DNA from: Persicobacter sp. CCB-QB2
Lineage (GTDB): Bacteria; Bacteroidota; Bacteroidia; Cytophagales; Cyclobacteriaceae
Reading direction: 5' to 3'
NCBI RefSeq assembly: GCF_001274635.1
Contig: NZ_LBGV01000001.1
Span: 620,001-684,000 of the forward strand
DNA length: 64,000 nucleotides
In this document: positions 1 through 64,000 of the stretch, one piece after another
How the letters are laid out: the number at the start of each line of letters is the position of its first letter
Numbering within the stretch: position 1 is the stretch's first letter
Made by a program: the position numbers and the translations under genes
Notes under the pieces: generated by a model
The model's input: only the letters and a program-made list of their open reading frames with translations
Databases searched by the model: none
Told to the model about the DNA's origin: nothing

Positions 1-7
1 TGCACCC

Positions 8-502
8 ATGCAGGAGGAGTTAGATTTAAAAAGTTTTAAAGAGGAAGCGGACAGTCGGTTGGCTCATAATAAAGAAATCGCAAAGAAATTACGTAAAGTT
101 AAGCCCAGAGCCCTGGACGGTTTATTTCATGCGGCCCATGATCAGGTTTTTGAAGCAATGGATTGTTTGACTTGTGCCAACTGTTGTAAAACTACCAGCC
201 CCATATTTAAACAGGGGGATATTCAGCGGATGGCCAAGGCTTTTAAAATGAAGGTGCCCGAATTCATAGATGCTTATCTGCATTTGGACAGCGAGGGAGA
301 TTACGTGTTGAATGAGGCGCCATGTCCTTTTCTTGCGGCGGATAATACCTGTATCGCGTATGAGTCCCGCCCAACGGCTTGTAGAGAGTACCCCCATACC
401 GACCGAAAAAAAATGAGACAGATTGTAAATCTGACCGTAAGAAATACCTTGGTTTGTCCGGCAGTTTTAAGTGTTTTTAAAATAATTGAAGAAAAGATAT
501 AA
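8..502 (+). CDS. YkgJ-family cysteine cluster protein
   Basis: 164-residue soluble protein. It carries the cysteine-cluster signature of the YkgJ/Fe-S (zinc/iron-chelating) family: CLTCANCC at about residues 54-61, then CPFL, a later C and the RPTACREYP motif near residues 121-130. Members are thought to bind metal through these cysteines; their reaction is not established. No signal peptide or membrane segment is seen, so it should be cytoplasmic. The ATG at 8 lies at the edge of the window, so what lies upstream cannot be seen, but the length fits the family. It reads towards the starch locus, with about 240 bases between them, and is probably a separate unit. Confidence 0.85.
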   Translation: MQEELDLKSFKEEADSRLAHNKEIAKKLRKVKPRALDGLFHAAHDQVFEAMDCLTCANCCKTTSPIFKQGDIQRMAKAFKMKVPEFIDAYLHLDSEGDYVLNEAPCPFLAADNTCIAYESRPTACREYPHTDRKKMRQIVNLTVRNTLVCPAVLSVFKIIEEKI

Positions 503-739
503 ATACAATTCTAAAAAATAATAGGATTATTTCAGTAAAACAGATTAAGATTTTTATTAAATCATAAAGACCCCCTTGTTTTTTTCCACAGTGCCGAACG
601 ATTAATTAAGTGCTTGGTTTAATGGTTAGTGGTGTAGAAAATCACCCTTTTTTTGTTTGATTTTTAAGATTGATTATCAGGATTTCAAGCAAAAAAAGTG
701 GTGGTCAGATACCGGAATTTCACAAACTAATTAACCGTT
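503..739 (+). promoter_or_regulatory. Intergenic region upstream of the susCD locus
   Basis: AT-rich spacer between the YkgJ-type gene and susC. A partial match to the operator motif seen upstream of the amylase genes lies at 595-604 (on the minus strand it reads TAATCGTTCG against CAAnCGTTTG, two mismatches). About 65 bases downstream, TAAGATTG at 665-672 resembles the TAnnTTTG -7 element, but I find no TTTG at the right distance. The leader to the ATG at 740 would be about 65 bases. Weak; listed because the spacing is like that at the clearer sites. Confidence 0.25.
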
Positions 740-3726
740 ATGACCAAAAATTATCTGTGGAGGGGATGGCTGATAACCTTAGGGTTGATGCTGGGAGCAT
801 TTACTACTTTTGCCCAGCAAGCCATTACCGGAAAAGTAATCTCTGGGGATGATCAGCAACCCATTCCCGGGGTCAATATTGTCGAGAAAGGTACCGCCAA
901 TGGTACCATCACCGATTTTGATGGAAATTACAGTATGAGCGTCAGCGGACCTGATGCCATTTTGCTATTTTCCTTTGTCGGGTATCAGGATACAGAACAA
1001 CAAGTCGGTAGTCAGACCACCATGAATATTTCTATGGCCACTTCCGTGGAGGAGTTGTCGGAAGTGGTGGTAATTGGTTATGGTTCTGCCAAAAAAGAAG
1101 ATCTTACCGGCTCGGTAAAAGCCATTTCAGCTTCGGACTTTAACCAGGGATCCCTTAACTCCCCTCAGGAGTTGTTGAACGGTAAAGTTCCCGGGGTGCA
1201 AATTACGAACTCCGGAGGTGCGCCCGGAGCCAATTCCACTATACGTATTCGGGGGGATCCTCTCTTTCGGCTTCCAATGATCCTTTGATTGTGATTGACG
1301 GAGTGCCCATTGATAATAATGAGATCGCCGGGATGGCCAATTCCCTGAATACCATTAATCCGAATGATATCGAGACCTTTACGGTATTGAAAGATGCCTC
1401 CGCTACCGCCATCTATGGTTCGCGTGCTTCAAATGGGGTGATCATGATTACCACTAAAAAAGGGACTTCAGGTGGGATTTCACTAGATTATAACGGTACT
1501 TTTTCGGTGAATACGGTTCCCAAAACCATTGAAAGCCTAAATTCCAATCAGTATCGGGAATTGATGAATACTCGATTCGAAACGACCAATCCGGCTGTGT
1601 TGGATTTGTTGGGAGATGCCAATACCGATTGGCAGGATGAAATCCTGAGAACCTCTGTGGCAACGGATCATAATGTTTCAGTTGGAGGAGAAATTGCAGA
1701 ATTCCTTCCTTATCGTGCCTCTGTTGGGTATTCTTTGAATGATGGTATATTGAAAACTTCCCAATTGAAACGTTGGACGGGTAATATCAATCTGAATCCT
1801 AAGTTTTTTGATGATCATCTGGCCGTAAACATCAGTGCCAAAGGGATGAATATTGAAAACCGCTTTGCAGATACCGGTTCTTTGAACGGTGCAATAGGAT
1901 TTGACCCTACGCAGGTGGTAAGGGATCCGGAACGTTTTGCTCCTTATGGCGGTTACTTTGCCTGGGCAGGCTCGACCGGTCTTCCGATTAATATAGCCCC
2001 TGGAAATCCCTTGGCGCTTTTGGAACAAAAGCTAGATAAATCCACTGTTAATCGTTTTATTGGTAATATCCAACTGGATTATAAGTTCCATTTCCTACCG
2101 GAGTTAAGAGCCAATCTGAATCTGGGAACTGACCGTTCGAAAGGAGGAGGGAATGTGATTATTGATCCACAGGCGGCTTTTGATTTAGGAGCTTTCCAAA
2201 ATGGAGGTGCCAACAAGCGCTATGATGAGAAGAAACGAAATGAATTGCTGGATTTTTATTTACAGTATGTTCACAAGTTTGAAGGGCCGGATTTGAATTT
2301 TGATTTGATGGCTGGATATTCCTGGCAGCATTTCTGGAATGAAAAGATTGAAACGGACGTTTTTGGTAACGGAACCATTCGTAATCCGGAACTGATTCAA
2401 CGCTCAGAGAACTTTCTGGTCTCCTTCTTTGGCCGTTTAAATTTGAATTTGAAAAACCGTTATTTACTGACGGCTACGCTGCGGAATGATAATTCCTCGA
2501 GATTTGCGGAGGGGAACCGTGAGGGAGTTTTCCCATCCCTTGCCTTTAGCTGGAATATAGATCAGGAAAGCTTTATGGGCGGAAGTGGAACCTTGTCTAC
2601 TGCGAAAATCAGAGCGGGATACGGTATAACCGGTCAGCAGGATATTGGGGAGGACTATGGTTATTTAGGAATCTACACTCGTGGGCAAGAAACCGCCCAG
2701 GCGATTGGCTATAACCCGGATGGTAGTCCGATCTTCGTGTCTACGCTTCGTCCAGAAGGTTTCGATGCTGACTTAAAATGGGAAACTACTACTACCTGGA
2801 ACGTAGGTATTGACTATGGATTTAAGGATGATCGCTTCACCGGTAGTTTGGATCTATACCTTAGAACTACTGATGATTTGTTGAACACCATTCCGATTCC
2901 TGCAGGTTCGAATTTAAGTAATGAGCTGCTGACCAATGTGGGTAGCCTGGAAAACCGTGGTATTGAGTTCTCTTTTGATGCCAATATTATTCAAAATCAG
3001 GACTGGTTCTGGAGTGCCGGCATTAATTTCACCTATAATGTGAATGAAATTACCAAGCTGACCCAGGTGGATGATCCGTCCTATAAAGGGGTGCCGACTG
3101 GAGGAATAGCCGGAGGTACCGGTAATAATATTCAAATTCACTCTGTAGGATATCCAGCCTTTTCCTTCTTTGTTTGGGAGCAAATATATGATGAAAATGG
3201 AAATCCAATAGAAAATGCCTATGTGGATCGGGACGGGAATGGTATCATTAATGATGATGATAAATATAGATATAAAAACTCCGCACCGGATGTATTGATG
3301 GGAGTAAATACCAAAGTGACTTACAAGAATTGGGATTTCAGTGCTTCTGGTCGGGCCAGCTTTGGCAACTACGTTTATAATAATGTGAATTCTGATGGTG
3401 CCTTTTACAACAAATTGCAGACCAACGGGCAGTTTACCGGTAATGTCACGACCAATATTTATGAAACCAATTTTGTGACTCCTCAATATTTCTCAGACTA
3501 TTATGTGGAAGATGCTTCTTATTTCCGATTAGACAACATTATGATCGGATATAATTTTAATAATATTTTCGGAGGAAAGTGGAGAGCCCGGGTTTACGGA
3601 ACCGTCAACAACGTGTTTGTTATTACAGGGTATGATGGTCTTGATCCTGAGGTTTTTGACGGGATTGATAACGAAGTTTATCCAAGACCGAGAACCTTTA
3701 TGTTGGGAGTGAATTTGGGATTCTAA
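740..3726 (+). CDS. susC: SusC-like TonB-dependent outer membrane receptor (frameshifted)
   Basis: Large SusC/RagA-type TonB-dependent transporter that would import malto-oligosaccharides together with the downstream SusD. Signal peptide at residues 1-25, a carboxypeptidase-regulatory-like domain (about 29-105), the [19 protein letters not shown] segment that opens the plug, then a beta-barrel ending in an aromatic residue (NLGF). The reading frame is broken: the first part stops at 1288 and the second opens at 1285. The break lies at a run of six G (1251-1256). With seven G the sequence reads [20 protein letters not shown], which is the conserved SusC motif, and the whole becomes one frame of 995 residues. 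One base is therefore missing, either in the genome or only in the assembly. First gene of a susC-susD-susE operon (14 bases to susD). Confidence 0.88.
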
Positions 3727-3739
3727 ACTTAGCTTAACC

Positions 3740-5380
3740 ATGATGATGAAAAAAATAACTGGTGCCTTTCTGGCCATTGTGCTGATGTTAGGCCTTGACT
3801 CTTGTATTTCCGATCTGGATGTTACACCAATTGATCCAAATCTGAATACAGCTGATAAAGTATATCAAACTCAAGATGACCTTCGTGAAGGTCTTGCAAA
3901 AATTTATGCCGGATTTTCGGTTTCCGGTCAACAAGGACCTGCCGGGCAGGGGGATTTGTCCGGTTTTGATGAAGGTCACTCCCAGTACTTGAGAGGATTG
4001 TTTGTGTGTCAGGAATTGCCCACCGAAGAAGTAATTAACGGCTGGAATGATGGTAATTTGCCAAAAGTCAGTCAGATGACTTGGGGAGATGGTAATGAAT
4101 TTATCCGGTCATTCTACTATCGTGCAATTTATCAGGTTTCACTGGCTAATGAATTTATCCGGCAGGCCTCCAGATTTGTAGGCCAGGAAGGTTTTGAACG
4201 CGTTCCTGAGTTCATTGCTGAAGCCCGATACCTGAGAGCTTTTTCTTACTGGCATGCTTTAGATCTGTTTGGCAACGGTGTGCCCTTCGTTACGGAAGCC
4301 AATGAAGTCGGTGCCTTTCTTCCACTTCCGGCAGGGGAAAATGTGCGTGGTCCAGAATTATATGAATACATTGAATCCGAAGCTTTGGCCATTATTGGAG
4401 ATAATCCGGAGGATAATGCCAATGTACTGCCAGATGCCGAAGCAGCAGTCTTTGGTGAGGCAGATAAAGCAGCAGCCTATATGCTGCTCGGGAAGTTGTA
4501 TTTGAATCATGCCGTTTATCTGGGATCTGAAGATAATGGTGAATATCAAAAGGGACTTCAAATCCTTCAAAGACTCTATGATGCGGGTGTATATTCTTTA
4601 TACACTACGGATGGCCCTAATTATTCCGCTTATGAAGCATTGTTTCTGGCCGACAATCAGCTGACCTCTAATGAAATTATCTGGGCATTTACCTTTGACG
4701 GCTTGAATGCCAAAACCTTTGGAGGAACCACTTATATTATTAATGCTTCCATGGGTGGTGCGATGGATCAGACCGATTACGGAACCGCTGATGCATGGGG
4801 AGGAAATAGGACCACCCCTGAATTTGTGGATTATTTTGAAGTAGACTCCCCTAACGATGGGCGTGCATTGTTTTTTACAGAGGGGCAATCAAAGGAAATT
4901 CAAAATCAGGATCAATTCACTGAAGGTTACGCGGTGGTTAAATTTAAGAATAAGAAACAGGATGGTTCTGATGGTAGCAACTTGTCAGAGGGATTTGCGG
5001 ACACCAATTTCCCGGTATTTCGTTTGGCCGATGCTTATTTAATGACTGCTGAACTAGAATGGCGGATTAATGGTTCGATCTCGGCTGCGTCAATTGGGCG
5101 TATTAACGAGATTAGAACAAGAGGTGGGGCTAGTACAGTTAATTCCATTACTGATCCTAAGGACTTTCTGATCAAAGAAAGAGCACGAGAGCTTTATTGG
5201 GAAGGGCACCGAAGAACAGATTTGGTCCGCTTTGGAGAGCTTGTTGGGGATAATTATGTATGGGCATTTAAGGGAGGAATTCCTTCGGGTACATCGGTTA
5301 GTTCACGATACAACTTGATGCCTATTCCAAGTACGGATGTGAATGCAAATCCGAATCTTAAGCAAAATCCTGGTTACTAG
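3740..5380 (+). CDS. susD: SusD/RagB-family nutrient-binding outer membrane lipoprotein
   Basis: 546-residue lipoprotein with signal peptide and lipobox ending LGLDSC (Cys about residue 22). The rest fits SusD/RagB: a helical TPR-like N-terminal half with YLRAFSYWHALDLFGNGVPF at about 167-186, and the C-terminal region with RINEIRTRGG, KERARELYWEGHRRTDLVRFG and a closing PIPSTDVNANPNLKQNPGY, all usual for the family. It caps the SusC barrel at the cell surface and binds starch chains. Translation starts at ATG 3740, 14 bases after the susC stop; an operon is evident. Full length, no defects seen. Confidence 0.95.
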   Translation: MMMKKITGAFLAIVLMLGLDSCISDLDVTPIDPNLNTADKVYQTQDDLREGLAKIYAGFSVSGQQGPAGQGDLSGFDEGHSQYLRGLFVCQELPTEEVINGWNDGNLPKVSQMTWGDGNEFIRSFYYRAIYQVSLANEFIRQASRFVGQEGFERVPEFIAEARYLRAFSYWHALDLFGNGVPFVTEANEVGAFLPLPAGENVRGPELYEYIESEALAIIGDNPEDNANVLPDAEAAVFGEADKAAAYMLLGKLYLNHAVYLGSEDNGEYQKGLQILQRLYDAGVYSLYTTDGPNYSAYEALFLADNQLTSNEIIWAFTFDGLNAKTFGGTTYIINASMGGAMDQTDYGTADAWGGNRTTPEFVDYFEVDSPNDGRALFFTEGQSKEIQNQDQFTEGYAVVKFKNKKQDGSDGSNLSEGFADTNFPVFRLADAYLMTAELEWRINGSISAASIGRINEIRTRGGASTVNSITDPKDFLIKERARELYWEGHRRTDLVRFGELVGDNYVWAFKGGIPSGTSVSSRYNLMPIPSTDVNANPNLKQNPGY

Positions 5381-5407
5381 GCTATTATTTAAAGAGATTT
5401 CAAAGCT

Positions 5408-6490
5408 ATGAAAATAAAATTTTTAATTTTTGGATTGCTAGCCTTCTCCATAGGATTAGTGTCCTGCAATGATGATGATGACCGCTCCAACCCAAGGGTC
5501 AACGGTCCTGACAATAGAACTGCTCCTGTAATTGATCTCCCGGAGTCTATTGTCCTGACGGAGGAAAATTCCGGAGATACTATTCGATGGGAATGGACCC
5601 CAGCAGATTTAGGTGTGGGAATTATTACGAATTATACCGTATTTATGGATCCTGACGGTGGGGACTTTGCTAATGCACAGGCCTTAGGGACAGTAACTAC
5701 TCCTTATTGGGAGTCCACCAGTAAACAATTGAATATTGGTTTGGTGTTAGCCGGAATTCAGGCTGAAACGCCTACTAATGTTGATATCATCATTCAGGCG
5801 CTTGTGCCTGGTGTGGATACTTTAATGTCCAATGCGGTTTCAACTACTGTAACTACCTGGAATGATCCGGCGGCCTTCCCTGTTGAGCTATTAATCGTTG
5901 GTCGCTTCCAGGGGTGGAACAATGCTGACGACAGAACAACCATCGATGGAAATGAAGGAATATATTCAGGTGTGATGCCATTTTATGCTGTCAATAGTGG
6001 GGATATAGCTGATGCAAAGGAATTCAAGATCTTGACGCAAAAAGGGAATTGGGATTCCCAATGGGGAGATAATGAACCTGATGGTGTATTAGATCCGAAG
6101 GATGGAGGTGATCCGGCAGCCATAATATTACCAGGTCCCGCCGGAGACTATCGAATTGATGTGGATTGGACCACAAAAGAATATACCCTTACCCAAACAT
6201 CTTGGGGAGCTATTGGAGAGGCTTTCCCTGAGACGGGATGGAATTCCAGTAGACCTATGGCTTACAATGAGTCGGATTCTACTTATTCGCTGACTACCGA
6301 TATGAATGCTGGTCCGTGGAAATTCAGGTTGGATGATAATTGGGATGTGAATTTGGGAGATGATGGTTCTGGAGGCTTAAGCTTTGGTGGGGATAATTTT
6401 AACCTTGATGAAGCAGGGAATTATACCATTATTCTTGATGTGAAGAAAACACTGGACGGTCAGTATTCCTTTACGATTACAAAAAACTAA
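5408..6490 (+). CDS. susE: SusE/SusF-like starch-binding outer membrane lipoprotein
   Basis: 360-residue lipoprotein; lipobox GLVSC with the Cys near residue 20, followed by an acidic NDDDD stretch that is common in surface-exposed Bacteroidota lipoproteins. Residues about 37-150 look like the SusE Ig-like N-terminal domain. Two tandem modules follow (about 155-255 and 260-360), each rich in Trp and Asp (GRFQGWN, WGDNEPDG, DVDWTTKEY; then WKFRLDDNWDVNLG, GDDGSGG), like the SusE/SusF starch-binding repeats. It probably holds starch at the surface for the SusCD pair. Third gene of the operon, 27 bases after susD, and followed by a terminator. Assignment to SusE rather than SusF is by position and length. 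Confidence 0.85.
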   Translation: MKIKFLIFGLLAFSIGLVSCNDDDDRSNPRVNGPDNRTAPVIDLPESIVLTEENSGDTIRWEWTPADLGVGIITNYTVFMDPDGGDFANAQALGTVTTPYWESTSKQLNIGLVLAGIQAETPTNVDIIIQALVPGVDTLMSNAVSTTVTTWNDPAAFPVELLIVGRFQGWNNADDRTTIDGNEGIYSGVMPFYAVNSGDIADAKEFKILTQKGNWDSQWGDNEPDGVLDPKDGGDPAAIILPGPAGDYRIDVDWTTKEYTLTQTSWGAIGEAFPETGWNSSRPMAYNESDSTYSLTTDMNAGPWKFRLDDNWDVNLGDDGSGGLSFGGDNFNLDEAGNYTIILDVKKTLDGQYSFTITKN

Positions 6491-6516
6491 TTACTGTGAA
6501 TACTTCAATAAAAAAG

Positions 6517-6541
6517 CCGTCCTCTTTGGGCGGTTTTTTTG
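6517..6541 (+). terminator. Rho-independent terminator of the susCDE operon
   Basis: Stem CCGTCC / GGGCGG with a five-base loop (6517-6533) preceded by A-rich and followed by T8 sequence. It lies 26 bases after the susE-like stop codon. Confidence 0.85.
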
Positions 6542-6689
6542 TTTCGTTTTAGCCCATTTTGTCACTTTTTTAATTTTTAAGGGAAAAAAGTGTACCCTTT
6601 GTTTTTGTTGGGTAAGAAAAAATGGGAGGCAAGTGGGGGAATACGTTGCCTTATGGGGAGTCTTTGAGTTGTAAGAAAAACAGAGAGTT

Positions 6690-6699
6690 CAAACGTTTG
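6690..6699 (+). promoter_or_regulatory. LacI/GalR-type operator, palindrome CAAACGTTTG
   Basis: Perfect 10-base palindrome CAAACGTTTG within GTTCAAACGTTTGCGT, which resembles operators of LacI/GalR-family repressors. The centre is 97 bases upstream of the amylase ATG at 6792. Related sites with the same core and the same orientation are at 11998, 14308 and 56011. A weak promoter candidate follows (TTG at 6736-6738, TATTGAAT at 6758), about 63 bases from the operator centre, matching the spacing at the other sites. The regulator is presumably the LacI-family protein at 21077, which is inference. Confidence 0.6.
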
Positions 6700-6791
6700 C
6701 GTTTTAATATTCGCAAAAACGCGCACATAAAAGGGTTGAAAATTAAGGAATATGAGATATTGAATTAGTTATTTTTATAAATGGAATACTT

Positions 6792-9700
6792 ATGAACAAA
6801 ACCTTATACTTTTTAATTGGATTTTTCCTGTTTCTTTCTCAGAGTGTAAGTGCTCAAACTATTACGGCCAGCCCTGAGAAGTTTAAAGCTACGGATGAAG
6901 TAACATTTACTGCTGATGTAACCGGTAATGCTTCTTTGGAGGGCCTGACCGAAGCCTGGGCCTGGGTTTGGGTGCCGGATGGGGCAGGTGCAGCAACGAA
7001 TGTCAATCCTGCTACAGATGCACAGGATGCAGCAAAATGGACCAAGGGAGCAGGGAATATTTGGACGATTACTTTCGTGCCTACTGAATTTATTGGGGCT
7101 TCAGCCGATCAGATTTCTCGAATGGGAATTATCCTGAAAGGAAGAGATTGGAATGACGGGCAAACCTCAGATGTCTTTTTTGATGTAGAGCAAGCAGGCG
7201 TTTTAAGTCTGGATTTTACAGCCAGCGTAAGTGGTCCGGTGGAAATTGGAGAGAGCGTGATCTTGACTGCGATACCTAATGAGGAAGCGGATTTGAAAAT
7301 TAGTAATTCAGCGGGAGAGTTGGCATCCGTAGATGCAGAGGAGATACTTACCTATGAATTTATTCCTGAAGCTTCCGGTGCCTATAAATTTTTCGCTTCA
7401 GCGGAAACTGAGGATCAATCTTCTGAAAAGGAATTGGAGATCTTTGTGAAGCCTGATGTAGTAGATGCCGAATTACCCGCAGGCCTGAAATTGGGGCCGA
7501 ATTACGATGCGAATGATGATACCAAAGTGACCTTTGTTTTAGTGGACCCATTGAAACAAAAGGAATTTGTGTATGTGATCGGGGATTTTAAAGAAACTGA
7601 TTGGGAAGTTCAGGATCAATATTCCATGAAACGTTATGAGACCGATACTGCCAACTATTGGTGGTTAGAGGTGACCGGACTGACCCCTGGAGAGGAATAT
7701 ATTTATCAATACCTGATGGATGGTAGTGTGAAAATCGCAGATCCATACACCGATAAGGTTTCTGATTTTGATGATCAGTATATTGATGAAGCACGCTATC
7801 CCGGCTTAAAGCCTTATCCGGAAGAAAAGACGCAGTTCCGTGCCTCTTATTTTCAGACAGGACAAACGGAATTTAATTGGTCAAACGAAACCATTAATTT
7901 CCAAAAACCGGCATCGGAGTCTTTGGTCGTTTATGAATTGCATATTCGCGACTTTACCGAAGAGCAAACTTATGAAGCCGCTATCGCCCGTTTTGACTAT
8001 TTAGAATCTGTGGGGGTGAATTGTATAGAGTTGATGCCGGTGAATGAGTTCGAAGGCAATAATTCGTGGGGTTATAATCCGAACTTTTATTTTGCAGTGG
8101 ATAAATGGTACGGTCATAAAAATGATCTGAAAACCTTCATTGATGAGGCGCATAAAAGAGGGATGGCTGTAGTGATTGATATGGTATTGAATCACACCTT
8201 TCACTCTTCTCCTTTCAACAGAATGTACAATGAGGGCGATTATGGAGACCCAACCGCCGATAACCCATGGTACAATCCACAAGGAAATTTCCCGGATGCT
8301 GATTTAAATTGGGGCGTAGACTTCAATCACGAAAGCGTGTGGACGCAGGCTTTGGTGGACTCGGTGAATACCTATTGGATGGAAGAATACAAAGTGGATG
8401 GTTTCCGTTTTGACTTTACCAAAGGTTTTACCAACCATGTGAAGGAGGGAGATGATATGTGGGGAAGTCGCTATGATCAGGACCGTGTGGATATTTTGAA
8501 GCGTATGAATGCGGTGATTAAGGCAAAGGATGAGGATGCCTATGTGATTTTGGAACATTTGACTGATTGGGATGAGGAAGCGGAACTTGCCAAAGAAGGT
8601 ATGTTGCTTTGGACGGGCGCCGGGCCTCATCATGAGTTCGCTAATGCTGCAAAAGGTGATGGCGCTAATTTGATTGATCAATATTATGGTCGTCGTGATG
8701 GTAACGGAAGCTTAGGTGATAATATGGCCCTGGTTTCCTATATGGAGAGTCACGATGAGGAACGCATGAAGTTTGAGTCAGATTATCATGGAAAGGCACT
8801 TCATGGATATGATTTGAAGCAGGACAAATATTCGATTGACCGTCAAAAATTATTGGCCGCTTTTTTCCTCCCGGTACCGGGTCCAAAAATGGTATGGCAG
8901 TTCGGGGAATTAGGCTATGATGTTTCCATTAATCAAATTGAAAAAGACGGGGAAATCAGCGGAGATTACCGTACGGCAGAGAAGCCGGTGCTTTGGGAGT
9001 ATAATGATAACGCAGAGCGAGTAAAATTGCGTAAAGTGTATAAGGCCCTATTCGATTTAAGAAATGAATCAGCCTTGTACAAGGCCACGAAAGCCAACAC
9101 GCAGCTAAAACTGGGCGGTGATCAGCAAGTAAAAACCATTCAGTTGATGTCAGAAACCGGCCTGAAAGTTCATGTAGTGGGTAACTTTGGCATGCAGGCA
9201 GCAGAGGTAGGAGCGGCAGATCTTCCTTCGGCAGGTACCTGGTATGAGTATTTCAATGGCGGCAATGAAGTGGTATTCGGTCAGGAAGATAAGAAATTAT
9301 TGGGCCCTGGAAACTTTCAGGTATATGTAAGTGAAGTAATTGAATTTCCCGAGACGGGATTGATTAATAATGATTTGCCATTCTTTTCCGTAAATCCGGC
9401 ATCTTTCAAAAAAGAAGAGACCGCAGAGGTGACGTTTTACCCTGAAGGCGGAAACGCAAACCTAATTGATGCTGAAAATGTGAAAATGATGGTGGCGCCT
9501 GTCATGGAGATTGGTGGAAATGCAGGGGAATTTTTGAGTGTCGATATGACAGAGGATAGTGGACGCTACATTGCTTCCTTCAATCCTATGGAGTTGTTTG
9601 GACTGTCCGAAGATGATGACTTAGTTGCTGTAGAGGTTTATTTTGAAGATGACCAGGGAAATAAGGGATTGTCCAAAGAGGAGGAGAATGGTATTCTGTC

Positions 9701-10322
9701 CGTGGAGGTGGAACGCGTTTCCATTAACCCTAAAGCATGGAGGGCTTATGAAGAGATCACCATTAATTTTGATCTGTCCGGTTTGGCTATTGGTCAGGAG
9801 GAAGATCTTTATCTATGGGCCTGGCATAATGGAGATGAGGAAGAAGACGTGCCTAATGGTGATTGGGGGGCTTCGGGTGAAGCCGCGAAATTAACCAGTT
9901 TAGGGAACGGGCAGTTCGAAATGAAAATGGTGCCCGCAGACTACTATAATTTATCTCAGGCTGCCATCATGGCAGATGGCATCGAGTTTTTAGTGAAGAC
10001 CAAAGACGGTGGCATGCAAACCGAGGATTTTGGCCCATTTAAGGCAACGGTTGTGTCGGATTCGGAAGCTGCATCAGATGGCCTTTTGATCTACCCGGTT
10101 CCAACGAATGGCCCGCTATTTATCAGTAGTGAGCAGTGGTCCGGAGAAGAGCTGCAAGTGCGAGTGTTAGATGCTATGGGGCGACTGTTGAAACAAAACA
10201 CCACCAAGGTGCAAAAAGGCGATCGCCTACAAATAGATCTTTCCGCTTATCAAACTGGATATTTCTTTGTTGAAATATTACAGGGAAGTAAGCGATCTGT
10301 TAGAAAAGTAATTAAACTTTGA
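6792..10322 (+). CDS. Secreted GH13 alpha-amylase/pullulanase-like enzyme with T9SS tail
   Basis: 1176 residues. Signal peptide 1-22 (SVSA then QTI). Two beta-rich N-terminal domains come first, then a CBM48/isoamylase-N-like domain (about 245-345, VYVIGDFKETDW). The GH13 barrel starts about residue 375 with VVYELHIRDFT. Catalytic residues by motif: region I VVIDMVLNH near 460, nucleophile Asp541 in GFRFDF, acid/base Glu588 in VILEHL, and Asp655 in ESHDEE. More beta domains follow. The last 80 residues (YPVPTNGPLF ... RSVRKVIKL) are a type A T9SS sorting domain, so the enzyme should be secreted across the outer membrane. It would cut starch outside for the SusCD system. It has its own promoter region with a LacI-type operator and its own terminator. 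The exact specificity (alpha-1,4 or alpha-1,6) cannot be told. Confidence 0.9.
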   Translation: MNKTLYFLIGFFLFLSQSVSAQTITASPEKFKATDEVTFTADVTGNASLEGLTEAWAWVWVPDGAGAATNVNPATDAQDAAKWTKGAGNIWTITFVPTEFIGASADQISRMGIILKGRDWNDGQTSDVFFDVEQAGVLSLDFTASVSGPVEIGESVILTAIPNEEADLKISNSAGELASVDAEEILTYEFIPEASGAYKFFASAETEDQSSEKELEIFVKPDVVDAELPAGLKLGPNYDANDDTKVTFVLVDPLKQKEFVYVIGDFKETDWEVQDQYSMKRYETDTANYWWLEVTGLTPGEEYIYQYLMDGSVKIADPYTDKVSDFDDQYIDEARYPGLKPYPEEKTQFRASYFQTGQTEFNWSNETINFQKPASESLVVYELHIRDFTEEQTYEAAIARFDYLESVGVNCIELMPVNEFEGNNSWGYNPNFYFAVDKWYGHKNDLKTFIDEAHKRGMAVVIDMVLNHTFHSSPFNRMYNEGDYGDPTADNPWYNPQGNFPDADLNWGVDFNHESVWTQALVDSVNTYWMEEYKVDGFRFDFTKGFTNHVKEGDDMWGSRYDQDRVDILKRMNAVIKAKDEDAYVILEHLTDWDEEAELAKEGMLLWTGAGPHHEFANAAKGDGANLIDQYYGRRDGNGSLGDNMALVSYMESHDEERMKFESDYHGKALHGYDLKQDKYSIDRQKLLAAFFLPVPGPKMVWQFGELGYDVSINQIEKDGEISGDYRTAEKPVLWEYNDNAERVKLRKVYKALFDLRNESALYKATKANTQLKLGGDQQVKTIQLMSETGLKVHVVGNFGMQAAEVGAADLPSAGTWYEYFNGGNEVVFGQEDKKLLGPGNFQVYVSEVIEFPETGLINNDLPFFSVNPASFKKEETAEVTFYPEGGNANLIDAENVKMMVAPVMEIGGNAGEFLSVDMTEDSGRYIASFNPMELFGLSEDDDLVAVEVYFEDDQGNKGLSKEEENGILSVEVERVSINPKAWRAYEEITINFDLSGLAIGQEEDLYLWAWHNGDEEEDVPNGDWGASGEAAKLTSLGNGQFEMKMVPADYYNLSQAAIMADGIEFLVKTKDGGMQTEDFGPFKATVVSDSEAASDGLLIYPVPTNGPLFISSEQWSGEELQVRVLDAMGRLLKQNTTKVQKGDRLQIDLSAYQTGYFFVEILQGSKRSVRKVIKL

Positions 10323-10342
10323 TGAGTTAAAAATAATTTTTG

Positions 10343-10374
10343 AAAAGCCTCAGTTTCCTTACTGAGGCTTTTTT
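10343..10374 (+). terminator. Rho-independent terminator after the secreted amylase
   Basis: Twelve-base perfect stem AAAAGCCTCAGT / ACTGAGGCTTTT with loop TTCCTT, running into T residues. It is 20 bases after the stop codon. Confidence 0.92.
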
Positions 10375-10505
10375 GTTTGTATTTCAATCACTTCCGTAAA
10401 ACCCATTCTTTGAGTAAATTAAATTTTAATTGAAATAATACTTTTGAATTTTCAGACTGTTTCATAAAGTCTGACCTGTATCATACCTATGACCACAAAA
10501 TTCCC

Positions 10506-10513
10506 TAAATTTG
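10506..10513 (+). promoter_or_regulatory. Candidate -7 element of the aldolase promoter
   Basis: TAAATTTG matches the Bacteroidota TAnnTTTG element exactly, 40 bases before the aldolase ATG, giving a leader of about 35 bases. I see no good TTTG at the -33 position, so this is a half-supported promoter. Confidence 0.45.
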
Positions 10514-10552
10514 CAGCCATAAAGACTTATTCAGTTTAATAAATACATTATC

Positions 10553-11620
10553 ATGAAATTTCAACCAGGAGTATTATTCGGTGAAGAGTTGATGAAACTT
10601 TACCGTTATGCAAATGACAATAAGTTTGCGCTTCCAGCAGTAAACACTATCGGTACTGATTCTATCAATGCAGTTTTGGAGACTGCTGCAAAAGTAAACT
10701 CTCCTGTAATCGTTCAATTCTCTAACGGTGGTGCGCAATTCATCGCTGGTAAAGGAGCAGGTAACGCTGATCAAAAAGGTGCTATCGCAGGTTCTATCGC
10801 TGGTGCTAAGCACGTTCACTTGATGGCTGAGCTTTACGGTGTTCCAGTTGTATTGCACACTGACCACTGTGCTAAGAAATTGTTGCCTTGGATCGACGGT
10901 TTGTTGGATGCTGGTGAGCAATTCTTCAAAGAGACTGGTAAGCCATTGTTCTCTTCTCATATGATCGACCTTTCTGAGGAGCCATTGGAAGAAAACATTT
11001 CTATTTCTGCTGAGTACTTGAAGCGCATGGCGCCAATGGGTATGACTTTGGAAATCGAATTGGGTATCACTGGTGGTGAGGAAGACGGTGTTGATAACTC
11101 TGATGTTGATGAGTCACGTCTTTACACTCAGCCTGAAGAAGTAGATTACGCGTACACTGAGTTGTTGAAAATTTCTCCTAACTTCACTATCGCTGCTTCT
11201 TTCGGTAACGTACACGGTGTATACAAGCCAGGTAACGTGAAGTTGACTCCAACTATTTTGCGTGACTCTCAGGCTTATATCCACGAGAAGCACAACACTC
11301 CTGAAACTAACCCTGTACACTTCGTATTCCACGGTGGTTCTGGTTCTGAGAAAGCTAAGATCGAGGAAGCTTTGGGTTACGGTTCTATCAAAATGAATAT
11401 CGATACCGATATGCAGTGGGCTACTTGGGAAGGTGTGATGAACTACTACAAAGCAAACGAAGCTTATTTGCAAGGACAAATCGGTAACCCTAAAGGTGCT
11501 GATGAGCCTAACAAGTCTCACTACGATCCTCGTAAGTGGTTGCGTACTGCTCAGGAGTCTTTCGTAACTCGTTTGGAAGAAGCATTCGCTGATTTGAACT
11601 GCATGAACCGTAACGCATAA
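10553..11620 (+). CDS. fbaA: Fructose-bisphosphate aldolase, class II
   Basis: 355 residues, close to the usual length of FbaA-type (class IIA) aldolases. It catalyses the reversible cleavage of fructose-1,6-bisphosphate to dihydroxyacetone phosphate and glyceraldehyde-3-phosphate in the cytoplasm. Motifs: VVLHTDHCAKKLLPW near residues 99-113 (catalytic Asp and zinc His), EIELGITGGEEDGVDN (about 163-178), FGNVHGVYKPGNV (about 220), HGGSGS (about 262) and MNIDTDMQWATWEG (about 280). Third positions are strongly biased to C in Phe, Asn, His and Asp codons compared with the neighbours, which suggests high expression. It stands alone between two amylase genes and links the starch locus to glycolysis. 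Confidence 0.97.
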   Translation: MKFQPGVLFGEELMKLYRYANDNKFALPAVNTIGTDSINAVLETAAKVNSPVIVQFSNGGAQFIAGKGAGNADQKGAIAGSIAGAKHVHLMAELYGVPVVLHTDHCAKKLLPWIDGLLDAGEQFFKETGKPLFSSHMIDLSEEPLEENISISAEYLKRMAPMGMTLEIELGITGGEEDGVDNSDVDESRLYTQPEEVDYAYTELLKISPNFTIAASFGNVHGVYKPGNVKLTPTILRDSQAYIHEKHNTPETNPVHFVFHGGSGSEKAKIEEALGYGSIKMNIDTDMQWATWEGVMNYYKANEAYLQGQIGNPKGADEPNKSHYDPRKWLRTAQESFVTRLEEAFADLNCMNRNA

Positions 11621-11648
11621 TTCGGTTTATTCCAAAAAAATAAATTTT

Positions 11649-11679
11649 AAGCCCGGGTATTTTGCCCGGGCTTTTTTTG
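11649..11679 (+). terminator. Rho-independent terminator of the aldolase gene
   Basis: Stem AAGCCCGGG / CCCGGGCTT with loop TATTTTG, followed by T7. It starts 28 bases after the stop codon. Confidence 0.93.
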
Positions 11680-11727
11680 TGGCCATTTTTTCTGTAATTG
11701 CTTGATGTAAGTCGAACTATGCGTGCC

Positions 11728-11947
11728 TAACTCGAATTATTCATACTTAAATCCTCATTTCGCTGCTAGGTGGGAAACATGAAGGGATATTTTTTATTTC
11801 AAGTATTTCCCAACTAAGGTGTGTGGTAAGGAGGGAGCAAGCTCCCCCCAATTTGGGTATTAAATAATCAGTAAAACTACTCAAATTAATCTGACAACTT
11901 AGATCTGAACGCGACCCTCTACATCAAGCGGTGAATAATGCGGATAA
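11728..11947 (+). mobile_element. MITE-like repeat, copy 1
   Basis: About 220-bp intergenic repeat. The left end TAACTCGAATTATTCA and right end TGAATAATGCGGATAA are imperfect inverted repeats of each other. The interior has the shared landmarks TTAAATCCTC, GGTGGGAAA ... TTTCCCAAC (hairpin arms), GGAGCAAGC and CCAATTTGGG. A second left-end-like sequence, TAAGTCGAACTATGC, lies just outside at about 11708, hinting at an older nested copy. No open reading frame of note. Confidence 0.75.
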
Positions 11948-11997
11948 AGTCTGAAAGAAACCGGTTATTAAATGCAATTGATTGTGCGAATATTCAT

Positions 11998-12011
11998 AAC
12001 AATCGTTTACA
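11998..12011 (+). promoter_or_regulatory. LacI-type operator upstream of the first lipoprotein amylase
   Basis: AACAATCGTTTACA shares the core CAAnCGTTT with the operators at 6690 and 14308. On the other strand it reads TGTAAACGATTGTT, close to the general LacI-family (cre-like) pattern. Its centre is about 62 bases upstream of the -7-like element TATCTTTA at 12067. Confidence 0.5.
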
Positions 12012-12041
12012 TTAACATTATTCTGGGATGTCGGATTACGA

Positions 12042-12074
12042 TTTGTATGGATCGTTTAATTTTTTGTATCTTTA
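12042..12074 (+). promoter_or_regulatory. Candidate promoter of the first lipoprotein amylase
   Basis: TTTG at 12042-12045, 21 bases, then TATCTTTA at 12067-12074 (one mismatch to TAnnTTTG). The leader to ATG 12272 would be about 190 bases and contains the palindrome at 12190. Confidence 0.4.
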
Positions 12075-12189
12075 TTAAGTATTGGCTATGAAAATCAACA
12101 TTTCCCCAACCTGTTTGTTTTTCAGTAAATTAGCTTAATCCCGGCATCTGTGCTTTCCTGATAATTTCCTGCTTACAATAGTAGGAAAA

Positions 12190-12228
12190 TGACCGCTCGG
12201 TCAAAAATTTCGCCTTCGTGTGAAATTT
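12190..12228 (+). promoter_or_regulatory. Perfect dyad TGACCG-CT-CGGTCA plus adjacent inverted repeat
   Basis: TGACCGCTCGGTCA (12190-12203) is a perfect 6-base dyad with a two-base centre, of the kind bound by TetR-family dimers. Next to it AAATTTC (12205-12211) and GAAATTT (12222-12228) form a second inverted repeat with a 10-base loop that could fold in RNA. Both lie in the untranslated leader of the amylase gene, 45-80 bases before its ATG. The function is unknown. Confidence 0.4.
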
Positions 12229-12271
12229 CAGTTTTGAATTTTATTTAGAAGAATCCATTATATTCTATCCT

Positions 12272-14161
12272 ATGAAAAGAGCGATGATTTGGACTTGCGC
12301 GTTGGCATTAGGCTTTAGCGCTTGTGGTGGAGGTGCTGATAAAGAGCAAACCACGACATCCAATACAGAGAAAACCACCACTATGCAAACCAGTGAAGGA
12401 AAAGCAGTGGTTTATCAGGTATTTACCCGTTTATTCGGAAATACCAATACCACCAACAAACCATGGGGAACCATTGAAGAAAATGGGGTCGGTAAATTCA
12501 ATGATTTTACAGACAAAGCCCTGGAAGAAATTAAGGATCTTGGCGTAACACACGTTTGGTACACCGGAGTTCCACATCATGCCGTAATTACTGATTATAC
12601 AAAATATGGTATTTCTAATGATGATCCGGATGTGGTAAAAGGCCGTGCAGGTTCTCCTTATGCCGTGAAGGATTACTATAATGTAAACCCGGATTTGGCT
12701 GAAGATCCGGCGAAGCGTTTGGAGGAATTTAAGGCTTTAGTGGACCGTACGCACAAACATGGAATGAAAGTGATTATTGATATCGTTCCGAACCATGTTG
12801 CCCGTAAATATGAATCTTTGAATAAAGAGGCAGAAGGTTTCGGCGTTAGTGATGATACTTCTGTGGATTATAAGAAGGATAATAACTTTTATTATATTCC
12901 GGGAAAATCATTCAAAGTACCAGCGCCTTTGGATAACTATAAGCCGCTTGGAGGAGATGAACATGCGCTCTCGGATGGCAAATTTGATGAAAATCCGGCT
13001 AAATGGACCGGTAATGGTTCTCGTGAAGCGCAGCCTCATTTCCACGATTGGTATGAGACTGTGAAAATCAACTATGGTGTTCGCCCGGACGGTACCTATG
13101 ACTTCTCAGCGCTTCCTGAAGGATTCGACAAAAAGCCGGCAGCAGATCATTATGCTTTCTGGCAGGATAAGGAAGTGCCATCTTCCTGGACTAAATTTCG
13201 TGATGTGGCCTTGTACTGGACAAAAATGGGCGTGGATGGTTTCCGTTTTGATATGGCAGAGATGGTGCCGGTAGAGTTCTGGTCTTATATGAACTCTTCC
13301 ATTAAAAATGCGAATCCGGATGCCTTTTTGGTGGCAGAGGTTTATAATCCAGCGCAATACCGTAATTATATCCACTTAGGTAAAATGGATTATCTGTATG
13401 ACAAAGTAGAGCTTTATGATACGTTGAAGCATATCATGCAGGGGCACGGTAGTACGGATAATTTGGCGCCAATTCAGGGCGGTTTGGCAGATATCGAACA
13501 CCACATGTTGCACTTTTTGGAAAATCATGATGAGCAACGTATTGCCGCGCCGGAATTTGCAGGTGATATGATGAAAGGTAAGCCCGCTATGGTGGTTTCC
13601 GCTTTAATTTCCACTTCTCCAACCATGATTTATTTCGGACAGGAAGTAGGGGAGCCAGCGGCAGAAGATGCTGGTTTCGGTACCAATTCAAGAACGACGA
13701 TCTTCGATTACTTTGGTGTTCCTCATCACCAGCGTTGGGTCAATGACGGTAAATTTGATGGTGGGCAGTTGACCGAGGAGGAAAAAGGTCTTCGTGATTT
13801 CTATGTTCGCCTTTTGAATTTCACCAAGAACAGCAGCGCGCTAATGGGTGAGTATGCCGATATCCATGCCTTCAACCGCCAGAATGCCGCTGATTATGGT
13901 GATAAACTGCACAGCTTTGTGCGTTGGGATGATCAGGAAAAACTGATAGTGGTGAATAATTTTGATGCTGCGCAGGGAGCGGAAGTGGAAATTCAGTTGC
14001 CTGCCGAAATTGTTAAAGCCTGGGGCTTAAAAGATGGGGATAAAGTGACCATGATGGATCAGTTGTATCAGCAGATTTCAGCTGATCTGAAAGTGGAGAA
14101 TGGGGTAGGTAAATTCAATGTGAAATTAGCGCCTTTGGGTTCCTTTATTTTCAAATTGTAA
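12272..14161 (+). CDS. GH13 alpha-amylase-family lipoprotein
   Basis: 629 residues. Lipoprotein signal MKRAMIWTCALALGFSAC puts it on a membrane, probably periplasmic or at the surface. The GH13 barrel is complete: KVIIDIVPNH (about 166-175, region I), GFRFDMAEM with nucleophile Asp327, LVAEVYNP with acid/base Glu356, and ENHDEQR with Asp420. A C-terminal beta domain ends PLGSFIFKL. It should hydrolyse alpha-1,4 links of malto-oligosaccharides delivered by SusCD, in the manner of neopullulanase or periplasmic amylase. The long insert between regions I and II (about 180-280) is larger than in typical amylases. Monocistronic, with its own operator, promoter and terminator. Confidence 0.92.
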   Translation: MKRAMIWTCALALGFSACGGGADKEQTTTSNTEKTTTMQTSEGKAVVYQVFTRLFGNTNTTNKPWGTIEENGVGKFNDFTDKALEEIKDLGVTHVWYTGVPHHAVITDYTKYGISNDDPDVVKGRAGSPYAVKDYYNVNPDLAEDPAKRLEEFKALVDRTHKHGMKVIIDIVPNHVARKYESLNKEAEGFGVSDDTSVDYKKDNNFYYIPGKSFKVPAPLDNYKPLGGDEHALSDGKFDENPAKWTGNGSREAQPHFHDWYETVKINYGVRPDGTYDFSALPEGFDKKPAADHYAFWQDKEVPSSWTKFRDVALYWTKMGVDGFRFDMAEMVPVEFWSYMNSSIKNANPDAFLVAEVYNPAQYRNYIHLGKMDYLYDKVELYDTLKHIMQGHGSTDNLAPIQGGLADIEHHMLHFLENHDEQRIAAPEFAGDMMKGKPAMVVSALISTSPTMIYFGQEVGEPAAEDAGFGTNSRTTIFDYFGVPHHQRWVNDGKFDGGQLTEEEKGLRDFYVRLLNFTKNSSALMGEYADIHAFNRQNAADYGDKLHSFVRWDDQEKLIVVNNFDAAQGAEVEIQLPAEIVKAWGLKDGDKVTMMDQLYQQISADLKVENGVGKFNVKLAPLGSFIFKL

Positions 14162-14188
14162 AATTGATTATTAGGAATAAATGAAAAG

Positions 14189-14237
14189 AAAAGCCGTATG
14201 CTTGAGTTTACTCAGGGGTACGGCTTTTTATTTTTAA
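14189..14237 (+). terminator. Rho-independent terminator after the first lipoprotein amylase
   Basis: AAAAGCCGTA pairs with TACGGCTTTT, and the inner part CTTGAG / CTCAGG also pairs around TTTA. The stem ends in a T-rich tract. Confidence 0.85.
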
Positions 14238-14307
14238 TAATGAACCGCAGTTTTCCAGGGATTAAATAATGATGAAAGTCACCTTTTTTAGCAGTCCAAG
14301 AGCAATA

Positions 14308-14319
14308 GCAACCGTTTGC
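14308..14319 (+). promoter_or_regulatory. LacI-type operator upstream of the second lipoprotein amylase
   Basis: GCAACCGTTTGC, a near-palindrome with core CAACCGTTTG. It shares the CAAnCGTTT core with the sites at 6690 and 11998, in the same orientation relative to the gene. The centre is about 60 bases upstream of the -7 element of a good promoter at 14352, i.e. about -73 to the expected start of transcription. An operator upstream of the -33 box would fit activation better than simple repression. Confidence 0.6.
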
Positions 14320-14351
14320 GTAAAGTTATATCGCTGGATTTTGACGGCTTT

Positions 14352-14381
14352 TTTGGCTTCCTTAAAATTGAGGTATATTTG
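14352..14381 (+). promoter_or_regulatory. Bacteroidota-type promoter, TTTG-N18-TATATTTG
   Basis: TTTG (14352-14355), 18 bases, then TATATTTG (14374-14381), an exact match to the TAnnTTTG consensus. It is the best promoter in the window and lies 67 bases before the ATG at 14449. Confidence 0.72.
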
Positions 14382-14448
14382 TATTAATAATTCAAGAGAT
14401 TGATAATTTTTGGAGCTTATTCTGTAAATTACTTAAAACAGCCCCCCT

Positions 14449-16065
14449 ATGTTGAAAAGAATCCGCAATATTTTTTCTGTCGCTTTGATGTCGTTATTGA
14501 CAGTAGCCTGTGGTGGAAATCAAGTATCGGAACAGGCGGCGGCCACGCCTGAAAATTTACCCTCACATTGGCCAAAAGGTATAACCTACGAAATCTTTGT
14601 TCAGTCCTTCGCAGATTCTAATGGCGATGGCATCGGGGATTTTAATGGAATGACTTCTAAGTTGGACTATTTAGCTGACCTCGGTGTTGAGGCCATCTGG
14701 TTAATGCCGATTATGAAGTCACCCTCTTATCATAAGTATGATGTGGTGGATTATAAATCTGTTCACCCGGATTATGGTACAGAAGAGGAGTTTAAAAAAT
14801 TCGTAGAGGAAGCGCACAAGCGAAATATTCGCGTGGTGATTGACTTCATCATTAACCATACCTCTCATGAGCATTGGTGGTTTAAGGAGTCTGCGAAGGG
14901 GGATTTTATCACCGATGAGAATGGCAAAAAGGTGAAAAACCCTTACCGTGACTATTTTGACTGGATGACAGAAAAAGAGGCAAAGGCTTCCATTCACTGG
15001 GCAAAAGAGGCACAGGGGGATTCGGATAATATTATTCAGTGGTATCAAAACCCTTATAATAAAGAAGATAAAGAGCTGTTCTACGGCTACTTTGGCGATC
15101 ATATGCCAGATATCAATTATGATAATGCGGAAGTAAAAGAGGCCGTATTTGAAATTGGTAAATGGTGGTTGGCTGAAATGGGAATTGACGGCTTCCGTTT
15201 GGATGCAGCCAAGCACATTTTTGACCATGAGGAAGAGAAAAACCACGCTTTCTGGGTGGAATTCTACAATGAAATGAAGACGGTGAAGCCAGATGTTTAT
15301 TTGGTCGGTGAGGTATGGGCGGATTCTGATATCGTAGCGCCATACTTGCAGGGGCTTCAGTCGTTGTTTAACTTTGATTCTAGTTATGCCATTACGGACG
15401 CTTGTAAAGATGCGGACGGAACAGGTCTGATTGATAATTACAATGCGATTAGCGCCAAATATCAGGCAGTACAGCCAAATTATGTAGATGCTACTTTCAT
15501 TACCAATCACGATCAGAATCGTGCGATGTCGGTATTAGAAAACGATATGGATAAAGCCAAAATGGCCGCTTCCATTCTGATGACCTTCCCGGGATCTCCT
15601 TACCTGTACTATGGGGAAGAGATCGGAATGCGTGGATTGAAGCCAGATGAGTTGATTCGTGAGCCTTTCCTTTGGGCAAAAGATGCTAAAGAAAATACTA
15701 CTTGGGGAAAAGCAGAATACACTACTTTTGAGACCGTGGCTACCGCAGCGGCTCAGCAGAAAGATCCGAATTCCATTTTGAATCACTATAAGAACCTGAT
15801 GCATGTTCGCCGTGCGGAAGATGCTTTGAATATGGGTGAAATGACCACAATTCAGGTGGAAGGAGCTTCAAAAGCAATTTTGGCTTTCGAACGTGATTAT
15901 CAAGGAGAAAAGGTACTGGTATTCCACAACCTGGGAGACCAGACAGAAAGCCTGAACTTCAAAGCCGGGGATTTCAGCAAAGTGGTATTGGATACGAAGA
16001 ACAATAAGGTTAAAGACGATAGCATTGAATTGGCAGCTTATTCGACTTTGATTTTAAAGAAATAA
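14449..16065 (+). CDS. GH13 alpha-amylase-family lipoprotein (SusG / oligo-glucosidase type)
   Basis: 538 residues with lipobox TVAC (Cys near 21). The barrel begins YEIFVQSFADSNGDGIGDFNGMTSKLDYL (about 45-73), with the GDGIGD calcium/loop motif. Catalytic residues: VVIDFIINH near 126-134, nucleophile Asp252 in GFRLDAAKH, Glu288 in LVGEVW and Asp355 in TNHDQN. The C-terminal domain ends YSTLILKK. It resembles SusG and oligo-1,6-glucosidase relatives and would cut starch or malto-oligosaccharides at the membrane. It is probably transcribed from the promoter at 14352 under a LacI-type operator. It is distinct from the 12272 gene: the two differ in length and in motif detail, so they are not a recent duplication. 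Confidence 0.93.
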   Translation: MLKRIRNIFSVALMSLLTVACGGNQVSEQAAATPENLPSHWPKGITYEIFVQSFADSNGDGIGDFNGMTSKLDYLADLGVEAIWLMPIMKSPSYHKYDVVDYKSVHPDYGTEEEFKKFVEEAHKRNIRVVIDFIINHTSHEHWWFKESAKGDFITDENGKKVKNPYRDYFDWMTEKEAKASIHWAKEAQGDSDNIIQWYQNPYNKEDKELFYGYFGDHMPDINYDNAEVKEAVFEIGKWWLAEMGIDGFRLDAAKHIFDHEEEKNHAFWVEFYNEMKTVKPDVYLVGEVWADSDIVAPYLQGLQSLFNFDSSYAITDACKDADGTGLIDNYNAISAKYQAVQPNYVDATFITNHDQNRAMSVLENDMDKAKMAASILMTFPGSPYLYYGEEIGMRGLKPDELIREPFLWAKDAKENTTWGKAEYTTFETVATAAAQQKDPNSILNHYKNLMHVRRAEDALNMGEMTTIQVEGASKAILAFERDYQGEKVLVFHNLGDQTESLNFKAGDFSKVVLDTKNNKVKDDSIELAAYSTLILKK

Positions 16066-16070
16066 GGAAT

Positions 16071-16095
16071 CGGGGGGAGGCCCCCGGTTTTTTTG
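16071..16095 (+). terminator. Rho-independent terminator after the second lipoprotein amylase
   Basis: CGGGGG / CCCCCG stem with loop GAGG, followed by T7. It lies six bases after the stop codon. Confidence 0.88.
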
Positions 16096-16120
16096 TATGC
16101 CAGGGAATTGTCCTGGCATA
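16096..16120 (+). repeat. Nine-base inverted repeat TATGCCAGG / CCTGGCATA
   Basis: Perfect 9-base arms with a seven-base loop, directly behind the terminator and 40 bases before the transporter ATG. No T-tract follows, so it is not a standard terminator. It could be an operator or an RNA hairpin near the start of the transporter gene. Confidence 0.5.
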
Positions 16121-16159
16121 ATTTAAAGAGAATCGATTTATATTTTTCAATTAAAACAC

Positions 16160-17482
16160 ATGAGACAACAACCAAAATTATCGTTTTGGCAAATGTGGAA
16201 CGTCAGCTTCGGCTTCCTGGGCGTTCAGTTTGGTTTTGCGTTGCAGAATGGTAACGTGAGCCGTATTCTTCAGGCATTGGGTGCTGATGTGCATCATCTT
16301 GGTTTTTTCTGGCTGGCCGCTCCGATCGCAGGTATTATCATTCAACCGATTATTGGGGGTGCTTCTGATCGTAGCTGGATTCAGTATTTACCCGGACGCA
16401 GGGGTCGTCGTATTCCATTTATTTTGGCGGGAGCCATTGCTGCTACCGTAGCGATGTTCCTGATGCCGAATTCGGAGTTCTTTACTACTTTGATGCCGGC
16501 GATGTTTTTTGGTGCGACCATGTTGTTGATCATGGATGCTTCCTTTAATATTACCATGCAGCCCTTCCGTGCTTTGGTGGGGGATATGGTGCCTAAAAAC
16601 CAACGAGACAAGGGCTATGCTATCCAGTCATTCCTGATTAATACGGGTGCGGTGGTGGGTTCCTTGTTGCCCTTTATTTTGACGGCCGTTGGTGTGGCGA
16701 ATGAACCTCTTCCAGGTGAAAAAGTGGCTCCCTCTGTGACCTGGTCTTTCTATATCGGAGGATCTGCCCTGATCTTGTCGGTATTGTGGACTTCTCTGAG
16801 AACAAAGGAGTATACGCCGGAGGAATATTTCGAATATCACCCGATTGAGGAGAAACCAAAAGAAGCGAAAAAGGATTCTTTCATTGATCTACTGAAAAAT
16901 ATGCCAAAACCAATGATTCAGCTGGCTTTGGTACAGTTCTTTTCCTGGGTGGCCTTCTATATGATGTGGGTTTATTCTACGCCTGCAGTAGCAGAACATG
17001 TTTGGGGAGCTACGGATCCGCAATCTTTGGAATATAATGAAGCCGGTAACTGGGTTGGCGTATTGTTTGGTGCCTATTCCTTATTCGCTGCTTTATTCTC
17101 TATCGTGATGGCGCAGTTGGTGGAGAAATTTGGAAGAAAAACAGTATATGCATTTGCCTTGGTTTTGGGGGGTATAGGATTGGCTTCCTTTCCATATGTG
17201 ACAGATAAGTATATGTTGATCGTTTCAATGGCTGGGGTAGGGATTGCCTGGGCGGCGATTTTGTCGATGCCATTCGCTATCCTGTCTGAGGTATTACCAG
17301 CCGATAAGATGGGGGTTTATATGGGTATTTTCAATTTCACCATTGCCGGCCCACAAATATTGGCAGGTTTAATGGGGGCAACCATCGCAAATGCCTTGGG
17401 TGCACCGATCTGGATTATCTTTGTAGCAGGTATTTGCTTATTATTAGGAGCGCTTTCAGTGGGATTAGTAAAACAAAAATAG
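16160..17482 (+). CDS. MFS sugar transporter, maltose/sucrose (SLC45/GPH-like) type
   Basis: 440 residues with about twelve hydrophobic segments, so an inner-membrane transporter. GGASDRSWIQYLPGRRGRRIPFILAGA (about 73-99) is the loop typical of SLC45-like disaccharide:proton symporters, and NVSRILQALGA (about 29) and PFRALVGDMVP (about 135) are also conserved there. Between the second amylase and the maltose phosphorylase it would bring maltose from the periplasm into the cytoplasm. It ends at a terminator and is separate from the pgmB gene by about 330 bases. Substrate is inferred from context. Confidence 0.87.
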   Translation: MRQQPKLSFWQMWNVSFGFLGVQFGFALQNGNVSRILQALGADVHHLGFFWLAAPIAGIIIQPIIGGASDRSWIQYLPGRRGRRIPFILAGAIAATVAMFLMPNSEFFTTLMPAMFFGATMLLIMDASFNITMQPFRALVGDMVPKNQRDKGYAIQSFLINTGAVVGSLLPFILTAVGVANEPLPGEKVAPSVTWSFYIGGSALILSVLWTSLRTKEYTPEEYFEYHPIEEKPKEAKKDSFIDLLKNMPKPMIQLALVQFFSWVAFYMMWVYSTPAVAEHVWGATDPQSLEYNEAGNWVGVLFGAYSLFAALFSIVMAQLVEKFGRKTVYAFALVLGGIGLASFPYVTDKYMLIVSMAGVGIAWAAILSMPFAILSEVLPADKMGVYMGIFNFTIAGPQILAGLMGATIANALGAPIWIIFVAGICLLLGALSVGLVKQK

Positions 17483-17537
17483 CGATTCAATAAAAATTTA
17501 ATAACATAACTATCTTATCTTTAGTTAAATAGTAATT

Positions 17538-17572
17538 AAGGGGTTAGCTTGTAGCTAATCCCTTATTTTTTT
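17538..17572 (+). terminator. Rho-independent terminator after the MFS transporter
   Basis: AAGGGGTTAGC / GCTAATCCCTT with loop TTGTA, then A and T7. Confidence 0.9.
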
Positions 17573-17817
17573 GTACTATTCTCATTGTGTCCAGTGCAAA
17601 CGAGTGCAGGAGAATTTTAGGTGAAATTATCATATTACTATTGTTGTCCCTTATAATGGGATTAAATTTGATTTATAATCAAGGAAGGGATAGTCATTTT
17701 GTGGGATTAATAAAAGCCCTGAAATTATTAGAACTATTTTTACCGAGATCGATTTGTAATATAAGGTTACCATTAAAGCCTTATTGGAAATGAATTTACT
17801 TGTCAACTAATAATATT
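17573..17817 (+). other. Spacer upstream of pgmB
   Basis: About 245 bases of AT-rich sequence between the terminator of the transporter and the start of pgmB. A GTG/TTG-started frame of 68 codons (17587-17793) runs through it, but it has no recognisable features and probably is not a gene. The promoter of pgmB should be here; I could not place it. Confidence 0.5.
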
Positions 17818-18465
17818 ATGGATATCAAAGGATGTATTTTTGATTTGGACGGAGTAGTAGTCGATACCGCCAAATATCATTATCTGGCTTGGAAAAAATT
17901 GGGTGCTGAACTGGGCTTTGATTTTACTGAGCAGGACAACGAACGCCTGAAAGGTGTAAGCCGCATGCGCTCTTTGGACATCCTGTTGGAAATCGGTGGT
18001 TTGACGATTTCTCAAGAAGAGAAGGAAGCAGCTGCTACTAAGAAAAATGAGTGGTATTTGGAGTTTATTCACCAAATGCAACCGGATGAAATCCTGCCTG
18101 GAGTTTTGGATTTCTTCAATCAACTAAAGGAAAATAATATCAAAATTGCCTTGGGTTCTGCATCCAAAAACGCAGTTTTGATCTTAGATATTTTAAAAAT
18201 CAAAGATTACTTCGATGTAATCGTGGATGGTAACTCGGTATCCAAAGCTAAGCCGGATCCTGAAGTGTTTACTCAGGGAGCGGAAAAAATGGGCTTGACT
18301 GCAGCAGAATGTGTGGTATTTGAAGATGCGGAAGCAGGGGTGGAAGCAGCGAAAAATGGTGGCATGCGTTGTGTTGGCATTGGGGAGCAGGATGTGCTTT
18401 CTCTAGCAGACGTAGTCGTGTCCGGTTTTACCGAATTTAATATTGAAAATCTAAAAGCTTTATAA
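17818..18465 (+). CDS. pgmB: Beta-phosphoglucomutase
   Basis: 215-residue HAD-superfamily phosphotransferase that converts beta-glucose-1-phosphate to glucose-6-phosphate. The HAD motif I CIFDLDGVVVDTAKYHYLAW is at about residues 6-25 (nucleophile Asp10, acid/base Asp12). GSASKN (about 114) is motif II, Lys near 145 in SKAKPDPEVF is motif III, and EDAEAGVEAA (about 169) is motif IV. The cap domain with KGVSRMRSL matches PgmB. I chose ATG 17818; a TTG at 17800 is in frame but would add six residues not seen in the family. It stands directly before the maltose phosphorylase, whose product it uses. Confidence 0.93.
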   Translation: MDIKGCIFDLDGVVVDTAKYHYLAWKKLGAELGFDFTEQDNERLKGVSRMRSLDILLEIGGLTISQEEKEAAATKKNEWYLEFIHQMQPDEILPGVLDFFNQLKENNIKIALGSASKNAVLILDILKIKDYFDVIVDGNSVSKAKPDPEVFTQGAEKMGLTAAECVVFEDAEAGVEAAKNGGMRCVGIGEQDVLSLADVVVSGFTEFNIENLKAL

Positions 18466-18471
18466 AAAACA

Positions 18472-18488
18472 ACCACTGCCTTTGGTAG
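18472..18488 (+). repeat. Small hairpin CACTGCC / GGTAGTG behind pgmB
   Basis: Seven-base stem with a TTT loop and one G-U pair, starting six bases after the pgmB stop. No T-tract. It could stabilise the 3' end of the pgmB transcript. Confidence 0.4.
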
Positions 18489-18514
18489 TGTAGGAAAGTA
18501 TAATGTGTGGGATT

Positions 18515-18563
18515 GTTGTCCTCACCCGGTTGGGGGATTGGGTGCAGGACAACCCTTTTTCTT
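18515..18563 (+). terminator. Long hairpin between pgmB and maltose phosphorylase
   Basis: GTTGTCCTCACCC pairs with GGGTG(C)AGGACAAC, a 13-base stem with one bulged C and a 12-base G-rich loop, followed by CCCTTTTTCTTT. It could be a terminator or an attenuator that sets expression of the phosphorylase, whose ATG is 22 bases further on. Confidence 0.6.
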
Positions 18564-18584
18564 TCTTGGAATTACAATAGCGTT

Positions 18585-20891
18585 ATGAAGGAATATATCA
18601 AGCATCACGAGTGGAATATTGTTGAGGAGGGGTTCGACCCTGCTGACAATCGCGTTTCAGAATCTCTATTCTCATTGGGTAACGGCCGTATGGGTGGTCG
18701 TGGTAACTTCGAAGAGAAGTATTCTGGCGATAGCCTTTTAGGAAATTATGTGGCAGGTGTTTACTATCCGGACAAAACCCGTGTAGGTTGGTGGAAAAAC
18801 GGTTACCCTGAGTATTTTGCTAAAGTTTTGAATGCGGCAAACTGGTTAGGAATCCATGTAGAAGTTGATGGCGAGGAGCTGGATTTAGCTACTGCTAAAG
18901 TAGAAAACTTCAAGCGTGACCTGAATATGAAAGAAGGTTACCTACAGCGTACCTTCGAAGCTACTTTGCCATCAGGCAAAAAAGTAGCAGTAGTATCTAC
19001 TCGTTTGTTGTCCATTGTTGATGATGAGGGTGGAGCAATCCGTTACGAAGTAAAAGCGGTTAATTTCTCCGGAAATATCAAGTTTTCTCCATTCGTTGAT
19101 GGTGACATCGAGAATGAAGATTCGAACTACGATGAAAAATTCTGGGTAGAGGTCGCTAAAGAAAACGAAGCGGGTCAGGCAATCTTGGTGAGTGAGACTT
19201 TGAAGACTCAATTCCAGGTGGCTACCGGTATGAAATGGAACTTGACTTTGAACGGTGCCGTTCAGTCTACTGCCATTGAAACCGAAAATAAAGAGAAATT
19301 TGTAGGTAACAGCACTACTGTAGCAGTAAGCGAAGGTGATGTTGCGACTATTTTCAAATATATCTGTAACATTTCTTCCGAGAATCATGACAAGGGAGAT
19401 TTGATTGCAGTAGCTAAGGATTACTTAGCGCGTGTGGAAGCTAAAGGCTTTGACACGATGATGGAAGAGCAGGCGGCTGCCTGGGCGAAAAAATGGGAAT
19501 TCTCTGATATCCTGATTGAGGGCGATGTGAAAGCGCAGCAGGGTATCCGCTTCAATATCTTCAACATGAACCAGACTTACACTGGTGAGGATGCACGTTT
19601 GAACATCGGTCCTAAGGGATTCACCGGTGAGAAATACGGGGGGGTGACTTACTGGGATACGGAGGCTTACTGTGTGCCATTCTACTTGATGACTGCAGAG
19701 CCTGAGGTAGTAAGAAATCTGTTGATCTACCGTTACAACCACTTGGAGCGTGCCATCGAGAACGCACAAAAGTTAGGCTTCACTGACGGAGCAGCACTTT
19801 ACCCAATGGTAACCATGAATGGTGAGGAGTGCCACAATGAGTGGGAGATTACTTTCGAGGAAATCCACCGTAATGGTGCTATTGCATTCGCAATTTACAA
19901 CTACATCCGCCACACAGGGGATGACAAATACCTGGCAGATTACGGTTTCGAGGTATTGTTGGGAATTACCCGTTTCTGGAAACAGCGTGTGAACTGGTCG
20001 GTAGGTTACAACAAATACGTAATGTTGGGGGTAACCGGTCCAAACGAGTTTGATAACAATGTGGACAATAACTGGTATACTTCTTACATCGCAATGTGGT
20101 GTATGGAATATACGACCAAGGCAGTCGAAATTCTAAAGGAGAAGTACAGCGAGCGCTATGCGGAATTGGTAGCGAAAACCAATTTCAACGAAGCAGAGGA
20201 AGTAGCGAAATGGACTGAGATCCGTGACAATATGTACCTTGGATATGACGAAGAGCGTAATATCTTCATCCAGGCGGACGGTTTCTTCAACAAAGAGCAA
20301 ATCTTGGTGAAGGATATGGATCAGTCTCAGTTACCAATCGTACACCACTGGTCTTGGGATCGCATCCTACGTTCCAACTTCATTAAGCAGGCGGACGTAT
20401 TGCAAGGAATTTACTTGTTCGAAGAGCGTTTCTCTGTAGAGGAAATCAAAGCGAACTACGATTTCTACGAGCCACGTACCGTGCATGAGTCTTCTCTTTC
20501 TCCGTGTATCCACTCTATCCTGGCAGGTAAAATTGGTGATCAGGCACGTGCTTACGAATTCTACTTGAGAACTTCTCGTTTGGATTTGGATGACTACAAT
20601 GCCGATACACGCGACGGTCTTCATATTACTTCCATGGCAGGTACCTGGATGGCAGTAGTAGAAGGTTTTGCAGGTAAGCGTGTATTCGATGACGGTGTGT
20701 TGCGTTTAGCACCATTCATCCCAGCTGAGTGGGGTGCCTATACTTTCAACATCACCCATCAAGGAGCGATGTTGGCGGTGAGAGTTTCCGAAGGAAAAGT
20801 GGAAATTACCAACACTTCTGATGTAGCGATCAACGTATTCGTACATGACAAAGAGGTAGCAGTTCCGGCAAATGGAAATGTAGAGATCTGA
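18585..20891 (+). CDS. Maltose phosphorylase (GH65)
   Basis: 768 residues, the normal length of GH65 maltose/kojibiose-type phosphorylases. It splits maltose with phosphate into glucose and beta-glucose-1-phosphate in the cytoplasm. The N-terminal beta-sandwich has ESLFSLGNGRMGGRGNFEE (about 24-42). In the (alpha/alpha)6 barrel, GVTGPNEFDNNVDNNWYTS contains the catalytic acid Glu488, and PRTVHESSLSPCIHSILA (about 630) forms the phosphate site. I use ATG 18585 (MKEYIKHHEWN); an in-frame GTG at 18507 would add 26 residues lying across the upstream hairpin. Codon use is C-ending and suggests high expression. It works with pgmB upstream. Maltose is inferred from context; trehalose or kojibiose is less likely here. 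Confidence 0.93.
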   Translation: MKEYIKHHEWNIVEEGFDPADNRVSESLFSLGNGRMGGRGNFEEKYSGDSLLGNYVAGVYYPDKTRVGWWKNGYPEYFAKVLNAANWLGIHVEVDGEELDLATAKVENFKRDLNMKEGYLQRTFEATLPSGKKVAVVSTRLLSIVDDEGGAIRYEVKAVNFSGNIKFSPFVDGDIENEDSNYDEKFWVEVAKENEAGQAILVSETLKTQFQVATGMKWNLTLNGAVQSTAIETENKEKFVGNSTTVAVSEGDVATIFKYICNISSENHDKGDLIAVAKDYLARVEAKGFDTMMEEQAAAWAKKWEFSDILIEGDVKAQQGIRFNIFNMNQTYTGEDARLNIGPKGFTGEKYGGVTYWDTEAYCVPFYLMTAEPEVVRNLLIYRYNHLERAIENAQKLGFTDGAALYPMVTMNGEECHNEWEITFEEIHRNGAIAFAIYNYIRHTGDDKYLADYGFEVLLGITRFWKQRVNWSVGYNKYVMLGVTGPNEFDNNVDNNWYTSYIAMWCMEYTTKAVEILKEKYSERYAELVAKTNFNEAEEVAKWTEIRDNMYLGYDEERNIFIQADGFFNKEQILVKDMDQSQLPIVHHWSWDRILRSNFIKQADVLQGIYLFEERFSVEEIKANYDFYEPRTVHESSLSPCIHSILAGKIGDQARAYEFYLRTSRLDLDDYNADTRDGLHITSMAGTWMAVVEGFAGKRVFDDGVLRLAPFIPAEWGAYTFNITHQGAMLAVRVSEGKVEITNTSDVAINVFVHDKEVAVPANGNVEI

Positions 20892-20920
20892 TAACGATAT
20901 TCAATAATTGTAATATTCGA

Positions 20921-20952
20921 AGAGGGGAAGTTTAACTTTCCCTCTTTTTTTA
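20921..20952 (+). terminator. Rho-independent terminator after maltose phosphorylase
   Basis: AGAGGGGAAGTT / AACTTTCCCTCT around a single T, followed by T7. Very stable. Confidence 0.92.
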
Positions 20953-21076
20953 TGCAATTGTATTTTACTGAGGCCTTGGTATAGCAAAATAATCGCATAT
21001 TTTTCATAATTTAGCCGATATATGATTCTATTTGGGAAGGCATATGCAGTAGTAATGGAGATTTAATTTTTAGATC

Positions 21077-22156
21077 ATGAAAGCGCAAACGACAATTAAA
21101 GATATTGCCAAGGCTTTGAATATTTCCCCCTCTACGGTTTCTCGTGCTTTGAAGGATCATCCTGATATTAGCCAAAAAACAAAAGATGCGGTGAATCAGG
21201 TGGCAGAGGAGTTGGATTATCACCCGAATACCATTGCTCAGAGCTTGAGAAAAAGCCGTTCGAATACCATTGGGGTGGTTGTGCCGGAGTTGGTACATCA
21301 TTTCTTTGCCAGTGTGATTTCGGGTATCGAGGATGTTGCCTATAAGGCGGGCTACCGAGTGGTGATTTGTCAAACGAATGAGGATGTGGAGCGGGAGAAG
21401 CAAAATGTGAGCGCACTGATTTCTTCCAGGGTGGATGGGATTTTATGTTCCATGACCAAGGAGACCCGGGATTTTAAGCATTTTAAGTCAGTACAGAAGC
21501 GTAATATTCCATTGATCTTTTTTGATCGAATTGCCAATGAAGTGAAAGCGGATTCTGTCGTGGTTCAGGATTATGAAGGAGCTTTTCAGGCGGTGGAGCA
21601 TTTGATCAGTCAGGGTTGTAGAAGGATTGCCCACTTCAAGGGACCGGATTCGCTTTTGATCACCAAACAGCGAATCAATGGTTTTCACGATGCCATGCGT
21701 GAGCACAAGTTGCCGGTGGAGCAGGATTTGATTATTGAAGCCGATAACCGGGATTTGGCCAGAGCGACCATAAGACAGATGGTAGAAAGTGGAGCGCCAC
21801 TTCCGGATGGGATTTTCTGTGTGAATGATAATGTAGCGGTGGGAGCCCTTTTGCAGTTGCGGGAAATGGGGGTAAAAGTACCGGAGCAGGTGAAAATTAT
21901 TGGTTTTGAGGATGACGTCACCTTTACCCAATTAACGGATCCTCAGATCAGTTCCGTGGTGCAGCCATCCTTTGAAATGGGGCAGTTAGCCACCCATATG
22001 TTCCTGGATGAGCTGGCCAGAAAGGAAAGTCATCCGGATAAAATTTTGGAGATCAAAACGCCTCGAATTGAAGTGTTAAAAACCAAAGTGGTAGTCAGAG
22101 GATCGTCTTGTGAGAAAGTTTGGGAAGAGGAAAAGAATAGAAGGGTACAGGAATGA
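21077..22156 (+). CDS. LacI-family transcriptional regulator
   Basis: 359 residues. The N-terminal helix-turn-helix TIKDIAKALNISPSTVSRAL (residues 5-24) and hinge helix YHPNTIAQSLRKSRSNTIGV (about 50-69) are typical LacI/GalR. The rest is a periplasmic-binding-protein-like sensor domain (GVVVPELVHHFFASVISGIE, DGIFCVNDNVAVGALLQL, IIGFEDD). It sits between maltose phosphorylase and glucokinase, so the starch/maltose genes are its likely targets; CAAnCGTTT sites before three amylase genes fit LacI-family operators. The effector is probably maltose or a sugar phosphate, which is inference. Transcribed alone, with its own terminator. Confidence 0.94.
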   Translation: MKAQTTIKDIAKALNISPSTVSRALKDHPDISQKTKDAVNQVAEELDYHPNTIAQSLRKSRSNTIGVVVPELVHHFFASVISGIEDVAYKAGYRVVICQTNEDVEREKQNVSALISSRVDGILCSMTKETRDFKHFKSVQKRNIPLIFFDRIANEVKADSVVVQDYEGAFQAVEHLISQGCRRIAHFKGPDSLLITKQRINGFHDAMREHKLPVEQDLIIEADNRDLARATIRQMVESGAPLPDGIFCVNDNVAVGALLQLREMGVKVPEQVKIIGFEDDVTFTQLTDPQISSVVQPSFEMGQLATHMFLDELARKESHPDKILEIKTPRIEVLKTKVVVRGSSCEKVWEEEKNRRVQE

Positions 22157-22180
22157 TCTGTAGGGAAAATATAAAAATGA

Positions 22181-22207
22181 AAAGCTCCGTATGCGGAGCT
22201 TTTTTTA
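22181..22207 (+). terminator. Rho-independent terminator after the LacI-family gene
   Basis: AAAGCTCCG / CGGAGCTTT with loop TATG, then T-rich. Confidence 0.92.
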
Positions 22208-22397
22208 TTTCATGAAAATTTGCCTTCAAATAATTTAGGACTTTTCGACTAAACCTTTAAATTATACTCTTCTTTTTATCATCCGGGAGACACATTAACT
22301 GGTAATCCTTTGTTTATCTTGATAATCAGTGCGCCTTTCGTGTAACGATGATTGCGTATAATGAGTTTCCATTTAATAAATAACCAAATTAAACACT

Positions 22398-23312
22398 ATG
22401 AGTGAGACCTACTTAGGTATCGACATAGGCGGAACCAATACAAAGTTCGGGATTGTGAGCCGTCAGGGCGAGTTGCTGGAGAAAGTAAAGTATCCTACCG
22501 CTGAATTAAGCGCAGAGCCAGAGGGATATATAGAAGCCTTTCTGGGAAAATTAACTGCTTTTTTAGAAAGGCATCCGGAAATCAAAAAAGTGGGACTAGG
22601 CGTCCCGGGGACCTTGGGTCCACGTCGTCGCAAGACCATGGAATTCCCCAATATTCCGGGATTGAGTAATTATGATTTGATGGATCGCCTCGAGTCTGAT
22701 TTTCCTGCCCATGTTTTCCGCCTGGAGAATGATGCAAATGCGGCGGCCTTAGGCGAGTTTTTCTTTGCCAAAGAAGTTATTCCGGACGATTATATATTTT
22801 TGACTCTGGGTACTGGGGTAGGCGGTGCGGTGATTTATGAAAAAGACATTTTTGGGGGTGAAGGCGGTAACGCCATGGAAGTCGGGCATATTCCGGTAGG
22901 CAATGGAAAGTCTTTAGAGGAAACCATCGGTAAGAAAGGGATAGTGGCCATGTGCCGGAAATACCTGGAGGAAGGAAAGTTGGATTCTAAATTGAAAAAC
23001 AATGAGTCCCTGAATTCTAAAAAAATTCAAAAAGCCTGTCTGGAAGGTGATCCCGTAGCGGTAAAAGTTTTTACAAAAGTAGGAAAATACCTGGGGCAGG
23101 GGATCGTTTCCAATCTCCGCATTCTGGACATAGCTACCGTAATTTTAGGCGGAGGAGTGGCAGAAACCTATGACGTGCTTTATCCCGCCATGATGGAGGA
23201 GTTAGAAAAATGGCTGACGCCTTATTATCTGGAGAAATTGAACATCAAAACCGCCTCTTTAGCTAATGAGGCCGGTATCCTTGGGGCGGCCTCTCTAGTG
23301 ATCGCTTCCTGA
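22398..23312 (+). CDS. ROK-family glucokinase
   Basis: 304 residues of the ROK (repressor, ORF, kinase) fold. YLGIDIGGTNTKFGIV (residues 4-19) is the ATP-phosphate loop, GLGVPGTLGP (about 72) and LENDANAAALGEF (about 113-125, with the catalytic Asp) fit, and LTLGTGVGGAVI (about 136) is the second phosphate motif. It would phosphorylate the free glucose released by maltose phosphorylase. The usual zinc site (C-x-C-G-x-x-G-C-x-E) after EVGH is absent: the sequence reads GHIPVGNGKSLEETIGKKGI, with no cysteines. This subfamily therefore lacks the structural zinc. Separate promoter region; a bidirectional terminator follows. Confidence 0.88.
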   Translation: MSETYLGIDIGGTNTKFGIVSRQGELLEKVKYPTAELSAEPEGYIEAFLGKLTAFLERHPEIKKVGLGVPGTLGPRRRKTMEFPNIPGLSNYDLMDRLESDFPAHVFRLENDANAAALGEFFFAKEVIPDDYIFLTLGTGVGGAVIYEKDIFGGEGGNAMEVGHIPVGNGKSLEETIGKKGIVAMCRKYLEEGKLDSKLKNNESLNSKKIQKACLEGDPVAVKVFTKVGKYLGQGIVSNLRILDIATVILGGGVAETYDVLYPAMMEELEKWLTPYYLEKLNIKTASLANEAGILGAASLVIAS

Positions 23313-23314
23313 AT

Positions 23315-23354
23315 AAAAAACAGCTGGTGAGCATGCTCTTCAGCTGTTTTTTTT
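23315..23354. terminator. Bidirectional terminator between glucokinase and a lipoprotein gene
   Basis: AAAAAACAGCTG ... CAGCTGTTTTTT with additional inner pairing (GAGC / GCTC). A-run on the left and T-run on the right let it serve both the glucokinase gene (+) and the convergent gene at 23368 (-). Confidence 0.88.
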
Positions 23355-23367
23355 GCCATTTCACAAA

Positions 23368-23733
23368 TTATTTTTTCAACACCTCAATCTCAATCAGGTG
23401 ATCTGTGGCTGTAAACCGAAGTCGATAAACGACCTGCTGCTGCTCTTCACAGCCTTTTCCTCCCGAGATCTGATAATGAAAAAATCGTTGGGATCGTCGG
23501 TATAGCTCTTCCTTATTGGGGCGACCTAATAATTTCACGATTTGCGTGGTACTAATTTTTTCCAAATCAGCCTCTTTGGCTTGAAGTAGGGGTAAAAGTG
23601 CAGCTCTTTTGCCCTGACAGCCCTCTCGATCGGCTTTCCAGCTTTCCTGATCAAATCCCGGAATTTCGGGTGTAGGTTTACAGGAGAAAAAACTTAAACA
23701 AGTGAATAGGAATAAAAAGGATAATCGATTCAT
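23368..23733 (-). CDS. Small lipoprotein of unknown function
   Basis: 121 residues with signal peptide and lipobox SFFSC (Cys about 18). The C-terminal part, TTQIVKLLGRPNKEELYRRSQRFFHYQISG and then YRLRFTATDHLIEIEVLKK, has the look of the small BamE/SmpA-type fold (a helix followed by a beta-sheet with a LGxP turn), but similarity is weak and I do not assign a role in outer membrane assembly. Two cysteines (CQG, GCEE) remain after processing. Convergent with glucokinase. Confidence 0.75.
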   Translation of the reverse strand: MNRLSFLFLFTCLSFFSCKPTPEIPGFDQESWKADREGCQGKRAALLPLLQAKEADLEKISTTQIVKLLGRPNKEELYRRSQRFFHYQISGGKGCEEQQQVVYRLRFTATDHLIEIEVLKK

Positions 23734-23931
23734 AGGTCGTGCTTAGTCAAAAACGAAAATAGTCAAAATGTAGGTTTTATCCACTGTCGGTTGCTTTTGA
23801 AATCCGAGATTTGACTAAATTCTATATTTATTCGCATTGATATAATCAAAGCTTAATGAGTGGAAATGCATTGGCGTGTAAGGTAAATTCAAAAAATCAC
23901 TTAAATTGCCGATAAATTTTTATAACACATC

Positions 23932-24408
23932 ATGGAGTCTTTTTTAAAGTTTTTTAGAACCAGCTCGTTGGTCTTGGCCGTCGGGGTGTTCTTATACGTT
24001 TATGCCTGGATGCCAGAAGGAGTAACGGTTTCGGTGGATGCAGTAGGGAATTCGGAATTAATTGTGACCAAGGATTCCTTTTTCTTCGGGGGCTTGATTT
24101 TCTTATTGTCCATCAATGGGGTGTTTTTCATTTATCTGAATTTGTTGAAAAATATGAAAGTGGGGAAAATTTCCGGAGGCCTGACTTATCGGAATCCAAT
24201 TTTTCGTCATGAGATGATTCAATGGTTTTTGGCGCTGAATGGCATCCTTAATTTGGGATTTATTTTATCTATGGCCTTTTTGGCTTCGTTCAATAATCAG
24301 CAGTTTGGAGATGGTGGCGTTTTGGGCAATACCATTTTCTTATTTCCGGTGGTAATGTTGGCTGCTATGGTCTGGTTGGTGGTGATATTGTCGAAAAACA
24401 GGCGCTAG
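23932..24408 (+). CDS. Four-helix membrane protein of unknown function
   Basis: 158 residues with hydrophobic segments at about 10-27, 47-70, 93-115 and 131-153. The first loop VTVSVDAVGNSELIVTKDSFF should be periplasmic, and the basic KNMKVGKISGGLTYRNPIFRH cytoplasmic. It resembles small four-helix membrane proteins common in Bacteroidota, with no motif that gives a function. It lies upstream of parE with 149 bases between and may not be co-transcribed. Confidence 0.75.
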   Translation: MESFLKFFRTSSLVLAVGVFLYVYAWMPEGVTVSVDAVGNSELIVTKDSFFFGGLIFLLSINGVFFIYLNLLKNMKVGKISGGLTYRNPIFRHEMIQWFLALNGILNLGFILSMAFLASFNNQQFGDGGVLGNTIFLFPVVMLAAMVWLVVILSKNRR

Positions 24409-24557
24409 TAACGACAATTTTCAGGAATACCAGTAAAATATTTGCAACCCACCCAAAAGGTTTAGTAAATTAACATGCCTTTTTCTTAAAAATTGTAAGA
24501 TTTTGGAAAGGGTTGAGATTATATATTTTTTCAGCGCGCGATCTTAGGATTAAAACA

Positions 24558-26425
24558 ATGGCGAAACAGCAAGAAGCAGTATATACCGAAGACAGTATTA
24601 AATCCCTGGACTGGAAGGAGCATATCCGGCTGCGTCCGGGTATGTATATCGGTAAGTTGGGGGATGGATCTTCAGCGGATGATGGGATTTATGTACTCGT
24701 CAAAGAGATTATAGATAACAGTATCGATGAACATATGATGGGCTACGGCAAGCAAATTGACGTGACCATTTCGGATCATCGTGTAAAAATCAGAGACTAT
24801 GGTCGTGGGATTCCTTTGGGAAAAACCATCGACTGTGTTTCCAAAATAAATACCGGAGGAAAGTACGATTCCGGTGCCTTCCAAAAATCAGTAGGATTGA
24901 ATGGGGTAGGTACTAAGGCGGTAAACGCCCTTTCCAATTATTTCAAGGTGCAGTCGCATCGCGAGGGGAAACCAAAATAGCGGAATTTAATCAGGGAGAA
25001 TTGGTAACAGACCATCCGATAGGTAAAACGGATCAGCCCAATGGAACCAAAATCACCTTTGAGCCGGATGGTACGGTATTTAAGAACTACCATTTCATTC
25101 CGCAGTATCTGGAAAACCAGATTTGGAACTATGCCTTTTTGAACGCGGGTCTGACCATTAATTTCAATGGGCAGAAATACCATTCCGAGCATGGTTTGCG
25201 TGACCTGTTGGAAAGAAAAACCAATGCGGAGGAATTGCGCTATCCGATTATCCACCTGAGAGGGGAGGATATCGAAATTGCCTTTTCACACTCCAACCAG
25301 TACGGAGAGGAATATTACTCCTTCGTGAATGGTCAGTACACTACGCAAGGCGGTACACACCTTCAGGCTTTCCGTGAGGCTTTGGTGAAAACGGTTCGGG
25401 AGTTCTTCGGCAAGAATTTCGATGCGGCGGACGTTCGCGCCAGTATCGTAGGTTCTATCGCTGTACGTGTGCAGGAGCCGGTTTTTGAATCTCAAACCAA
25501 GACTAAGCTGGGCTCTTTGAATGTCGCTCCTGAAGGCGCCACGATGCGTTCTTTTGTGGGAGACTATGTGAAGAAAGTGTTGGATGATTATTTACATAAG
25601 CATCCGGATGCCGCAGAGGCTTTGCTGAAGCGAATCAACCAGTCCGAGCGTGAGCGTAAGGAGATTTCCGGTATTAAGAAGTTGGCCAATGAGCGCGCAA
25701 AAAAGGCCAATCTGCACAATAAGAAATTGCGTGACTGCCGCATTCACTTTAATGATGCTAAGGCAGGAGATAAGAAAGAAAATACGATGATCTTCATTAC
25801 CGAGGGTGACTCTGCCTCCGGTTCCATCACCAAGTCCAGAGATGTAAGTTCTCAGGCGGTATTCTCTTTGAGAGGAAAGCCATTGAACTGCTTCGGACTG
25901 ACCAAAAAGGTGGTGTATGAAAATGAAGAATTCAACTTATTACAACACGCCCTGAATATTGAAGATGGTCTGGAAGGTTTGCGTTATCGTAAGATCGTAA
26001 TCGCGACGGATGCCGATGTCGATGGTATGCACATTCGCTTGCTGCTGTTGACCTTCTTCCTGCAGTTTTTCCCTGATTTGGTGAAACAAGGACACGTCTA
26101 TATTTTGGAGACGCCACTTTTCCGCGTTCGAAATAAGAAAGCCACTCATTATTGTTATGATGAGGAAGAAAAACAGAAGGCGATGAAGAAATTGGGCGGT
26201 AAGCCTGAAATTACCCGATTTAAGGGTTTGGGGGAGATCTCTCCAGACGAATTCGGGAACTTTATCGGCGAAGATATCCGTCTGGATCCGGTAATTTTAC
26301 AGAAAGAAACAAAAATCGAGGATTTGCTCAGCTTCTTCATGGGTAAAAACACGCCAAAACGTCAGTCTTTTATCATTGACAATTTGCGTGTGGAGAAAGA
26401 TTTAGTGGAAGAAGAAGTGGTTTAA
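24558..26425 (+). CDS. parE: DNA topoisomerase IV subunit B (frameshifted)
   Basis: ATPase subunit of the type II topoisomerase that unlinks daughter chromosomes. GHKL ATP site: [15 protein letters not shown] (about 50-64) and [10 protein letters not shown]; then the [11 protein letters not shown] motif. Toprim domain with TEGDSASGS (about 412) and [19 protein letters not shown]-terminal [14 protein letters not shown] use ATG 24558 (MAKQQEAVY); the in-frame TTG at 24513 is unlikely. The frame stops at TAG 24978 and continues from 25001 in the other frame. The break is at 24965-24977 (GGGGAAACCAAAA): one more A gives REGKTKIAEF and a 622-residue protein. Since the gene should be essential, a base lost in sequencing is likely. 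Followed by parC after 43 bases. Confidence 0.9.
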
Positions 26426-26468
26426 TTTTTTTTAAGTATTCCTAAGGCAAGGCCTTTTTAAAAATATC

Positions 26469-29057
26469 ATGAGCGACGAAAATACTTTTAATGACGCTGA
26501 AGATCAGGAAATGAATGGAGATATTCACGCGGCCACCATGGTCTCGGGAATGTATGAAAGCTGGTTTCTGGATTACGCCTCTTACGTAATTTTGGAGCGT
26601 GCTGTACCCGCCATTCAGGATGGTCTGAAACCGGTGCAACGCAGGATTTTACACTCCATGAAGGAGCTGGATGATGGACGCTTCAATAAGGTAGCCAATA
26701 TCATCGGGGCGACGATGCAGTATCACCCACACGGAGATGCTTCTATCGGAGATGCGATCGTGACCATCGGGCAAAAAGATTTATTGATTGAAACTCAGGG
26801 GAACTGGGGAGATATCCGTACTGGTGATCGCTCCGCGGCCCCTCGTTATATCGAGGCAAGACTGTCCAAATTCGCTTTGGATGTGGTCTATAACCCTCAA
26901 ACAACCGACTGGCAATTGTCTTATGATGGGCGGAAAAAAGAACCCATTACTTTGCCGGTTAAATTTCCACTTTTGTTGGCGCAAGGGGTGGAAGGTATTG
27001 CGGTGGGACTTTCCACCAAGATGATGCCCCATAACTTTGTGGAGCTGATTAAGGCTTCCATTGATATTCTGAAAGGAAAGCGGGCCAATATTCTGCCAGA
27101 TTTCCCTACCGGGGGTACGGCGGATTTTACCAATTATAATGAAGGTAAAAAAGGTTCTAAAATTCGCGTGCGTGCTAAAATTGAAGCCGCGGATAAAAAG
27201 ACCCTTCTCATAAAAGATATCCCTTATTCCACCACGACCAGCTCCGTGATCGATTCGATTTTGAAAGCGAACGATAAAGGGAAGCTGAAAGTGAAAAAGG
27301 TGATTGACAATACCGCCAAAGACGTAGAAATCGAGATCCAGTTAGGGCCTGGTCAATCTCCGGATGTGGTGATTGATGCGCTTTACGCTTTTACGGATTG
27401 TGAGGTATCCATTTCTCCGAATGCTTGTGTAATTATCGACGAGAAGCCGCACTTCATGTCGGTGAATGATATTCTGGCTTATTGCACCAAGCAGACGGTG
27501 GAGCTGCTGAAGCAGGAGCTGGAAATTCGTCGTGGCGAGTTGATGGAAAAAATCCTTTTCAGTTCATTGGAGAAAATCTTCATTGAGAACAGAATTTACC
27601 GTGACATTGAGGAATGCGAAACCTGGGAAGCGGTATTGCAAACCATAGACCAGGGACTGGATCCATTCAAGAAGGATTTCTATCGTGAAATTACGGAAGA
27701 GGATTTGGTACGCCTGACCGAAATCAAGATTAAGCGTATCTCCAAGTTTGACTCCTTTAAGGCAGATGAAGCCATGAAAAAGCTGACCGATGAGTTGGCT
27801 GAGGTAGAACATAATTTGGAGAACCTGATTGACTATGCCATTGCTTATTTCAAAGACTTATTGAAAAAGTATGGCAAAGGACGTGAGCGTAAAACCGAGA
27901 TCCGCAATTTTGAAGACATTAATGCGACTGTAGTTGCGGCGAATAATACCAAGCTTTATGTCAACCGTACGGAAGGTTTTATCGGAACGTCGCTGAAAAA
28001 GGATGAGTTCGTGACTGACTGTTCGGATATTGACGACATCATTGTTTTCCGTAGGGATGGGGCCTGCATCGTGACTAAAATCTCCGACAAAGCCTTTGTT
28101 GGAAAAGATATCATCCATGTTGCGGTTTTCAAGAAAAATGATGACCGTATGGTCTACAATGTCGCTTATTTGGATGCCTCCAAGAAGCGTACTTTTGTGA
28201 AGCGTTTTCAGGTATTAGCCGTTACCCGTGACCGTGAGTACAATATCACCAAAGGGGGACCAAAATCTAAAATCCTTTACTTCTCTGCAAATCCGAATGG
28301 GGAAGCCGAGGTAGTGAAAGTAAAACTGACACCAGGTTGTCCGGCACGTCAGAAGATTTTTGAATATGATTTCGCCGACCTGGCCATTAAAGGCCGTGAT
28401 GTAGTGGGGAATACCCTGACCGCTTACCCGATCAGTAAAAATGGTATCACTAAGATCTCTGATGGGGTATCTACTTTGGGTGGTATCGATGTATATTACG
28501 ATGACCATGTCGGTCGCCTGAACACCGAAGGCCGTGGTAAATTGTTGGGGAACTTCCTGGATCAGTCCATTCTTTGTATTCTGAAAGATGGTTCCTACGA
28601 GTTGACCAACTATGAGCTGACCAACCGATACAATGTGGATGAGGTGGTTCATATCGAACAGTTTGATCCAGAGAAGCCAATCACGGCTATTTACTATGAT
28701 GGGAATAATAAAACCCATTATGTGAAGCGGTTTATGATTGAAACCACCACTCTGGACAAGCGATTCAAATTTATCACCGATGCCCGTAGCTCTAAAATGT
28801 TGGCAGTGACTCTGGATAAATTGGCGCAAGTCGAAATCACCTACAAACGCAAAGTGGACGGCAAGACCGAAGGGATCTTTGATTTGGATGTCCTGGCTGA
28901 AGTGAAAGGCTGGAGAGCTTTAGGAAATAAATTGAGTGCCTATCCGGTGAAATCCGTGAAAGTGATTGAAAGTAAACCGGCACCTGTGGCCGCTAAATCC
29001 ACTCAAGAAAATGTTGAAGTGGATGAAGACGATCAGGAACAATTAGGTTTGTTTTAA
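26469..29057 (+). CDS. parC: DNA topoisomerase IV subunit A
   Basis: 862 residues. The breakage-reunion domain has DGLKPVQRRILHSM (about 52-65), YHPHGDASIGDAI (about 85-97) and the catalytic Tyr127 in AAPRYIEARL. A coiled coil and the C-terminal beta-propeller (about 500-830) follow, and the end is acidic (VDEDDQEQLGLF). It cuts and rejoins DNA together with ParE. Parallel gene 43 bases upstream, so parE-parC form an operon. Full length; no defect in the frame. The pairing with a short ParE (about 620 residues) marks topoisomerase IV rather than gyrase. Confidence 0.95.
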   Translation: MSDENTFNDAEDQEMNGDIHAATMVSGMYESWFLDYASYVILERAVPAIQDGLKPVQRRILHSMKELDDGRFNKVANIIGATMQYHPHGDASIGDAIVTIGQKDLLIETQGNWGDIRTGDRSAAPRYIEARLSKFALDVVYNPQTTDWQLSYDGRKKEPITLPVKFPLLLAQGVEGIAVGLSTKMMPHNFVELIKASIDILKGKRANILPDFPTGGTADFTNYNEGKKGSKIRVRAKIEAADKKTLLIKDIPYSTTTSSVIDSILKANDKGKLKVKKVIDNTAKDVEIEIQLGPGQSPDVVIDALYAFTDCEVSISPNACVIIDEKPHFMSVNDILAYCTKQTVELLKQELEIRRGELMEKILFSSLEKIFIENRIYRDIEECETWEAVLQTIDQGLDPFKKDFYREITEEDLVRLTEIKIKRISKFDSFKADEAMKKLTDELAEVEHNLENLIDYAIAYFKDLLKKYGKGRERKTEIRNFEDINATVVAANNTKLYVNRTEGFIGTSLKKDEFVTDCSDIDDIIVFRRDGACIVTKISDKAFVGKDIIHVAVFKKNDDRMVYNVAYLDASKKRTFVKRFQVLAVTRDREYNITKGGPKSKILYFSANPNGEAEVVKVKLTPGCPARQKIFEYDFADLAIKGRDVVGNTLTAYPISKNGITKISDGVSTLGGIDVYYDDHVGRLNTEGRGKLLGNFLDQSILCILKDGSYELTNYELTNRYNVDEVVHIEQFDPEKPITAIYYDGNNKTHYVKRFMIETTTLDKRFKFITDARSSKMLAVTLDKLAQVEITYKRKVDGKTEGIFDLDVLAEVKGWRALGNKLSAYPVKSVKVIESKPAPVAAKSTQENVEVDEDDQEQLGLF

Positions 29058-29068
29058 GAAATCAATAA

Positions 29069-29100
29069 GCCTCGCTCTTTTTGGGAGTGAGGTTTTTTTT
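29069..29100 (+). terminator. Rho-independent terminator after parC
   Basis: CCTCGCTC pairs with GAGTGAGG (one G-U) around TTTTTGG, followed by T8. It ends eight bases before the ATG of the next gene, which makes the upstream TTG start of that gene unlikely. Confidence 0.85.
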
Positions 29101-29107
29101 ATTTTTT

Positions 29108-29980
29108 ATGCGATATTGTTTTTTTTATTTGCCGCTGTTAATCTTACCATTTACAGTCTTGGCTCAAATACCGGAGGTCAAAACCTTTAACGCCTATAAC
29201 AGGGATTACGCCACTGATTGGATTGCTTTTTCTAATTCTTTGGACAAGGATGATATGATCTCCCAGTTTATTGACTATGCTCAGGGGCAGCCCGCCTGGG
29301 TGGATCGCTTTAGTCGGGAGGGCTTTTATTTAGGTAATTATATATCATTGGTTGATTTTGATGCTGATGAGGAGGACGAAATCGTCTACCAGGGGCCTCT
29401 GTTCGGGGAGTCCCAGGTTTTTGAGATTTATAAGAGGAAAGACGATAAAACATTTGATTTAATTTTTTCATCACAGCAGGGGGTGATAACTTCAGAATGG
29501 AATGGGGAACAATTAAGCCGATTATATGTGCGGGATTGGGGGTGCTGTATGGAAGAGCACATTACGAGTGTGGTTTTTGAAGTTCAAATGGAGCAAGGGC
29601 AGCTTAAATTTCAGAGGAGTTTTCAGTTTGTTTCGCACTTTCTGGAGACTAAACCCAAAGCTTATTTTAAATCACCAATAGCTTTCCAGACATTGAATGA
29701 AAGCTATACTTTGAGGGTAACACCAGAAATTGTAAAAGAGGGCCTTTTTGTTGATTTGGATCCTGAAAAGGGAAATGTATTAAGTCATTATCCAAAAGGA
29801 ACCGAAGGAATTGCCCTGGCAGAGAAGGTAGATAAGACGGGGCGTATTTGGTGGTATGTATTAATTGATACTTCAAATCAGTATACGAAATCAAACACCT
29901 ATTTAGGAGGTATTGAAGGAGATGGATATGTCTCTGGCTGGATGAGTAGTCGTTATCTGCAGATTTTGGTAAGGAATTGA
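29108..29980 (+). CDS. Secreted protein of unknown function with SH3-like C-terminus
   Basis: 290 residues. Signal peptide MRYCFFYLPLLILPFTVLAQ. Residues about 60-190 contain an acidic beta segment NYISLVDFDADEEDEIVYQG, like the VCBS/EF-hand type of outer-surface proteins, and a CCMEE pair of cysteines. The last 80 residues (VKEGLFVDLDPEKG ... GRIWWYVLID ... GYVSGWMSSRYLQIL) look like a bacterial SH3 domain, often found on proteins near the cell wall. Start ATG 29108 was preferred to TTG 29081 because the latter lies in the terminator stem. No function can be given. Confidence 0.78.
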   Translation: MRYCFFYLPLLILPFTVLAQIPEVKTFNAYNRDYATDWIAFSNSLDKDDMISQFIDYAQGQPAWVDRFSREGFYLGNYISLVDFDADEEDEIVYQGPLFGESQVFEIYKRKDDKTFDLIFSSQQGVITSEWNGEQLSRLYVRDWGCCMEEHITSVVFEVQMEQGQLKFQRSFQFVSHFLETKPKAYFKSPIAFQTLNESYTLRVTPEIVKEGLFVDLDPEKGNVLSHYPKGTEGIALAEKVDKTGRIWWYVLIDTSNQYTKSNTYLGGIEGDGYVSGWMSSRYLQILVRN

Positions 29981-30042
29981 TTTCAATTGCAAATGAAATT
30001 TTATAGCTTGAAAAGAGTGCCGTTTCCACTTCATTTTTTGCT

Positions 30043-31608
30043 ATGCTCACCTCCAGTCTTTCCAAAATTCAAAGCACGAAAACTTCGGCCTTGGCGGATC
30101 ATCTGATTTTAGGTTTTATCATTCTCCTGAAATTCATCCTGCAGTATTTCGCTATCAACCCGGTTTATGAATTGCATCGGGATGAATATTTACATATTGA
30201 TTTGGGCAATCATCTGGCCTGGGGATATGCCTCTGTCCCTCCCATTACCGGTTTAATTTCGAAGGTCATCCTTTCGTTGGGAGGCGCGGTCTTTTGGGTG
30301 AAATTTTTCCCAGCCCTCTTTGGTGCGGGGCTTTTATATTTCGTCTGGAAAATGGTGGAGGAGCTTGATGGAGGTTTGTTTGCGAAGGTGCTGGCGACTT
30401 CCTCTGTCATGTTTTCTGTACTGGTCCGAATCAATACCCTTTATCAGCCCAATTCCCTGGATTTTCTTTGCTGGACAGCCTTATTCTATTTTGTGATCAA
30501 GTATGTTAATCGGGGAGAGATACAGTGGTTATATGCGATAGGCTTAGTCTTTGGTATCGGTTTTCTGAATAAATACAATATTGTCTTTTTGGTCATTGGA
30601 ATCATACCTGCCATAGCATTGTCTCCGCATCGAAAGCTTTTTAAAAACGCACACTTATATAAGGCAGTCGGGCTGGCAGTGATTTTAATCAGCCCCAATT
30701 TGTATTGGCAGTGGATCAATGATTTTCCGGTGATTAAACATATGACAGCCCTGACCGAAATTCAGTTGGTAAAGGTGAGCCGATGGGATTTTCTCAAGGA
30801 ACAGCTTTACTTTTTCTTCGGCTCCTTGCCGGTATTGGTAACAGGTATAGGAGCATTGCTGGTAAATCGGAAGTATAAGCGATACCAGTTTCTTGCCTTT
30901 GCCTTGATTTTTATTTTGGTGCTTTTTACTTATTTAAGGGCAAAAGGATATTATGCCATTGGTCTTTATCCGGTATTTTTAGCCTTCGGGGCGGTAGTGT
31001 TAGAGCAGTATTTAAAGAATAGTTGGAAGAAGTTTATTGGGCTTGTGTTGTTGGTTTTTCCTATTGGATTTTTTGTCTTTATGATGCCGATTTTTTTACC
31101 TGTATGGTCACCTGAAAAGATGGAGGAGGAACAAGAAATGTTCAATGATCTGGGATTGAACCGTTGGGAAGACGGAAAACTTCATGCTATCCCTCAAGAT
31201 TATGCCGATATGCTGGGCTGGAAAGAATTGGCAGGAATTGTGGATCAGGGCATTGGCCAATTAGCCTCCAAAGATCATTTGTTAATACATTGTGATAATT
31301 ACGGACAGGCGGGTGCGATCAACTATTATTCTAATTCCGGGGTGCCGGCATTGTCCCTGAATGCAGATTATATCAATTGGTATGATCTGGAAAAAGAGCC
31401 GATCATTAATGTGGTTTTGGTAAACAATGCCGGTAATTTTGATCGAGACAGGGAAGAAAACCTGTTTTCCGAAGTCATTAAAATCGGTGAAATTCAGCAT
31501 CCATTAGCAAGAGAAAAGGGAACGACCGTGTATTTGTTAAAAGGCGCCAAAAGGTCCATTAATGATATTTTGAAATCCGAAATTGCCCAACGAAAATCCA
31601 TCGAATAA
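30043..31608 (+). CDS. GT39/ArnT-like membrane glycosyltransferase
   Basis: 521 residues with about ten hydrophobic segments in the first 360 residues. NPVYELHRDEYLHIDLGNHLAWGY (about 38-61) contains the Asp-Glu pair in the first periplasmic loop that is catalytic in the PMT/ArnT superfamily, and SVPPITGLISK fits the ArnT-type family. Such enzymes transfer a sugar from a lipid carrier to lipid A, protein or another acceptor on the outer face of the inner membrane. The C-terminal 150 residues form a soluble periplasmic domain. Start ATG 30043. The acceptor is unknown. Confidence 0.85.
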   Translation: MLTSSLSKIQSTKTSALADHLILGFIILLKFILQYFAINPVYELHRDEYLHIDLGNHLAWGYASVPPITGLISKVILSLGGAVFWVKFFPALFGAGLLYFVWKMVEELDGGLFAKVLATSSVMFSVLVRINTLYQPNSLDFLCWTALFYFVIKYVNRGEIQWLYAIGLVFGIGFLNKYNIVFLVIGIIPAIALSPHRKLFKNAHLYKAVGLAVILISPNLYWQWINDFPVIKHMTALTEIQLVKVSRWDFLKEQLYFFFGSLPVLVTGIGALLVNRKYKRYQFLAFALIFILVLFTYLRAKGYYAIGLYPVFLAFGAVVLEQYLKNSWKKFIGLVLLVFPIGFFVFMMPIFLPVWSPEKMEEEQEMFNDLGLNRWEDGKLHAIPQDYADMLGWKELAGIVDQGIGQLASKDHLLIHCDNYGQAGAINYYSNSGVPALSLNADYINWYDLEKEPIINVVLVNNAGNFDRDREENLFSEVIKIGEIQHPLAREKGTTVYLLKGAKRSINDILKSEIAQRKSIE

Positions 31609-31672
31609 TATTTCCACCGAATAATATTATTGGATATATAAAATAATGCCACCCAATACCACCCAATACCAC

Positions 31673-31695
31673 AGAGACGCATCGCATGCGTCTCT
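31673..31695 (+). repeat. REP-like palindrome, copy a
   Basis: AGAGACGCA (31673-31681), loop TCGCA, TGCGTCTCT (31687-31695), then TTTTC. It may also act as a terminator for the glycosyltransferase gene 64 bases upstream. Confidence 0.75.
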
Positions 31696-31972
31696 TTTCA
31701 CCAAACCCAACCCCAATTTTACCCCAAAATTCAATGAATAGAATCATCCGGTATTTTGATCCCCACGCCCGAATGGTTTGGGCCATTCGATAAAAAATTG
31801 AATTCCGGTAATTTTCAGTCATGAATTATTGATCGGTAAATATTTGATGGCGACAAATCATTGGTGTTGCATTTTCCCGGTATGGTAGCATCCTATGCAT
31901 GAATATGGGGGATTGGTTTTTCGATTAAAATGCGTTTCTGAATGGTGTGGTTCATATGATGGAATGACCTTG

Positions 31973-31991
31973 AGACGCATGCGATGCGTCT
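31973..31991 (-). repeat. REP-like palindrome, copy b
   Basis: AGACGCAT / ATGCGTCT around GCG. Its loop asymmetry puts it in the opposite orientation to copy a. Confidence 0.75.
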
Positions 31992-32063
31992 TCCATCCAT
32001 TTCCCCAAATCTGATTCCACGATTCCTATTGGCATCGCCATATTGTAAAAATGTCGGTATTAA

Positions 32064-32094
32064 CCATAGAGACGCATGCGATGCGTCTCTATGG
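32064..32094 (-). repeat. REP-like palindrome, copy c (31 bp)
   Basis: CCATAGAGACGCAT (32064-32077), loop GCG, ATGCGTCTCTATGG (32081-32094): 14-base perfect arms, the longest of the four. It lies 34 bases beyond the 3' end of the RAYT transposase gene, same orientation as copy b. Confidence 0.82.
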
Positions 32095-32127
32095 TCATCC
32101 GGCCATTCGGAATTAATTCCCAAACAA

Positions 32128-32658
32128 TTACCCCTTTCGATTAAACCGGTCTGTCCACCATTTGGACGGGTTATTCAAAATATATTGGTAAATACGTTGA
32201 AATGCCTGTGGATCCCAGGCCACATTATCGTAATACCGGCTTTGCCATCTGAAATCTTCCCGAATTTTCCTTGCCCTGCTGGTGACAGCTCCCTTGAACC
32301 CCCGAATAATGGCAGGGAGGTTATTCGACTGTGAGCCGGGCTGGTTGCCCTCCCAATTGGGAAATTGATTGTGAATATTCTCTCCAATGGAGATCAATGC
32401 GTGGAAATGATTGGGCATCACGATGAAAATATCATTGCTAAGATTCATATCTGTTCGCATTTCAAAGGTTCGCAGCCATTCCTCCTGAGCAATCTGACCA
32501 ATTGTTGATAGGTACATTTTTGAATCCCTGACTTCACCGAAGAAATGACGATGATGGTGACAACAAATGGTAATGAAATAAGCACCCGCCCGACCATAAT
32601 CCCAGTTTTTCAATCGCGGAGAGGATATCCGATATTTATTTTGAAATTTATCATTCAT
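32128..32658 (-). CDS. REP-associated tyrosine transposase (RAYT, Y1/HUH family)
   Basis: 176 residues from the ATG at 32658. Single-domain HUH transposase: NKYRISSPRLKNWDYGRAGAYFITICCHHH at the start, the metal-binding HUH motif in MPNHFHALI (His84, His86), IIRGFKGAVTSRARK for the helix that bears the catalytic residue region, and WQSRYYDNVAWDPQAF with the Tyr pair, then IYQYILNNPSKW. RAYTs mobilise or maintain REP palindromes. Palindromes of one family flank it (32064 and 32746, in opposite orientations) with two more nearby. An in-frame ATG at 32703 would add 15 residues not typical of the family. Confidence 0.9.
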   Translation of the reverse strand: MNDKFQNKYRISSPRLKNWDYGRAGAYFITICCHHHRHFFGEVRDSKMYLSTIGQIAQEEWLRTFEMRTDMNLSNDIFIVMPNHFHALISIGENIHNQFPNWEGNQPGSQSNNLPAIIRGFKGAVTSRARKIREDFRWQSRYYDNVAWDPQAFQRIYQYILNNPSKWWTDRFNRKG

Positions 32659-32745
32659 AGTAGTGGTTAATGTTTCCACCCCCGATACCCTATTCCCCAT
32701 CAATGGTTTTCATTTCTACCACATAAATGACAAAAAAAACCTCAG

Positions 32746-32764
32746 AGACGCATCGCATGCGTCT
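32746..32764 (+). repeat. REP-like palindrome, copy d
   Basis: AGACGCA (32746-32752), loop TCGCA, TGCGTCT (32758-32764). Same orientation as copy a; upstream flank of the RAYT gene. Confidence 0.75.
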
Positions 32765-32987
32765 TGCAACGTATCAACCCCACAACGTATGATCCCGCAT
32801 CCCATGCATCACGAATCGAATTCAACCCGCGAGATATACGCCCCGCATCAAATATAACCCGCGAACCCCAAACCAAAATCACGATCCATGCCATTCCCCA
32901 TAAAAAGCCCATTAATCAACCCATATCACATTTCCCATCTGCCCGATTTTCCCTAAATTGCATTTCAAAAAATTACGATTCGCAATA

Positions 32988-33686
32988 ATGAATATTGATC
33001 CAAAAAAACTGCAGCAGGCGAAAATTGAATATTTTCAGGAATATGTGACGGAGACCAAGAAAGCATTGCTGGAACAGGTGATGGATGAGAGAACCCGCCA
33101 AATCGCCATTGTTTTAGAGGATGTGTATAAGCCACACAATGCCTCAGCAGTTTTCCGTAATTGCGATTGTTTTGGGGTGCAGGATTTGCACATCATCAAT
33201 AATTCCACCGAATATCATATTAATCCTAATGTATCAAAAGGTGCTTCGAATTGGGTGACCATGCACCGTTATGAACAAGAGGGTAAACCCAATACCGACC
33301 TTTGCTATAAGGAATTAAAAAGCCAGGGCTATAAAATCTATGCGACCTCCCCGAATGTGGAGGGCAAAACGCTGGATCAGGTGGATTTAAATGGGAAGGT
33401 GGCCATTGCCTTTGGAAATGAGGCCGATGGTTTATCCGATTTTGCTTTGGATCAGGCAGATGAATTGCTTCGCATTCCAATGTATGGCTTCACGGAATCT
33501 TTTAATATCTCGGTGACTACCGCCTTGTGTTTACACAGCCTTGTGGAACGCTTACGTAAAGAGCGGAATGACTGGCATTTGACCGAAGAGGATCGGCAAT
33601 TTTTGCGATCGGTTTGGTATATGGGGCTTACTCGAAATGCCGACATGCATTTAAAGCGACTAATGGAAGAAATGACCGCCCTATAA
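32988..33686 (+). CDS. trmH: tRNA (guanosine-2'-O-)-methyltransferase, TrmH/SpoU type
   Basis: 232-residue SPOUT methyltransferase. The three SpoU motifs are present: NASAVFRNCDCFGVQDLHII (about 49-68), VAIAFGNEADGLSD (about 138-151) and GFTESFNISVTTALCLHSL (about 167-185). TrmH methylates the 2'-O of G18 in tRNA using S-adenosylmethionine. A longer C-terminal helical part (KERNDWHLTEEDRQF) matches TrmH more than RlmB. The ATG at 32988 is chosen; the in-frame TTG at 32958 adds ten residues. Closed by a bidirectional terminator. Confidence 0.92.
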   Translation: MNIDPKKLQQAKIEYFQEYVTETKKALLEQVMDERTRQIAIVLEDVYKPHNASAVFRNCDCFGVQDLHIINNSTEYHINPNVSKGASNWVTMHRYEQEGKPNTDLCYKELKSQGYKIYATSPNVEGKTLDQVDLNGKVAIAFGNEADGLSDFALDQADELLRIPMYGFTESFNISVTTALCLHSLVERLRKERNDWHLTEEDRQFLRSVWYMGLTRNADMHLKRLMEEMTAL

Positions 33687-33703
33687 AAGGGAAGGATAAA
33701 AAA

Positions 33704-33730
33704 AAGACAAGGTTTTCAGACCTTGTCTTC
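33704..33730. terminator. Bidirectional terminator between trmH and the glucosaminidase gene
   Basis: AAGACAAGGT / ACCTTGTCTT with loop TTTCAG; A-rich before and T-containing after. It serves two convergent genes. Confidence 0.82.
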
Positions 33731-33748
33731 GTGTTTTATCAGAATGCA

Positions 33749-34594
33749 TCAGGAGGCTGCCATCAGCACTTCCTTTTGCGGAACCGAATAATATGCATCG
33801 TATTGCTGCATTTTATATTTCCGAATAATGCTCTTCAGAAGGCTAATATAGTTTGAACCTTCCTCAGAATAAGCCGTCAGGTGATTCACGAGTTCTAATG
33901 AATTACTTTCCACCTGCATAGCATTTCTTAAATCCTCATAAGCATAAACCCGTCCGATAATGTCCAGATAGTGCTCCGTGGAAGAGAGGATGTCATCATA
34001 AGCCCGAACGTATACAGGACGGTTGTTACGTGTCCCCTTAGTCGCTCTTCTGGGTTCATTAGCGGAAAAGCTCCATACTCCAAAGGCATTGTTAGCCTCT
34101 AAAAATATAGAAGAAGTTCCCCATCCGGTTTCCATCACGCTCTGTGCCAGAATCATACTGATTGGAGGCGGAGTCATGCGTAATGGTAATTCCTCTACCG
34201 ATTTAGCTTTATATTTGGCTAAATAGAGGCTCAGCAGCGCTTTCGTGGAGGGATCGTATTGGCGATTATTAATCATCATCTCCACTCTCTCCTTCTCTGC
34301 CAATTTGCGTTCCCTCGCCAAAATGATTGTTGGAAGCATCATATCGATGAATTTGGCGGTTTTTTCATGCACCGGCAGATTTCCCAAGCTTTTTAAATTT
34401 TGGTAAATCACGGGTGCTACCCCCGGTCCATCCACTGGAAGGATGTCATCGGTTTGCTCCATGAATACATAGTTGGCGCTAAATTCAGTTTCCTCATTGT
34501 CATCGTGTCCTTCTGTTAAGTTCACGTGGGTACTACAGGAATTTCCAAAAGGACCCAAAAGCAATAGGAAACCAAGGGTTTTCAAACGCTTCAT
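33749..34594 (-). CDS. Bax-like glucosaminidase-domain lipoprotein
   Basis: 281 residues; lipobox GNSC with Cys about 20. Residues about 130-230 form a glucosaminidase (GH73/Bax) domain: PPPISMILAQSVMETGWGTSSIF with the catalytic Glu in METGWGTS, then NNAFGVWSF, and YDDILSSTEHYLDIIGR. It should cut the glycan chains of peptidoglycan or trim them at the inner side of the outer membrane. Monocistronic and convergent with trmH. Confidence 0.9.
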   Translation of the reverse strand: MKRLKTLGFLLLLGPFGNSCSTHVNLTEGHDDNEETEFSANYVFMEQTDDILPVDGPGVAPVIYQNLKSLGNLPVHEKTAKFIDMMLPTIILARERKLAEKERVEMMINNRQYDPSTKALLSLYLAKYKAKSVEELPLRMTPPPISMILAQSVMETGWGTSSIFLEANNAFGVWSFSANEPRRATKGTRNNRPVYVRAYDDILSSTEHYLDIIGRVYAYEDLRNAMQVESNSLELVNHLTAYSEEGSNYISLLKSIIRKYKMQQYDAYYSVPQKEVLMAAS

Positions 34595-34892
34595 ACAGTA
34601 ACTTGTTGGTACGGCACGAAATTTAGCAAGGATCTTGCCAAAAATTGTATTTTTAGGATAAGTGATTGTTGATTAGTAGGTTACTTCGTCTTCGCTGCCT
34701 TGTGACATAGAGGTGGTTCCCTGGTATTATCATGACTTTAGGTTGATGGGAACAAACACAAAGCAGCTTTCCGGAAGCCAGAACTGGAGAAAATATTAAA
34801 ATTAGGTATGTCAGTCAGTCTAATGAACAGGTGTCAGTAAAATGTCAGGCTTATTTGAAGTCAGAGGGGAAAGGTTGCTTTGCTGGGGGGTA
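34595..34892 (+). other. Gene-free spacer upstream of the glucosaminidase gene
   Basis: About 300 bases with no open reading frame of note. The glucosaminidase promoter (minus strand) should lie here. I see no repeats or structured elements. Confidence 0.6.
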
Positions 34893-35116
34893 TTAAGCCG
34901 AATTATGCAGGCTTAAATCCTCGTTTAGCTGTAAGGCGGAAAAAATGAAGGAATAGACATCTTTTTTAAGATTTTTCCAACGAGGCAGATGAAGGAGGAG
35001 AAAGCATGCATGCCCAAATTTGGGCTATTATAATTTAAAGAAAATAAGTTTTAAAAAGCTGAAGTTAAGATGCTTGGACTTGGTTAATGAATTTTGAGGT
35101 GAATAATTCGGGTTAA
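34893..35116 (+). mobile_element. MITE-like repeat, copy 2
   Basis: 224 bp. Left end TTAAGCCGAATTATGCA, right end TGAATAATTCGGGTTAA: inverted repeats ending in TTAA on both sides. The interior holds the family landmarks GCGGAAAAAATGAAGGAAT, GATTTTTCCAACGAGGCAG, GGAGGAGAAAGCA and GCCCAAATTTGGGC. Its first 100 bases recur exactly 200 bases downstream in copy 3. Confidence 0.82.
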
Positions 35117-35319
35117 ATCCTCGTTTAGCTGTAAGGCGGAAAAAATGAAGGAATAGACATCTTTTTTAAGATTTTTCCAACGAGGCAGATGAAGGAGGAG
35201 AAAGCATGCATGCCCTAATTGAGGCTATCAAAAATAAAGGAAAATCACATGCAATAATTTGAAAATAAGTATTTTGAGTTGTTGGTTTAGTGAAATTAGC
35301 GGTGTGTGATGCGGATTAA
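35113..35319 (+). mobile_element. MITE-like repeat, copy 3 (tandem with copy 2)
   Basis: Begins at the TTAA that ends copy 2. Positions 35113-35215 are identical to 34913-35015 (103 bases). Its right end, GTGTGTGATGCGGATTAA, contains the stop codon (35316-35318, minus strand) of the acetyltransferase gene. The right half differs from copy 2. Confidence 0.8.
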
Positions 35320-35858
35320 GATAGAGATTTTAAGTAGTAGACACAGTCTCTTAGCATGGGAAATCCCGTTAAAGTGGGATGCTTGAATCGGCCTTTATTG
35401 ATCATGCCAATTTTTTCCATCACGCGAATAGAGGGTTCATTGATTTTTGGGGCGACAGCAAAAATCTCTTTCAGTCCTAGTTGATTTTTCCCATATTCAA
35501 AACAAGCTTCCGCGCCTTCCGGAGCCAGCCCCATTCCCCAAAACTCTTTTTTTAGTCGCCAGCCAATATCAATGCAGGGAGTAAATGGGGCTTTATAGTG
35601 CTGATCGCTCAAGCCGATGAAACCAATAAATTCATTGCTTTCCAATAATTCCACTGCCCAGTAGCAGTATCCTTTTTCTTCCTGCTGCAAGTTCATTTTT
35701 TCCATGAATTGCCGACAATCCTTTTCATCAGGCAAGGTGGGAAAGTGTCGCATCACCTGTTCGTCCTGGTTCATTTGTAATAAAGAGGGGAGGTCATTGT
35801 CCTGCCAGGTTCTGAAACCTAATCTTTGGGTAGTGAAAATATAGGAGGCTTGTTTCAA
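35316..35858 (-). CDS. GNAT-family N-acetyltransferase (RimJ/RimL type)
   Basis: 180 residues. FTTQRLGFRTWQDNDLPSLLQM is the usual start of RimJ/RimL-like acetyltransferases; DIGWRLKKEFWGMGLAPEGAEACFEYG (about 96-122) is the acetyl-CoA binding motif A, and VAPKINEPSIRVMEKIGMINKGRF is motif B. Substrate is unknown (protein N-terminus, or a small amine). The stop codon lies inside the terminal TTAA of MITE copy 3, so the element sits directly on the end of the gene. Confidence 0.88.
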   Translation of the reverse strand: MKQASYIFTTQRLGFRTWQDNDLPSLLQMNQDEQVMRHFPTLPDEKDCRQFMEKMNLQQEEKGYCYWAVELLESNEFIGFIGLSDQHYKAPFTPCIDIGWRLKKEFWGMGLAPEGAEACFEYGKNQLGLKEIFAVAPKINEPSIRVMEKIGMINKGRFKHPTLTGFPMLRDCVYYLKSLS

Positions 35859-36101
35859 AAGGTGATACGTTTTGGATCGAAAATATTCTTTTGGACGGAA
35901 AAAGGGATAGAAGCGATGTTATATAGATTTAATGTTTATGGCTGACTTCAGAAGCGCTGCCCAGAAATGCTTCATCTGTAAGGATTGCGTTTGACTAAAT
36001 GGGACGAATTGTTGACTGAATACGACAAAAAGTCCTCATCTGCATAACTACCTTTGTAATCTTCCGTTTTGATCTTCATATTCGAATTTCGAACTACCCC
36101 A
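35859..36101 (+). other. Spacer between the acetyltransferase gene and the IS elements
   Basis: About 240 bases without genes. It contains the acetyltransferase promoter (minus strand) and runs up to the direct repeat that bounds the IS insertion. A TACCTTTG element at 36049 matches TAnnTTTG but has no partner at the right distance. Confidence 0.5.
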
Positions 36102-36222
36102 AAATATTAATAGAGGTCGGTAGTGGTTTAGCCCCCATATTTTCGGACTTTTTTGATTTTGCCTCTTGTGAGGTCTATTTTTCCATTATAAGTTTGTGTT
36201 AGCAAAGAACGATCGACGGCGA

Positions 36223-37248
36223 TTAATTTACCGAAGGTTGTAATGAATTTGGAGTGTTGGGCCCATTCACATCCTCATTCAAATATCCCTCCCCATTTAG
36301 GGTCGGCATATTTGAGCAAAGAACTTCTCTCTGACTCATAATCCCCGAAAGTTGACTATGGGGTACTGTAAGTCTAAATTTCACCTTTCGCTCGTTTATT
36401 ACTGTGCGTTCAATCAAATCATATTCCCACGCTTTCCAAAACAAATTGGGACTAAGATGAGCTATTGACCCATGTAATCTAACATTGTTATATTTTTCAT
36501 AAAACACTTCTAACCTTTCTCTTAATTCCTCTAAGTTCCAAAATGGCTCTTGTCCCAAGCCCTTCTTAAGAATGCTATGAAAACTTTCAATATGGCCATT
36601 CTCCTGAGGCGTATAAGGATGTGTAAAGGTTTGATGAACACTATTTTCCCTTAAAAATTCTTGAACGCTTTTAGCGCTAAACTGAGATCCATTATCATTC
36701 CTTAATTCAACATGAAGATCCTGTTTCAATAAGTCATTTGGTTGCAAATAGTTCTCTATTACCCTCTCCCAGGCTTTAATAACCATTTTTTGATCCATTT
36801 GATAGCCAACCGACCAATCTAAAATTACTCTTGTAAATGTATCAATAATACTTAATATATAAGCATGACGCCTATGCTCTGTTACCCAAACCATTTTAAT
36901 ATCCATTTCTAAAACCTGCAATGGGCGTTCTGGGCATACACAGCGATATTTGACGTAATTTTTATCACTAACCTTTCTTTTTTCCTGCAGTAAATCTGCT
37001 TCCTTCATCAAACGGAAAACCTTTTTATGATTAATATTATATCCTTCAAGCTTCAATTGACTGGTCATCATACGATAACCATAATCAGTGATTGGATCTT
37101 CTTTTAAGCACTTAATTTGCCCTATTACATCCTCATTGGGCACTACCGAATGCCCCCTTTGGGTTGTAGTAGTGGCTTTTCTGCCTATATGTTTACGTTC
37201 TTTAGTAGGCTGGTAATAGTATTTGTGTTTTGTTATTTGGGCAATCAA
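36223..37248 (-). CDS. IS3-family transposase OrfB (DDE integrase domain)
   Basis: About 341 residues as an open frame. HTH_21-like part (DYGYRMMTSQLKLEGYNINHKKVFRLM) at about 56-82, then the retroviral-type integrase core with the DDE residues in LEMDIKMVW, ELRNDNGSQFSAKSVQEF and NGHIESFHSILK. The frame stays open upstream of 37248 to the frameshift point in orfA, so OrfB is probably made only as an OrfAB fusion by -1 frameshifting at 37323-37329, the usual IS3 arrangement. The TTG start listed here is only the first possible codon in the frame. Confidence 0.92.
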   Translation of the reverse strand: MIAQITKHKYYYQPTKERKHIGRKATTTTQRGHSVVPNEDVIGQIKCLKEDPITDYGYRMMTSQLKLEGYNINHKKVFRLMKEADLLQEKRKVSDKNYVKYRCVCPERPLQVLEMDIKMVWVTEHRRHAYILSIIDTFTRVILDWSVGYQMDQKMVIKAWERVIENYLQPNDLLKQDLHVELRNDNGSQFSAKSVQEFLRENSVHQTFTHPYTPQENGHIESFHSILKKGLGQEPFWNLEELRERLEVFYEKYNNVRLHGSIAHLSPNLFWKAWEYDLIERTVINERKVKFRLTVPHSQLSGIMSQREVLCSNMPTLNGEGYLNEDVNGPNTPNSLQPSVN

Positions 37249-37292
37249 AATAGCTTTATCTCGTTTTAGCCCCAGACCAGTGTATTTTCGTG

Positions 37293-37604
37293 CTATTTCC
37301 GCCCTTTCGTCTGAGGATATTTCTTTTTTAGCAGCTCATCCTTCATTTTGGATTCAAGCTCCTTTTCAGCGATGATTTCCTTTAATAGAGCATTCTCTTT
37401 CTCAAGACGCTTTATCTCCTTTAATTGAGGTATAGTCATCCCGCGAGTGAAACCTGCCTCTCCCATGGTTTCATATTTTTTCACCCAATTTTTATAGGTG
37501 GCTGGATAAACTCCATACTTACTTAGAGTTTCTTCTACTCCTCTTTCCTCGCATTCTTTTAGAATAGCTAGCTTCTCTTCCTTGGTTCGTGTTACTCTTT
37601 TCAT
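37293..37604 (-). CDS. IS3-family transposase OrfA (HTH)
   Basis: 103 residues: KRVTRTKEEKLAILKECEER then GVYPATYKNWVKKYE is the HTH_Tnp_1 DNA-binding domain, followed by a leucine-zipper-like coiled coil (LKEIKRLEKENALLKEIIAEKE). Near its end the in-frame heptamer A-AAA-AAG (37329 to 37323, minus strand) is a canonical -1 slippery site; after slippage the frame reads KKEISSDERAEIARKYTGLG into OrfB. Confidence 0.92.
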   Translation of the reverse strand: MKRVTRTKEEKLAILKECEERGVEETLSKYGVYPATYKNWVKKYETMGEAGFTRGMTIPQLKEIKRLEKENALLKEIIAEKELESKMKDELLKKKYPQTKGRK

Positions 37605-37665
37605 CGGATTTCAAATATTGTAAAAAAAAATTTAAGTCCGACTATTTACGGGGCGGAATCAGTAG

Positions 37666-38559
37666 TTAAATGCATAAAATTTGGGTCTGGTAAATTTTTT
37701 CTGACCTAACCATTCTCGAAATCAGATTATGGAAGATCGTTTCTTTTGTTTGTGAGCGATTTAATCGGTAATTGAATTCACTTAAATACCGATCTACGTG
37801 CTTTTTGCTCACCCATGAAAAGGTTGTTCGAACCCAAGATTTTACCTGATGAATCATCGTGTGTAATGCTTTGAAATTCATCCCATTTTCACTTTTAATC
37901 TGGGTCAATGAATAATCTTCAGCAATTGGATCATACCCTCTCCATTCATCTGCTGTAACCTTTGCATTTGGTGATATATGACGATCAAAAATCTGCCTCA
38001 ACTCCTTACTGGAATAGTCTTTTATTCTCATCGAATACATCCGTTTCACTTTTAAATCTTCCGTTAATTCAAGGGCACAAACAATCTTTTTCTTCTTTGT
38101 ATGATAGCTGCGGCCTATTTTCCCATTTTCCTTTCCTCCAATCACAAATTCGTCAACGTGGACAGTACCCTGCATCGGATGTTGTTCACTTGATTTCATT
38201 GCCTCCCGAACTTTGTGCATAAACATTCTCGCCGTTTTTTCGGTGATTGAATACCTTTTAGCCATATATCTGGCAGAAAAACTCTTAGTCGATGTAGACA
38301 TTTCGAAACAAATAAAAAATGCCTTTCTAATACCAAATTTAACTTTGTGAAAAAGTGTATTTGCCGTTGGTGATTCTGTATGGCTACATTTATTGCAGGT
38401 ACGAGAGTGATTCTTCCGAACCTGACTTGCTCCATGGCCACATTTTCTACAAGTATAACCATGGTCCCATTTTTGTGCCGCTAAATATTCCTGGCACTCT
38501 AAGGCTGATTGGAATTTCGTTGTAAAGGCAATAAGATCCTGTCCCTTGAAAATTTTCAT
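37666..38559 (-). CDS. IS1595-family (ISXO2-like) transposase
   Basis: 297 residues. N-terminal zinc ribbon CRKCGH ... CNKCSH (about 36-60), then the ISXO2-like DDE domain: VHVDEFVIGGKENGKIGRSYHTKKK (about 129-153, first Asp), VTADEWRGYDPIAE (second Asp) and the WVSKKHVDRYLSEFNYRLNR end (Glu and the Asn-Tyr-Arg motif). It moves the IS1595 element by cut-and-paste or copy. Frame intact. It lies next to the Bat operon: its right end is 77 bases before the moxR start. Confidence 0.93.
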   Translation of the reverse strand: MKIFKGQDLIAFTTKFQSALECQEYLAAQKWDHGYTCRKCGHGASQVRKNHSRTCNKCSHTESPTANTLFHKVKFGIRKAFFICFEMSTSTKSFSARYMAKRYSITEKTARMFMHKVREAMKSSEQHPMQGTVHVDEFVIGGKENGKIGRSYHTKKKKIVCALELTEDLKVKRMYSMRIKDYSSKELRQIFDRHISPNAKVTADEWRGYDPIAEDYSLTQIKSENGMNFKALHTMIHQVKSWVRTTFSWVSKKHVDRYLSEFNYRLNRSQTKETIFHNLISRMVRSEKIYQTQILCI

Positions 38560-38696
38560 GATTGTATGGCTTTTACAGTTATAACAACCTATTTTAATAT
38601 GTGTTTACCTACCGGCCTCTAAATATTAATATTGCCAGACTTCCGAACGAATTGCACTTTGCCTATATTAAACATGCAACTGCTAAATGTCTATAT

Positions 38697-39674
38697 ATGA
38701 GCAATATCGAAAATAATACGCTTTCCCAAATCAATCTGTTAGCCGAACGGATGAACGGTACTATCATCGGTCAGGGGCTAGTGGTTCGGAGGATCATCGC
38801 CTGTTTGCTGGCGGATGGTAATATGCTGTTGGAGGGGCTTCCAGGCTTGGCCAAAACCCGTGCAATTAACTCCTTGGCCCACTTCATGGATTTAGGATTG
38901 AGTAGGGTGCAGTTCACACCAGATTTGTTGCCTTCGGATGTTACCGGTACCGAAATTTATCAACCGGATGGAGAGGAAGCTTTTGTTTTCCAGCAAGGTC
39001 CTATTTTCAATAATCTGATTTTGGCGGATGAGATCAACAGGGCTCCGGCAAAAGTACAAGCCGCCTTATTGGAAGCCATGCAGGAGCGTCAGGTGACGGT
39101 AGCGGGTACAACGCATCAGTTACCAGCCCCTTTTTTCGTGATGGCCACTCAAAACCCGATTGAGCAGGAAGGGACTTATCCGCTACCGGAAGCACAGATG
39201 GACCGTTTTCTTTTACATGTGAATGTGGAATATCCAAGTCCGGAGGATGAGTTGAAAGTATTGCGCTTGGTGCGGTCGGAGTCTGCCCCGAAGAACAAGG
39301 TGAAAGTTGAAAAAATAGATCCTCAGGTGATTGCGGAAGCCCGAGCACAAATCAATGAAGTGCAGGTCGCTGAGAATATCGAAAAATATATTGTGGATAT
39401 CATCATGGCTACACGTCAGCCTGAAAAGTACGATGAGGATCTGGCCCGTTGGATTGAAGTAGGTGCTTCACCACGGGCAACGATCGGCCTAGAAATTATG
39501 GGGCGTGTGAATGCCTGGATGGAAGGCCGTGATTTTGTAACCGTGGAGGACATTCGTGCTATAGCGCATGATGTCCTGAGACATCGCATCAGTCTTTCCT
39601 ATGAGGCGAATGCGGATCGAAAGACCGGGAATGAAATTGTGGATTTACTGCTGCGAAAAGTAGCGGTTGCCTAA
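38697..39674 (+). CDS. MoxR-family AAA+ ATPase
   Basis: 325 residues. Walker A variant LLEGLPGLAKTRAINSLA (about 46-63), Walker B LILADEINRAPAKVQAALLEAMQE (about 106-129), then FFVMATQNPIEQEGTYPLPEAQMDRF with sensor 1. MoxR ATPases act with von Willebrand A proteins to assemble or mature other complexes. Start ATG 38697 (MSNIENNTL) is chosen; the in-frame GTG at 38601 lies in the end of the IS element. First gene of the Bat operon. The insertion ends 77 bases upstream, so the original promoter was probably displaced. Confidence 0.93.
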   Translation: MSNIENNTLSQINLLAERMNGTIIGQGLVVRRIIACLLADGNMLLEGLPGLAKTRAINSLAHFMDLGLSRVQFTPDLLPSDVTGTEIYQPDGEEAFVFQQGPIFNNLILADEINRAPAKVQAALLEAMQERQVTVAGTTHQLPAPFFVMATQNPIEQEGTYPLPEAQMDRFLLHVNVEYPSPEDELKVLRLVRSESAPKNKVKVEKIDPQVIAEARAQINEVQVAENIEKYIVDIIMATRQPEKYDEDLARWIEVGASPRATIGLEIMGRVNAWMEGRDFVTVEDIRAIAHDVLRHRISLSYEANADRKTGNEIVDLLLRKVAVA

Positions 39675-39704
39675 TGGCTTTTTTAGGAACTTAAATCATT
39701 TCAT

Positions 39705-40628
39705 ATGAATTATCCGGAAGAGGTAGCCATAGGGGCAAATGCCCTTTTGAGAATGGAATATGCGGTGAATCAGGGAGACTTTCTACCTCCGAAACCGGTA
39801 TTTTCATTGTTAGCAGGAAAGCATGCCTCCAAATTAAGGGGAAGAGGACTGGACTTTGAGGAAGTGCGTCGGTATGTGCCTGGAGATGATATCCGCCATA
39901 TTGACTGGAAAGTTACCGCCCGCACAAAAGTGACGCACAGCAAGGTTTTTAATGAGGAAAAGGAACGTCCTGCCTTTGTGATTTGTGACCAGAGCAGTGC
40001 CATGTTTTTTGGTTCTGTTCGGTATACCAAATCCGTTATTGCTGCGCAGCTGGCGGCCATATCCGCTTTTAAAATATTAAAGCAGGGCGACAGAATCGGA
40101 GGAATTGTCTTTGATGATGACCAGATCGCTTATGTGCAACCCAAGCGAAACCGCAAATCACTGATGTATTTTTTGGATCAGATTGCAGCAAAGAATTTAG
40201 CTCTTCCAAAAAAAACGAGCCTTCAAAAAAATACGGCCATTCTGAACCAGGCTTTGTATCAGGCAGAGACCTCCGTAAGTAAGGATTTTGTAATCACCCT
40301 CATCACGGATATGAATTATGCCAATGAGGAGACTTACGCTCGATTGATTCGTTTGTCGCGTCATAATGATGTCATCATCGTCCATATTTCAGACCCTATG
40401 GATGAGGCGCTGAATGCTTCGGATATGGTAATTACCGATGGTAAAAAGCAATTACTTTGGGATGGGAACCGAAAAAATGCGGGTAAAAAATATGCATCAA
40501 AACAATCCGTATTGTCCGAGAGCCTGGAAAAAATGGAACGTTATGGCATGCCGGTATTGACCCTTAATACTATTGATAGCCTGGAAAAGCAGTTGAATGA
40601 AATATTGACGGAAAGGAGAGGGCGATGA
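39705..40628 (+). CDS. DUF58-domain protein of the Bat operon
   Basis: 307 residues. DUF58 core: GRGLDFEEVRRYVPGDDIRHIDWKVTARTKVTHSKVFNEEKE (about 46-87), then a VWA-like part (PAFVICDQSSAMFFGS; ITLITDMNYA). Members always accompany MoxR and BatA-type proteins; the fold is VWA-like, and the role is probably to bridge the ATPase and the membrane proteins. It begins 30 bases after moxR and overlaps the next gene by four bases (ATGA). Cytoplasmic; no membrane segment. Confidence 0.92.
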   Translation: MNYPEEVAIGANALLRMEYAVNQGDFLPPKPVFSLLAGKHASKLRGRGLDFEEVRRYVPGDDIRHIDWKVTARTKVTHSKVFNEEKERPAFVICDQSSAMFFGSVRYTKSVIAAQLAAISAFKILKQGDRIGGIVFDDDQIAYVQPKRNRKSLMYFLDQIAAKNLALPKKTSLQKNTAILNQALYQAETSVSKDFVITLITDMNYANEETYARLIRLSRHNDVIIVHISDPMDEALNASDMVITDGKKQLLWDGNRKNAGKKYASKQSVLSESLEKMERYGMPVLTLNTIDSLEKQLNEILTERRGR

Positions 40629-41116
40629 GTGTCAGTCAGACTGAAATAGAAATCGGACATCTGATTAAACCTGAGGCTGTACAACAGGATTTTTCTACTC
40701 CTGGCTGGCTGGTACTTTTTGGGGCAATGGGTTTATTAGCCCTGTGGCTGATAATAAGGATGGTGCGCCGATATTGGAAAAATCGGTATCGCCGGGAGGC
40801 CTTACAAGCTCTTGGCCACATAGAAAGCCGGTTTCGGCAGGGAGGTAATGGTCCTGAGGCCATTCAAAATACCAATCGGTTATTAAAACAGGTGGCCATT
40901 ACGGCATATGGCCGGGGCTTGGTGGCCCCATTATTTGGACCGGAATGGTTAAGTTTTTTAAACCAGAAAATGAGCAATCAAGTGTTCCCGGAGCAGGAAA
41001 CCTTATCCCTTTTCAATTTTCATATTTACCAAAAGGAGGTTTCAAGCCAGACAAAGCCTTTAGTGGCTGCCTTTATTCAACAATCAAAAAAGTGGATTCA
41101 TGGACATGAACTTTGA
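40625..41116 (+). CDS. DUF4381-type membrane protein of the Bat operon
   Basis: 163 residues with one membrane helix (WLVLFGAMGLLALWLIIRMVR, about 28-49 here split by charged ends) and a soluble tail. The pattern LLKQVAITAYGRGLVAPLFGPEWLSFLNQ fits the DUF4381 family, found in moxR-bat operons between DUF58 and batA. Overlaps DUF58 by four bases and batA by 17 bases; translational coupling is likely. The function is unknown. Confidence 0.82.
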   Translation: MSVSQTEIEIGHLIKPEAVQQDFSTPGWLVLFGAMGLLALWLIIRMVRRYWKNRYRREALQALGHIESRFRQGGNGPEAIQNTNRLLKQVAITAYGRGLVAPLFGPEWLSFLNQKMSNQVFPEQETLSLFNFHIYQKEVSSQTKPLVAAFIQQSKKWIHGHEL

Positions 41117-42083
41117 AATAGCATACCCCTGGCTCTTCTTTTTATTGCCCTTACCGCTGTTGGTTTATGCGCTACTGCCCCCCTTAAAGAAGAGAAAGAC
41201 GGCATTGAAAGGCGCCTTCTTTTTTCGTTCCGCAGAGGCGATGGGCGTAAAACCACAAGACAGTGCCTGGATTTCGAAAAGAAATATGGTACAATGGTTT
41301 GGACTGGCGGTTTCCTGGGTGGGCATTTTGATCGCCGCTAGTAATCCAAAATTGGTTGGGCAGCCGGACATGAAAGTGAAAACTTCCCGGAGCTTTCTGG
41401 TAGTGGCAGATATTTCTTTCAGTATGGATACCCGCGATTGGGCCGGAACGGATGGGAAAATGTACACGCGTTGGGAGGGGGTAAAGCAGGTATTGGGAGA
41501 CTTTATTGAAAAGCGAAAAGGGGATCGTTTGGGACTAGTTTTCTTCGGATCCAATGCCTATTTGCAGGCACCATTGACGACTGATACCGAGATTATTAAT
41601 TGGTTACTGTCACAGGCAGAAGTGAGCATGGCCGGGCAGATGACAGCCATAGGCAAAGCGATTGGCTTCTCTCATGAATTACTACAAGCCGATTCTCTGG
41701 AGCATAAAGTGATGTTATTATTAACCGATGGTGCCGATAGTGGGGGCGGAATTTCTCCCTTGGATGTGGCCACAGCTGCGGCCAAAGACAGTGTTACAAT
41801 TTACACTTTGGGTATTGGTGATCCGAACGCGCCGAGTGCTGATCTGGATGAGGCGACGCTTAAAGCAATCGCAGAACAAACAGGTGGTCAATATTTCCTG
41901 GCGATGGATGAACAGCAATTGGCACAAGTATATGAAACACTGAATGAGTTGGAGCCTATGGAGTATGAGCAGGAGGAATACCGACCGGAGCAGTTGCTAT
42001 TCATTTACCCATTGGCCTTTAGTTTAATCTCTGCTTTGGTATTAACAATGATCGTTACCCTTTTTAAATTTATTCGAAGATAA
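41100..42083 (+). CDS. batA: BatA, von Willebrand A membrane protein
   Basis: 327 residues. N-terminal aerotolerance-regulator segment (YPWLFFLLPLPLLVYALLPPLKKRK), a second membrane helix (about 64-81), then a VWA domain with the MIDAS motif DISFS (Asp104, Ser106, Ser108) and TDGADSGGG, and a C-terminal helix (FSLISALVLTMIVTLFKF). VWA domain faces the periplasm by this topology. In Bacteroides the bat genes help survival on oxygen; the molecular role is unknown. ATG 41106 is an alternative start two codons in. Confidence 0.92.
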   Translation: MDMNFEIAYPWLFFLLPLPLLVYALLPPLKKRKTALKGAFFFRSAEAMGVKPQDSAWISKRNMVQWFGLAVSWVGILIAASNPKLVGQPDMKVKTSRSFLVVADISFSMDTRDWAGTDGKMYTRWEGVKQVLGDFIEKRKGDRLGLVFFGSNAYLQAPLTTDTEIINWLLSQAEVSMAGQMTAIGKAIGFSHELLQADSLEHKVMLLLTDGADSGGGISPLDVATAAAKDSVTIYTLGIGDPNAPSADLDEATLKAIAEQTGGQYFLAMDEQQLAQVYETLNELEPMEYEQEEYRPEQLLFIYPLAFSLISALVLTMIVTLFKFIRR

Positions 42084-42084
42084 G

Positions 42085-43839
42085 ATGGAGCAGATCAAAA
42101 ACTGGATCATAACATTTCCCTGGGAGCAATTCCACCTGCTTCGTCCACAATGGCTGTGGCTTTTCCTACCTGCTTTTTTGGTGTTTTTGGCCTTATTGTT
42201 TTTGAACCGTGAAAGCGATAAGTGGAAGCAAGTAGTGGCGCCGCATTTGCAGCATTTCATGTTTTCTAAAGGGAAAAAATGGGCGTCCCTATTACCGATT
42301 TTGGGATTCTTACTTACCATGATGCTTGGCATATTTGCCCTGGCCGGTCCGGCTTGGGAGAAAGTAGAGGTGCCCGGCAGTAAGACCAAGGCCGTGACCT
42401 TAATCGCCCTGGACATGTCCCGATCCATGTTGGTGGAGGACCTGTCGCCTAACCGTTTGGAAAGGGCCAAGCTGAAAATTCATGATTATCTGGAATCCTC
42501 TCCGGGTGCCAATACCGGCATGTTGGTGTATGCCGGAACACCCCACATCATTCTACCTCCCTGCTCGGATTATAAAATTCTGGAAAAGCAGATTGAGAAC
42601 TTGAGTGTTGATGTGATGCCTGTGCCCGGGACGAATATAGAATTGATGTTGGCCCTGGCCGATACGGTTTTTAAAAATGTGCAGGCGCCTTCCACCCTGA
42701 TGATCGTCACCGATGAACTCGAGGAGAACGAAGGGGAATTATTAAAAAAATGGGTCAATGGAAACATTCATAAGATCGAAATATTGCCGGTTGCCACCTC
42801 TAAAGGTGGAGCCGTTCCGGGTTATCGGAAGGGAACGATTTTAAAAGATAAACAAAGAAAAGAAGTTTTTTCGGCCAGCTCAGTGTCGCTGTTTAATCAG
42901 TTGGGCATGCATGAAGGGATCACCGTAAATGCCTTAACTTTGGATCCTTCTGATGTGGAAGCCATGGCCAAAAGACAGCGGGAAAGCTTAGAGTTTCAAC
43001 TGGATGATACCGAGAGTGAAGACGAATGGATCGATCAGGGCTATTGGTTATGTTTGCCTTTGCTGCTATTGCTTTTGTTTTGGTTTCGCAGAGGTTGGGT
43101 GTTACAATGGTGCTGGGTTTTCGTATTCTTATTTTCCTCCTGTAGTCCGGATAGCCAATATGCTGATTGGTGGTACAGTCAAGATTATCAGGCACAATAT
43201 AAAGAGCAGCAGGGAGCACTGGAAGAGGCTGTTGAACAATATGAGGAAATGGCACATAAGGCAGCAGTCTATTTTCAAATGGGCGATTATGAATCTGCAG
43301 CCACGCTTTATGCCATGGACAGTACCGTCACAGGAAAATACAATCTGGCTTTGACTTATTCTAAAATGGGGCGCTATCAGCAGGCGCGTGATGCTTTTCA
43401 ACAAGCCTTGGAACTCAATCCGGATTTGGCCGGGGCAGAAGAGGCATTGGCCCGCACGCAGCAGGTGATGTACCAGATTGACTCCCTGAATGCGGCCTTG
43501 GAAAAACAGGGAATCGTTCCGCAGGTCGATGGTTTGGGAGAGCTTCAGGAAAGAGCGCCGCAGACGGAGGATGAGGAGTTGACTTCCGATACGGAAGTAG
43601 ACGAGTTGCCCGGGGAAGGAGATCGGATTACGGATGAGGTCGAGACGGAAATGCGGAAAGCCGAGGAAGCGGATAATCCGGAGGATTTGCCTCAGGATGG
43701 GGAAGAAATTCAGCTGGATCCTTCACAGATATTATTAAAAGAGGTGTCAGACGATCCCTCGGAGTTTTTGAAAAGGCGTTTTGAATATCAAAAAATTCAT
43801 GATTATCCTCATGTAAAAGCAGGAGAAAAGGTATGGTAG
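42085..43839 (+). CDS. BatB-BatC fusion: VWA domain plus TPR protein
   Basis: 584 residues that combine two proteins encoded separately in Bacteroides fragilis. Residues 1-330 are BatB-like: membrane helices near 25-40 and 70-90, a VWA domain with MIDAS DMSRS (Asp110, Ser112, Ser114), and a helix LPLLLLLLFWF (about 323). After a second hydrophobic segment with an internal Cys (WVFVFLFSSC, about 344-353), residues 360-470 carry TPR repeats (AAVYFQMGDYESAATLYAMD, KMGRYQQARDAFQQALEL). An acidic tail ends with FLKRRFEYQKIHDY. One base separates it from batA and it overlaps batD. Confidence 0.9.
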   Translation: MEQIKNWIITFPWEQFHLLRPQWLWLFLPAFLVFLALLFLNRESDKWKQVVAPHLQHFMFSKGKKWASLLPILGFLLTMMLGIFALAGPAWEKVEVPGSKTKAVTLIALDMSRSMLVEDLSPNRLERAKLKIHDYLESSPGANTGMLVYAGTPHIILPPCSDYKILEKQIENLSVDVMPVPGTNIELMLALADTVFKNVQAPSTLMIVTDELEENEGELLKKWVNGNIHKIEILPVATSKGGAVPGYRKGTILKDKQRKEVFSASSVSLFNQLGMHEGITVNALTLDPSDVEAMAKRQRESLEFQLDDTESEDEWIDQGYWLCLPLLLLLLFWFRRGWVLQWCWVFVFLFSSCSPDSQYADWWYSQDYQAQYKEQQGALEEAVEQYEEMAHKAAVYFQMGDYESAATLYAMDSTVTGKYNLALTYSKMGRYQQARDAFQQALELNPDLAGAEEALARTQQVMYQIDSLNAALEKQGIVPQVDGLGELQERAPQTEDEELTSDTEVDELPGEGDRITDEVETEMRKAEEADNPEDLPQDGEEIQLDPSQILLKEVSDDPSEFLKRRFEYQKIHDYPHVKAGEKVW

Positions 43840-45158
43840 GAAAGATGAAGAAATTTAGCGTGTTCGTCCTTTTGTTCCTCTGGACATTAGTGCCTTCTTA
43901 TGCACAACAAATTGATGCCTTTGCGACTTTGACGCTGAGCAGGAAAACTACCTATGCACAGCAACCGGTTCGGGCAAAGGTGACCGTTTATACCGCCACC
44001 TGGTTTACCGATCCATTGGATATTCAGCCCATACAAATTGAAAATGGTTTTGCCGTTCCCTTTTTTAGGGCTGTTCCGGGTATTTTCCATATCAATGGTA
44101 AGCAATATTCCGGTTTGGAATTTTATTATCAGATTTTTCCTTTAGCGGAAGGAGCATTGCAAATTCCGGATATTCAAATTAAAACTGCCAGTCCGCCTGT
44201 GGGTGATTATAAAGGCAAGCCGATCACAATTACAGCCAAAGGGAAGGTGATTAAAATTAAGGAAACACCGGCTGGCCTGGGAGAGAATTGGTTTGTCGCT
44301 AATCGGGTGCAGCTTTCGGAGCAATATGATCAGCCCTTGCTTAAATTGAAGCAGGGAGATGTGGTGGAGCGCAAAGTGAAAGTCTATGCGCAGGGCACGC
44401 TTCCGATTTTTATTCCGGAGACGAAATTTCCCAAGGAGGATTTTGCCACGGTATATCCAAAATCAGGGACCACCAAGGATGAAAGAGATGATGAATCCGT
44501 GAATGGTTCCCGCACGGATCGGGCATTATATCTTTTTGATCGCCAAGGGGAATTTCTGATTCATGGCATAGAAATTTCCTATTGGAATCCTTTGCTTCAG
44601 CGGGTGCAGCATTATAAAACCAAAGATCAGAAGGTAGTGGTGGCAGCAAATCCGGATTTGGGGATGGTGGCCAGCATCAAAGACTCTCTGCAGGCGGCGA
44701 ATGCAACTTTTGTTGATGCGGCGCCAAAGGAACATTTATGGTTTGGTTATCAGCCCTGGAAGGTCTTGGTGGCTGGTCTGTTGTTGGTAGTATTACTCTC
44801 AAAGGCAATCAAAATTCTCCGAAAATGGAGGGAGAAAATAAGGGCTCATTGGCTTCAATATAAGCGTTCGGAACCTTATTTACTCCGACAAATCAAGGCA
44901 GGGCATTCGGTCAAAGCTTTTCAGTCAGAAGTATATGAATGGCTGAATGTTTTTGGGCAGGGAGCGTATTGTGGCTTGAGGGACTTCTTTGGGCAGACGG
45001 ATGCTGATCAGGAAATATTGAGAGAATTTGAAAAGAATAAGGCTTCTAAAAGTCAACGAAAACGATTACTTCAAGCGATAAAAAGAAGACGGAAGGCATT
45101 GCTCGTACACCAAAAACAAAGAGGGCGATTGGGGGTTTTAAAGCCTTTCAATCCATAA
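43833..45158 (+). CDS. batD: BatD, aerotolerance protein
   Basis: 441 residues (437 from ATG 43845). Signal peptide (KKFSVFVLLFLWTLVPSYAQ), a long periplasmic region with BatD Ig-like parts (LTLSRKTTYAQQPVRAKVTVY; FRAVPGIFHINGKQYSGLEFYYQIFPL; LLKLKQGDVVERKVKVYAQG), a membrane helix near 306-322 (VLVAGLLLVVLLSKAI), and a basic cytoplasmic tail ending KKRRKALLVHQKQRGRL. The first ATG (43833) overlaps the upstream stop (ATGGTAG). Last gene of the operon; no clear terminator behind it. Confidence 0.9.
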   Translation: MVGKMKKFSVFVLLFLWTLVPSYAQQIDAFATLTLSRKTTYAQQPVRAKVTVYTATWFTDPLDIQPIQIENGFAVPFFRAVPGIFHINGKQYSGLEFYYQIFPLAEGALQIPDIQIKTASPPVGDYKGKPITITAKGKVIKIKETPAGLGENWFVANRVQLSEQYDQPLLKLKQGDVVERKVKVYAQGTLPIFIPETKFPKEDFATVYPKSGTTKDERDDESVNGSRTDRALYLFDRQGEFLIHGIEISYWNPLLQRVQHYKTKDQKVVVAANPDLGMVASIKDSLQAANATFVDAAPKEHLWFGYQPWKVLVAGLLLVVLLSKAIKILRKWREKIRAHWLQYKRSEPYLLRQIKAGHSVKAFQSEVYEWLNVFGQGAYCGLRDFFGQTDADQEILREFEKNKASKSQRKRLLQAIKRRRKALLVHQKQRGRLGVLKPFNP

Positions 45159-45160
45159 AG

Positions 45161-45187
45161 TTGACCGTAAATCACTTATTATATTTG
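45161..45187 (+). promoter_or_regulatory. Candidate promoter TTG-N16-TATATTTG
   Basis: TTG at 45161-45163 and an exact TAnnTTTG (TATATTTG, 45180-45187), spacing at the short end of the usual range. It lies directly behind batD and would drive the CAAX protease gene with a leader of about 210 bases. Confidence 0.5.
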
Positions 45188-45405
45188 CATCGTGTAATTT
45201 CCTATATCTAATGGTGAATCATCCGGGTTAACACGCCTTGGTGAAAAAATCAGAATAATGAGGGAAAATAGGGTTGCCCTCCTACCTTATTACCCTATAA
45301 TTTTTGATTAAAAGCGTAATTCAGCGCGTTAAAATTAGGGGCTCAAAAGATTTTTTGCCAACTTCCAAAAAGTTTAAATTTTTATAGTTCCTTTTGCCTT
45401 TATTA

Positions 45406-46371
45406 ATGATGAAGTTTTTTGAAAATAGCTTTAATCGACCTAATGAATGGTTCCGATATTTATTGACCTGCCTGTTGAGTTTTGTGGTTTTTGCCCAGAT
45501 TCTTGGGGGAATTCCTCTAATGATTCTTATTGGAGTGAAGTCCGCAAATCAGGGTGGAGTGATGACGGATCCTTTGAATTTTGAAGCTTATGGCGTTTCA
45601 AGTACCCTGGGCTTGGGCATTATGCTATTTTCTTTTGTGATGGGTTTGTTTGGTTTATGGTTATTTTTCAAAGTTTTTCATAAAAAGCCCTTTAACGACC
45701 TATTCAATGGACAGGGCACTTTCCGATGGAAAAGGTTTTTTTATGCTGTAGGGATTTGGGGAGGCCTCATGTTAGTCTATTTAGTTGGACAATTGCTCAT
45801 CACGCCGGAAGCTTTCCATTGGCAATTTGACTGGCGCCAGTTTTATCCATTACTGATCGTTTCGGTCATCTTAATTCCACTCCAAACGTCCTATGAAGAA
45901 TTGTTATTTCGCGGATATTTAGCTCAGGGTGTAGGGGTTTGGACCAGGAACAGATGGCTGGTGGTGATCATCCCGGCTGCCATATTTGCTTTGATGCATA
46001 TTATGAATCCGGAAGTAGAAGCTTACGGCTTTTGGCTGACGATGCCACAATATTTGTTTTTCGGACTTTTATTCGGAATCTGTACCGTTCTGGACGATGG
46101 CCTGGAAGTTTGTCTCGGTGCTCATGCTATTAATAATGTTTTCTTGTCCTTATTCGTGACTTCTGAGGAGTCGGTGTTTAAGACCCATTCTGTCCTCAAG
46201 CAGGTGGAAATTGATCCAGTGATGGAATTAATCAGTCTGTTGGTTTTGGGTACGCTTTTCTTTTTTATCATGTACAAACTATTGGGCTGGAAATGGAAGG
46301 TGATGAATGATAAAATCGCCCCGACCACTTTGTCTAATCAACCTTTTATGGAAATTAATCAGGATCATTAA
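45406..46371 (+). CDS. CPBP-family intramembrane (CAAX-type) metalloprotease
   Basis: 321 residues with about eight hydrophobic segments. The three Abi/CPBP motifs are present: YEELLFRGYLAQG (about 165-177, the Glu-Glu-x-x-x-Arg site), FALMHIMNP (about 204, His), and VCLGAHAINNVF (about 239, His-x-x-x-Asn). Such proteases cut in or near the membrane; some process prenylated or bacteriocin-like peptides. I chose ATG 45406; a TTG at 45394 is in frame. Probably its own transcription unit behind the Bat operon. Confidence 0.88.
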   Translation: MMKFFENSFNRPNEWFRYLLTCLLSFVVFAQILGGIPLMILIGVKSANQGGVMTDPLNFEAYGVSSTLGLGIMLFSFVMGLFGLWLFFKVFHKKPFNDLFNGQGTFRWKRFFYAVGIWGGLMLVYLVGQLLITPEAFHWQFDWRQFYPLLIVSVILIPLQTSYEELLFRGYLAQGVGVWTRNRWLVVIIPAAIFALMHIMNPEVEAYGFWLTMPQYLFFGLLFGICTVLDDGLEVCLGAHAINNVFLSLFVTSEESVFKTHSVLKQVEIDPVMELISLLVLGTLFFFIMYKLLGWKWKVMNDKIAPTTLSNQPFMEINQDH

Positions 46372-46503
46372 GCCGGATGGTTTAGGCCTGAGGAGGATGC
46401 GCATCGCTTTCTCATAAAACTACGAATGGTTAAATACAGGAAGACCCAGTTCCAATTGATGTTCTTTTTGATTTGAGTGCTTTCTCTTACCAGGGCGACT
46501 ATC

Positions 46504-46723
46504 TTTACCTAAATTATTCATCGTTAAACTCATTAATCTGACTCCAATAGCCGATTTCAATCTTTTATAGTTGTTTTTGTTTGGTGCTAATTAGCCCGAA
46601 TTTGGGTGAGCTTGCTTCCCCCTCATGGATCTGCTTCGTAGGGAAAACTTGAAACAGGAAAATTCGTACATTTTTCCCAAGCTTTCAGCTAACCGAGGGT
46701 TTAAGTATGAATAATCCTGCTTA
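46504..46723 (-). mobile_element. MITE-like repeat, copy 4 (reverse)
   Basis: 220 bp in reverse orientation. In its own direction it reads TAAGCAGGATTATTCA at the left end and TGAATAATTTAGGTAA at the right end. Interior landmarks: TTGGGAAAAATG, AGTTTTCCC, GAAGCAG, GGAAGCAAGC, CCCAAATTCGGGC. It lies seven bases from the stop codon of the ABC-like gene (46731). Confidence 0.78.
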
Positions 46724-46730
46724 GCCCAAC

Positions 46731-48362
46731 CTATTTCTTCAAACTATGAATAATGTCTTTTTCCTCCTGGGAGAGGAATGCCTCGCCAATGGAAAACCAA
46801 ATCCCTGTTTTAAAATGGATGCTTAAGATATCGTTCAATAAGGGAGGAGATATGGTCTGAAAACCATACACCAGGGTGATGGCTTTTTCCTGTAGAATCG
46901 CACGGCATAGGGCCAAAACTTCCCTTTGTCTTTGATTGACTTTCGTACCATTTTCACCGGTATTGGTGGAGAGCGTCATCCATTCCTCCGGAGGTAAACA
47001 AAGCGTTTGAATGTTTTCCAATACCTCTCTGGTGTGGGATTTTATGGAATCCAAACGAGAATAGGTGATGGCTTCATAGACCGTTCTTCCGAGTAATGGG
47101 AAATCTGAAGAGGCGACGCCAATATTTTGACGAAGACCTTGGGCAGCATAGTCCGCTATGGCCTTTTCATTCAGACGTAATTTCAGATCATTTATCATTT
47201 GAATTTTCAGCAAATGCTTGGTGAACAGGAAGGGAGAAAGTCCGTTGGACAGACTTATCTGATTAATACCATTCTCCAGTTTAAGGTGCTGTCCTTGCGC
47301 TTTAAAATGCCATTCCAGTTGAATTGGATGGCTGGGGAAAGCAGCACCTTCAAGTCGTTTTTCTTCGGGGATATTTAAGATATCCTGAAGTTTTCTAAGT
47401 GAAATATGACCTAATTTGTAGACTGTTTCTAAGGCAAATAGTCTCCTGAATACGGGTAAAAGGGTAATGTAGAGTAGAATGAAGGAGATCAATGGACCGC
47501 CTCCGGTAGCCGCATCGGAGTCCGTGTTAATATAAAAAAGATAAAGGACCACCGTTAGGGCCGTATATTGAAAAAAGTGAATGTACCCTTTGTTTAACAT
47601 CAGCCAGCTGTTGTAAGAGACGGCAGCTTTTTTGATTTGTCCGGATCGATTAGCATACTTTTCCTGTTCCACTTCCTGCTTGTTCATCATAATCACCGAA
47701 AGCATTCCATGAAGGGTTCTACTGACAAATGACAACTGTCCGGAAGTCTTATTCCTTTTGTCCAGAGAGTGGGATTCTACCTGTTTATTCAGGTAGCGAA
47801 TAACAATTAAAGATAAGGCCGACATGATGAGAATCGCCAGCCCTCCTTCAAATTGTAACTGTAAAAGCCAATACATCCCTACCGTAAGGATGGAAAAGTC
47901 GATAGTGACCTCCAGGCTCCCCTTGAGGTATAAATTTTTCAGGCTTTGAATATCTCCCGAATAGCGAAGCAAATATTTTCCCACTCCCTTTTGATGGTAA
48001 ATTTCCAGGGGCAAGGCCAACTGATGAGTAAAGAGTTGATCTTTGATACTTTTGATAAATAATTCCCCTTCTGCGCGCAGTAATTTTTGGTACCACCATT
48101 GGAATAGAAAACGAGCGCTCACCAGGATAAAAAAGAATAGGATAAACTTAGGTACGGTGTCCCACCAGATTTTGGGCAGGAAATCCAGAAAGCGAACGCG
48201 GTGCCCTTTGAAGTGAAACACCAATTGGTAATACTTTCCCACACTCACCGGAATAATGATGGTGAGTAAATTTGCAATAATCCCAAGGCCTACAATTTTG
48301 GCTGAAGTCCACTTTCGACTTAGCAAAAACTGTAGGCAGGGGTGTTTGAATAAAGATTTCAT
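46731..48362 (-). CDS. ABC exporter-like protein with degenerate ATPase domain
   Basis: 543 residues. Residues 1-320 form a type IV (exporter) ABC membrane domain with about six helices (AKIVGLGIIANLLTIIIPVSV; FILFFFILVSARFLF; FSILTVGMYWLLQL; GGLAILIMSALSLIVI). The C-terminal 220 residues align with an ABC ATPase domain but lack its key motifs: where Walker A should be it reads LENGINQISLSNGLSPFLFT, with no Gly-Lys-Ser/Thr; the Q-loop position gives GVASSDFPLLG; the signature is reduced to VNQRQREVLALCRAIL; Walker B is ITLVYGFQT, without Asp-Glu. The frame is intact, so this is not a recent break. It might be a non-hydrolysing half of a heterodimer, or a retired transporter. Confidence 0.8.
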   Translation of the reverse strand: MKSLFKHPCLQFLLSRKWTSAKIVGLGIIANLLTIIIPVSVGKYYQLVFHFKGHRVRFLDFLPKIWWDTVPKFILFFFILVSARFLFQWWYQKLLRAEGELFIKSIKDQLFTHQLALPLEIYHQKGVGKYLLRYSGDIQSLKNLYLKGSLEVTIDFSILTVGMYWLLQLQFEGGLAILIMSALSLIVIRYLNKQVESHSLDKRNKTSGQLSFVSRTLHGMLSVIMMNKQEVEQEKYANRSGQIKKAAVSYNSWLMLNKGYIHFFQYTALTVVLYLFYINTDSDAATGGGPLISFILLYITLLPVFRRLFALETVYKLGHISLRKLQDILNIPEEKRLEGAAFPSHPIQLEWHFKAQGQHLKLENGINQISLSNGLSPFLFTKHLLKIQMINDLKLRLNEKAIADYAAQGLRQNIGVASSDFPLLGRTVYEAITYSRLDSIKSHTREVLENIQTLCLPPEEWMTLSTNTGENGTKVNQRQREVLALCRAILQEKAITLVYGFQTISPPLLNDILSIHFKTGIWFSIGEAFLSQEEKDIIHSLKK

Positions 48363-48391
48363 GATCAGGAATGAAAGAATGTGCCTGAACC

Positions 48392-48621
48392 TAGGCCGAA
48401 TTATTCATAAATAAATCGTTTTTTAGCTGCCAGAGAGCAATATAGAGTTTGAGGCCTGATTTGCGTCTTTTCAAACAAGCAGTTTGATCAGGGGTACCAA
48501 CAATGACTAAGGCTAACCTTTGGTAGTTTGCAATTGTGCTCCCTAAATTGCTCCCTTAATCGGGCCGTACTCCTTTTTGAATCATAGCAAGCGTAGTGGG
48601 TGAAGCAGTGAATTGTCCTTA
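48392..48621 (+). mobile_element. MITE-like repeat, copy 5 (diverged)
   Basis: About 230 bp. The left end TAGGCCGAATTATTCA and the following TAAATCGTTTTTTAGCTGCCAG are recognisable; the right end AGCAGTGAATTGTCCTTA matches the family right end. The interior is strongly diverged. It fills the gap between the ABC-like gene and the stop codon (48631) of the P-loop gene. Confidence 0.6.
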
Positions 48622-48630
48622 CAATAGACT

Positions 48631-49670
48631 TTAGAGTACAGAAATCCTTTGGGGAAGAATATGTGCCAATTTGTCCGGAGCCAGAAAATGATTAAGCTTC
48701 AGCACTGGAATATTGATGATTTCTTTCACTTCCTCAATTAATAACGGGCTGGAGGTGAATATCCCACTCAAAACAAAAGGAGGTAGTCCAACCGATTTCA
48801 ATATTTCTACTCCGCTAAGAATGGCCAGGGAGTCATAACAAGACAGCATCACCCCATCTACTATATTCATGAATTCTTTACAGTTGATTAAGTTTTTGGT
48901 TTCTCTTTGGAGTAATCCGTCTGCGATTTCAATAACTACTGTATTGGGTTGCACCTCTTCTACCTGATTGAGCAGCGTTTCCAGGATGTTCAATATTTCT
49001 ATGGTCTCGCACATATAAGTCGAAGGGTAGCCTAAATGAGAGAAATCCAAAGCCAAATCTGCGCCGGCATCTTCTACCAGCTTACGGTCTTTGTCGTAGG
49101 CAGTGCCGGTTAATTTGATGAAACCAATTCGCTGCCCCATATTTTTTAGACCTTTGGTTAAATAGGCAGCGGTGGTGGTTTTTCCGGAATCCATACTGGA
49201 GCCCAGGGAAAGGATCACTTTATAGGAGCGATGCTTTCTGGAATTGAATAAATAGGGTTGAGATTTGAAATAGCGCGTGTTAAGCACCTGGTCGGACGCT
49301 GGGTTCATCGCATAGCCAATCATTCTGACATCAGTACTTCCTACTTTACTAAATCTGGAATGTGCGGACTTTAAACTGCCAACCACTCCTCCTTGACCGA
49401 GAATTTGGTAAACCTCTTGCGGCTGGTCAGGAACATAGCCTTCAAACTGAGAAGTTGCATATCGATTCCCAAAGGTGGCCAGGATGTAATCCCCACAAAC
49501 AGGCTTTCATTGACCCCATATTCATTTTGTAAAGCCGTATGTTTACCGATTTTAAGGATCTCAAAAAGCGCAACATCGCCCATTTCTGGCTGATACTCCT
49601 TGTTCAGGCCTTCATTTATATAATAATCTCCAATATGTCTGGTAATCAGACTTTTCTTCACTGGATTCAT
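48631..49670 (-). CDS. P-loop NTPase of unknown function (frameshifted)
   Basis: Two frames that join to one gene. The N-terminal part runs from ATG 49670 (MNPVKKSLITRHIGDYYINE ... GDVALFEILKIGKHTALQ) and goes out of frame at the CCCC run 49491-49494 (GGGG on the coding strand). With one more G it continues LFVGDYILATFGNRYATSQF and then EGYVPDQPQEVYQILGQGGV into the downstream frame, giving 346 residues. The C-terminal half is a P-loop ATPase: SLGSSMDSGKTTTAAYLTKGL is Walker A, VVIEIADGLLQRE is Walker-B-like. This resembles MobB/DUF1611-like (SIMIBI-class) NTPases; I do not know the substrate. The separate ATG at 49386 is an artefact of the break. Confidence 0.78.
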
Positions 49671-50435
49671 AAGTCAAGATTTTTGTACCGGGCGTACTCC
49701 CGATTGAGTTTAGAAATTCATATGCCCCTATGTTTAAGCACCCATATGTGAAAGGCACTTTGCTCCTGAAAGTTGACCTTCACCGGATGTACCTTTGGTT
49801 TTTTCTTTGAGATGTAAGTTTTGAATTATGTAGTGCAAAAATATACGGGCAAGAAGGGTGATCATTGGCCGAATAAAACTGAGGTGGACTCAGTCATTGG
49901 TTTTTGGGATGGCTCATGGAGTTCGTAGTATTTGGTTAAAATTCAACACCTGGTTTAGATTATATTTAGATTTAAATATAAATTTTTCACATATCGCCAT
50001 TTGAATTATTTCTTTCAACAAACTGACTCCCTTGAGTTTATGTTTAGAGGTGGGCGGTTAAAATCCATTTTAAGTCATTTGATGGACAATTTTAGTAATA
50101 CTTTTTTGGGAGGAAACAGGTGGAAAATTGGCTTTATTATAAGGGTTGTGCATCAGAATAGAATTTATCTAATTGTGATTTTCCTTTTTAAATGAAAGTC
50201 GAGGGGAGCCGGGAGTTTTTTGGGGGATTGGAGTTTTTTGTTTTTAAGGACGAAATGGAAAAGAACTCTCCAGTTGTAAGGGGTTGAGTATGAGTGGTAA
50301 GGTTTGTGTTCTTTCAGCAAAATTGCGTCTGATTTGTTTCGTTTAAAGGACAGCCCAAAGGTGATATTTTCTTCTTTTTTGAGGGATCAATCCTCCGCTT
50401 TAATACCTTTCATTGTTTGAAAAAAAAGACTAGAT
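49671..50435 (+). other. Gene-free region of 765 bases
   Basis: AT-rich sequence between divergent genes. A TTG-started frame (50001-50195) lacks any recognisable feature. Around 50205-50255 there are G/T-rich repeats of the form GGAGTTTTTTG. The promoters of the P-loop gene (minus) and the GH144-like gene (plus) should be here; I cannot place them. Confidence 0.6.
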
Positions 50436-51782
50436 ATGAACTTCAAGATGATCGTTTTTCTGTTTTGCTTACCCCTGATCTTATCCTGCTCTGTGGAGCA
50501 GCCAAAGCAGGAAGACCAGCTCAAAACACTTTTTCATAATACTTATAAGGTGTATCAGCTCATGCGTCATGAAAATGGACTGTATTATGATTACGTCCAT
50601 ACAGAGGGAGGGAAAGGTGCTGGCTCCTCCGCCAGTATTGGTATGGGGCTGGTGGCGATGTGTGTGGGCCATGAAATGGGCTGGGAGCCCAAAGCGGAGG
50701 AGCTCATTATTCAGACGCTTAAAAGTGTTTTGGGAGAGGGAGCCGAGGGGGTGGCTTTGGATCGGAATGCCGAAAACTGTTTTATTCATTTTTTTGATAT
50801 TGAAACGGGTGCACCGGTAGGATCAAATTATAGTCCTATCGATACGGACATCATGATTGGAGGAGCCCTGTTTGCGAAGCAATATTTTTCTGATAATCCC
50901 ACCATTGCTTACTATGCGGATAAAATGTACAGCATGGTGAATCATGATATTTTCATTGGGGATCCGGCCAAAGGAGAAATTGTATTAAACCTGACCAAGG
51001 AGGGAGTACCTTCTCCGGGAAGAACACTTCCTTATAATGAATATATGATGGTGGCCTGGCTGGCGATGAATCAGGAAGGAAATAATGGTCAGGCAGCGAA
51101 ACTGTGGGAGCAATATTATGCCAAAACCAGCCAAATGCCGGCTACCACTTACACTTCAAAAAAAGGGGAGCAATTTCAGGTGTTAACGGATGTTCCAAAT
51201 CATTTTACTTCGAATTTTACCTTCATGTTCAATTATCTTTTTGTGCATGATTTTTCAAATCAGGAACAGTATCAGGAAGCCATGCGGCAGGCAGCCCTGG
51301 CAGACCGAGCATGGTGGCACGATCGGACAGAATTGGAGGAAAAAGGAAAGCAAGACTACGAATGGGGGACCACTGCCGGAATGGGGCTAAAGTTGCGAAA
51401 TGGGGAAATTCAGGAAGGTTATACAGTGGATCGTATTTGCCCAACCGAAAATATCAACACTCAATGGGATCAAAATATGGGAAGAAATGTAGCACCTTCT
51501 GCTTTGGCAGGCTATGCGCCGGTTCTACCGGATTTAGTACGAGCTGATTTATTGAAAATGCTGCAGGATGAACGTAAAATTGGTCAGATTACTTTGCCTA
51601 AAAAAGAGGGGATTTCCACCGGTGATGAAATGGTTTTATGGAAATACAGTTATTCAGACCTAAATTGGAAACCTAAAAAAATAGAAGGGGTTGATTATGC
51701 TTGTATGCTGATGGGGCTGGCTTCTTTACCGGAGTTTTTAGGGCCGGAATTTTTTAATCAACATAACAACTTTTTCGAATAA
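50436..51782 (+). CDS. GH144-like (alpha/alpha-barrel) glycosidase lipoprotein
   Basis: 448 residues; lipobox LILSC with Cys about 18. The mature part has helical repeats with ENGLYYDYVHTEGGKGAGSS (about 46-65), SIGMGLVAMCVGHEMGW, SNYSPIDTDIMIGGALFAKQYF (about 130-151) and LPYNEYMMVAWLAM. The Ser-x-Ile-Asp-Thr-x-x-x-x-x-Gly-Ala pattern and the Tyr/Trp-rich repeats resemble glucoamylase-like GH144 enzymes (beta-1,2-glucan or related). I could not confirm the catalytic residues, so substrate is open. Monocistronic, with a strong terminator; it stands away from the starch cluster. Confidence 0.65.
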   Translation: MNFKMIVFLFCLPLILSCSVEQPKQEDQLKTLFHNTYKVYQLMRHENGLYYDYVHTEGGKGAGSSASIGMGLVAMCVGHEMGWEPKAEELIIQTLKSVLGEGAEGVALDRNAENCFIHFFDIETGAPVGSNYSPIDTDIMIGGALFAKQYFSDNPTIAYYADKMYSMVNHDIFIGDPAKGEIVLNLTKEGVPSPGRTLPYNEYMMVAWLAMNQEGNNGQAAKLWEQYYAKTSQMPATTYTSKKGEQFQVLTDVPNHFTSNFTFMFNYLFVHDFSNQEQYQEAMRQAALADRAWWHDRTELEEKGKQDYEWGTTAGMGLKLRNGEIQEGYTVDRICPTENINTQWDQNMGRNVAPSALAGYAPVLPDLVRADLLKMLQDERKIGQITLPKKEGISTGDEMVLWKYSYSDLNWKPKKIEGVDYACMLMGLASLPEFLGPEFFNQHNNFFE

Positions 51783-51803
51783 TTATAATTCGAACAAGAA
51801 ACC

Positions 51804-51842
51804 AAAACACCCCTCTCAGTGCGATTTCAGGGGTGTTTTTTT
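51804..51842 (+). terminator. Rho-independent terminator after the GH144-like gene
   Basis: AAAACACCCCT / AGGGGTGTTTT with a 16-base loop, then T-rich. Confidence 0.88.
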
Positions 51843-51881
51843 ATTTAGAAAAACCGTTAGGTTTTATTTCATTAAGTGACA

Positions 51882-51911
51882 TTTGTTACTGAAAATCAGT
51901 GGGTAATTTAG
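51882..51911 (+). promoter_or_regulatory. Promoter TTTG-N18-TAATTTAG of the flavoprotein gene
   Basis: TTTG (51882-51885), 18 bases, TAATTTAG (51904-51911; one mismatch to TAnnTTTG). Transcription would start near 51917, so the ATG at 51919 would have almost no leader. That favours ATG 51943 as the true start of the next gene. Confidence 0.6.
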
Positions 51912-51942
51912 TATTTTCATGATACACCAAAGGGACTTTATC

Positions 51943-53145
51943 ATGAAAACCATAGTGATAATTGGTGGGAATTTTTCAGGCTTTACCACCGCGCTGGAAT
52001 TAAAGCGTAAATTAAAAAATCAAGCCCGGGTGATTGTCGTGGATAAGAGGGATTATTTTTTATTCATTCCTTCTTTAATATGGGTGCCATTTGGCCGTCG
52101 GAAAGTAGCCGATATCAAGGTAGACAGTGTTCAGGTTTTTAAAAAGTACGGGGTTGAGTTCGTGCATCAGGAGGTACTAAGTGTCGATCTTCAACAGCAA
52201 CAGGTTCGACTCAAAGAAGGCTTTTTAGGATTTGACGAGCTCGTGATTGCTTCCGGACCAAAGGTGGACTTTGAGGTGGCCGATGGGCTGAGAGAATACG
52301 CGCATTATATCGGGACGCCAAAGGGGGCGGAAAAAATGGGCGAGGCTTTGGAGGCCTTTAAAGCGAATCCGGGTCCCATAGTAATTGGGGCAACACAATC
52401 TGCCGGATGTATGGGAGCAGCCTATGAGTTTTTATTCAATGTAGAAGAGTGGCTTCGTGCTCAGAAGATTCGGAAAAAAGTGGAGCTGTACTGGATTACC
52501 CCCGAGCATTATTTAGGACATTTTGGTATTGATGGCATTCCTTTGGGAGAATCTATGTTGAAAGGTTTTATGAAGATGTTCAATATCCATTATATCACCG
52601 AGGTAGGGGTAGAAAAAATGGAGCAGGAGAAGATCTATTTAACCAATGGACAGCAGTTGGATTATAAATTGGCCATGCTGATGCCTCCTTTTATCGGGGC
52701 AGATTATGTAAGGCAAAGCCCTGACCTAAAGGCCGCGCCGAATGGATTCATTCCCGTAAAGGAAAACTACCAGCATGAGGATTATGATTTTGTCTGGGCA
52801 GCCGGACTGGCCGTAAATGTCAAACCTCCTTTTAAGGCGGGAAAAGTGCCATTTAGTGTTCCAAAGACCGGTTATCCATCGGATGAAACGGGCAAAATTG
52901 TAGCAGAGAATATTTATAGAAAATTGTCAGGGAAGGGTAGTTTTATCAAAAAGCCCTGGGGTAAGATTCCTGCCCTCTGTGTGATGGATGCCGGTAAAAA
53001 AGAGGTGATCATTGTGGCCAACCATCTTTTTAAACCCAGGACATTTGCGGTCATGATCCCCAATGTGTTCTATGATGTGTTTAAGGTGTTGTTTGAGAAA
53101 TATTTTTTGTGGAAAACCAAAAATGGATACGCCCACCTACCCTGA
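51943..53145 (+). CDS. Sulfide:quinone oxidoreductase-like FAD protein
   Basis: 400 residues. FAD Rossmann motif KTIVIIGGNFSGFTTALELKRK (residues 2-23), then VVDKRDYFLFIPSLIWVPFG as in SQR-type flavoproteins, a second nucleotide motif around GPIVIGATQSAGCMGAAYE with Cys, and DFVWAAGLAVNVKPPFKAGKVPFSVPKTGYPSDETG near 283-318. The last part (KVLFEKYFLWKTKNGY) is a C-terminal amphipathic membrane anchor. Such enzymes oxidise sulfide or a related compound and pass electrons to quinone; the sulfide role is inferred from family. Start by promoter position; ATG 51919 is the alternative. Confidence 0.82.
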   Translation: MKTIVIIGGNFSGFTTALELKRKLKNQARVIVVDKRDYFLFIPSLIWVPFGRRKVADIKVDSVQVFKKYGVEFVHQEVLSVDLQQQQVRLKEGFLGFDELVIASGPKVDFEVADGLREYAHYIGTPKGAEKMGEALEAFKANPGPIVIGATQSAGCMGAAYEFLFNVEEWLRAQKIRKKVELYWITPEHYLGHFGIDGIPLGESMLKGFMKMFNIHYITEVGVEKMEQEKIYLTNGQQLDYKLAMLMPPFIGADYVRQSPDLKAAPNGFIPVKENYQHEDYDFVWAAGLAVNVKPPFKAGKVPFSVPKTGYPSDETGKIVAENIYRKLSGKGSFIKKPWGKIPALCVMDAGKKEVIIVANHLFKPRTFAVMIPNVFYDVFKVLFEKYFLWKTKNGYAHLP

Positions 53146-53197
53146 TCCATTTTCAATGTTGTGAGGGTTATATTCATCCAATCCAAAGCCCTCAAAA

Positions 53198-53222
53198 AAA
53201 GTCCCCAATCATTGGGGACTTT
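53198..53222 (+). terminator. Stem-loop terminator after the SQR-like gene
   Basis: AAAGTCCCCAAT / ATTGGGGACTTT around one C. Seven A residues precede the stem and a short T run follows. Confidence 0.78.
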
Positions 53223-53247
53223 ACTTATTTCTTAAACTCGAATTATT

Positions 53248-53468
53248 TTAACCGGAATATTCATGCTTAAATCCTCGTTTAGCTGCCAGTTGGAAAAAAT
53301 GAAGGAATTTTTGCTATTTCGAGTTTTTTCCAACGAAACAGATGAATAAGGAGAAAGCAAGCCTGCCCATATTTGGGCTATCAGAAATTCAGCAGACCCA
53401 ATCGTAATGAATGGGCAGACAACTCCTTGTGGTAGGTTCTAAAGCTAGCGGTGAATAATCCGGCTTAA
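53248..53468 (+). mobile_element. MITE-like repeat, copy 6
   Basis: 221 bp. Left end TTAACCGGAATATTCA, right end TGAATAATCCGGCTTAA. The interior hairpin arms GTTGGAAAAAA / TTTTTTCCAAC are perfect here. The stop codon of the NADH dehydrogenase gene (53465-53467, minus strand) is in the terminal TTAA. Confidence 0.83.
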
Positions 53469-54763
53469 AAGTGCACTTTGTCCAGTACTTCTCCTTTTTT
53501 TCTTCTAAAGTTCCGAACGATCAATCGGTTAGATCGGTCATAGTTCAAATATCCCCATGCCCAGTTAATAAAGGTAACTACCCGGTTACGGAAGCCTACC
53601 AATAGCATCAGGTGAACAAACATCCAGGCAAACCAGGCCATGGTGCCGGAAAATTTCCAAAAGGGCAAATCAACCACGGCGCGGTTCCGGCCAATGGTGG
53701 CCATCGTGCCCTTGTCTTTATATTTGAAGGGCTTCAAGCTTTTACCCTTGGCCAATCGGTTAAAGTTCTTGGCCAAATAGGAACCTTGTTGCATGGCCAC
53801 GGATCCTAGCATAGGCAGTCCGCGGTTATATTTTTCCGTTTGCATCAAAGCGACATCTCCCATCGCCCAAATATCCTGGCTATCTTTTACCTGACAGTTT
53901 TCATCGACGATAATGCGGTTTCCGGCTCCTATTTTTTCGGCTTGAATGCCCTCTACCGGAGCGCCCATTACCCCGGCGGCCCATATTAGGGTTTCAGCAG
54001 GAATTTCCCGGTCAGCAGTGGTGACGGTTTTGCCATCATAATCTTTCACCAGAGTGTCCACCCAAAGGTTAACCCCCATACCTTCTAAGAATTTCAGGGC
54101 TTTTTGAGAGGCTTGCTTGCTCATGGCAGCCAGTAAGCTTGGGGCAGCCTCTATCAGGTGAATCTCCATATCCCGAAGGTCCAGGTCCGGATAGTCCGTG
54201 GGCAAAACGTGCAATTTTAGCTCAGCCAACGCACCGGCTAATTCAACACCTGTCGGGCCTCCGCCCACAATCACAAATGTCATCAATCGCTTTTGCTCGG
54301 CAACATCCTGGGCGTATAATGCCTTTTCGAAATTCTGGAGAATCATGCTGCGTAAATCCAGCGATTGCGTCAGGCTCTTCATCGGCATGGCATTGGCTTC
54401 TACATTTTTCATTCCAAAATAATTGGAACGGGCGCCGGTAGCCATCACCAAATGGTCATATCTCAAATCTCCAATAGAGGTGCGGACAATTTTTTGCTCT
54501 TCATTTACCTCCTGAATTTCTGCCATTCTGAAATGGAATCGTTTCTTATTGGCGAAAGTTTTTCGAAGTGGGTAGGCAATGGAGTCGGGCTCTAACCCAG
54601 CGGTGGCCACTTGATAAAGAAGGGGTTGAAAGGTGTGGTAGTTGTGGCGGTCAAGCATAACGACCTGATAATGTTCAGTGTCGATGTTTTTGGCTAGGTT
54701 AAGTCCGGCAAATCCTCCGCCAAGAATCACGACTCGGGGCAGAGATATCTCTGGGATATTCAT
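53465..54763 (-). CDS. ndh: NADH:quinone oxidoreductase, type II (NDH-2)
   Basis: 432 residues. FAD motif PRVVILGGGFAGLNLAKNI (residues 9-27), HNYHTFQPLLYQVATAGLEP (about 41-60), NADH-binding motif FVIVGGGPTGVELAGALAEL (about 163-182), IWAAGVMGAPV and IWAMGDVA for FAD. The C-terminal helices (WFAWMFVHLMLLVGFRNRV) attach it to the membrane. It passes electrons from NADH to quinone without pumping protons. Convergent with the SQR-like gene, another quinone reductase. The stop codon overlaps MITE copy 6. Confidence 0.94.
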   Translation of the reverse strand: MNIPEISLPRVVILGGGFAGLNLAKNIDTEHYQVVMLDRHNYHTFQPLLYQVATAGLEPDSIAYPLRKTFANKKRFHFRMAEIQEVNEEQKIVRTSIGDLRYDHLVMATGARSNYFGMKNVEANAMPMKSLTQSLDLRSMILQNFEKALYAQDVAEQKRLMTFVIVGGGPTGVELAGALAELKLHVLPTDYPDLDLRDMEIHLIEAAPSLLAAMSKQASQKALKFLEGMGVNLWVDTLVKDYDGKTVTTADREIPAETLIWAAGVMGAPVEGIQAEKIGAGNRIIVDENCQVKDSQDIWAMGDVALMQTEKYNRGLPMLGSVAMQQGSYLAKNFNRLAKGKSLKPFKYKDKGTMATIGRNRAVVDLPFWKFSGTMAWFAWMFVHLMLLVGFRNRVVTFINWAWGYLNYDRSNRLIVRNFRRKKGEVLDKVHF

Positions 54764-54892
54764 ATTGATTGTTCTTAAAAAGGGTGTTTGTTTTGTCCCG
54801 CAATTTCTTTCTTTATTTGTTAATTAACAATACGACAGAAATAAATCCCCTTTTTAGCGCATTATAAATAATAGAATGGAGTCTTTTAGGAC

Positions 54893-55695
54893 CTAGGGTT
54901 GTGCCTGTACTTCCAGAGCAGCCATAAATTGCTTAAAGTTCTGAACGTAACTTAGAATACCCGTCCAAATGCTTTCCTCCAGCATACTACTTCCGCCCAT
55001 AAAATTGGGGGAATGTTATAAATGAAATTCAAACTGAAATTTTGTACCAAGGTTTCCTCATTACCTATGGGCTGGTAAAGTGTAATGATATAGGACTTCT
55101 CTGAAGTTTTATGTAATAGCACGCGCCCAAAATCATAATTCTCCTGCAAATAAACCTTGTTTGCCTTTTGGTTGAGCAATTGTAGAAATTTAAGCAATGT
55201 TTCGTCCTCTTTTGGGGTTTCCGGAAAGTTCAAACGGAACTTAAACTCAGGTTCCATGATCCCGCCATATAATTGAAAGTTTAAAGAGTCAATCTGGAGG
55301 ATGGTATTGTTGGGCAATAAAGCCTGAATGGTGCCGGGGTCCGCCAGTAAATCCGGATTGATCTGCGCTATATTGGTGGGAATTTCAAATGCCACCCGGC
55401 TCAGTAAAATGTAATATTTCCCAGTATCTTTTTGAATTATCTGATCCCGATCCATTAACTGGATCAGTTGGCGGCTCAGGCTCTCTTCTTTAAAATTTTT
55501 CGGAAATATTACCTCTCCGTTCTTGTTGAACAATAACATTTTTCCCTGAACCCCATTGTTCAGCAGCCAATCGGTATCTGTAGCGAATTGGATAGAGTTT
55601 TCTTTTCTGAGTTTCGGGAAGTTTTCAGCATGACCCATTTCAACTATCAAAAGGCCAAGACTGATCAGGAATATAAGTCTGTTGAAAAAATTCAT
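54893..55695 (-). CDS. Secreted protein of unknown function (frameshifted)
   Basis: The open frame from ATG 55695 gives 247 residues and stops at 54952 with an odd tail (WAEVVCWRKAFGRVF). At the GGGGG run (55007-55011; CCCCC in the coding strand) one added C keeps the frame: NIPPNFMGGSSMLEESIWTG and ILSYVQNFKQFMAALEVQAQP, ending at 54893, for 267 residues. Signal peptide MNFFNRLIFLISLGLLIVEMGHA. The mature part is mixed alpha/beta (TDTDWLLNNGVQGKMLLFNKNG; FKFRLNFPETPKEDETLLKFL). I do not recognise the family. One base appears lost, as in three other genes of the window. Confidence 0.7.
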
Positions 55696-56143
55696 GAAAA
55701 TCGCTTAGTTTCCAAACTGGATTATTTTTTGAAAAAACAACGCAAATTAGAGGCCTAATGCGCATCCGCCAATCAAATGATAAAAAAAAATCAAAAAAAA
55801 ATCGGTCGGAATTTTACTTATAATGGGAGGTGGTAAAGGCTTGGGATTGAGTGTTATGCAAAAATCACCTCATTATCTTGCTGTTTTTTGCTAATAAGTC
55901 AGAAAATTAGCCGAATAACGGTAGTTGTTCTAAAAAGTTTCAATTTTAAAGGAATGATTCACATTATTTACTATTGTTTCAAAAAGTTAACAAGTCTGTT
56001 GTTTTCATAACAACCGTTTGTACCTGTGGCTATGAATGCCGTAATTCGCTTAAGTTTTCTACATAAATTACTCATGTAGGGAATAGGGGAGTTTCCCCAT
56101 CAACAGTGCTTTTATTATTAGAAACATATCATCCAGCAATTCT
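55696..56143 (+). other. Intergenic region upstream of the transhydrogenase operon
   Basis: About 450 bases between divergent genes without an open reading frame. It holds the operator-like site at 56011 and A/T-rich stretches (A-runs at 55780-55803). A small inverted repeat GTTGT ... ACAAC (55998-56014) overlaps the operator. Confidence 0.5.
56011..56020 (+). promoter_or_regulatory. Operator-like CAACCGTTTG upstream of pntAA
   Basis: Same ten-base core as the operator at 14308, in the same direction relative to the gene, 128 bases before the ATG. May be part of the LacI regulon or chance; I find no good promoter at the matching distance. Confidence 0.3.
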
Positions 56144-57259
56144 ATGCGTTTTGGAATTTTGAAGGAATTGACAGAGAAACGAGTGGCCATCACTCCTGAC
56201 TTTGTCAAGAAATTAGTAGCTCAGAAACATGAAGTTGTTTTTGAGAAGGGCTGCGGAGCAAATTCAGCCCTGGCGGATGTACTTTTTGAGGAAGCAGGTG
56301 CTCAGGCATCTGATCGTACGGAAGTTCTTTCCTCTTCTGATGTCATTACCACTATTTTGCCATTGGCCACAGAGGAGATTTCCAATGTGAAAAAAGGAGC
56401 GGTATTGATCTCTCAATTTCAGCCATTTGCACAAGCAGAAGTTTGTGAAACTTTGGCGAATCATGGTCTTACAGGTTTCAGCCTGGATATGATCCCTCGC
56501 TCTACCATTGCACAGTCTATGGACGTATTGTCTTCCATGGCTTCGATTTCAGGCTATAAGGCGGTGCTGACCGCCGCTAATTATTTGCCACGTTATATGC
56601 CGATGTTATCCACTGCCGCTGGTACTATTCGCCCAGCCAAGATGTTGGTGTTGGGTGCCGGAGTAGCAGGTCTTCAGGCTATTGCTACTGGTCGTCGTTT
56701 GGGCGCAGTAGTGGAGGCTTTCGATACGCGCGCAGCAGCTAAGGAAGAGGTATTGTCTTTGGGAGCGAAGTTCGTGGAGGTTGAAGGTGCTACTGATGAC
56801 AGAGGTGCCGGAGGTTATGCCGTAGAGCAAACCGAAGAGTACAAAAAACGTCAATCAGAATTGATTTTCGATAAAGTATCTAAAGCGGATATCGTGATCA
56901 CCACTGCTCAGCTTCGTGGTCGTCCGGCTCCTCTTTTGGTTAACGAAGACATGTTGAAAGCCATGCCTGATGGGGCGGTTTGTGTGGATTTGGCCGCTAC
57001 TACCGGAGGTAATGTGGCTTTCTCTAAGCATCGTGAGATTGTTAAGCAGCATGGAGTGACCATTATTGGTAATTCAGAGCTTTCTGATGATGTGGCAGAG
57101 CATGCTTCTCAGCTATTCAGCCGAAATGTAGAGAACTTCCTGAACGTATTCTTGTCAGAAGAAGGCCTTACCTATGATTTCGAAAATGAAATTATCGGGG
57201 ATTCTTGTATTGTATACCAGGGCGAAGTGCGTTATGGCGCTCCTGCTTTGACTAAATAA
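56144..57259 (+). CDS. pntAA: NAD(P) transhydrogenase alpha subunit, domain I (PntAA)
   Basis: 371 residues: the NAD(H)-binding domain of proton-translocating transhydrogenase, of the alanine dehydrogenase fold. MRFGILKELTEKRVAITPDFVKKL at the start, GFSLDMIPRSTIAQSMDVLSSMA (about 119-141), the Rossmann motif VLGAGVAGLQAIATGRRLGAVVEAFDTR (about 169-196), and GGNVAFSKH. It is separate from the membrane domain, as in the three-subunit enzymes. Good C-ending codon use. First gene of pntAA-pntAB-pntB. The enzyme couples proton entry to hydride transfer from NADH to NADP and so makes NADPH. Confidence 0.95.
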   Translation: MRFGILKELTEKRVAITPDFVKKLVAQKHEVVFEKGCGANSALADVLFEEAGAQASDRTEVLSSSDVITTILPLATEEISNVKKGAVLISQFQPFAQAEVCETLANHGLTGFSLDMIPRSTIAQSMDVLSSMASISGYKAVLTAANYLPRYMPMLSTAAGTIRPAKMLVLGAGVAGLQAIATGRRLGAVVEAFDTRAAAKEEVLSLGAKFVEVEGATDDRGAGGYAVEQTEEYKKRQSELIFDKVSKADIVITTAQLRGRPAPLLVNEDMLKAMPDGAVCVDLAATTGGNVAFSKHREIVKQHGVTIIGNSELSDDVAEHASQLFSRNVENFLNVFLSEEGLTYDFENEIIGDSCIVYQGEVRYGAPALTK

Positions 57260-57269
57260 TTGAAACAGT

Positions 57270-57581
57270 ATGGACGTAATATTAAACTTCATCGCTGAAA
57301 ACTTGCCAATGATCACTATCCTGACTTTGGCAACTTTTGTAGGAATAGAGATTATCGCTAAGGTTCCTACTGTTTTGCACACTCCATTGATGTCCGGATC
57401 CAATGCGATTTCCGGGGTCGTGGTGATTGGTGCTATATTATTGATCCGGGATGCAAAACCGGATGAGTATTTGACTTTGATTATTGGCTTTTTGGGTATT
57501 GCATTAGCCATGATTAACGTGGTTGGTGGTTTTGCGGTGACCAACCGTATGTTGGAAATGTTCAAAAAGAAAAAGAAATAA
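57270..57581 (+). CDS. pntAB: NAD(P) transhydrogenase alpha subunit, membrane part (PntAB)
   Basis: 103 residues with three or four membrane helices (about 8-27, 43-61, 66-88). VGIEIIAKVPTVLHTPLMSGSNAISGVVVIGAILL is the conserved domain II motif. Short basic C-terminal end (FKKKKK). Eleven bases after pntAA. Confidence 0.93.
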   Translation: MDVILNFIAENLPMITILTLATFVGIEIIAKVPTVLHTPLMSGSNAISGVVVIGAILLIRDAKPDEYLTLIIGFLGIALAMINVVGGFAVTNRMLEMFKKKKK

Positions 57582-57617
57582 GCGGACATTTTCATTACGC
57601 TTTTAAGAAATACAATA

Positions 57618-59048
57618 ATGGAAAGACATATCACAGACTTTTTATACTTAATCAGTATTGTCGTTTTCATCTTCGGGATGAAAGGACTTTCCAGTCCGGC
57701 CACTGCACGTAAAGGAAACTTGACCGCTGCAGCAGGTATGGGATTGGCTATTTTAATCGCCTTGTTTTCCCCTGCAGAGGGAAGCTTTGATAACCATATT
57801 TGGATTATCGCAGGTATGGTTGTCGGTTCAGCTATCGGTTTGGTTTCTGCCAAGCGTGTAGCGATGACCAAAATGCCGGAGATGGTATCCCTTTTCAACG
57901 GTTTGGGTGGTGCTACCGCGATGTTGATCGGTTTTATCGAACTGAAGAATTACCAGCCAGCGGTAATCTCTACCGTTAAATCGTTATTGTCTAATGGTGA
58001 AGCAGCAAACTTGATGAACGGAGAGGTTTTCTCCTCCATTTTCGCTTTGATTATCGGTGCGGTTTCTTTCTCCGGTTCTTTGATCGCCTGGGGTAAATTG
58101 AATGGTTCTCTTCGCGACAATATCAAATTGCCAGCCCCTCAGATTGTGAACTTAGTGACTTTGACGGCTATCATTGCGCTATCGGTAATGATCATGAATG
58201 GGGAGGAAATGAACTTCGCCTTACTATTGATCCTGACTGTTCTAGGTTTATTCTATGGGGTAGCATTCGTTTCTCCAATTGGTGGTGGTGACATGCCGGT
58301 AGTGATTTCTCTTTTGAACTCTTTCACCGGAGTAGGTGCCGCAGTAGCCGGTTTGATTTACGGTAACAATATTATGATCATCGGTGGTATCCTGGTAGGT
58401 GCATCCGGTACCATTTTGACCGTATTGATGTGCGAGGCCATGAACCGTTCTTTGATTTCCGTGATCATTGGAGGTTTGGGTTCTTCGGGAAGCTCTTCCG
58501 GATCAGATCGCGAGGAAGTAGTAAAAGAAGCTACTCCTGCCGATTTGGCGATTCAATTGAAATATTCTGAGCGTGTAGTAATCGTTCCTGGTTACGGTTT
58601 GGCCGTAGCACAGGCGCAGCACGTTTGTCATGAATTGGAGCAGTCTTTGGAGGCTGAAGGTGTTGATGTAAAATATGCGATTCACCCGGTGGCTGGTCGT
58701 ATGCCAGGTCACATGAACGTATTGTTGGCAGAGTCTGATGTAGACTATGACAAGTTGATGGAGCTGGAGCCTGCGAATGACGCCTTTAACAATACCGATG
58801 TTGTATTGGTAATTGGTGCGAATGACGTAGTAAACCCTGCAGCCAAAACGGATACGGGCTCTCCTATTTATGGAATGCCTATTTTGGACGTTGAACAAGC
58901 CAAAAACGTAATTGTATTTAAGCGTTCGATGAGCACAGGTTATGCCGGTATTCAGAACCCATTGTTCTTTGGTGAGCGTACCAAAATGCTTTTCGGTGAT
59001 GCAAAAGCTTCTCTGGGCAAATTGAAAGAAGAATTAAACAATGCATAA
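57618..59048 (+). CDS. pntB: NAD(P) transhydrogenase beta subunit (PntB)
   Basis: 476 residues. Nine or so membrane helices (1-290), with VSLFNGLGGATAMLIGFIE and PVVISLLNSFTGVGAAVAGL typical of PntB, then the NADP-binding domain III: VVIVPGYGLAVAQAQHVCHEL (about 316-336), AIHPVAGRMPGHMNVLLAESDV, VLVIGANDVVNPAAKTD and IVFKRSMSTGYAG. Last gene of the operon, 37 bases after pntAB, followed by a terminator. Confidence 0.96.
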   Translation: MERHITDFLYLISIVVFIFGMKGLSSPATARKGNLTAAAGMGLAILIALFSPAEGSFDNHIWIIAGMVVGSAIGLVSAKRVAMTKMPEMVSLFNGLGGATAMLIGFIELKNYQPAVISTVKSLLSNGEAANLMNGEVFSSIFALIIGAVSFSGSLIAWGKLNGSLRDNIKLPAPQIVNLVTLTAIIALSVMIMNGEEMNFALLLILTVLGLFYGVAFVSPIGGGDMPVVISLLNSFTGVGAAVAGLIYGNNIMIIGGILVGASGTILTVLMCEAMNRSLISVIIGGLGSSGSSSGSDREEVVKEATPADLAIQLKYSERVVIVPGYGLAVAQAQHVCHELEQSLEAEGVDVKYAIHPVAGRMPGHMNVLLAESDVDYDKLMELEPANDAFNNTDVVLVIGANDVVNPAAKTDTGSPIYGMPILDVEQAKNVIVFKRSMSTGYAGIQNPLFFGERTKMLFGDAKASLGKLKEELNNA

Positions 59049-59075
59049 TTCGGGCAGCATCCGATAAAAATATAG

Positions 59076-59107
59076 AAAGCCGGAGGATTTCCCTTCGGCT
59101 TTTTTTA
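59076..59107 (+). terminator. Rho-independent terminator of the pnt operon
   Basis: AAAGCCG / CGGCTTT with inner GAGG / CCCTT pairing, then T6. Confidence 0.88.
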
Positions 59108-59156
59108 TAATCGAAATTTGAGGGTCAGACGCCATAATTTCACATTGCAGCCTTTT

Positions 59157-59359
59157 TTAAGCCCGAAATATTCACTAAGTCAATTCAAAACACTCACAGC
59201 AAGCTATTACTATTTTTTGTTTTTAATAGCACGAATTTGGGTGGGCTTGCTTTCTCCTCCTTCAACTGCTTCGTTTGAAAAAACGCTAAATGTGGGACTA
59301 TTTCTTCATTTTCCCGGCTTGCAGCTAATCGATCATAAAGGCTTGCATAATTCGTATAA
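59157..59359 (-). mobile_element. MITE-like repeat, copy 7 (reverse)
   Basis: 203 bp in reverse orientation. The outer end is TTAAGCCCGAAATATTCA (59157-59174), the other is TGCATAATTCGTATAAA. The interior shows GCTGCAAGCCGGGAAAATGAAG, GAAGCAG, GGAGGAGAAAGCAAGC and CCCAAATTCGTGC on the minus strand. It is 109 bases behind the pntB stop. Confidence 0.78.
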
Positions 59360-59436
59360 AAGGCAAAAAAAATAGAAAAGAAACGATTTTACGCCATTAT
59401 ATGCCTTACGTAAGATTTATTTAAATAATTCTTATA

Positions 59437-59444
59437 TATTTTTG
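59437..59444 (+). promoter_or_regulatory. Candidate -7 element TATTTTTG
   Basis: Exact match to TAnnTTTG, 65 bases before the ATG at 59509. No matching -33 TTTG was found, so it is a weak promoter candidate. Confidence 0.35.
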
Positions 59445-59508
59445 TGGTCAGACGATAATAATTGAAGAAATTTCGTTCTTAAATAAGATCCAAAAATCAC
59501 TTTTGTAT

Positions 59509-61206
59509 ATGTACGGAAAATTTGTCTTTCCAACGCTCCTGAGCATTTTATTGATTACTTCCTCTCTTTTTGCACAAACCAAGTCGGTTGATTCCTTTTT
59601 AAATGGGAAGCAAAAGGTTTATGGGGCCACCGTTTCTGCAGGAGGAAATGTGATGGTCTATGTAAGTAATTATAAGAAAAAGAAGACTATTGAGCTCTTC
59701 GAAGTCACTAAAAATGAAAATGACAAGTGGGGAGAGCCAATTCGCCTGACCAACCTAAGTAATAAATTTGAAATTATTACTGATCCTTTTATTTCTTATG
59801 ATGCTAATTTTTTACTGTTTTCCGCCATCGAAAAAGGGGGAGCCAGTTATGATATTTACTTTAGTGAAAGAAGAGGTTCGGTTTGGCAGACGCCGCGTCC
59901 GGTAGGAGGTGAAGTGAATACCTGGAAGGTGGAAGGATCTCCTTCCCTTAGCCTGGATGGTAAGCAATTATATTTCCTGAGAGATGAATTTGGTGACCCC
60001 GAAAAAGGGAGGACACAGCTTTATGTGGCCGACTGGGCCGGAGATGCCAGTTATAACAACGTTCGACTGCTAAAAGGAAGCTTTAATGAGCAAAATGTTA
60101 AACGGCCTATTTTATATCGTGGGGGAAATGTGATCCTGATGTCATTGCAAAAGGACAATAAGATAGGGGGCTATGATGTGAATTACACTTATCAACTCGA
60201 GGACGGGACTTGGTCGGATCCATTGCCCCTGGCCTTTATGAATACACCCAAGGATGATTTTTTGGCAGGACTACCCGTTACGGGTGAGGCGGTTTATACC
60301 ACTGTCGACCAGGAGTTATTTCAAATTGAAATTCCGGAATCTATACCCGCGACCCCTTTAGTTTTGATGAAGGGTTATTTGAGGGATCGAAAAGTAGGGA
60401 TGCATGTGGATGCGGTGGTTCGCCTGATAGAGGTGGGGTCTAATAAAGAAGTTTTGGTAGGTAGGAATAATCCTACTGATGGATTTTACTCCATTATTGC
60501 ACCAGTGGGGAAAAAGTACAAATTGAATTTCTTTTCAAAAAATCATGTGGAGTTTGATACTTTGCTGGATTTTAGCGGCATTCAAACTTTTGTACAGTAT
60601 GATCAAAATATTGAAATGACTTCAGAGGTTTTGGTCCAATATGCTTTACAAGATTTGAGTAGTTTACGTCCTACCAGTGGGGAGATTCGTATTTTTACCG
60701 GTAATCAGTTGATTCATTCCTCTTATTTTGAGGCGGGTCAGCAACCTCAGCAGATCCCCTTGCCATTGGGGTATAAATATCAGTTTGAAATCATTTCCAA
60801 TACCTGTCAACCCTATCGGGGGATTATCAATTTTCAGGATAGCAAGCGATATCCCGCCATTTTTGAGAAAAAGATTCGGATGAGAAGGAAGCTTCAGGAG
60901 ATTTATTTTGAAATCCTGACCCCGGAGGGAGAGAAGCCGAAGGATACCACCATACAGGTGAAAAATTTGGAAACGGAAAAAGGCAGAACCTATTCTGCGG
61001 TGAGTCTGGCCTATTTGGAATATGGTTCCCGTTATCAGGTAGAGGTGATGCGACAAGATGAAGTTTTGGAAACGATGAATCTGGTAGTGGATCCGGAAGG
61101 GAAAATTTACAGGGTGAGTCAGGACTGGCAGTGGGGGCAGCCCTTAAAACAGCAGGTTACTGCTCCGGAAGGTCCGAAAATTGAAATGAAATTGGAGCAG
61201 ATTTAA
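59509..61206 (+). CDS. PD40 (WD40-like) repeat protein of the cell envelope
   Basis: 565 residues. Signal peptide (FPTLLSILLITSSLFAQ). Residues about 30-260 hold PD40/TolB-like propeller blades: DPFISYDANFLLFSA, GGASYDIYFSERRGSVWQTP, GSPSLSLDGKQLYFLRDEF, KIGGYDVNYTYQLEDGTWSDP. From about 285 it continues with carboxypeptidase-regulatory-like beta domains (LMKGYLRDRKVGMHVDAVVRL). Similar PD40-CNA proteins with an OmpA end take part in type IX secretion and envelope structure, but this one has no OmpA domain. Start ATG 59509 is chosen over TTG 59503. The stop codon TAA (61204-61206) lies in the terminal TTAA of MITE copy 8. Confidence 0.8.
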   Translation: MYGKFVFPTLLSILLITSSLFAQTKSVDSFLNGKQKVYGATVSAGGNVMVYVSNYKKKKTIELFEVTKNENDKWGEPIRLTNLSNKFEIITDPFISYDANFLLFSAIEKGGASYDIYFSERRGSVWQTPRPVGGEVNTWKVEGSPSLSLDGKQLYFLRDEFGDPEKGRTQLYVADWAGDASYNNVRLLKGSFNEQNVKRPILYRGGNVILMSLQKDNKIGGYDVNYTYQLEDGTWSDPLPLAFMNTPKDDFLAGLPVTGEAVYTTVDQELFQIEIPESIPATPLVLMKGYLRDRKVGMHVDAVVRLIEVGSNKEVLVGRNNPTDGFYSIIAPVGKKYKLNFFSKNHVEFDTLLDFSGIQTFVQYDQNIEMTSEVLVQYALQDLSSLRPTSGEIRIFTGNQLIHSSYFEAGQQPQQIPLPLGYKYQFEIISNTCQPYRGIINFQDSKRYPAIFEKKIRMRRKLQEIYFEILTPEGEKPKDTTIQVKNLETEKGRTYSAVSLAYLEYGSRYQVEVMRQDEVLETMNLVVDPEGKIYRVSQDWQWGQPLKQQVTAPEGPKIEMKLEQI

Positions 61207-61418
61207 CCCGGATTATTCATGCCTTAATCCTTGTTTTACTGCTAGGTGGGAAAAATGAAGGAATAGTTCCCTGTTTCGAGTTATTTCCATGGAAGCAGTT
61301 GAATGAGGAGAAGGCAGGTTTACTCTAATTTGGTTATTAAAAATCAAAGAATATAATTGTAATCGATAGATTGTTAGGGGTTTGGGTGGTTTGAGGGATT
61401 CAGCGGTGAATACTTCGG
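61203..61418 (+). mobile_element. MITE-like repeat, copy 8
   Basis: About 216 bp. Left end TTAACCCGGATTATTCA overlaps the stop codon of the PD40 gene; right end TGAATACTTCGGGTTA. The interior has GGTGGGAAAAATGAAGGAAT, GAGTTATTTCCATGGAAGCAG and GAGGAGAAGGCAGG. Confidence 0.8.
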
Positions 61419-61443
61419 GTTAGGGGAATTGGTTTTATACAGG

Positions 61444-61477
61444 AACAGGTCATCCATTTAGGGTGACCTGTTTTTTT
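61444..61477 (+). terminator. Rho-independent terminator between the PD40 gene and smc
   Basis: AACAGGTCA / TGACCTGTT with loop TCCATTTAGGG, then T7 on the plus strand. It lies 238 bases after the PD40 stop, beyond MITE copy 8, which may therefore be transcribed with that gene. Confidence 0.82.
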
Positions 61478-61484
61478 ATGCCAA

Positions 61485-64000
61485 TCAGGCGGTTACTTTT
61501 TCCTCTATACCTCTGAGATCAACAGGGACCACGCGGGACACCCCCTGCTCCAGCATCGTCACGCCATACATGATGTCTGTGGAGGCCATGGTGCGCTTGT
61601 TGTGGGTGACAATGATAAACTGCGACTCATTGGAGAAGGTGCGGATGATATTGTTGAATTTGTCAATATTGGCATCATCCAAAGGTGCGTCCACCTCATC
61701 AAAAATACAGAAGGGTGCTGGCTTGAGCAGATAAATGGCAAATAGCAGAGAGGTGGCTGTCAGGGTTTTTTCCCCTCCGGAAAGCTGGCTAATGGATAAT
61801 GGTCGCTTCCCTTTCGGTTTGGCGATAATATCGATTTTTGATTCCAGTGGGTTTTCAGGATCTGATAGCGTTAGATCGCAGTCATCCTCTTCGGTGAACA
61901 GCGAGCGGAAAACACGGATGAAATTAGTCTTGATTTTCCCAAAAGCCTCCATAAAGTTCTCCCGGGCGGTCTCATCAATCTGACTGATGGTGTCCATCAA
62001 ATCATTTTTGGCTTCATATAAATCTTCCTTCTGTTGATTGATGAAAGTATAGCGCTCCTGAATTTCATTATAGGCTTCCACCGCCAGTGGATTAATCGGT
62101 CCAATGCGGTCCAGCTTGCTTTTAGTTTCCTTCACCCATTGTTTCAGCTGCTCCACAGCGTGGGGGATCTGCTCCGGATCGGTGTTTTCCAGCAATTCTT
62201 CCAGATCCACCTCAAATTCTACCTTCAACCGCTCCTGAGTAGATTGCATGCCCAGTTTGGCTTCATTGAGGGCCTGTGAATATTTCATCACCAATTCATC
62301 GGTCACCTCTTTTTCCCGAAGATATTGCTTAGCTTCTTTCTCTGCGCTGTCAATCGCGGTGCGGTGAAGGCCGTATTTCTTTTCCGTATCTTCCACTACG
62401 CGTTCCAATTGTTCCCGCTCCGCATACAGGCGCATCAGTTCTTCATCCTTTTCCACCTGGTGGTTTTGCAGGTTGGCCTGTTCCTCCTGTAATTCTGCTA
62501 ATTCATCTTCGGCCTGCTGGCTTTGATCCTGAATGAGCTTTTGGTGTTTTTGCTGCAGATCATATTGCTGTTCCGCGGATTGCAGGGCATTTTCCTGTCG
62601 GTGAAAATTCAGGTTGACTTCATTGAATTGTGCTAAAACCAGCTCGAATTCTTCCTTTTGAACATCCACCTGTTCTTTGAGTATTTCTCCCTGTTCCACC
62701 AATCCTTCAATCTCTGCAGAAAGCCGCTCTTTTTGAGGGCTGAGAGACTGAATTTCTTCTTCCAGTGTACTGAGTTGATCCCCCAGCGCTTCCTGGTTAT
62801 ATTCACTTTGCTGAATGACCTGATGTACCTGTTCGAATTTGGTTCGGGCAACGGCTTGTTCCTGTTTTAAAATAGCGACTTCTGCTTTTAATCGATCTAT
62901 TTGTTCCTTTTCAGACTCCGCCTTTAGGGAGGCGATTTTCTTCAGGCATTCCTCCAGCGCTATTTCTTCTCCTTTTAATTTTTCCTCTAGCTGAAGCACC
63001 ACAGATTTTAGCTTTTCTACTTGTCGGGCAGTGCCTAGGCCATGTTGGTCCGCATTGACCGATCCTCCGCCAATGGAAAACTTTTTCTGAATAATACTGC
63101 CATCATTGTTGACAAATATGCCATTGGCATTTGGTGGGATAGCCTTTTCATGCTCCACAAAATATACCCGATGGAGTAATAAGCTTAGAAGAGGGTGGTA
63201 TTCCGCCGCACTTTCCATTACTTCCATGGCGGCTGTAAGTCCGCTGATATGGGGTGTCTCCGAGATTTTATTAATCTGGTCCAATAAGAAAAAATGCGCT
63301 TTCCCTTTTTGATCTTCCTTCAACCTGCGAATAGCCGCTTTGGCTTCCTGAACCGTAGGAACAATGAAATAGTTCATAAAGGGTTCCAGGAAGGTGGTTA
63401 ATGCCGCACGAAATCGATCGGGGGCATCCACAATTTCAGAAAGCAGGGGCGCCGCTTTGCCTTCCCATTCCTGATGGTTTCGAATATGTTGCAGGGCCTC
63501 AGGATAGCCCTCCAGATTCTCCATCAGTGATTTTTTCAGCTGAAACTCATTTTCTTTGGCATCCAGAATTCGGGAAGATTTTCGGATTTGTTCTTTGAGT
63601 TCATCAGCAAGATGTTCCTGTTCCTGAATGTTTTCCTGAAGCTCCAGTTCCGACCTTTCCAATCCTTCCAGGACGCCTGCCTTATCGGCAAACTCTTCAT
63701 TCAGATCATTCAGTTTATCCTCAAAAATGCTGAGGTCTCGTTGCTGATTTTGCTTTTCTGCCAGCCCTTTTTCCATTTCCATTTTTAGCGCAGAACGCTG
63801 AACGCTGGCGATTTCCAGGTCTTTCTGGCTTTGGAAAAGGGACTGCTGGGCGCTTTTTTCACGGCTGATCACAGACTCCAGCTGGTTTTGCGATAAATCC
63901 AGTTGCTGGCGGGCCTGTTCTTTTTGGCTTTCCAGCTGATTTTTTTGCGCTTCTACTTCCAGCAACATGCGCTCAGCTGAGGTCATGGTTTGCGTGGCGG
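61485..64000 (-). CDS. smc: Chromosome segregation protein SMC, C-terminal part
   Basis: The frame is open to the window edge, so about 838 of the usual 1180 or so residues are present; the N-terminal head with Walker A is outside. Long coiled coil, then the hinge (EGKAAPLLSEIVDAPDRFRAALTTFLEPFMNYFIV; GKAHFFLLDQI; GGGSVNADQHGLGTARQ), a second coiled coil, and the C-terminal head with signature LSISQLSGGEKTLTATSLLFA and Walker B PFCIFDEVDAPLDDANIDKF, then FIIVTHNKRTM. SMC folds and separates chromosomes with the ScpA/B proteins. The ATG at 63986 is internal. Confidence 0.96.
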   Translation of the reverse strand, partial: ATQTMTSAERMLLEVEAQKNQLESQKEQARQQLDLSQNQLESVISREKSAQQSLFQSQKDLEIASVQRSALKMEMEKGLAEKQNQQRDLSIFEDKLNDLNEEFADKAGVLEGLERSELELQENIQEQEHLADELKEQIRKSSRILDAKENEFQLKKSLMENLEGYPEALQHIRNHQEWEGKAAPLLSEIVDAPDRFRAALTTFLEPFMNYFIVPTVQEAKAAIRRLKEDQKGKAHFFLLDQINKISETPHISGLTAAMEVMESAAEYHPLLSLLLHRVYFVEHEKAIPPNANGIFVNNDGSIIQKKFSIGGGSVNADQHGLGTARQVEKLKSVVLQLEEKLKGEEIALEECLKKIASLKAESEKEQIDRLKAEVAILKQEQAVARTKFEQVHQVIQQSEYNQEALGDQLSTLEEEIQSLSPQKERLSAEIEGLVEQGEILKEQVDVQKEEFELVLAQFNEVNLNFHRQENALQSAEQQYDLQQKHQKLIQDQSQQAEDELAELQEEQANLQNHQVEKDEELMRLYAEREQLERVVEDTEKKYGLHRTAIDSAEKEAKQYLREKEVTDELVMKYSQALNEAKLGMQSTQERLKVEFEVDLEELLENTDPEQIPHAVEQLKQWVKETKSKLDRIGPINPLAVEAYNEIQERYTFINQQKEDLYEAKNDLMDTISQIDETARENFMEAFGKIKTNFIRVFRSLFTEEDDCDLTLSDPENPLESKIDIIAKPKGKRPLSISQLSGGEKTLTATSLLFAIYLLKPAPFCIFDEVDAPLDDANIDKFNNIIRTFSNESQFIIVTHNKRTMASTDIMYGVTMLEQGVSRVVPVDLRGIEEKVTA

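Follow-up and report, generated by a model that had tools for sequence, protein, structure and literature searches.

A conserved palindromic operator and a LacI-family protein point to probable activation of starch utilization genes in Persicobacter sp. CCB-QB2

The stretch of DNA that we analysed (hereafter the window, 64,000 nucleotides of the Persicobacter sp. CCB-QB2 genome) carries a starch locus with three amylase genes, sugar utilization genes and a gene for a LacI-family regulator, all on the same strand (Table 1). The susC copy of the window is split by a frameshift, whereas in the two same-genus genomes, G001 and G002, it is one intact open reading frame, and amylase 3 is missing from both of these loci. 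As the MFS transporter gene follows amylase 3 after a gap of about 95 bp, the two are probably co-transcribed. The protein encoded at 21077 carries an N-terminal LacI helix-turn-helix (PF00356, 62.1 bits, cut-off 27) and a C-terminal periplasmic-binding-protein-like ligand domain (PF00532 and PF13377, both above cut-off), domains that are of the LacI family by Pfam and do not have the membrane-sensor architecture of SusR. A PF00356 scan of its own genome returned a single match, which is this protein. It scored below the NCBIfam cut-offs for the CcpA equivalog TIGR01481 (196.5 vs 442.35 bits), the Cra equivalog NF008452 (142.1 vs 385 bits) and the MalI subfamily NF007449 (168.4 vs 310 bits), and its best match among solved structures is 1rzr ("Glucose-resistance amylase regulator", E 3e-46), which we take to be CcpA. 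Matches to the protein at E<=1e-90 were found in 186 of 295 genomes of the family.

Table 1. Genes and predicted regulatory sites of the starch locus, in coordinates of the window. Mismatches are to the consensus GCAANCGNTTGC.
Feature	Position	Strand	Remarks
susC, frameshift-split	740..3726	+	ORFs 740-1288 and 1285-3726; upstream without a good operator
Putative operator TCAAACGTTTGC before amylase 1	6689..6700	+	1 mismatch
Weak -7-like box AGATATTG	6755..6762	+	60 bp from operator centre
Amylase 1, Alpha-amylase domain (GH13) and Por secretion (T9SS) tail	6792..10322	+	Pfam
Doubtful operator ACAATCGTTTAC before amylase 2	11999..12010	+	2 mismatches
Amylase 2 (GH13)	12272..14161	+	Pfam
Putative operator GCAACCGTTTGC before amylase 3 and MFS transporter	14308..14319	+	0 mismatches
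-7 box TATATTTG	14374..14381	+	Perfect TAnnTTTG, 60 bp from operator centre
Amylase 3, Alpha-amylase and SusG_C	14449..16065	+	Pfam
MFS sugar transporter	16160..17482	+	Pfam
Putative operator GCAAACGAGTGC before beta-phosphoglucomutase/GH65 genes	17596..17607	+	1 mismatch; conserved in G001/G002
-7 box TAAATTTG	17663..17670	+	Perfect TAnnTTTG, 61 bp from operator centre
Beta-phosphoglucomutase	17800..18465	+	NCBIfam TIGR01990 above cut-off
GH65 family enzyme	18507..20891	+	NCBIfam NF010380 above cut-off
LacI-family regulator, 359 aa	21077..22156	+	PF00356 plus Peripla_BP_1/3
ROK-family protein, probable sugar kinase	22398..23312	+	Pfam PF00480

The original prediction placed LacI-type 10-mers before the three amylase genes, and they are indeed present: CAAACGTTTG at 6690-6699, CAATCGTTTA at 12000-12009 and CAACCGTTTG at 14309-14318. 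That all three point in the same direction is true as stated, but the sites are palindromes and their orientation is uninformative. Taken alone, the 10-mer is close to chance. Allowing one mismatch, CAANCGTTTG has 22 occurrences in the window where shuffled sequence gives 16.1 (16 of 100 shuffles reached 22). The genome-wide search that had been suggested returned CAANCGTTTR 54 times against 43 for a reversed control, and was not taken as support. The sites were also predicted to lie 60-64 bases from -7-like elements. With distances counted from the base just right of the centre of the operator up to where the box begins, this stood for 14374 (TATATTTG, at 60) and 12067 (TATCTTTA, at 62), while the element named at 6758, TATTGAAT, is a poor box and leaves site 6690 with only the box at 6755.

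Comparison with the two same-genus genomes separates the sites further. An 11-bp block of site 6690 is kept in both, before the orthologous amylase, and no -7 box was found there at the 60-bp distance. Site 14308 is conserved with its flanks, together with the box at 60; since amylase 3 is absent from these loci, the site precedes the MFS transporter there. Site 12000, in turn, showed no conservation in G001 or G002. The operator at 17596, which the original prediction had overlooked, is kept in both with TAGATTTG at 61. In the window, rival boxes lie at 49 from site 14309 (TAAAATTG) and at 34 from site 17596 (TACTATTG). An operator with similar spacing had also been proposed before susC, at 595-604; as a 12-mer it has four mismatches (counted by hand), and for this reason we do not consider it supported. 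Both relatives have GCAAACGATTGA before the orthologous susC; a box, TATTCTTG, lies 30 bp away, and at 60-64 neither upstream region yielded TAnn[AT]TTG. The list of predicted promoters thus holds in a corrected form, in which 6690 and 14309 are kept, 12000 is doubted, 595 is dropped and 17596 is added.

The consensus GCAANCGNTTGC, whose central CG is that of LacI/GalR operators, was obtained via a search in which the upstream regions of 29 LacI genes, that of the window among them, were scored for 4096 palindromes. When ranked by z with two mismatches, GCAATC/GATTGC came first and GCAAAC/GTTTGC fourth, the latter being present in 20 of the 29 upstream regions; with three mismatches allowed, GCATAC/GTATGC ranked first. 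Six shuffles were used, one of which reached a z of 8.2 against the others. Firmer support than this search comes from the gaps between lacI and susC, where GCAANCGNTTGC was found within one mismatch in 51/51 cases (60 shuffles: mean 0.7, maximum 3), and in 33/33 of the gaps unused in deriving the motif. Some of the gaps hold two or three operators. Among 53 unique operators, a second CG lies at +12 in 35 and at -12 in 3. We also considered 110 regions upstream of lacI (30 initial loci and 80 taken in the order listed, with some entries, several of them near contig ends, passed over), some of which are shortened by contig ends. No operator within one mismatch was found upstream of lacI in 22 of these regions, which include the window and both same-genus loci because operators there precede other genes. 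A scan of the genome contigs with a single-protein query found no relatives, and the repeat scan used alignment A1 (12 rows), in which four opposite-strand orthologues are left out.

The strict sequence TAnnTTTG as sole -7 box gave too few matches in the relatives, so TAnn[AT]TTG was adopted after viewing aligned operators. On the side facing away from lacI, such boxes concentrate at two distances from the operator, 60-64 and 73-75 bp, with 21 of 39 counts falling in 8 of 142 positions (p 1.3e-16 vs a uniform spread). Toward lacI, the same loci gave no peak at these distances. As the box had been picked after viewing this first set, we ran a held-out set with box and windows fixed beforehand (80 named loci minus 15 overlapping, with operators found in 62 of the remaining 65), and 21 of 86 box counts fell within the same distances (p 9e-9). 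Counting both windows, the box accompanies 20/86 operator clusters and 22/88 operator-bearing loci in the first set and 22/65 held-out loci; the set-distance geometry is that of the minority of operators having a recognisable box. Post hoc, the held-out set also shows peaks at 86-88 and 97-99, and smaller bumps lie at 9 and 52, with four clusters each. The distances of about 62, 74, 87 and 98 advance by steps nearer to 12 than to 10.5 bp, and at some loci 86-88 and 97-99 are out of 10.5-bp register with 62. A scan of k-mers by offset, with no preset box, was topped by ATTG at 78 and also listed CTTG at 50-51; the opposite direction gave AATTG at 98-99 (score 12.5 vs 17.5). That the sites of the window are chance palindromes, as the near-chance frequency of the 10-mer might suggest, seems to us barely credible when every one of the gaps holds an operator, the spacing repeats in held-out loci, and sites 14308, 17596 and 6689 are conserved (the argument does not extend to 11999 and 595), the first two together with their promoter spacing.

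Elsewhere in the same genome, a second susC locus (2.67-2.68 Mb) has the operator with boxes at 62 before both of its susC genes. The pattern CAANCGNNTG, gap 50-57, TANNTTTG matched the genome four times against once for the control, and 14308 and 17596 are among the four. Relaxed spaced patterns gave 26 and 22 matches against 12 and 9 for their controls; a minority of these was inspected and they were not counted as support. The perfect 12-mer occurs six times, three of them within reading frames, and the intergenic copies at 699069 and 3231354 lack such a box between 30 and 105 bp. Allowing one mismatch raises the number to 81 places on each strand, where the reversed control has 28, an excess that may reflect composition; 20 chosen stretches and 15 loci were inspected. 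We also observed GCAATCGTTTGA between a galactokinase and an MFS gene (3589590), with boxes at 45 and 98.

The original prediction named the 21077 protein as the regulator acting on these sites. Motif discovery, the single LacI helix-turn-helix detected in the genome and the co-occurrence of operator and regulator all argue for this assignment. Operators were present before 24 of 32 susC homologues from LacI-positive genomes and before 3 of 28 from genomes with no LacI match at the cut-off (p 4.5e-7), in a sample of 60 regions hand-picked among the matches listed (the 32 from 31 genomes, the 28 from 25; G178 was left out as incomplete, and L295 adjoins its own lacI). Every LacI-negative genome nevertheless carries other members of the LacI family, which include near-orthologues and fragments resembling an orthologue. 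A GCAA...TTGC site with CG at its centre is of the LacI-family type, as for PurR. These observations make it highly unlikely that a different DNA-binding protein uses the palindromes, an idea that could draw on the three operator-bearing LacI-negative loci, on G236 among them, whose closest LacI homologue shares only 37% identity, and on G168, G183 and G214, which have near-orthologues or fragments and yet lack a site before that susC. In the other two of the three exceptions, G033 and G138, a borderline LacI orthologue adjoins the operator-bearing susC.

LacI-type proteins are best known as repressors. Here, several promoters in the window and in relatives are preceded by matching sites at a fixed spacing, and therefore a LacI-type protein probably activates starch use. 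Starting from the observed operator, its conservation, its spacing wherever a box is recognisable and its co-occurrence with LacI, we infer, with a probability of roughly 0.7, that the 21077 protein, as a LacI/GalR-family regulator, controls starch and maltose use, binds GCAANCGNTTGC directly and mainly activates from a class-I-like position, well upstream of the -33 element. If the -7 box spans -12 to -5, an operator centre 60-64 bp upstream of its first base would lie at about -72 to -76 relative to the start site, and one at 73-75 bp at about -85 to -88. Targets in the window would be amylase 1, amylase 3 with the MFS transporter, and the beta-phosphoglucomutase-GH65 genes, whose transcript may include lacI and so provide positive autoregulation; the susCD locus at 2.67-2.68 Mb would be a further one. 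Maltose, or an alpha-glucoside related to it, probably serves as inducer. The earlier view that a site upstream of the -33 box fits activation agrees with the spacing in relatives and in the held-out set; activation itself is read from this geometry and from one transposon mutant, that of lacI23 in Flavobacterium IR1, which in the part of the report available resembles susC and transporter mutants, polar effects being possible according to its authors (PMC9131120).

The same LacI could instead repress from the same operators, by looping or by blocking another upstream activator, until released by maltose. LacI-type factors "typically limit" transcription, in a passage of PMC6882875, operators occur in twos or threes in some gaps, and, were the rival boxes at 30-49 bp real, the operator would be nearer the -33 element. 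However, relative to the boxes at 60 and 61, which are conserved, the operators lie upstream of -33, the spacing to the -7 box is narrow and one-sided, and the IR1 mutant looks like a loss of the pathway as far as described (PMC9131120), so that we regard repression as rather unlikely. Activation by the 21077 protein also admits a more specific and tentative version, possible and by no means favoured, in which a LacI-family activator fills the role of SusR across Cytophagales and Marinilabiliales through a polar composite operator. Such an operator would join the full palindrome to a second CG-centred element lying precisely 12 bp closer to the promoter, and the distances to the promoter would grow by about 12 bp at a time (62, 74, 87, 98). 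Given this element and these steps, two or more LacI dimers would pack side by side, with one face toward RNA polymerase.

Starch control in Bacteroidota is modelled on SusR of Bacteroides. If a LacI-type activator fills this role in Cytophagales and Marinilabiliales, the regulator of many starch loci could be predicted from sequence, and these bacteria would offer a naturally occurring activator, probably inducible by sugar, whose operator and spacing are defined. A polar composite operator with a 12-bp offset, if true, would be an unusual DNA arrangement for LacI-family dimers. Among the open-licence PMC papers listed we found no report of a GCAANCGNTTGC operator or of a LacI starch activator in Cytophagales, and the portion of PMC12758843 available contains no mention of LacI that we could find. 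One counterpart is lacI23 of Flavobacterium IR1, which has susCDE on one side and a cluster of maltose transporter, bPGM and GH65 genes on the other; the likeness is one of locus description and mutant phenotype, and the part of the report available describes no operator or mechanism (PMC9131120). MalR and MalI are likewise LacI-family regulators of maltose genes, as stated in a passage of PMC4052901, although the MalR found in Firmicutes represses. In Bifidobacterium, AraQ and MalR1 are LacI-type proteins whose sites upstream of -10/-35 have been read as activation; they belong to Actinobacteria and act on central metabolism, and one passage gives their sites no particular distance, whereas another sets them back from the start site by a number of turns and an additional half (PMC6882875). 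CcpA and Cra, also of the LacI/GalR family, are able to activate from upstream sites: activating CcpA binds 14 bp upstream of -35, according to a passage of PMC6882875, and Cra activates gluconeogenesis genes, according to one of PMC4052901. They differ in that they mix repression and activation over many genes, whereas the 21077 LacI sits in a starch locus. Finally, SusR of Bacteroides thetaiotaomicron turns on the starch sus genes upon maltose or starch (in the part of PMC3878776 available), much as the LacI-family protein would do here, but SusR sits in the membrane, has its sensor in the periplasm and binds DNA through a different kind of domain.

For each of 29 LacI genes, including that of the window, we searched as much as 900 bp of upstream sequence for all 4096 12-bp palindromes, allowing up to two mismatches. 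GCAATC/GATTGC came out on top, being present in 15 loci compared with 0.5 in shuffles; GCAAAC/GTTTGC was fourth by z, yet it was present in 20 of the 29 loci. Divergent susC genes were found in 51 of the 110 lacI upstream regions of a first set, and GCAANCGNTTGC occurred within one mismatch in every one of these LacI-susC gaps, 33 of which are independent of the 29-gene search; dinucleotide shuffles of the gaps (60 rounds) averaged 0.7 and did not exceed 3. No such site was found upstream of lacI, at up to one mismatch, in 22 of the 110 regions. The contigs of the family overlap in sequence with records named Imperialibacter, Fulvivirga, Marivirga and Chryseolinea, the first two being Cytophagales in the NCBI taxonomy.

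Measured from the operator centre, TAnn[AT]TTG boxes in the first set were enriched at 60-64 and 73-75 bp on the side away from lacI, which is toward susC wherever susC is present: 8 of the 142 positions accounted for 21 of 39 cluster counts (p 1.3e-16, uniform expectation). This peak was absent on the side toward lacI. A 4-/5-mer scan by offset, in which no box was presumed, had ATTG at 78 and TATTG at 77 at its top and also listed CTTG at 50-51, near the expected position of the -33 element; the best match in the opposite direction, AATTG at 98-99, was weaker. With box and windows fixed, a held-out set of 65 named loci that do not overlap the first set, many of them Marinilabiliales (checked for Labilibaculum and Prolixibacteraceae), gave 21 of 86 (p 9e-9), and additional peaks at 86-88 and 97-99 were noted post hoc. 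The enrichment stems from a minority of loci: a box lies within the distance windows at 22 of the 88 operator-bearing loci of the first set and at 22 of the 65 held-out loci. The consensus quoted in part of PMC7366714 is TAnnTTTG for -7 and TTTG for -33. If the -7 box spans -12 to -5, as in Flavobacterium psychrophilum according to an excerpt of PMC9723704, the operator centre would lie near -72 to -76 or near -85 to -88. Narrow, one-sided distances that place the operators far upstream of -33 are easier to reconcile with activation than with repression. Separately, some operators just 3′ of lacI lie 86-88 bp from TATATTTG or TACTTTTG, and others at 97-99.

The original prediction had placed a LacI-type operator at a fixed distance upstream of three amylase promoters. 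All three 10-mers are present; the 10-mer by itself is near chance. In an alignment with the loci of two same-genus genomes, where LacI shares 81% identity with that of the window, the block ahead of amylase 1 (6690) is conserved, as is the 14309 site with its flanks and TATATTTG at 60 bp, whereas the site at 12000 is not. There the 14309 site precedes the MFS transporter, with the same promoter, because amylase 3 is absent. A further conserved site, GCAAACGAGTGC, lies upstream of the beta-phosphoglucomutase gene with a TA(A/G)ATTTG box at 61 bp. Rival boxes stand at 49 (amylase 3), 34 (beta-phosphoglucomutase) and 30 (susC of relatives). The window susC has a poor operator only, and its frameshift could be assembly error or decay; the reading frame is single in both same-genus loci and in the paralogue of the same genome.

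Features of the window, its genome and related loci
Feature	Position or locus	Remark
Starch locus, gene order		susC (frameshifted), susD, susE, amylase 1, class II aldolase, amylase 2, amylase 3, MFS transporter, beta-phosphoglucomutase, GH65, lacI, ROK protein
susC	740-3726	frameshift near 1285 splits the gene
Class II fructose-bisphosphate aldolase	10553-11620	likewise in starch loci of several relatives
Amylase 3	14449-16065	SusG_C type
lacI	21077-22156 (+)	LacI-family regulator
Second susCD locus	L256, G000:C1:2667477-2682330	two susC genes with the same operator
ORFs in second susCD locus	~2670478-2671961	resemble transposase pieces (by eye)
GCAATCGTTTGA	G000:C1:3589590	flanked by galactokinase and MFS genes in divergent orientation (by eye); boxes 45 and 98 bp away
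GCAAATGTTTGC	L227, G000:C1:20473	between a divergent gene and a starch-binding-domain glucanotransferase-like gene (by eye); no box found
Operators at 86-88 / 97-99, at 11127-11152	L150, L155-L157, L163, L165-L166	
Operators at 86-88 / 97-99, shortly past lacI	L147, L161, L168, L174, L178, L181, L186, L194, L209	
Polar composite operator	L039, L065, L101, L132 and others	LacI-susC gaps

The window occupies G000:C1:620001-684000 in a genome of 3.87 Mb that is 91.5% complete and in which the 21077 protein is the single match to the PF00356 HTH. Elsewhere in this genome, at 2.667-2.686 Mb, a further susCD locus encodes SusC and SusD 57% and 50% identical to the window's. One susC there is preceded by GTAAACGATTGC with an abutting GCAATCGGATGC and has TAAAATTG at 62 and 74; the neighbouring susC has GAAAACGATTGC upstream and TAAGATTG at 62. 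GTAAACGATTGC is kept at the best homologues in both same-genus genomes, and that of G002 keeps GAAATCGTTTGC, with TAAAATTG at 61. Among the six perfect operator 12-mers of the genome, a box was found at the 14308 site only; three of the other five fall within reading frames, the remaining two between other genes.

An operator was found within ~450 bp upstream of a susC homologue (E<=1e-200) at 24 of 32 loci in LacI-positive genomes (a match to the 21077 LacI at E<=1e-90) vs 3 of 28 in LacI-negative ones (p 4.5e-7), a label set by the cut-off only, as all 25 such genomes carry other LacI-family proteins. In two of the three exceptions (G033, G138) borderline LacI orthologues adjoin that susC, which helps the link of the operator to LacI of the 21077 type. 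Four genomes count against it: in G168 a near-orthologue adjoins a susC that lacks the site, G183 and G214 have LacI fragments 55-58% identical and no site at susC, and G236 has operator sites with a LacI homologue of just 37%.

In relatives, a second element centred on CG sits 12 bp away on the promoter side in 35 of 53 unique operators; on the opposite side this holds for 3 of 53. None of the window operators at 6689, 14308 and 17596 has this element. Two LacI dimers seated 12 bp apart on such a composite operator would have to pack tightly. Judged from sequence, the 21077 LacI is a candidate operator-binding activator of the starch genes, its predicted inducer being maltose or a related alpha-glucoside. 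In a similar locus, a lacI transposon mutant behaved like susC and transporter mutants, with polar effects admitted (PMC9131120, in part). A LacI-family regulon survey includes one Bacteroides group only; in the passages considered, uronate regulators are named for it and a maltose regulator is not (PMC4052901; PMC3878776). Activation by LacI-type proteins has precedents in CcpA and in the AraQ/MalR1 pair of Bifidobacterium, as described in part of PMC6882875.
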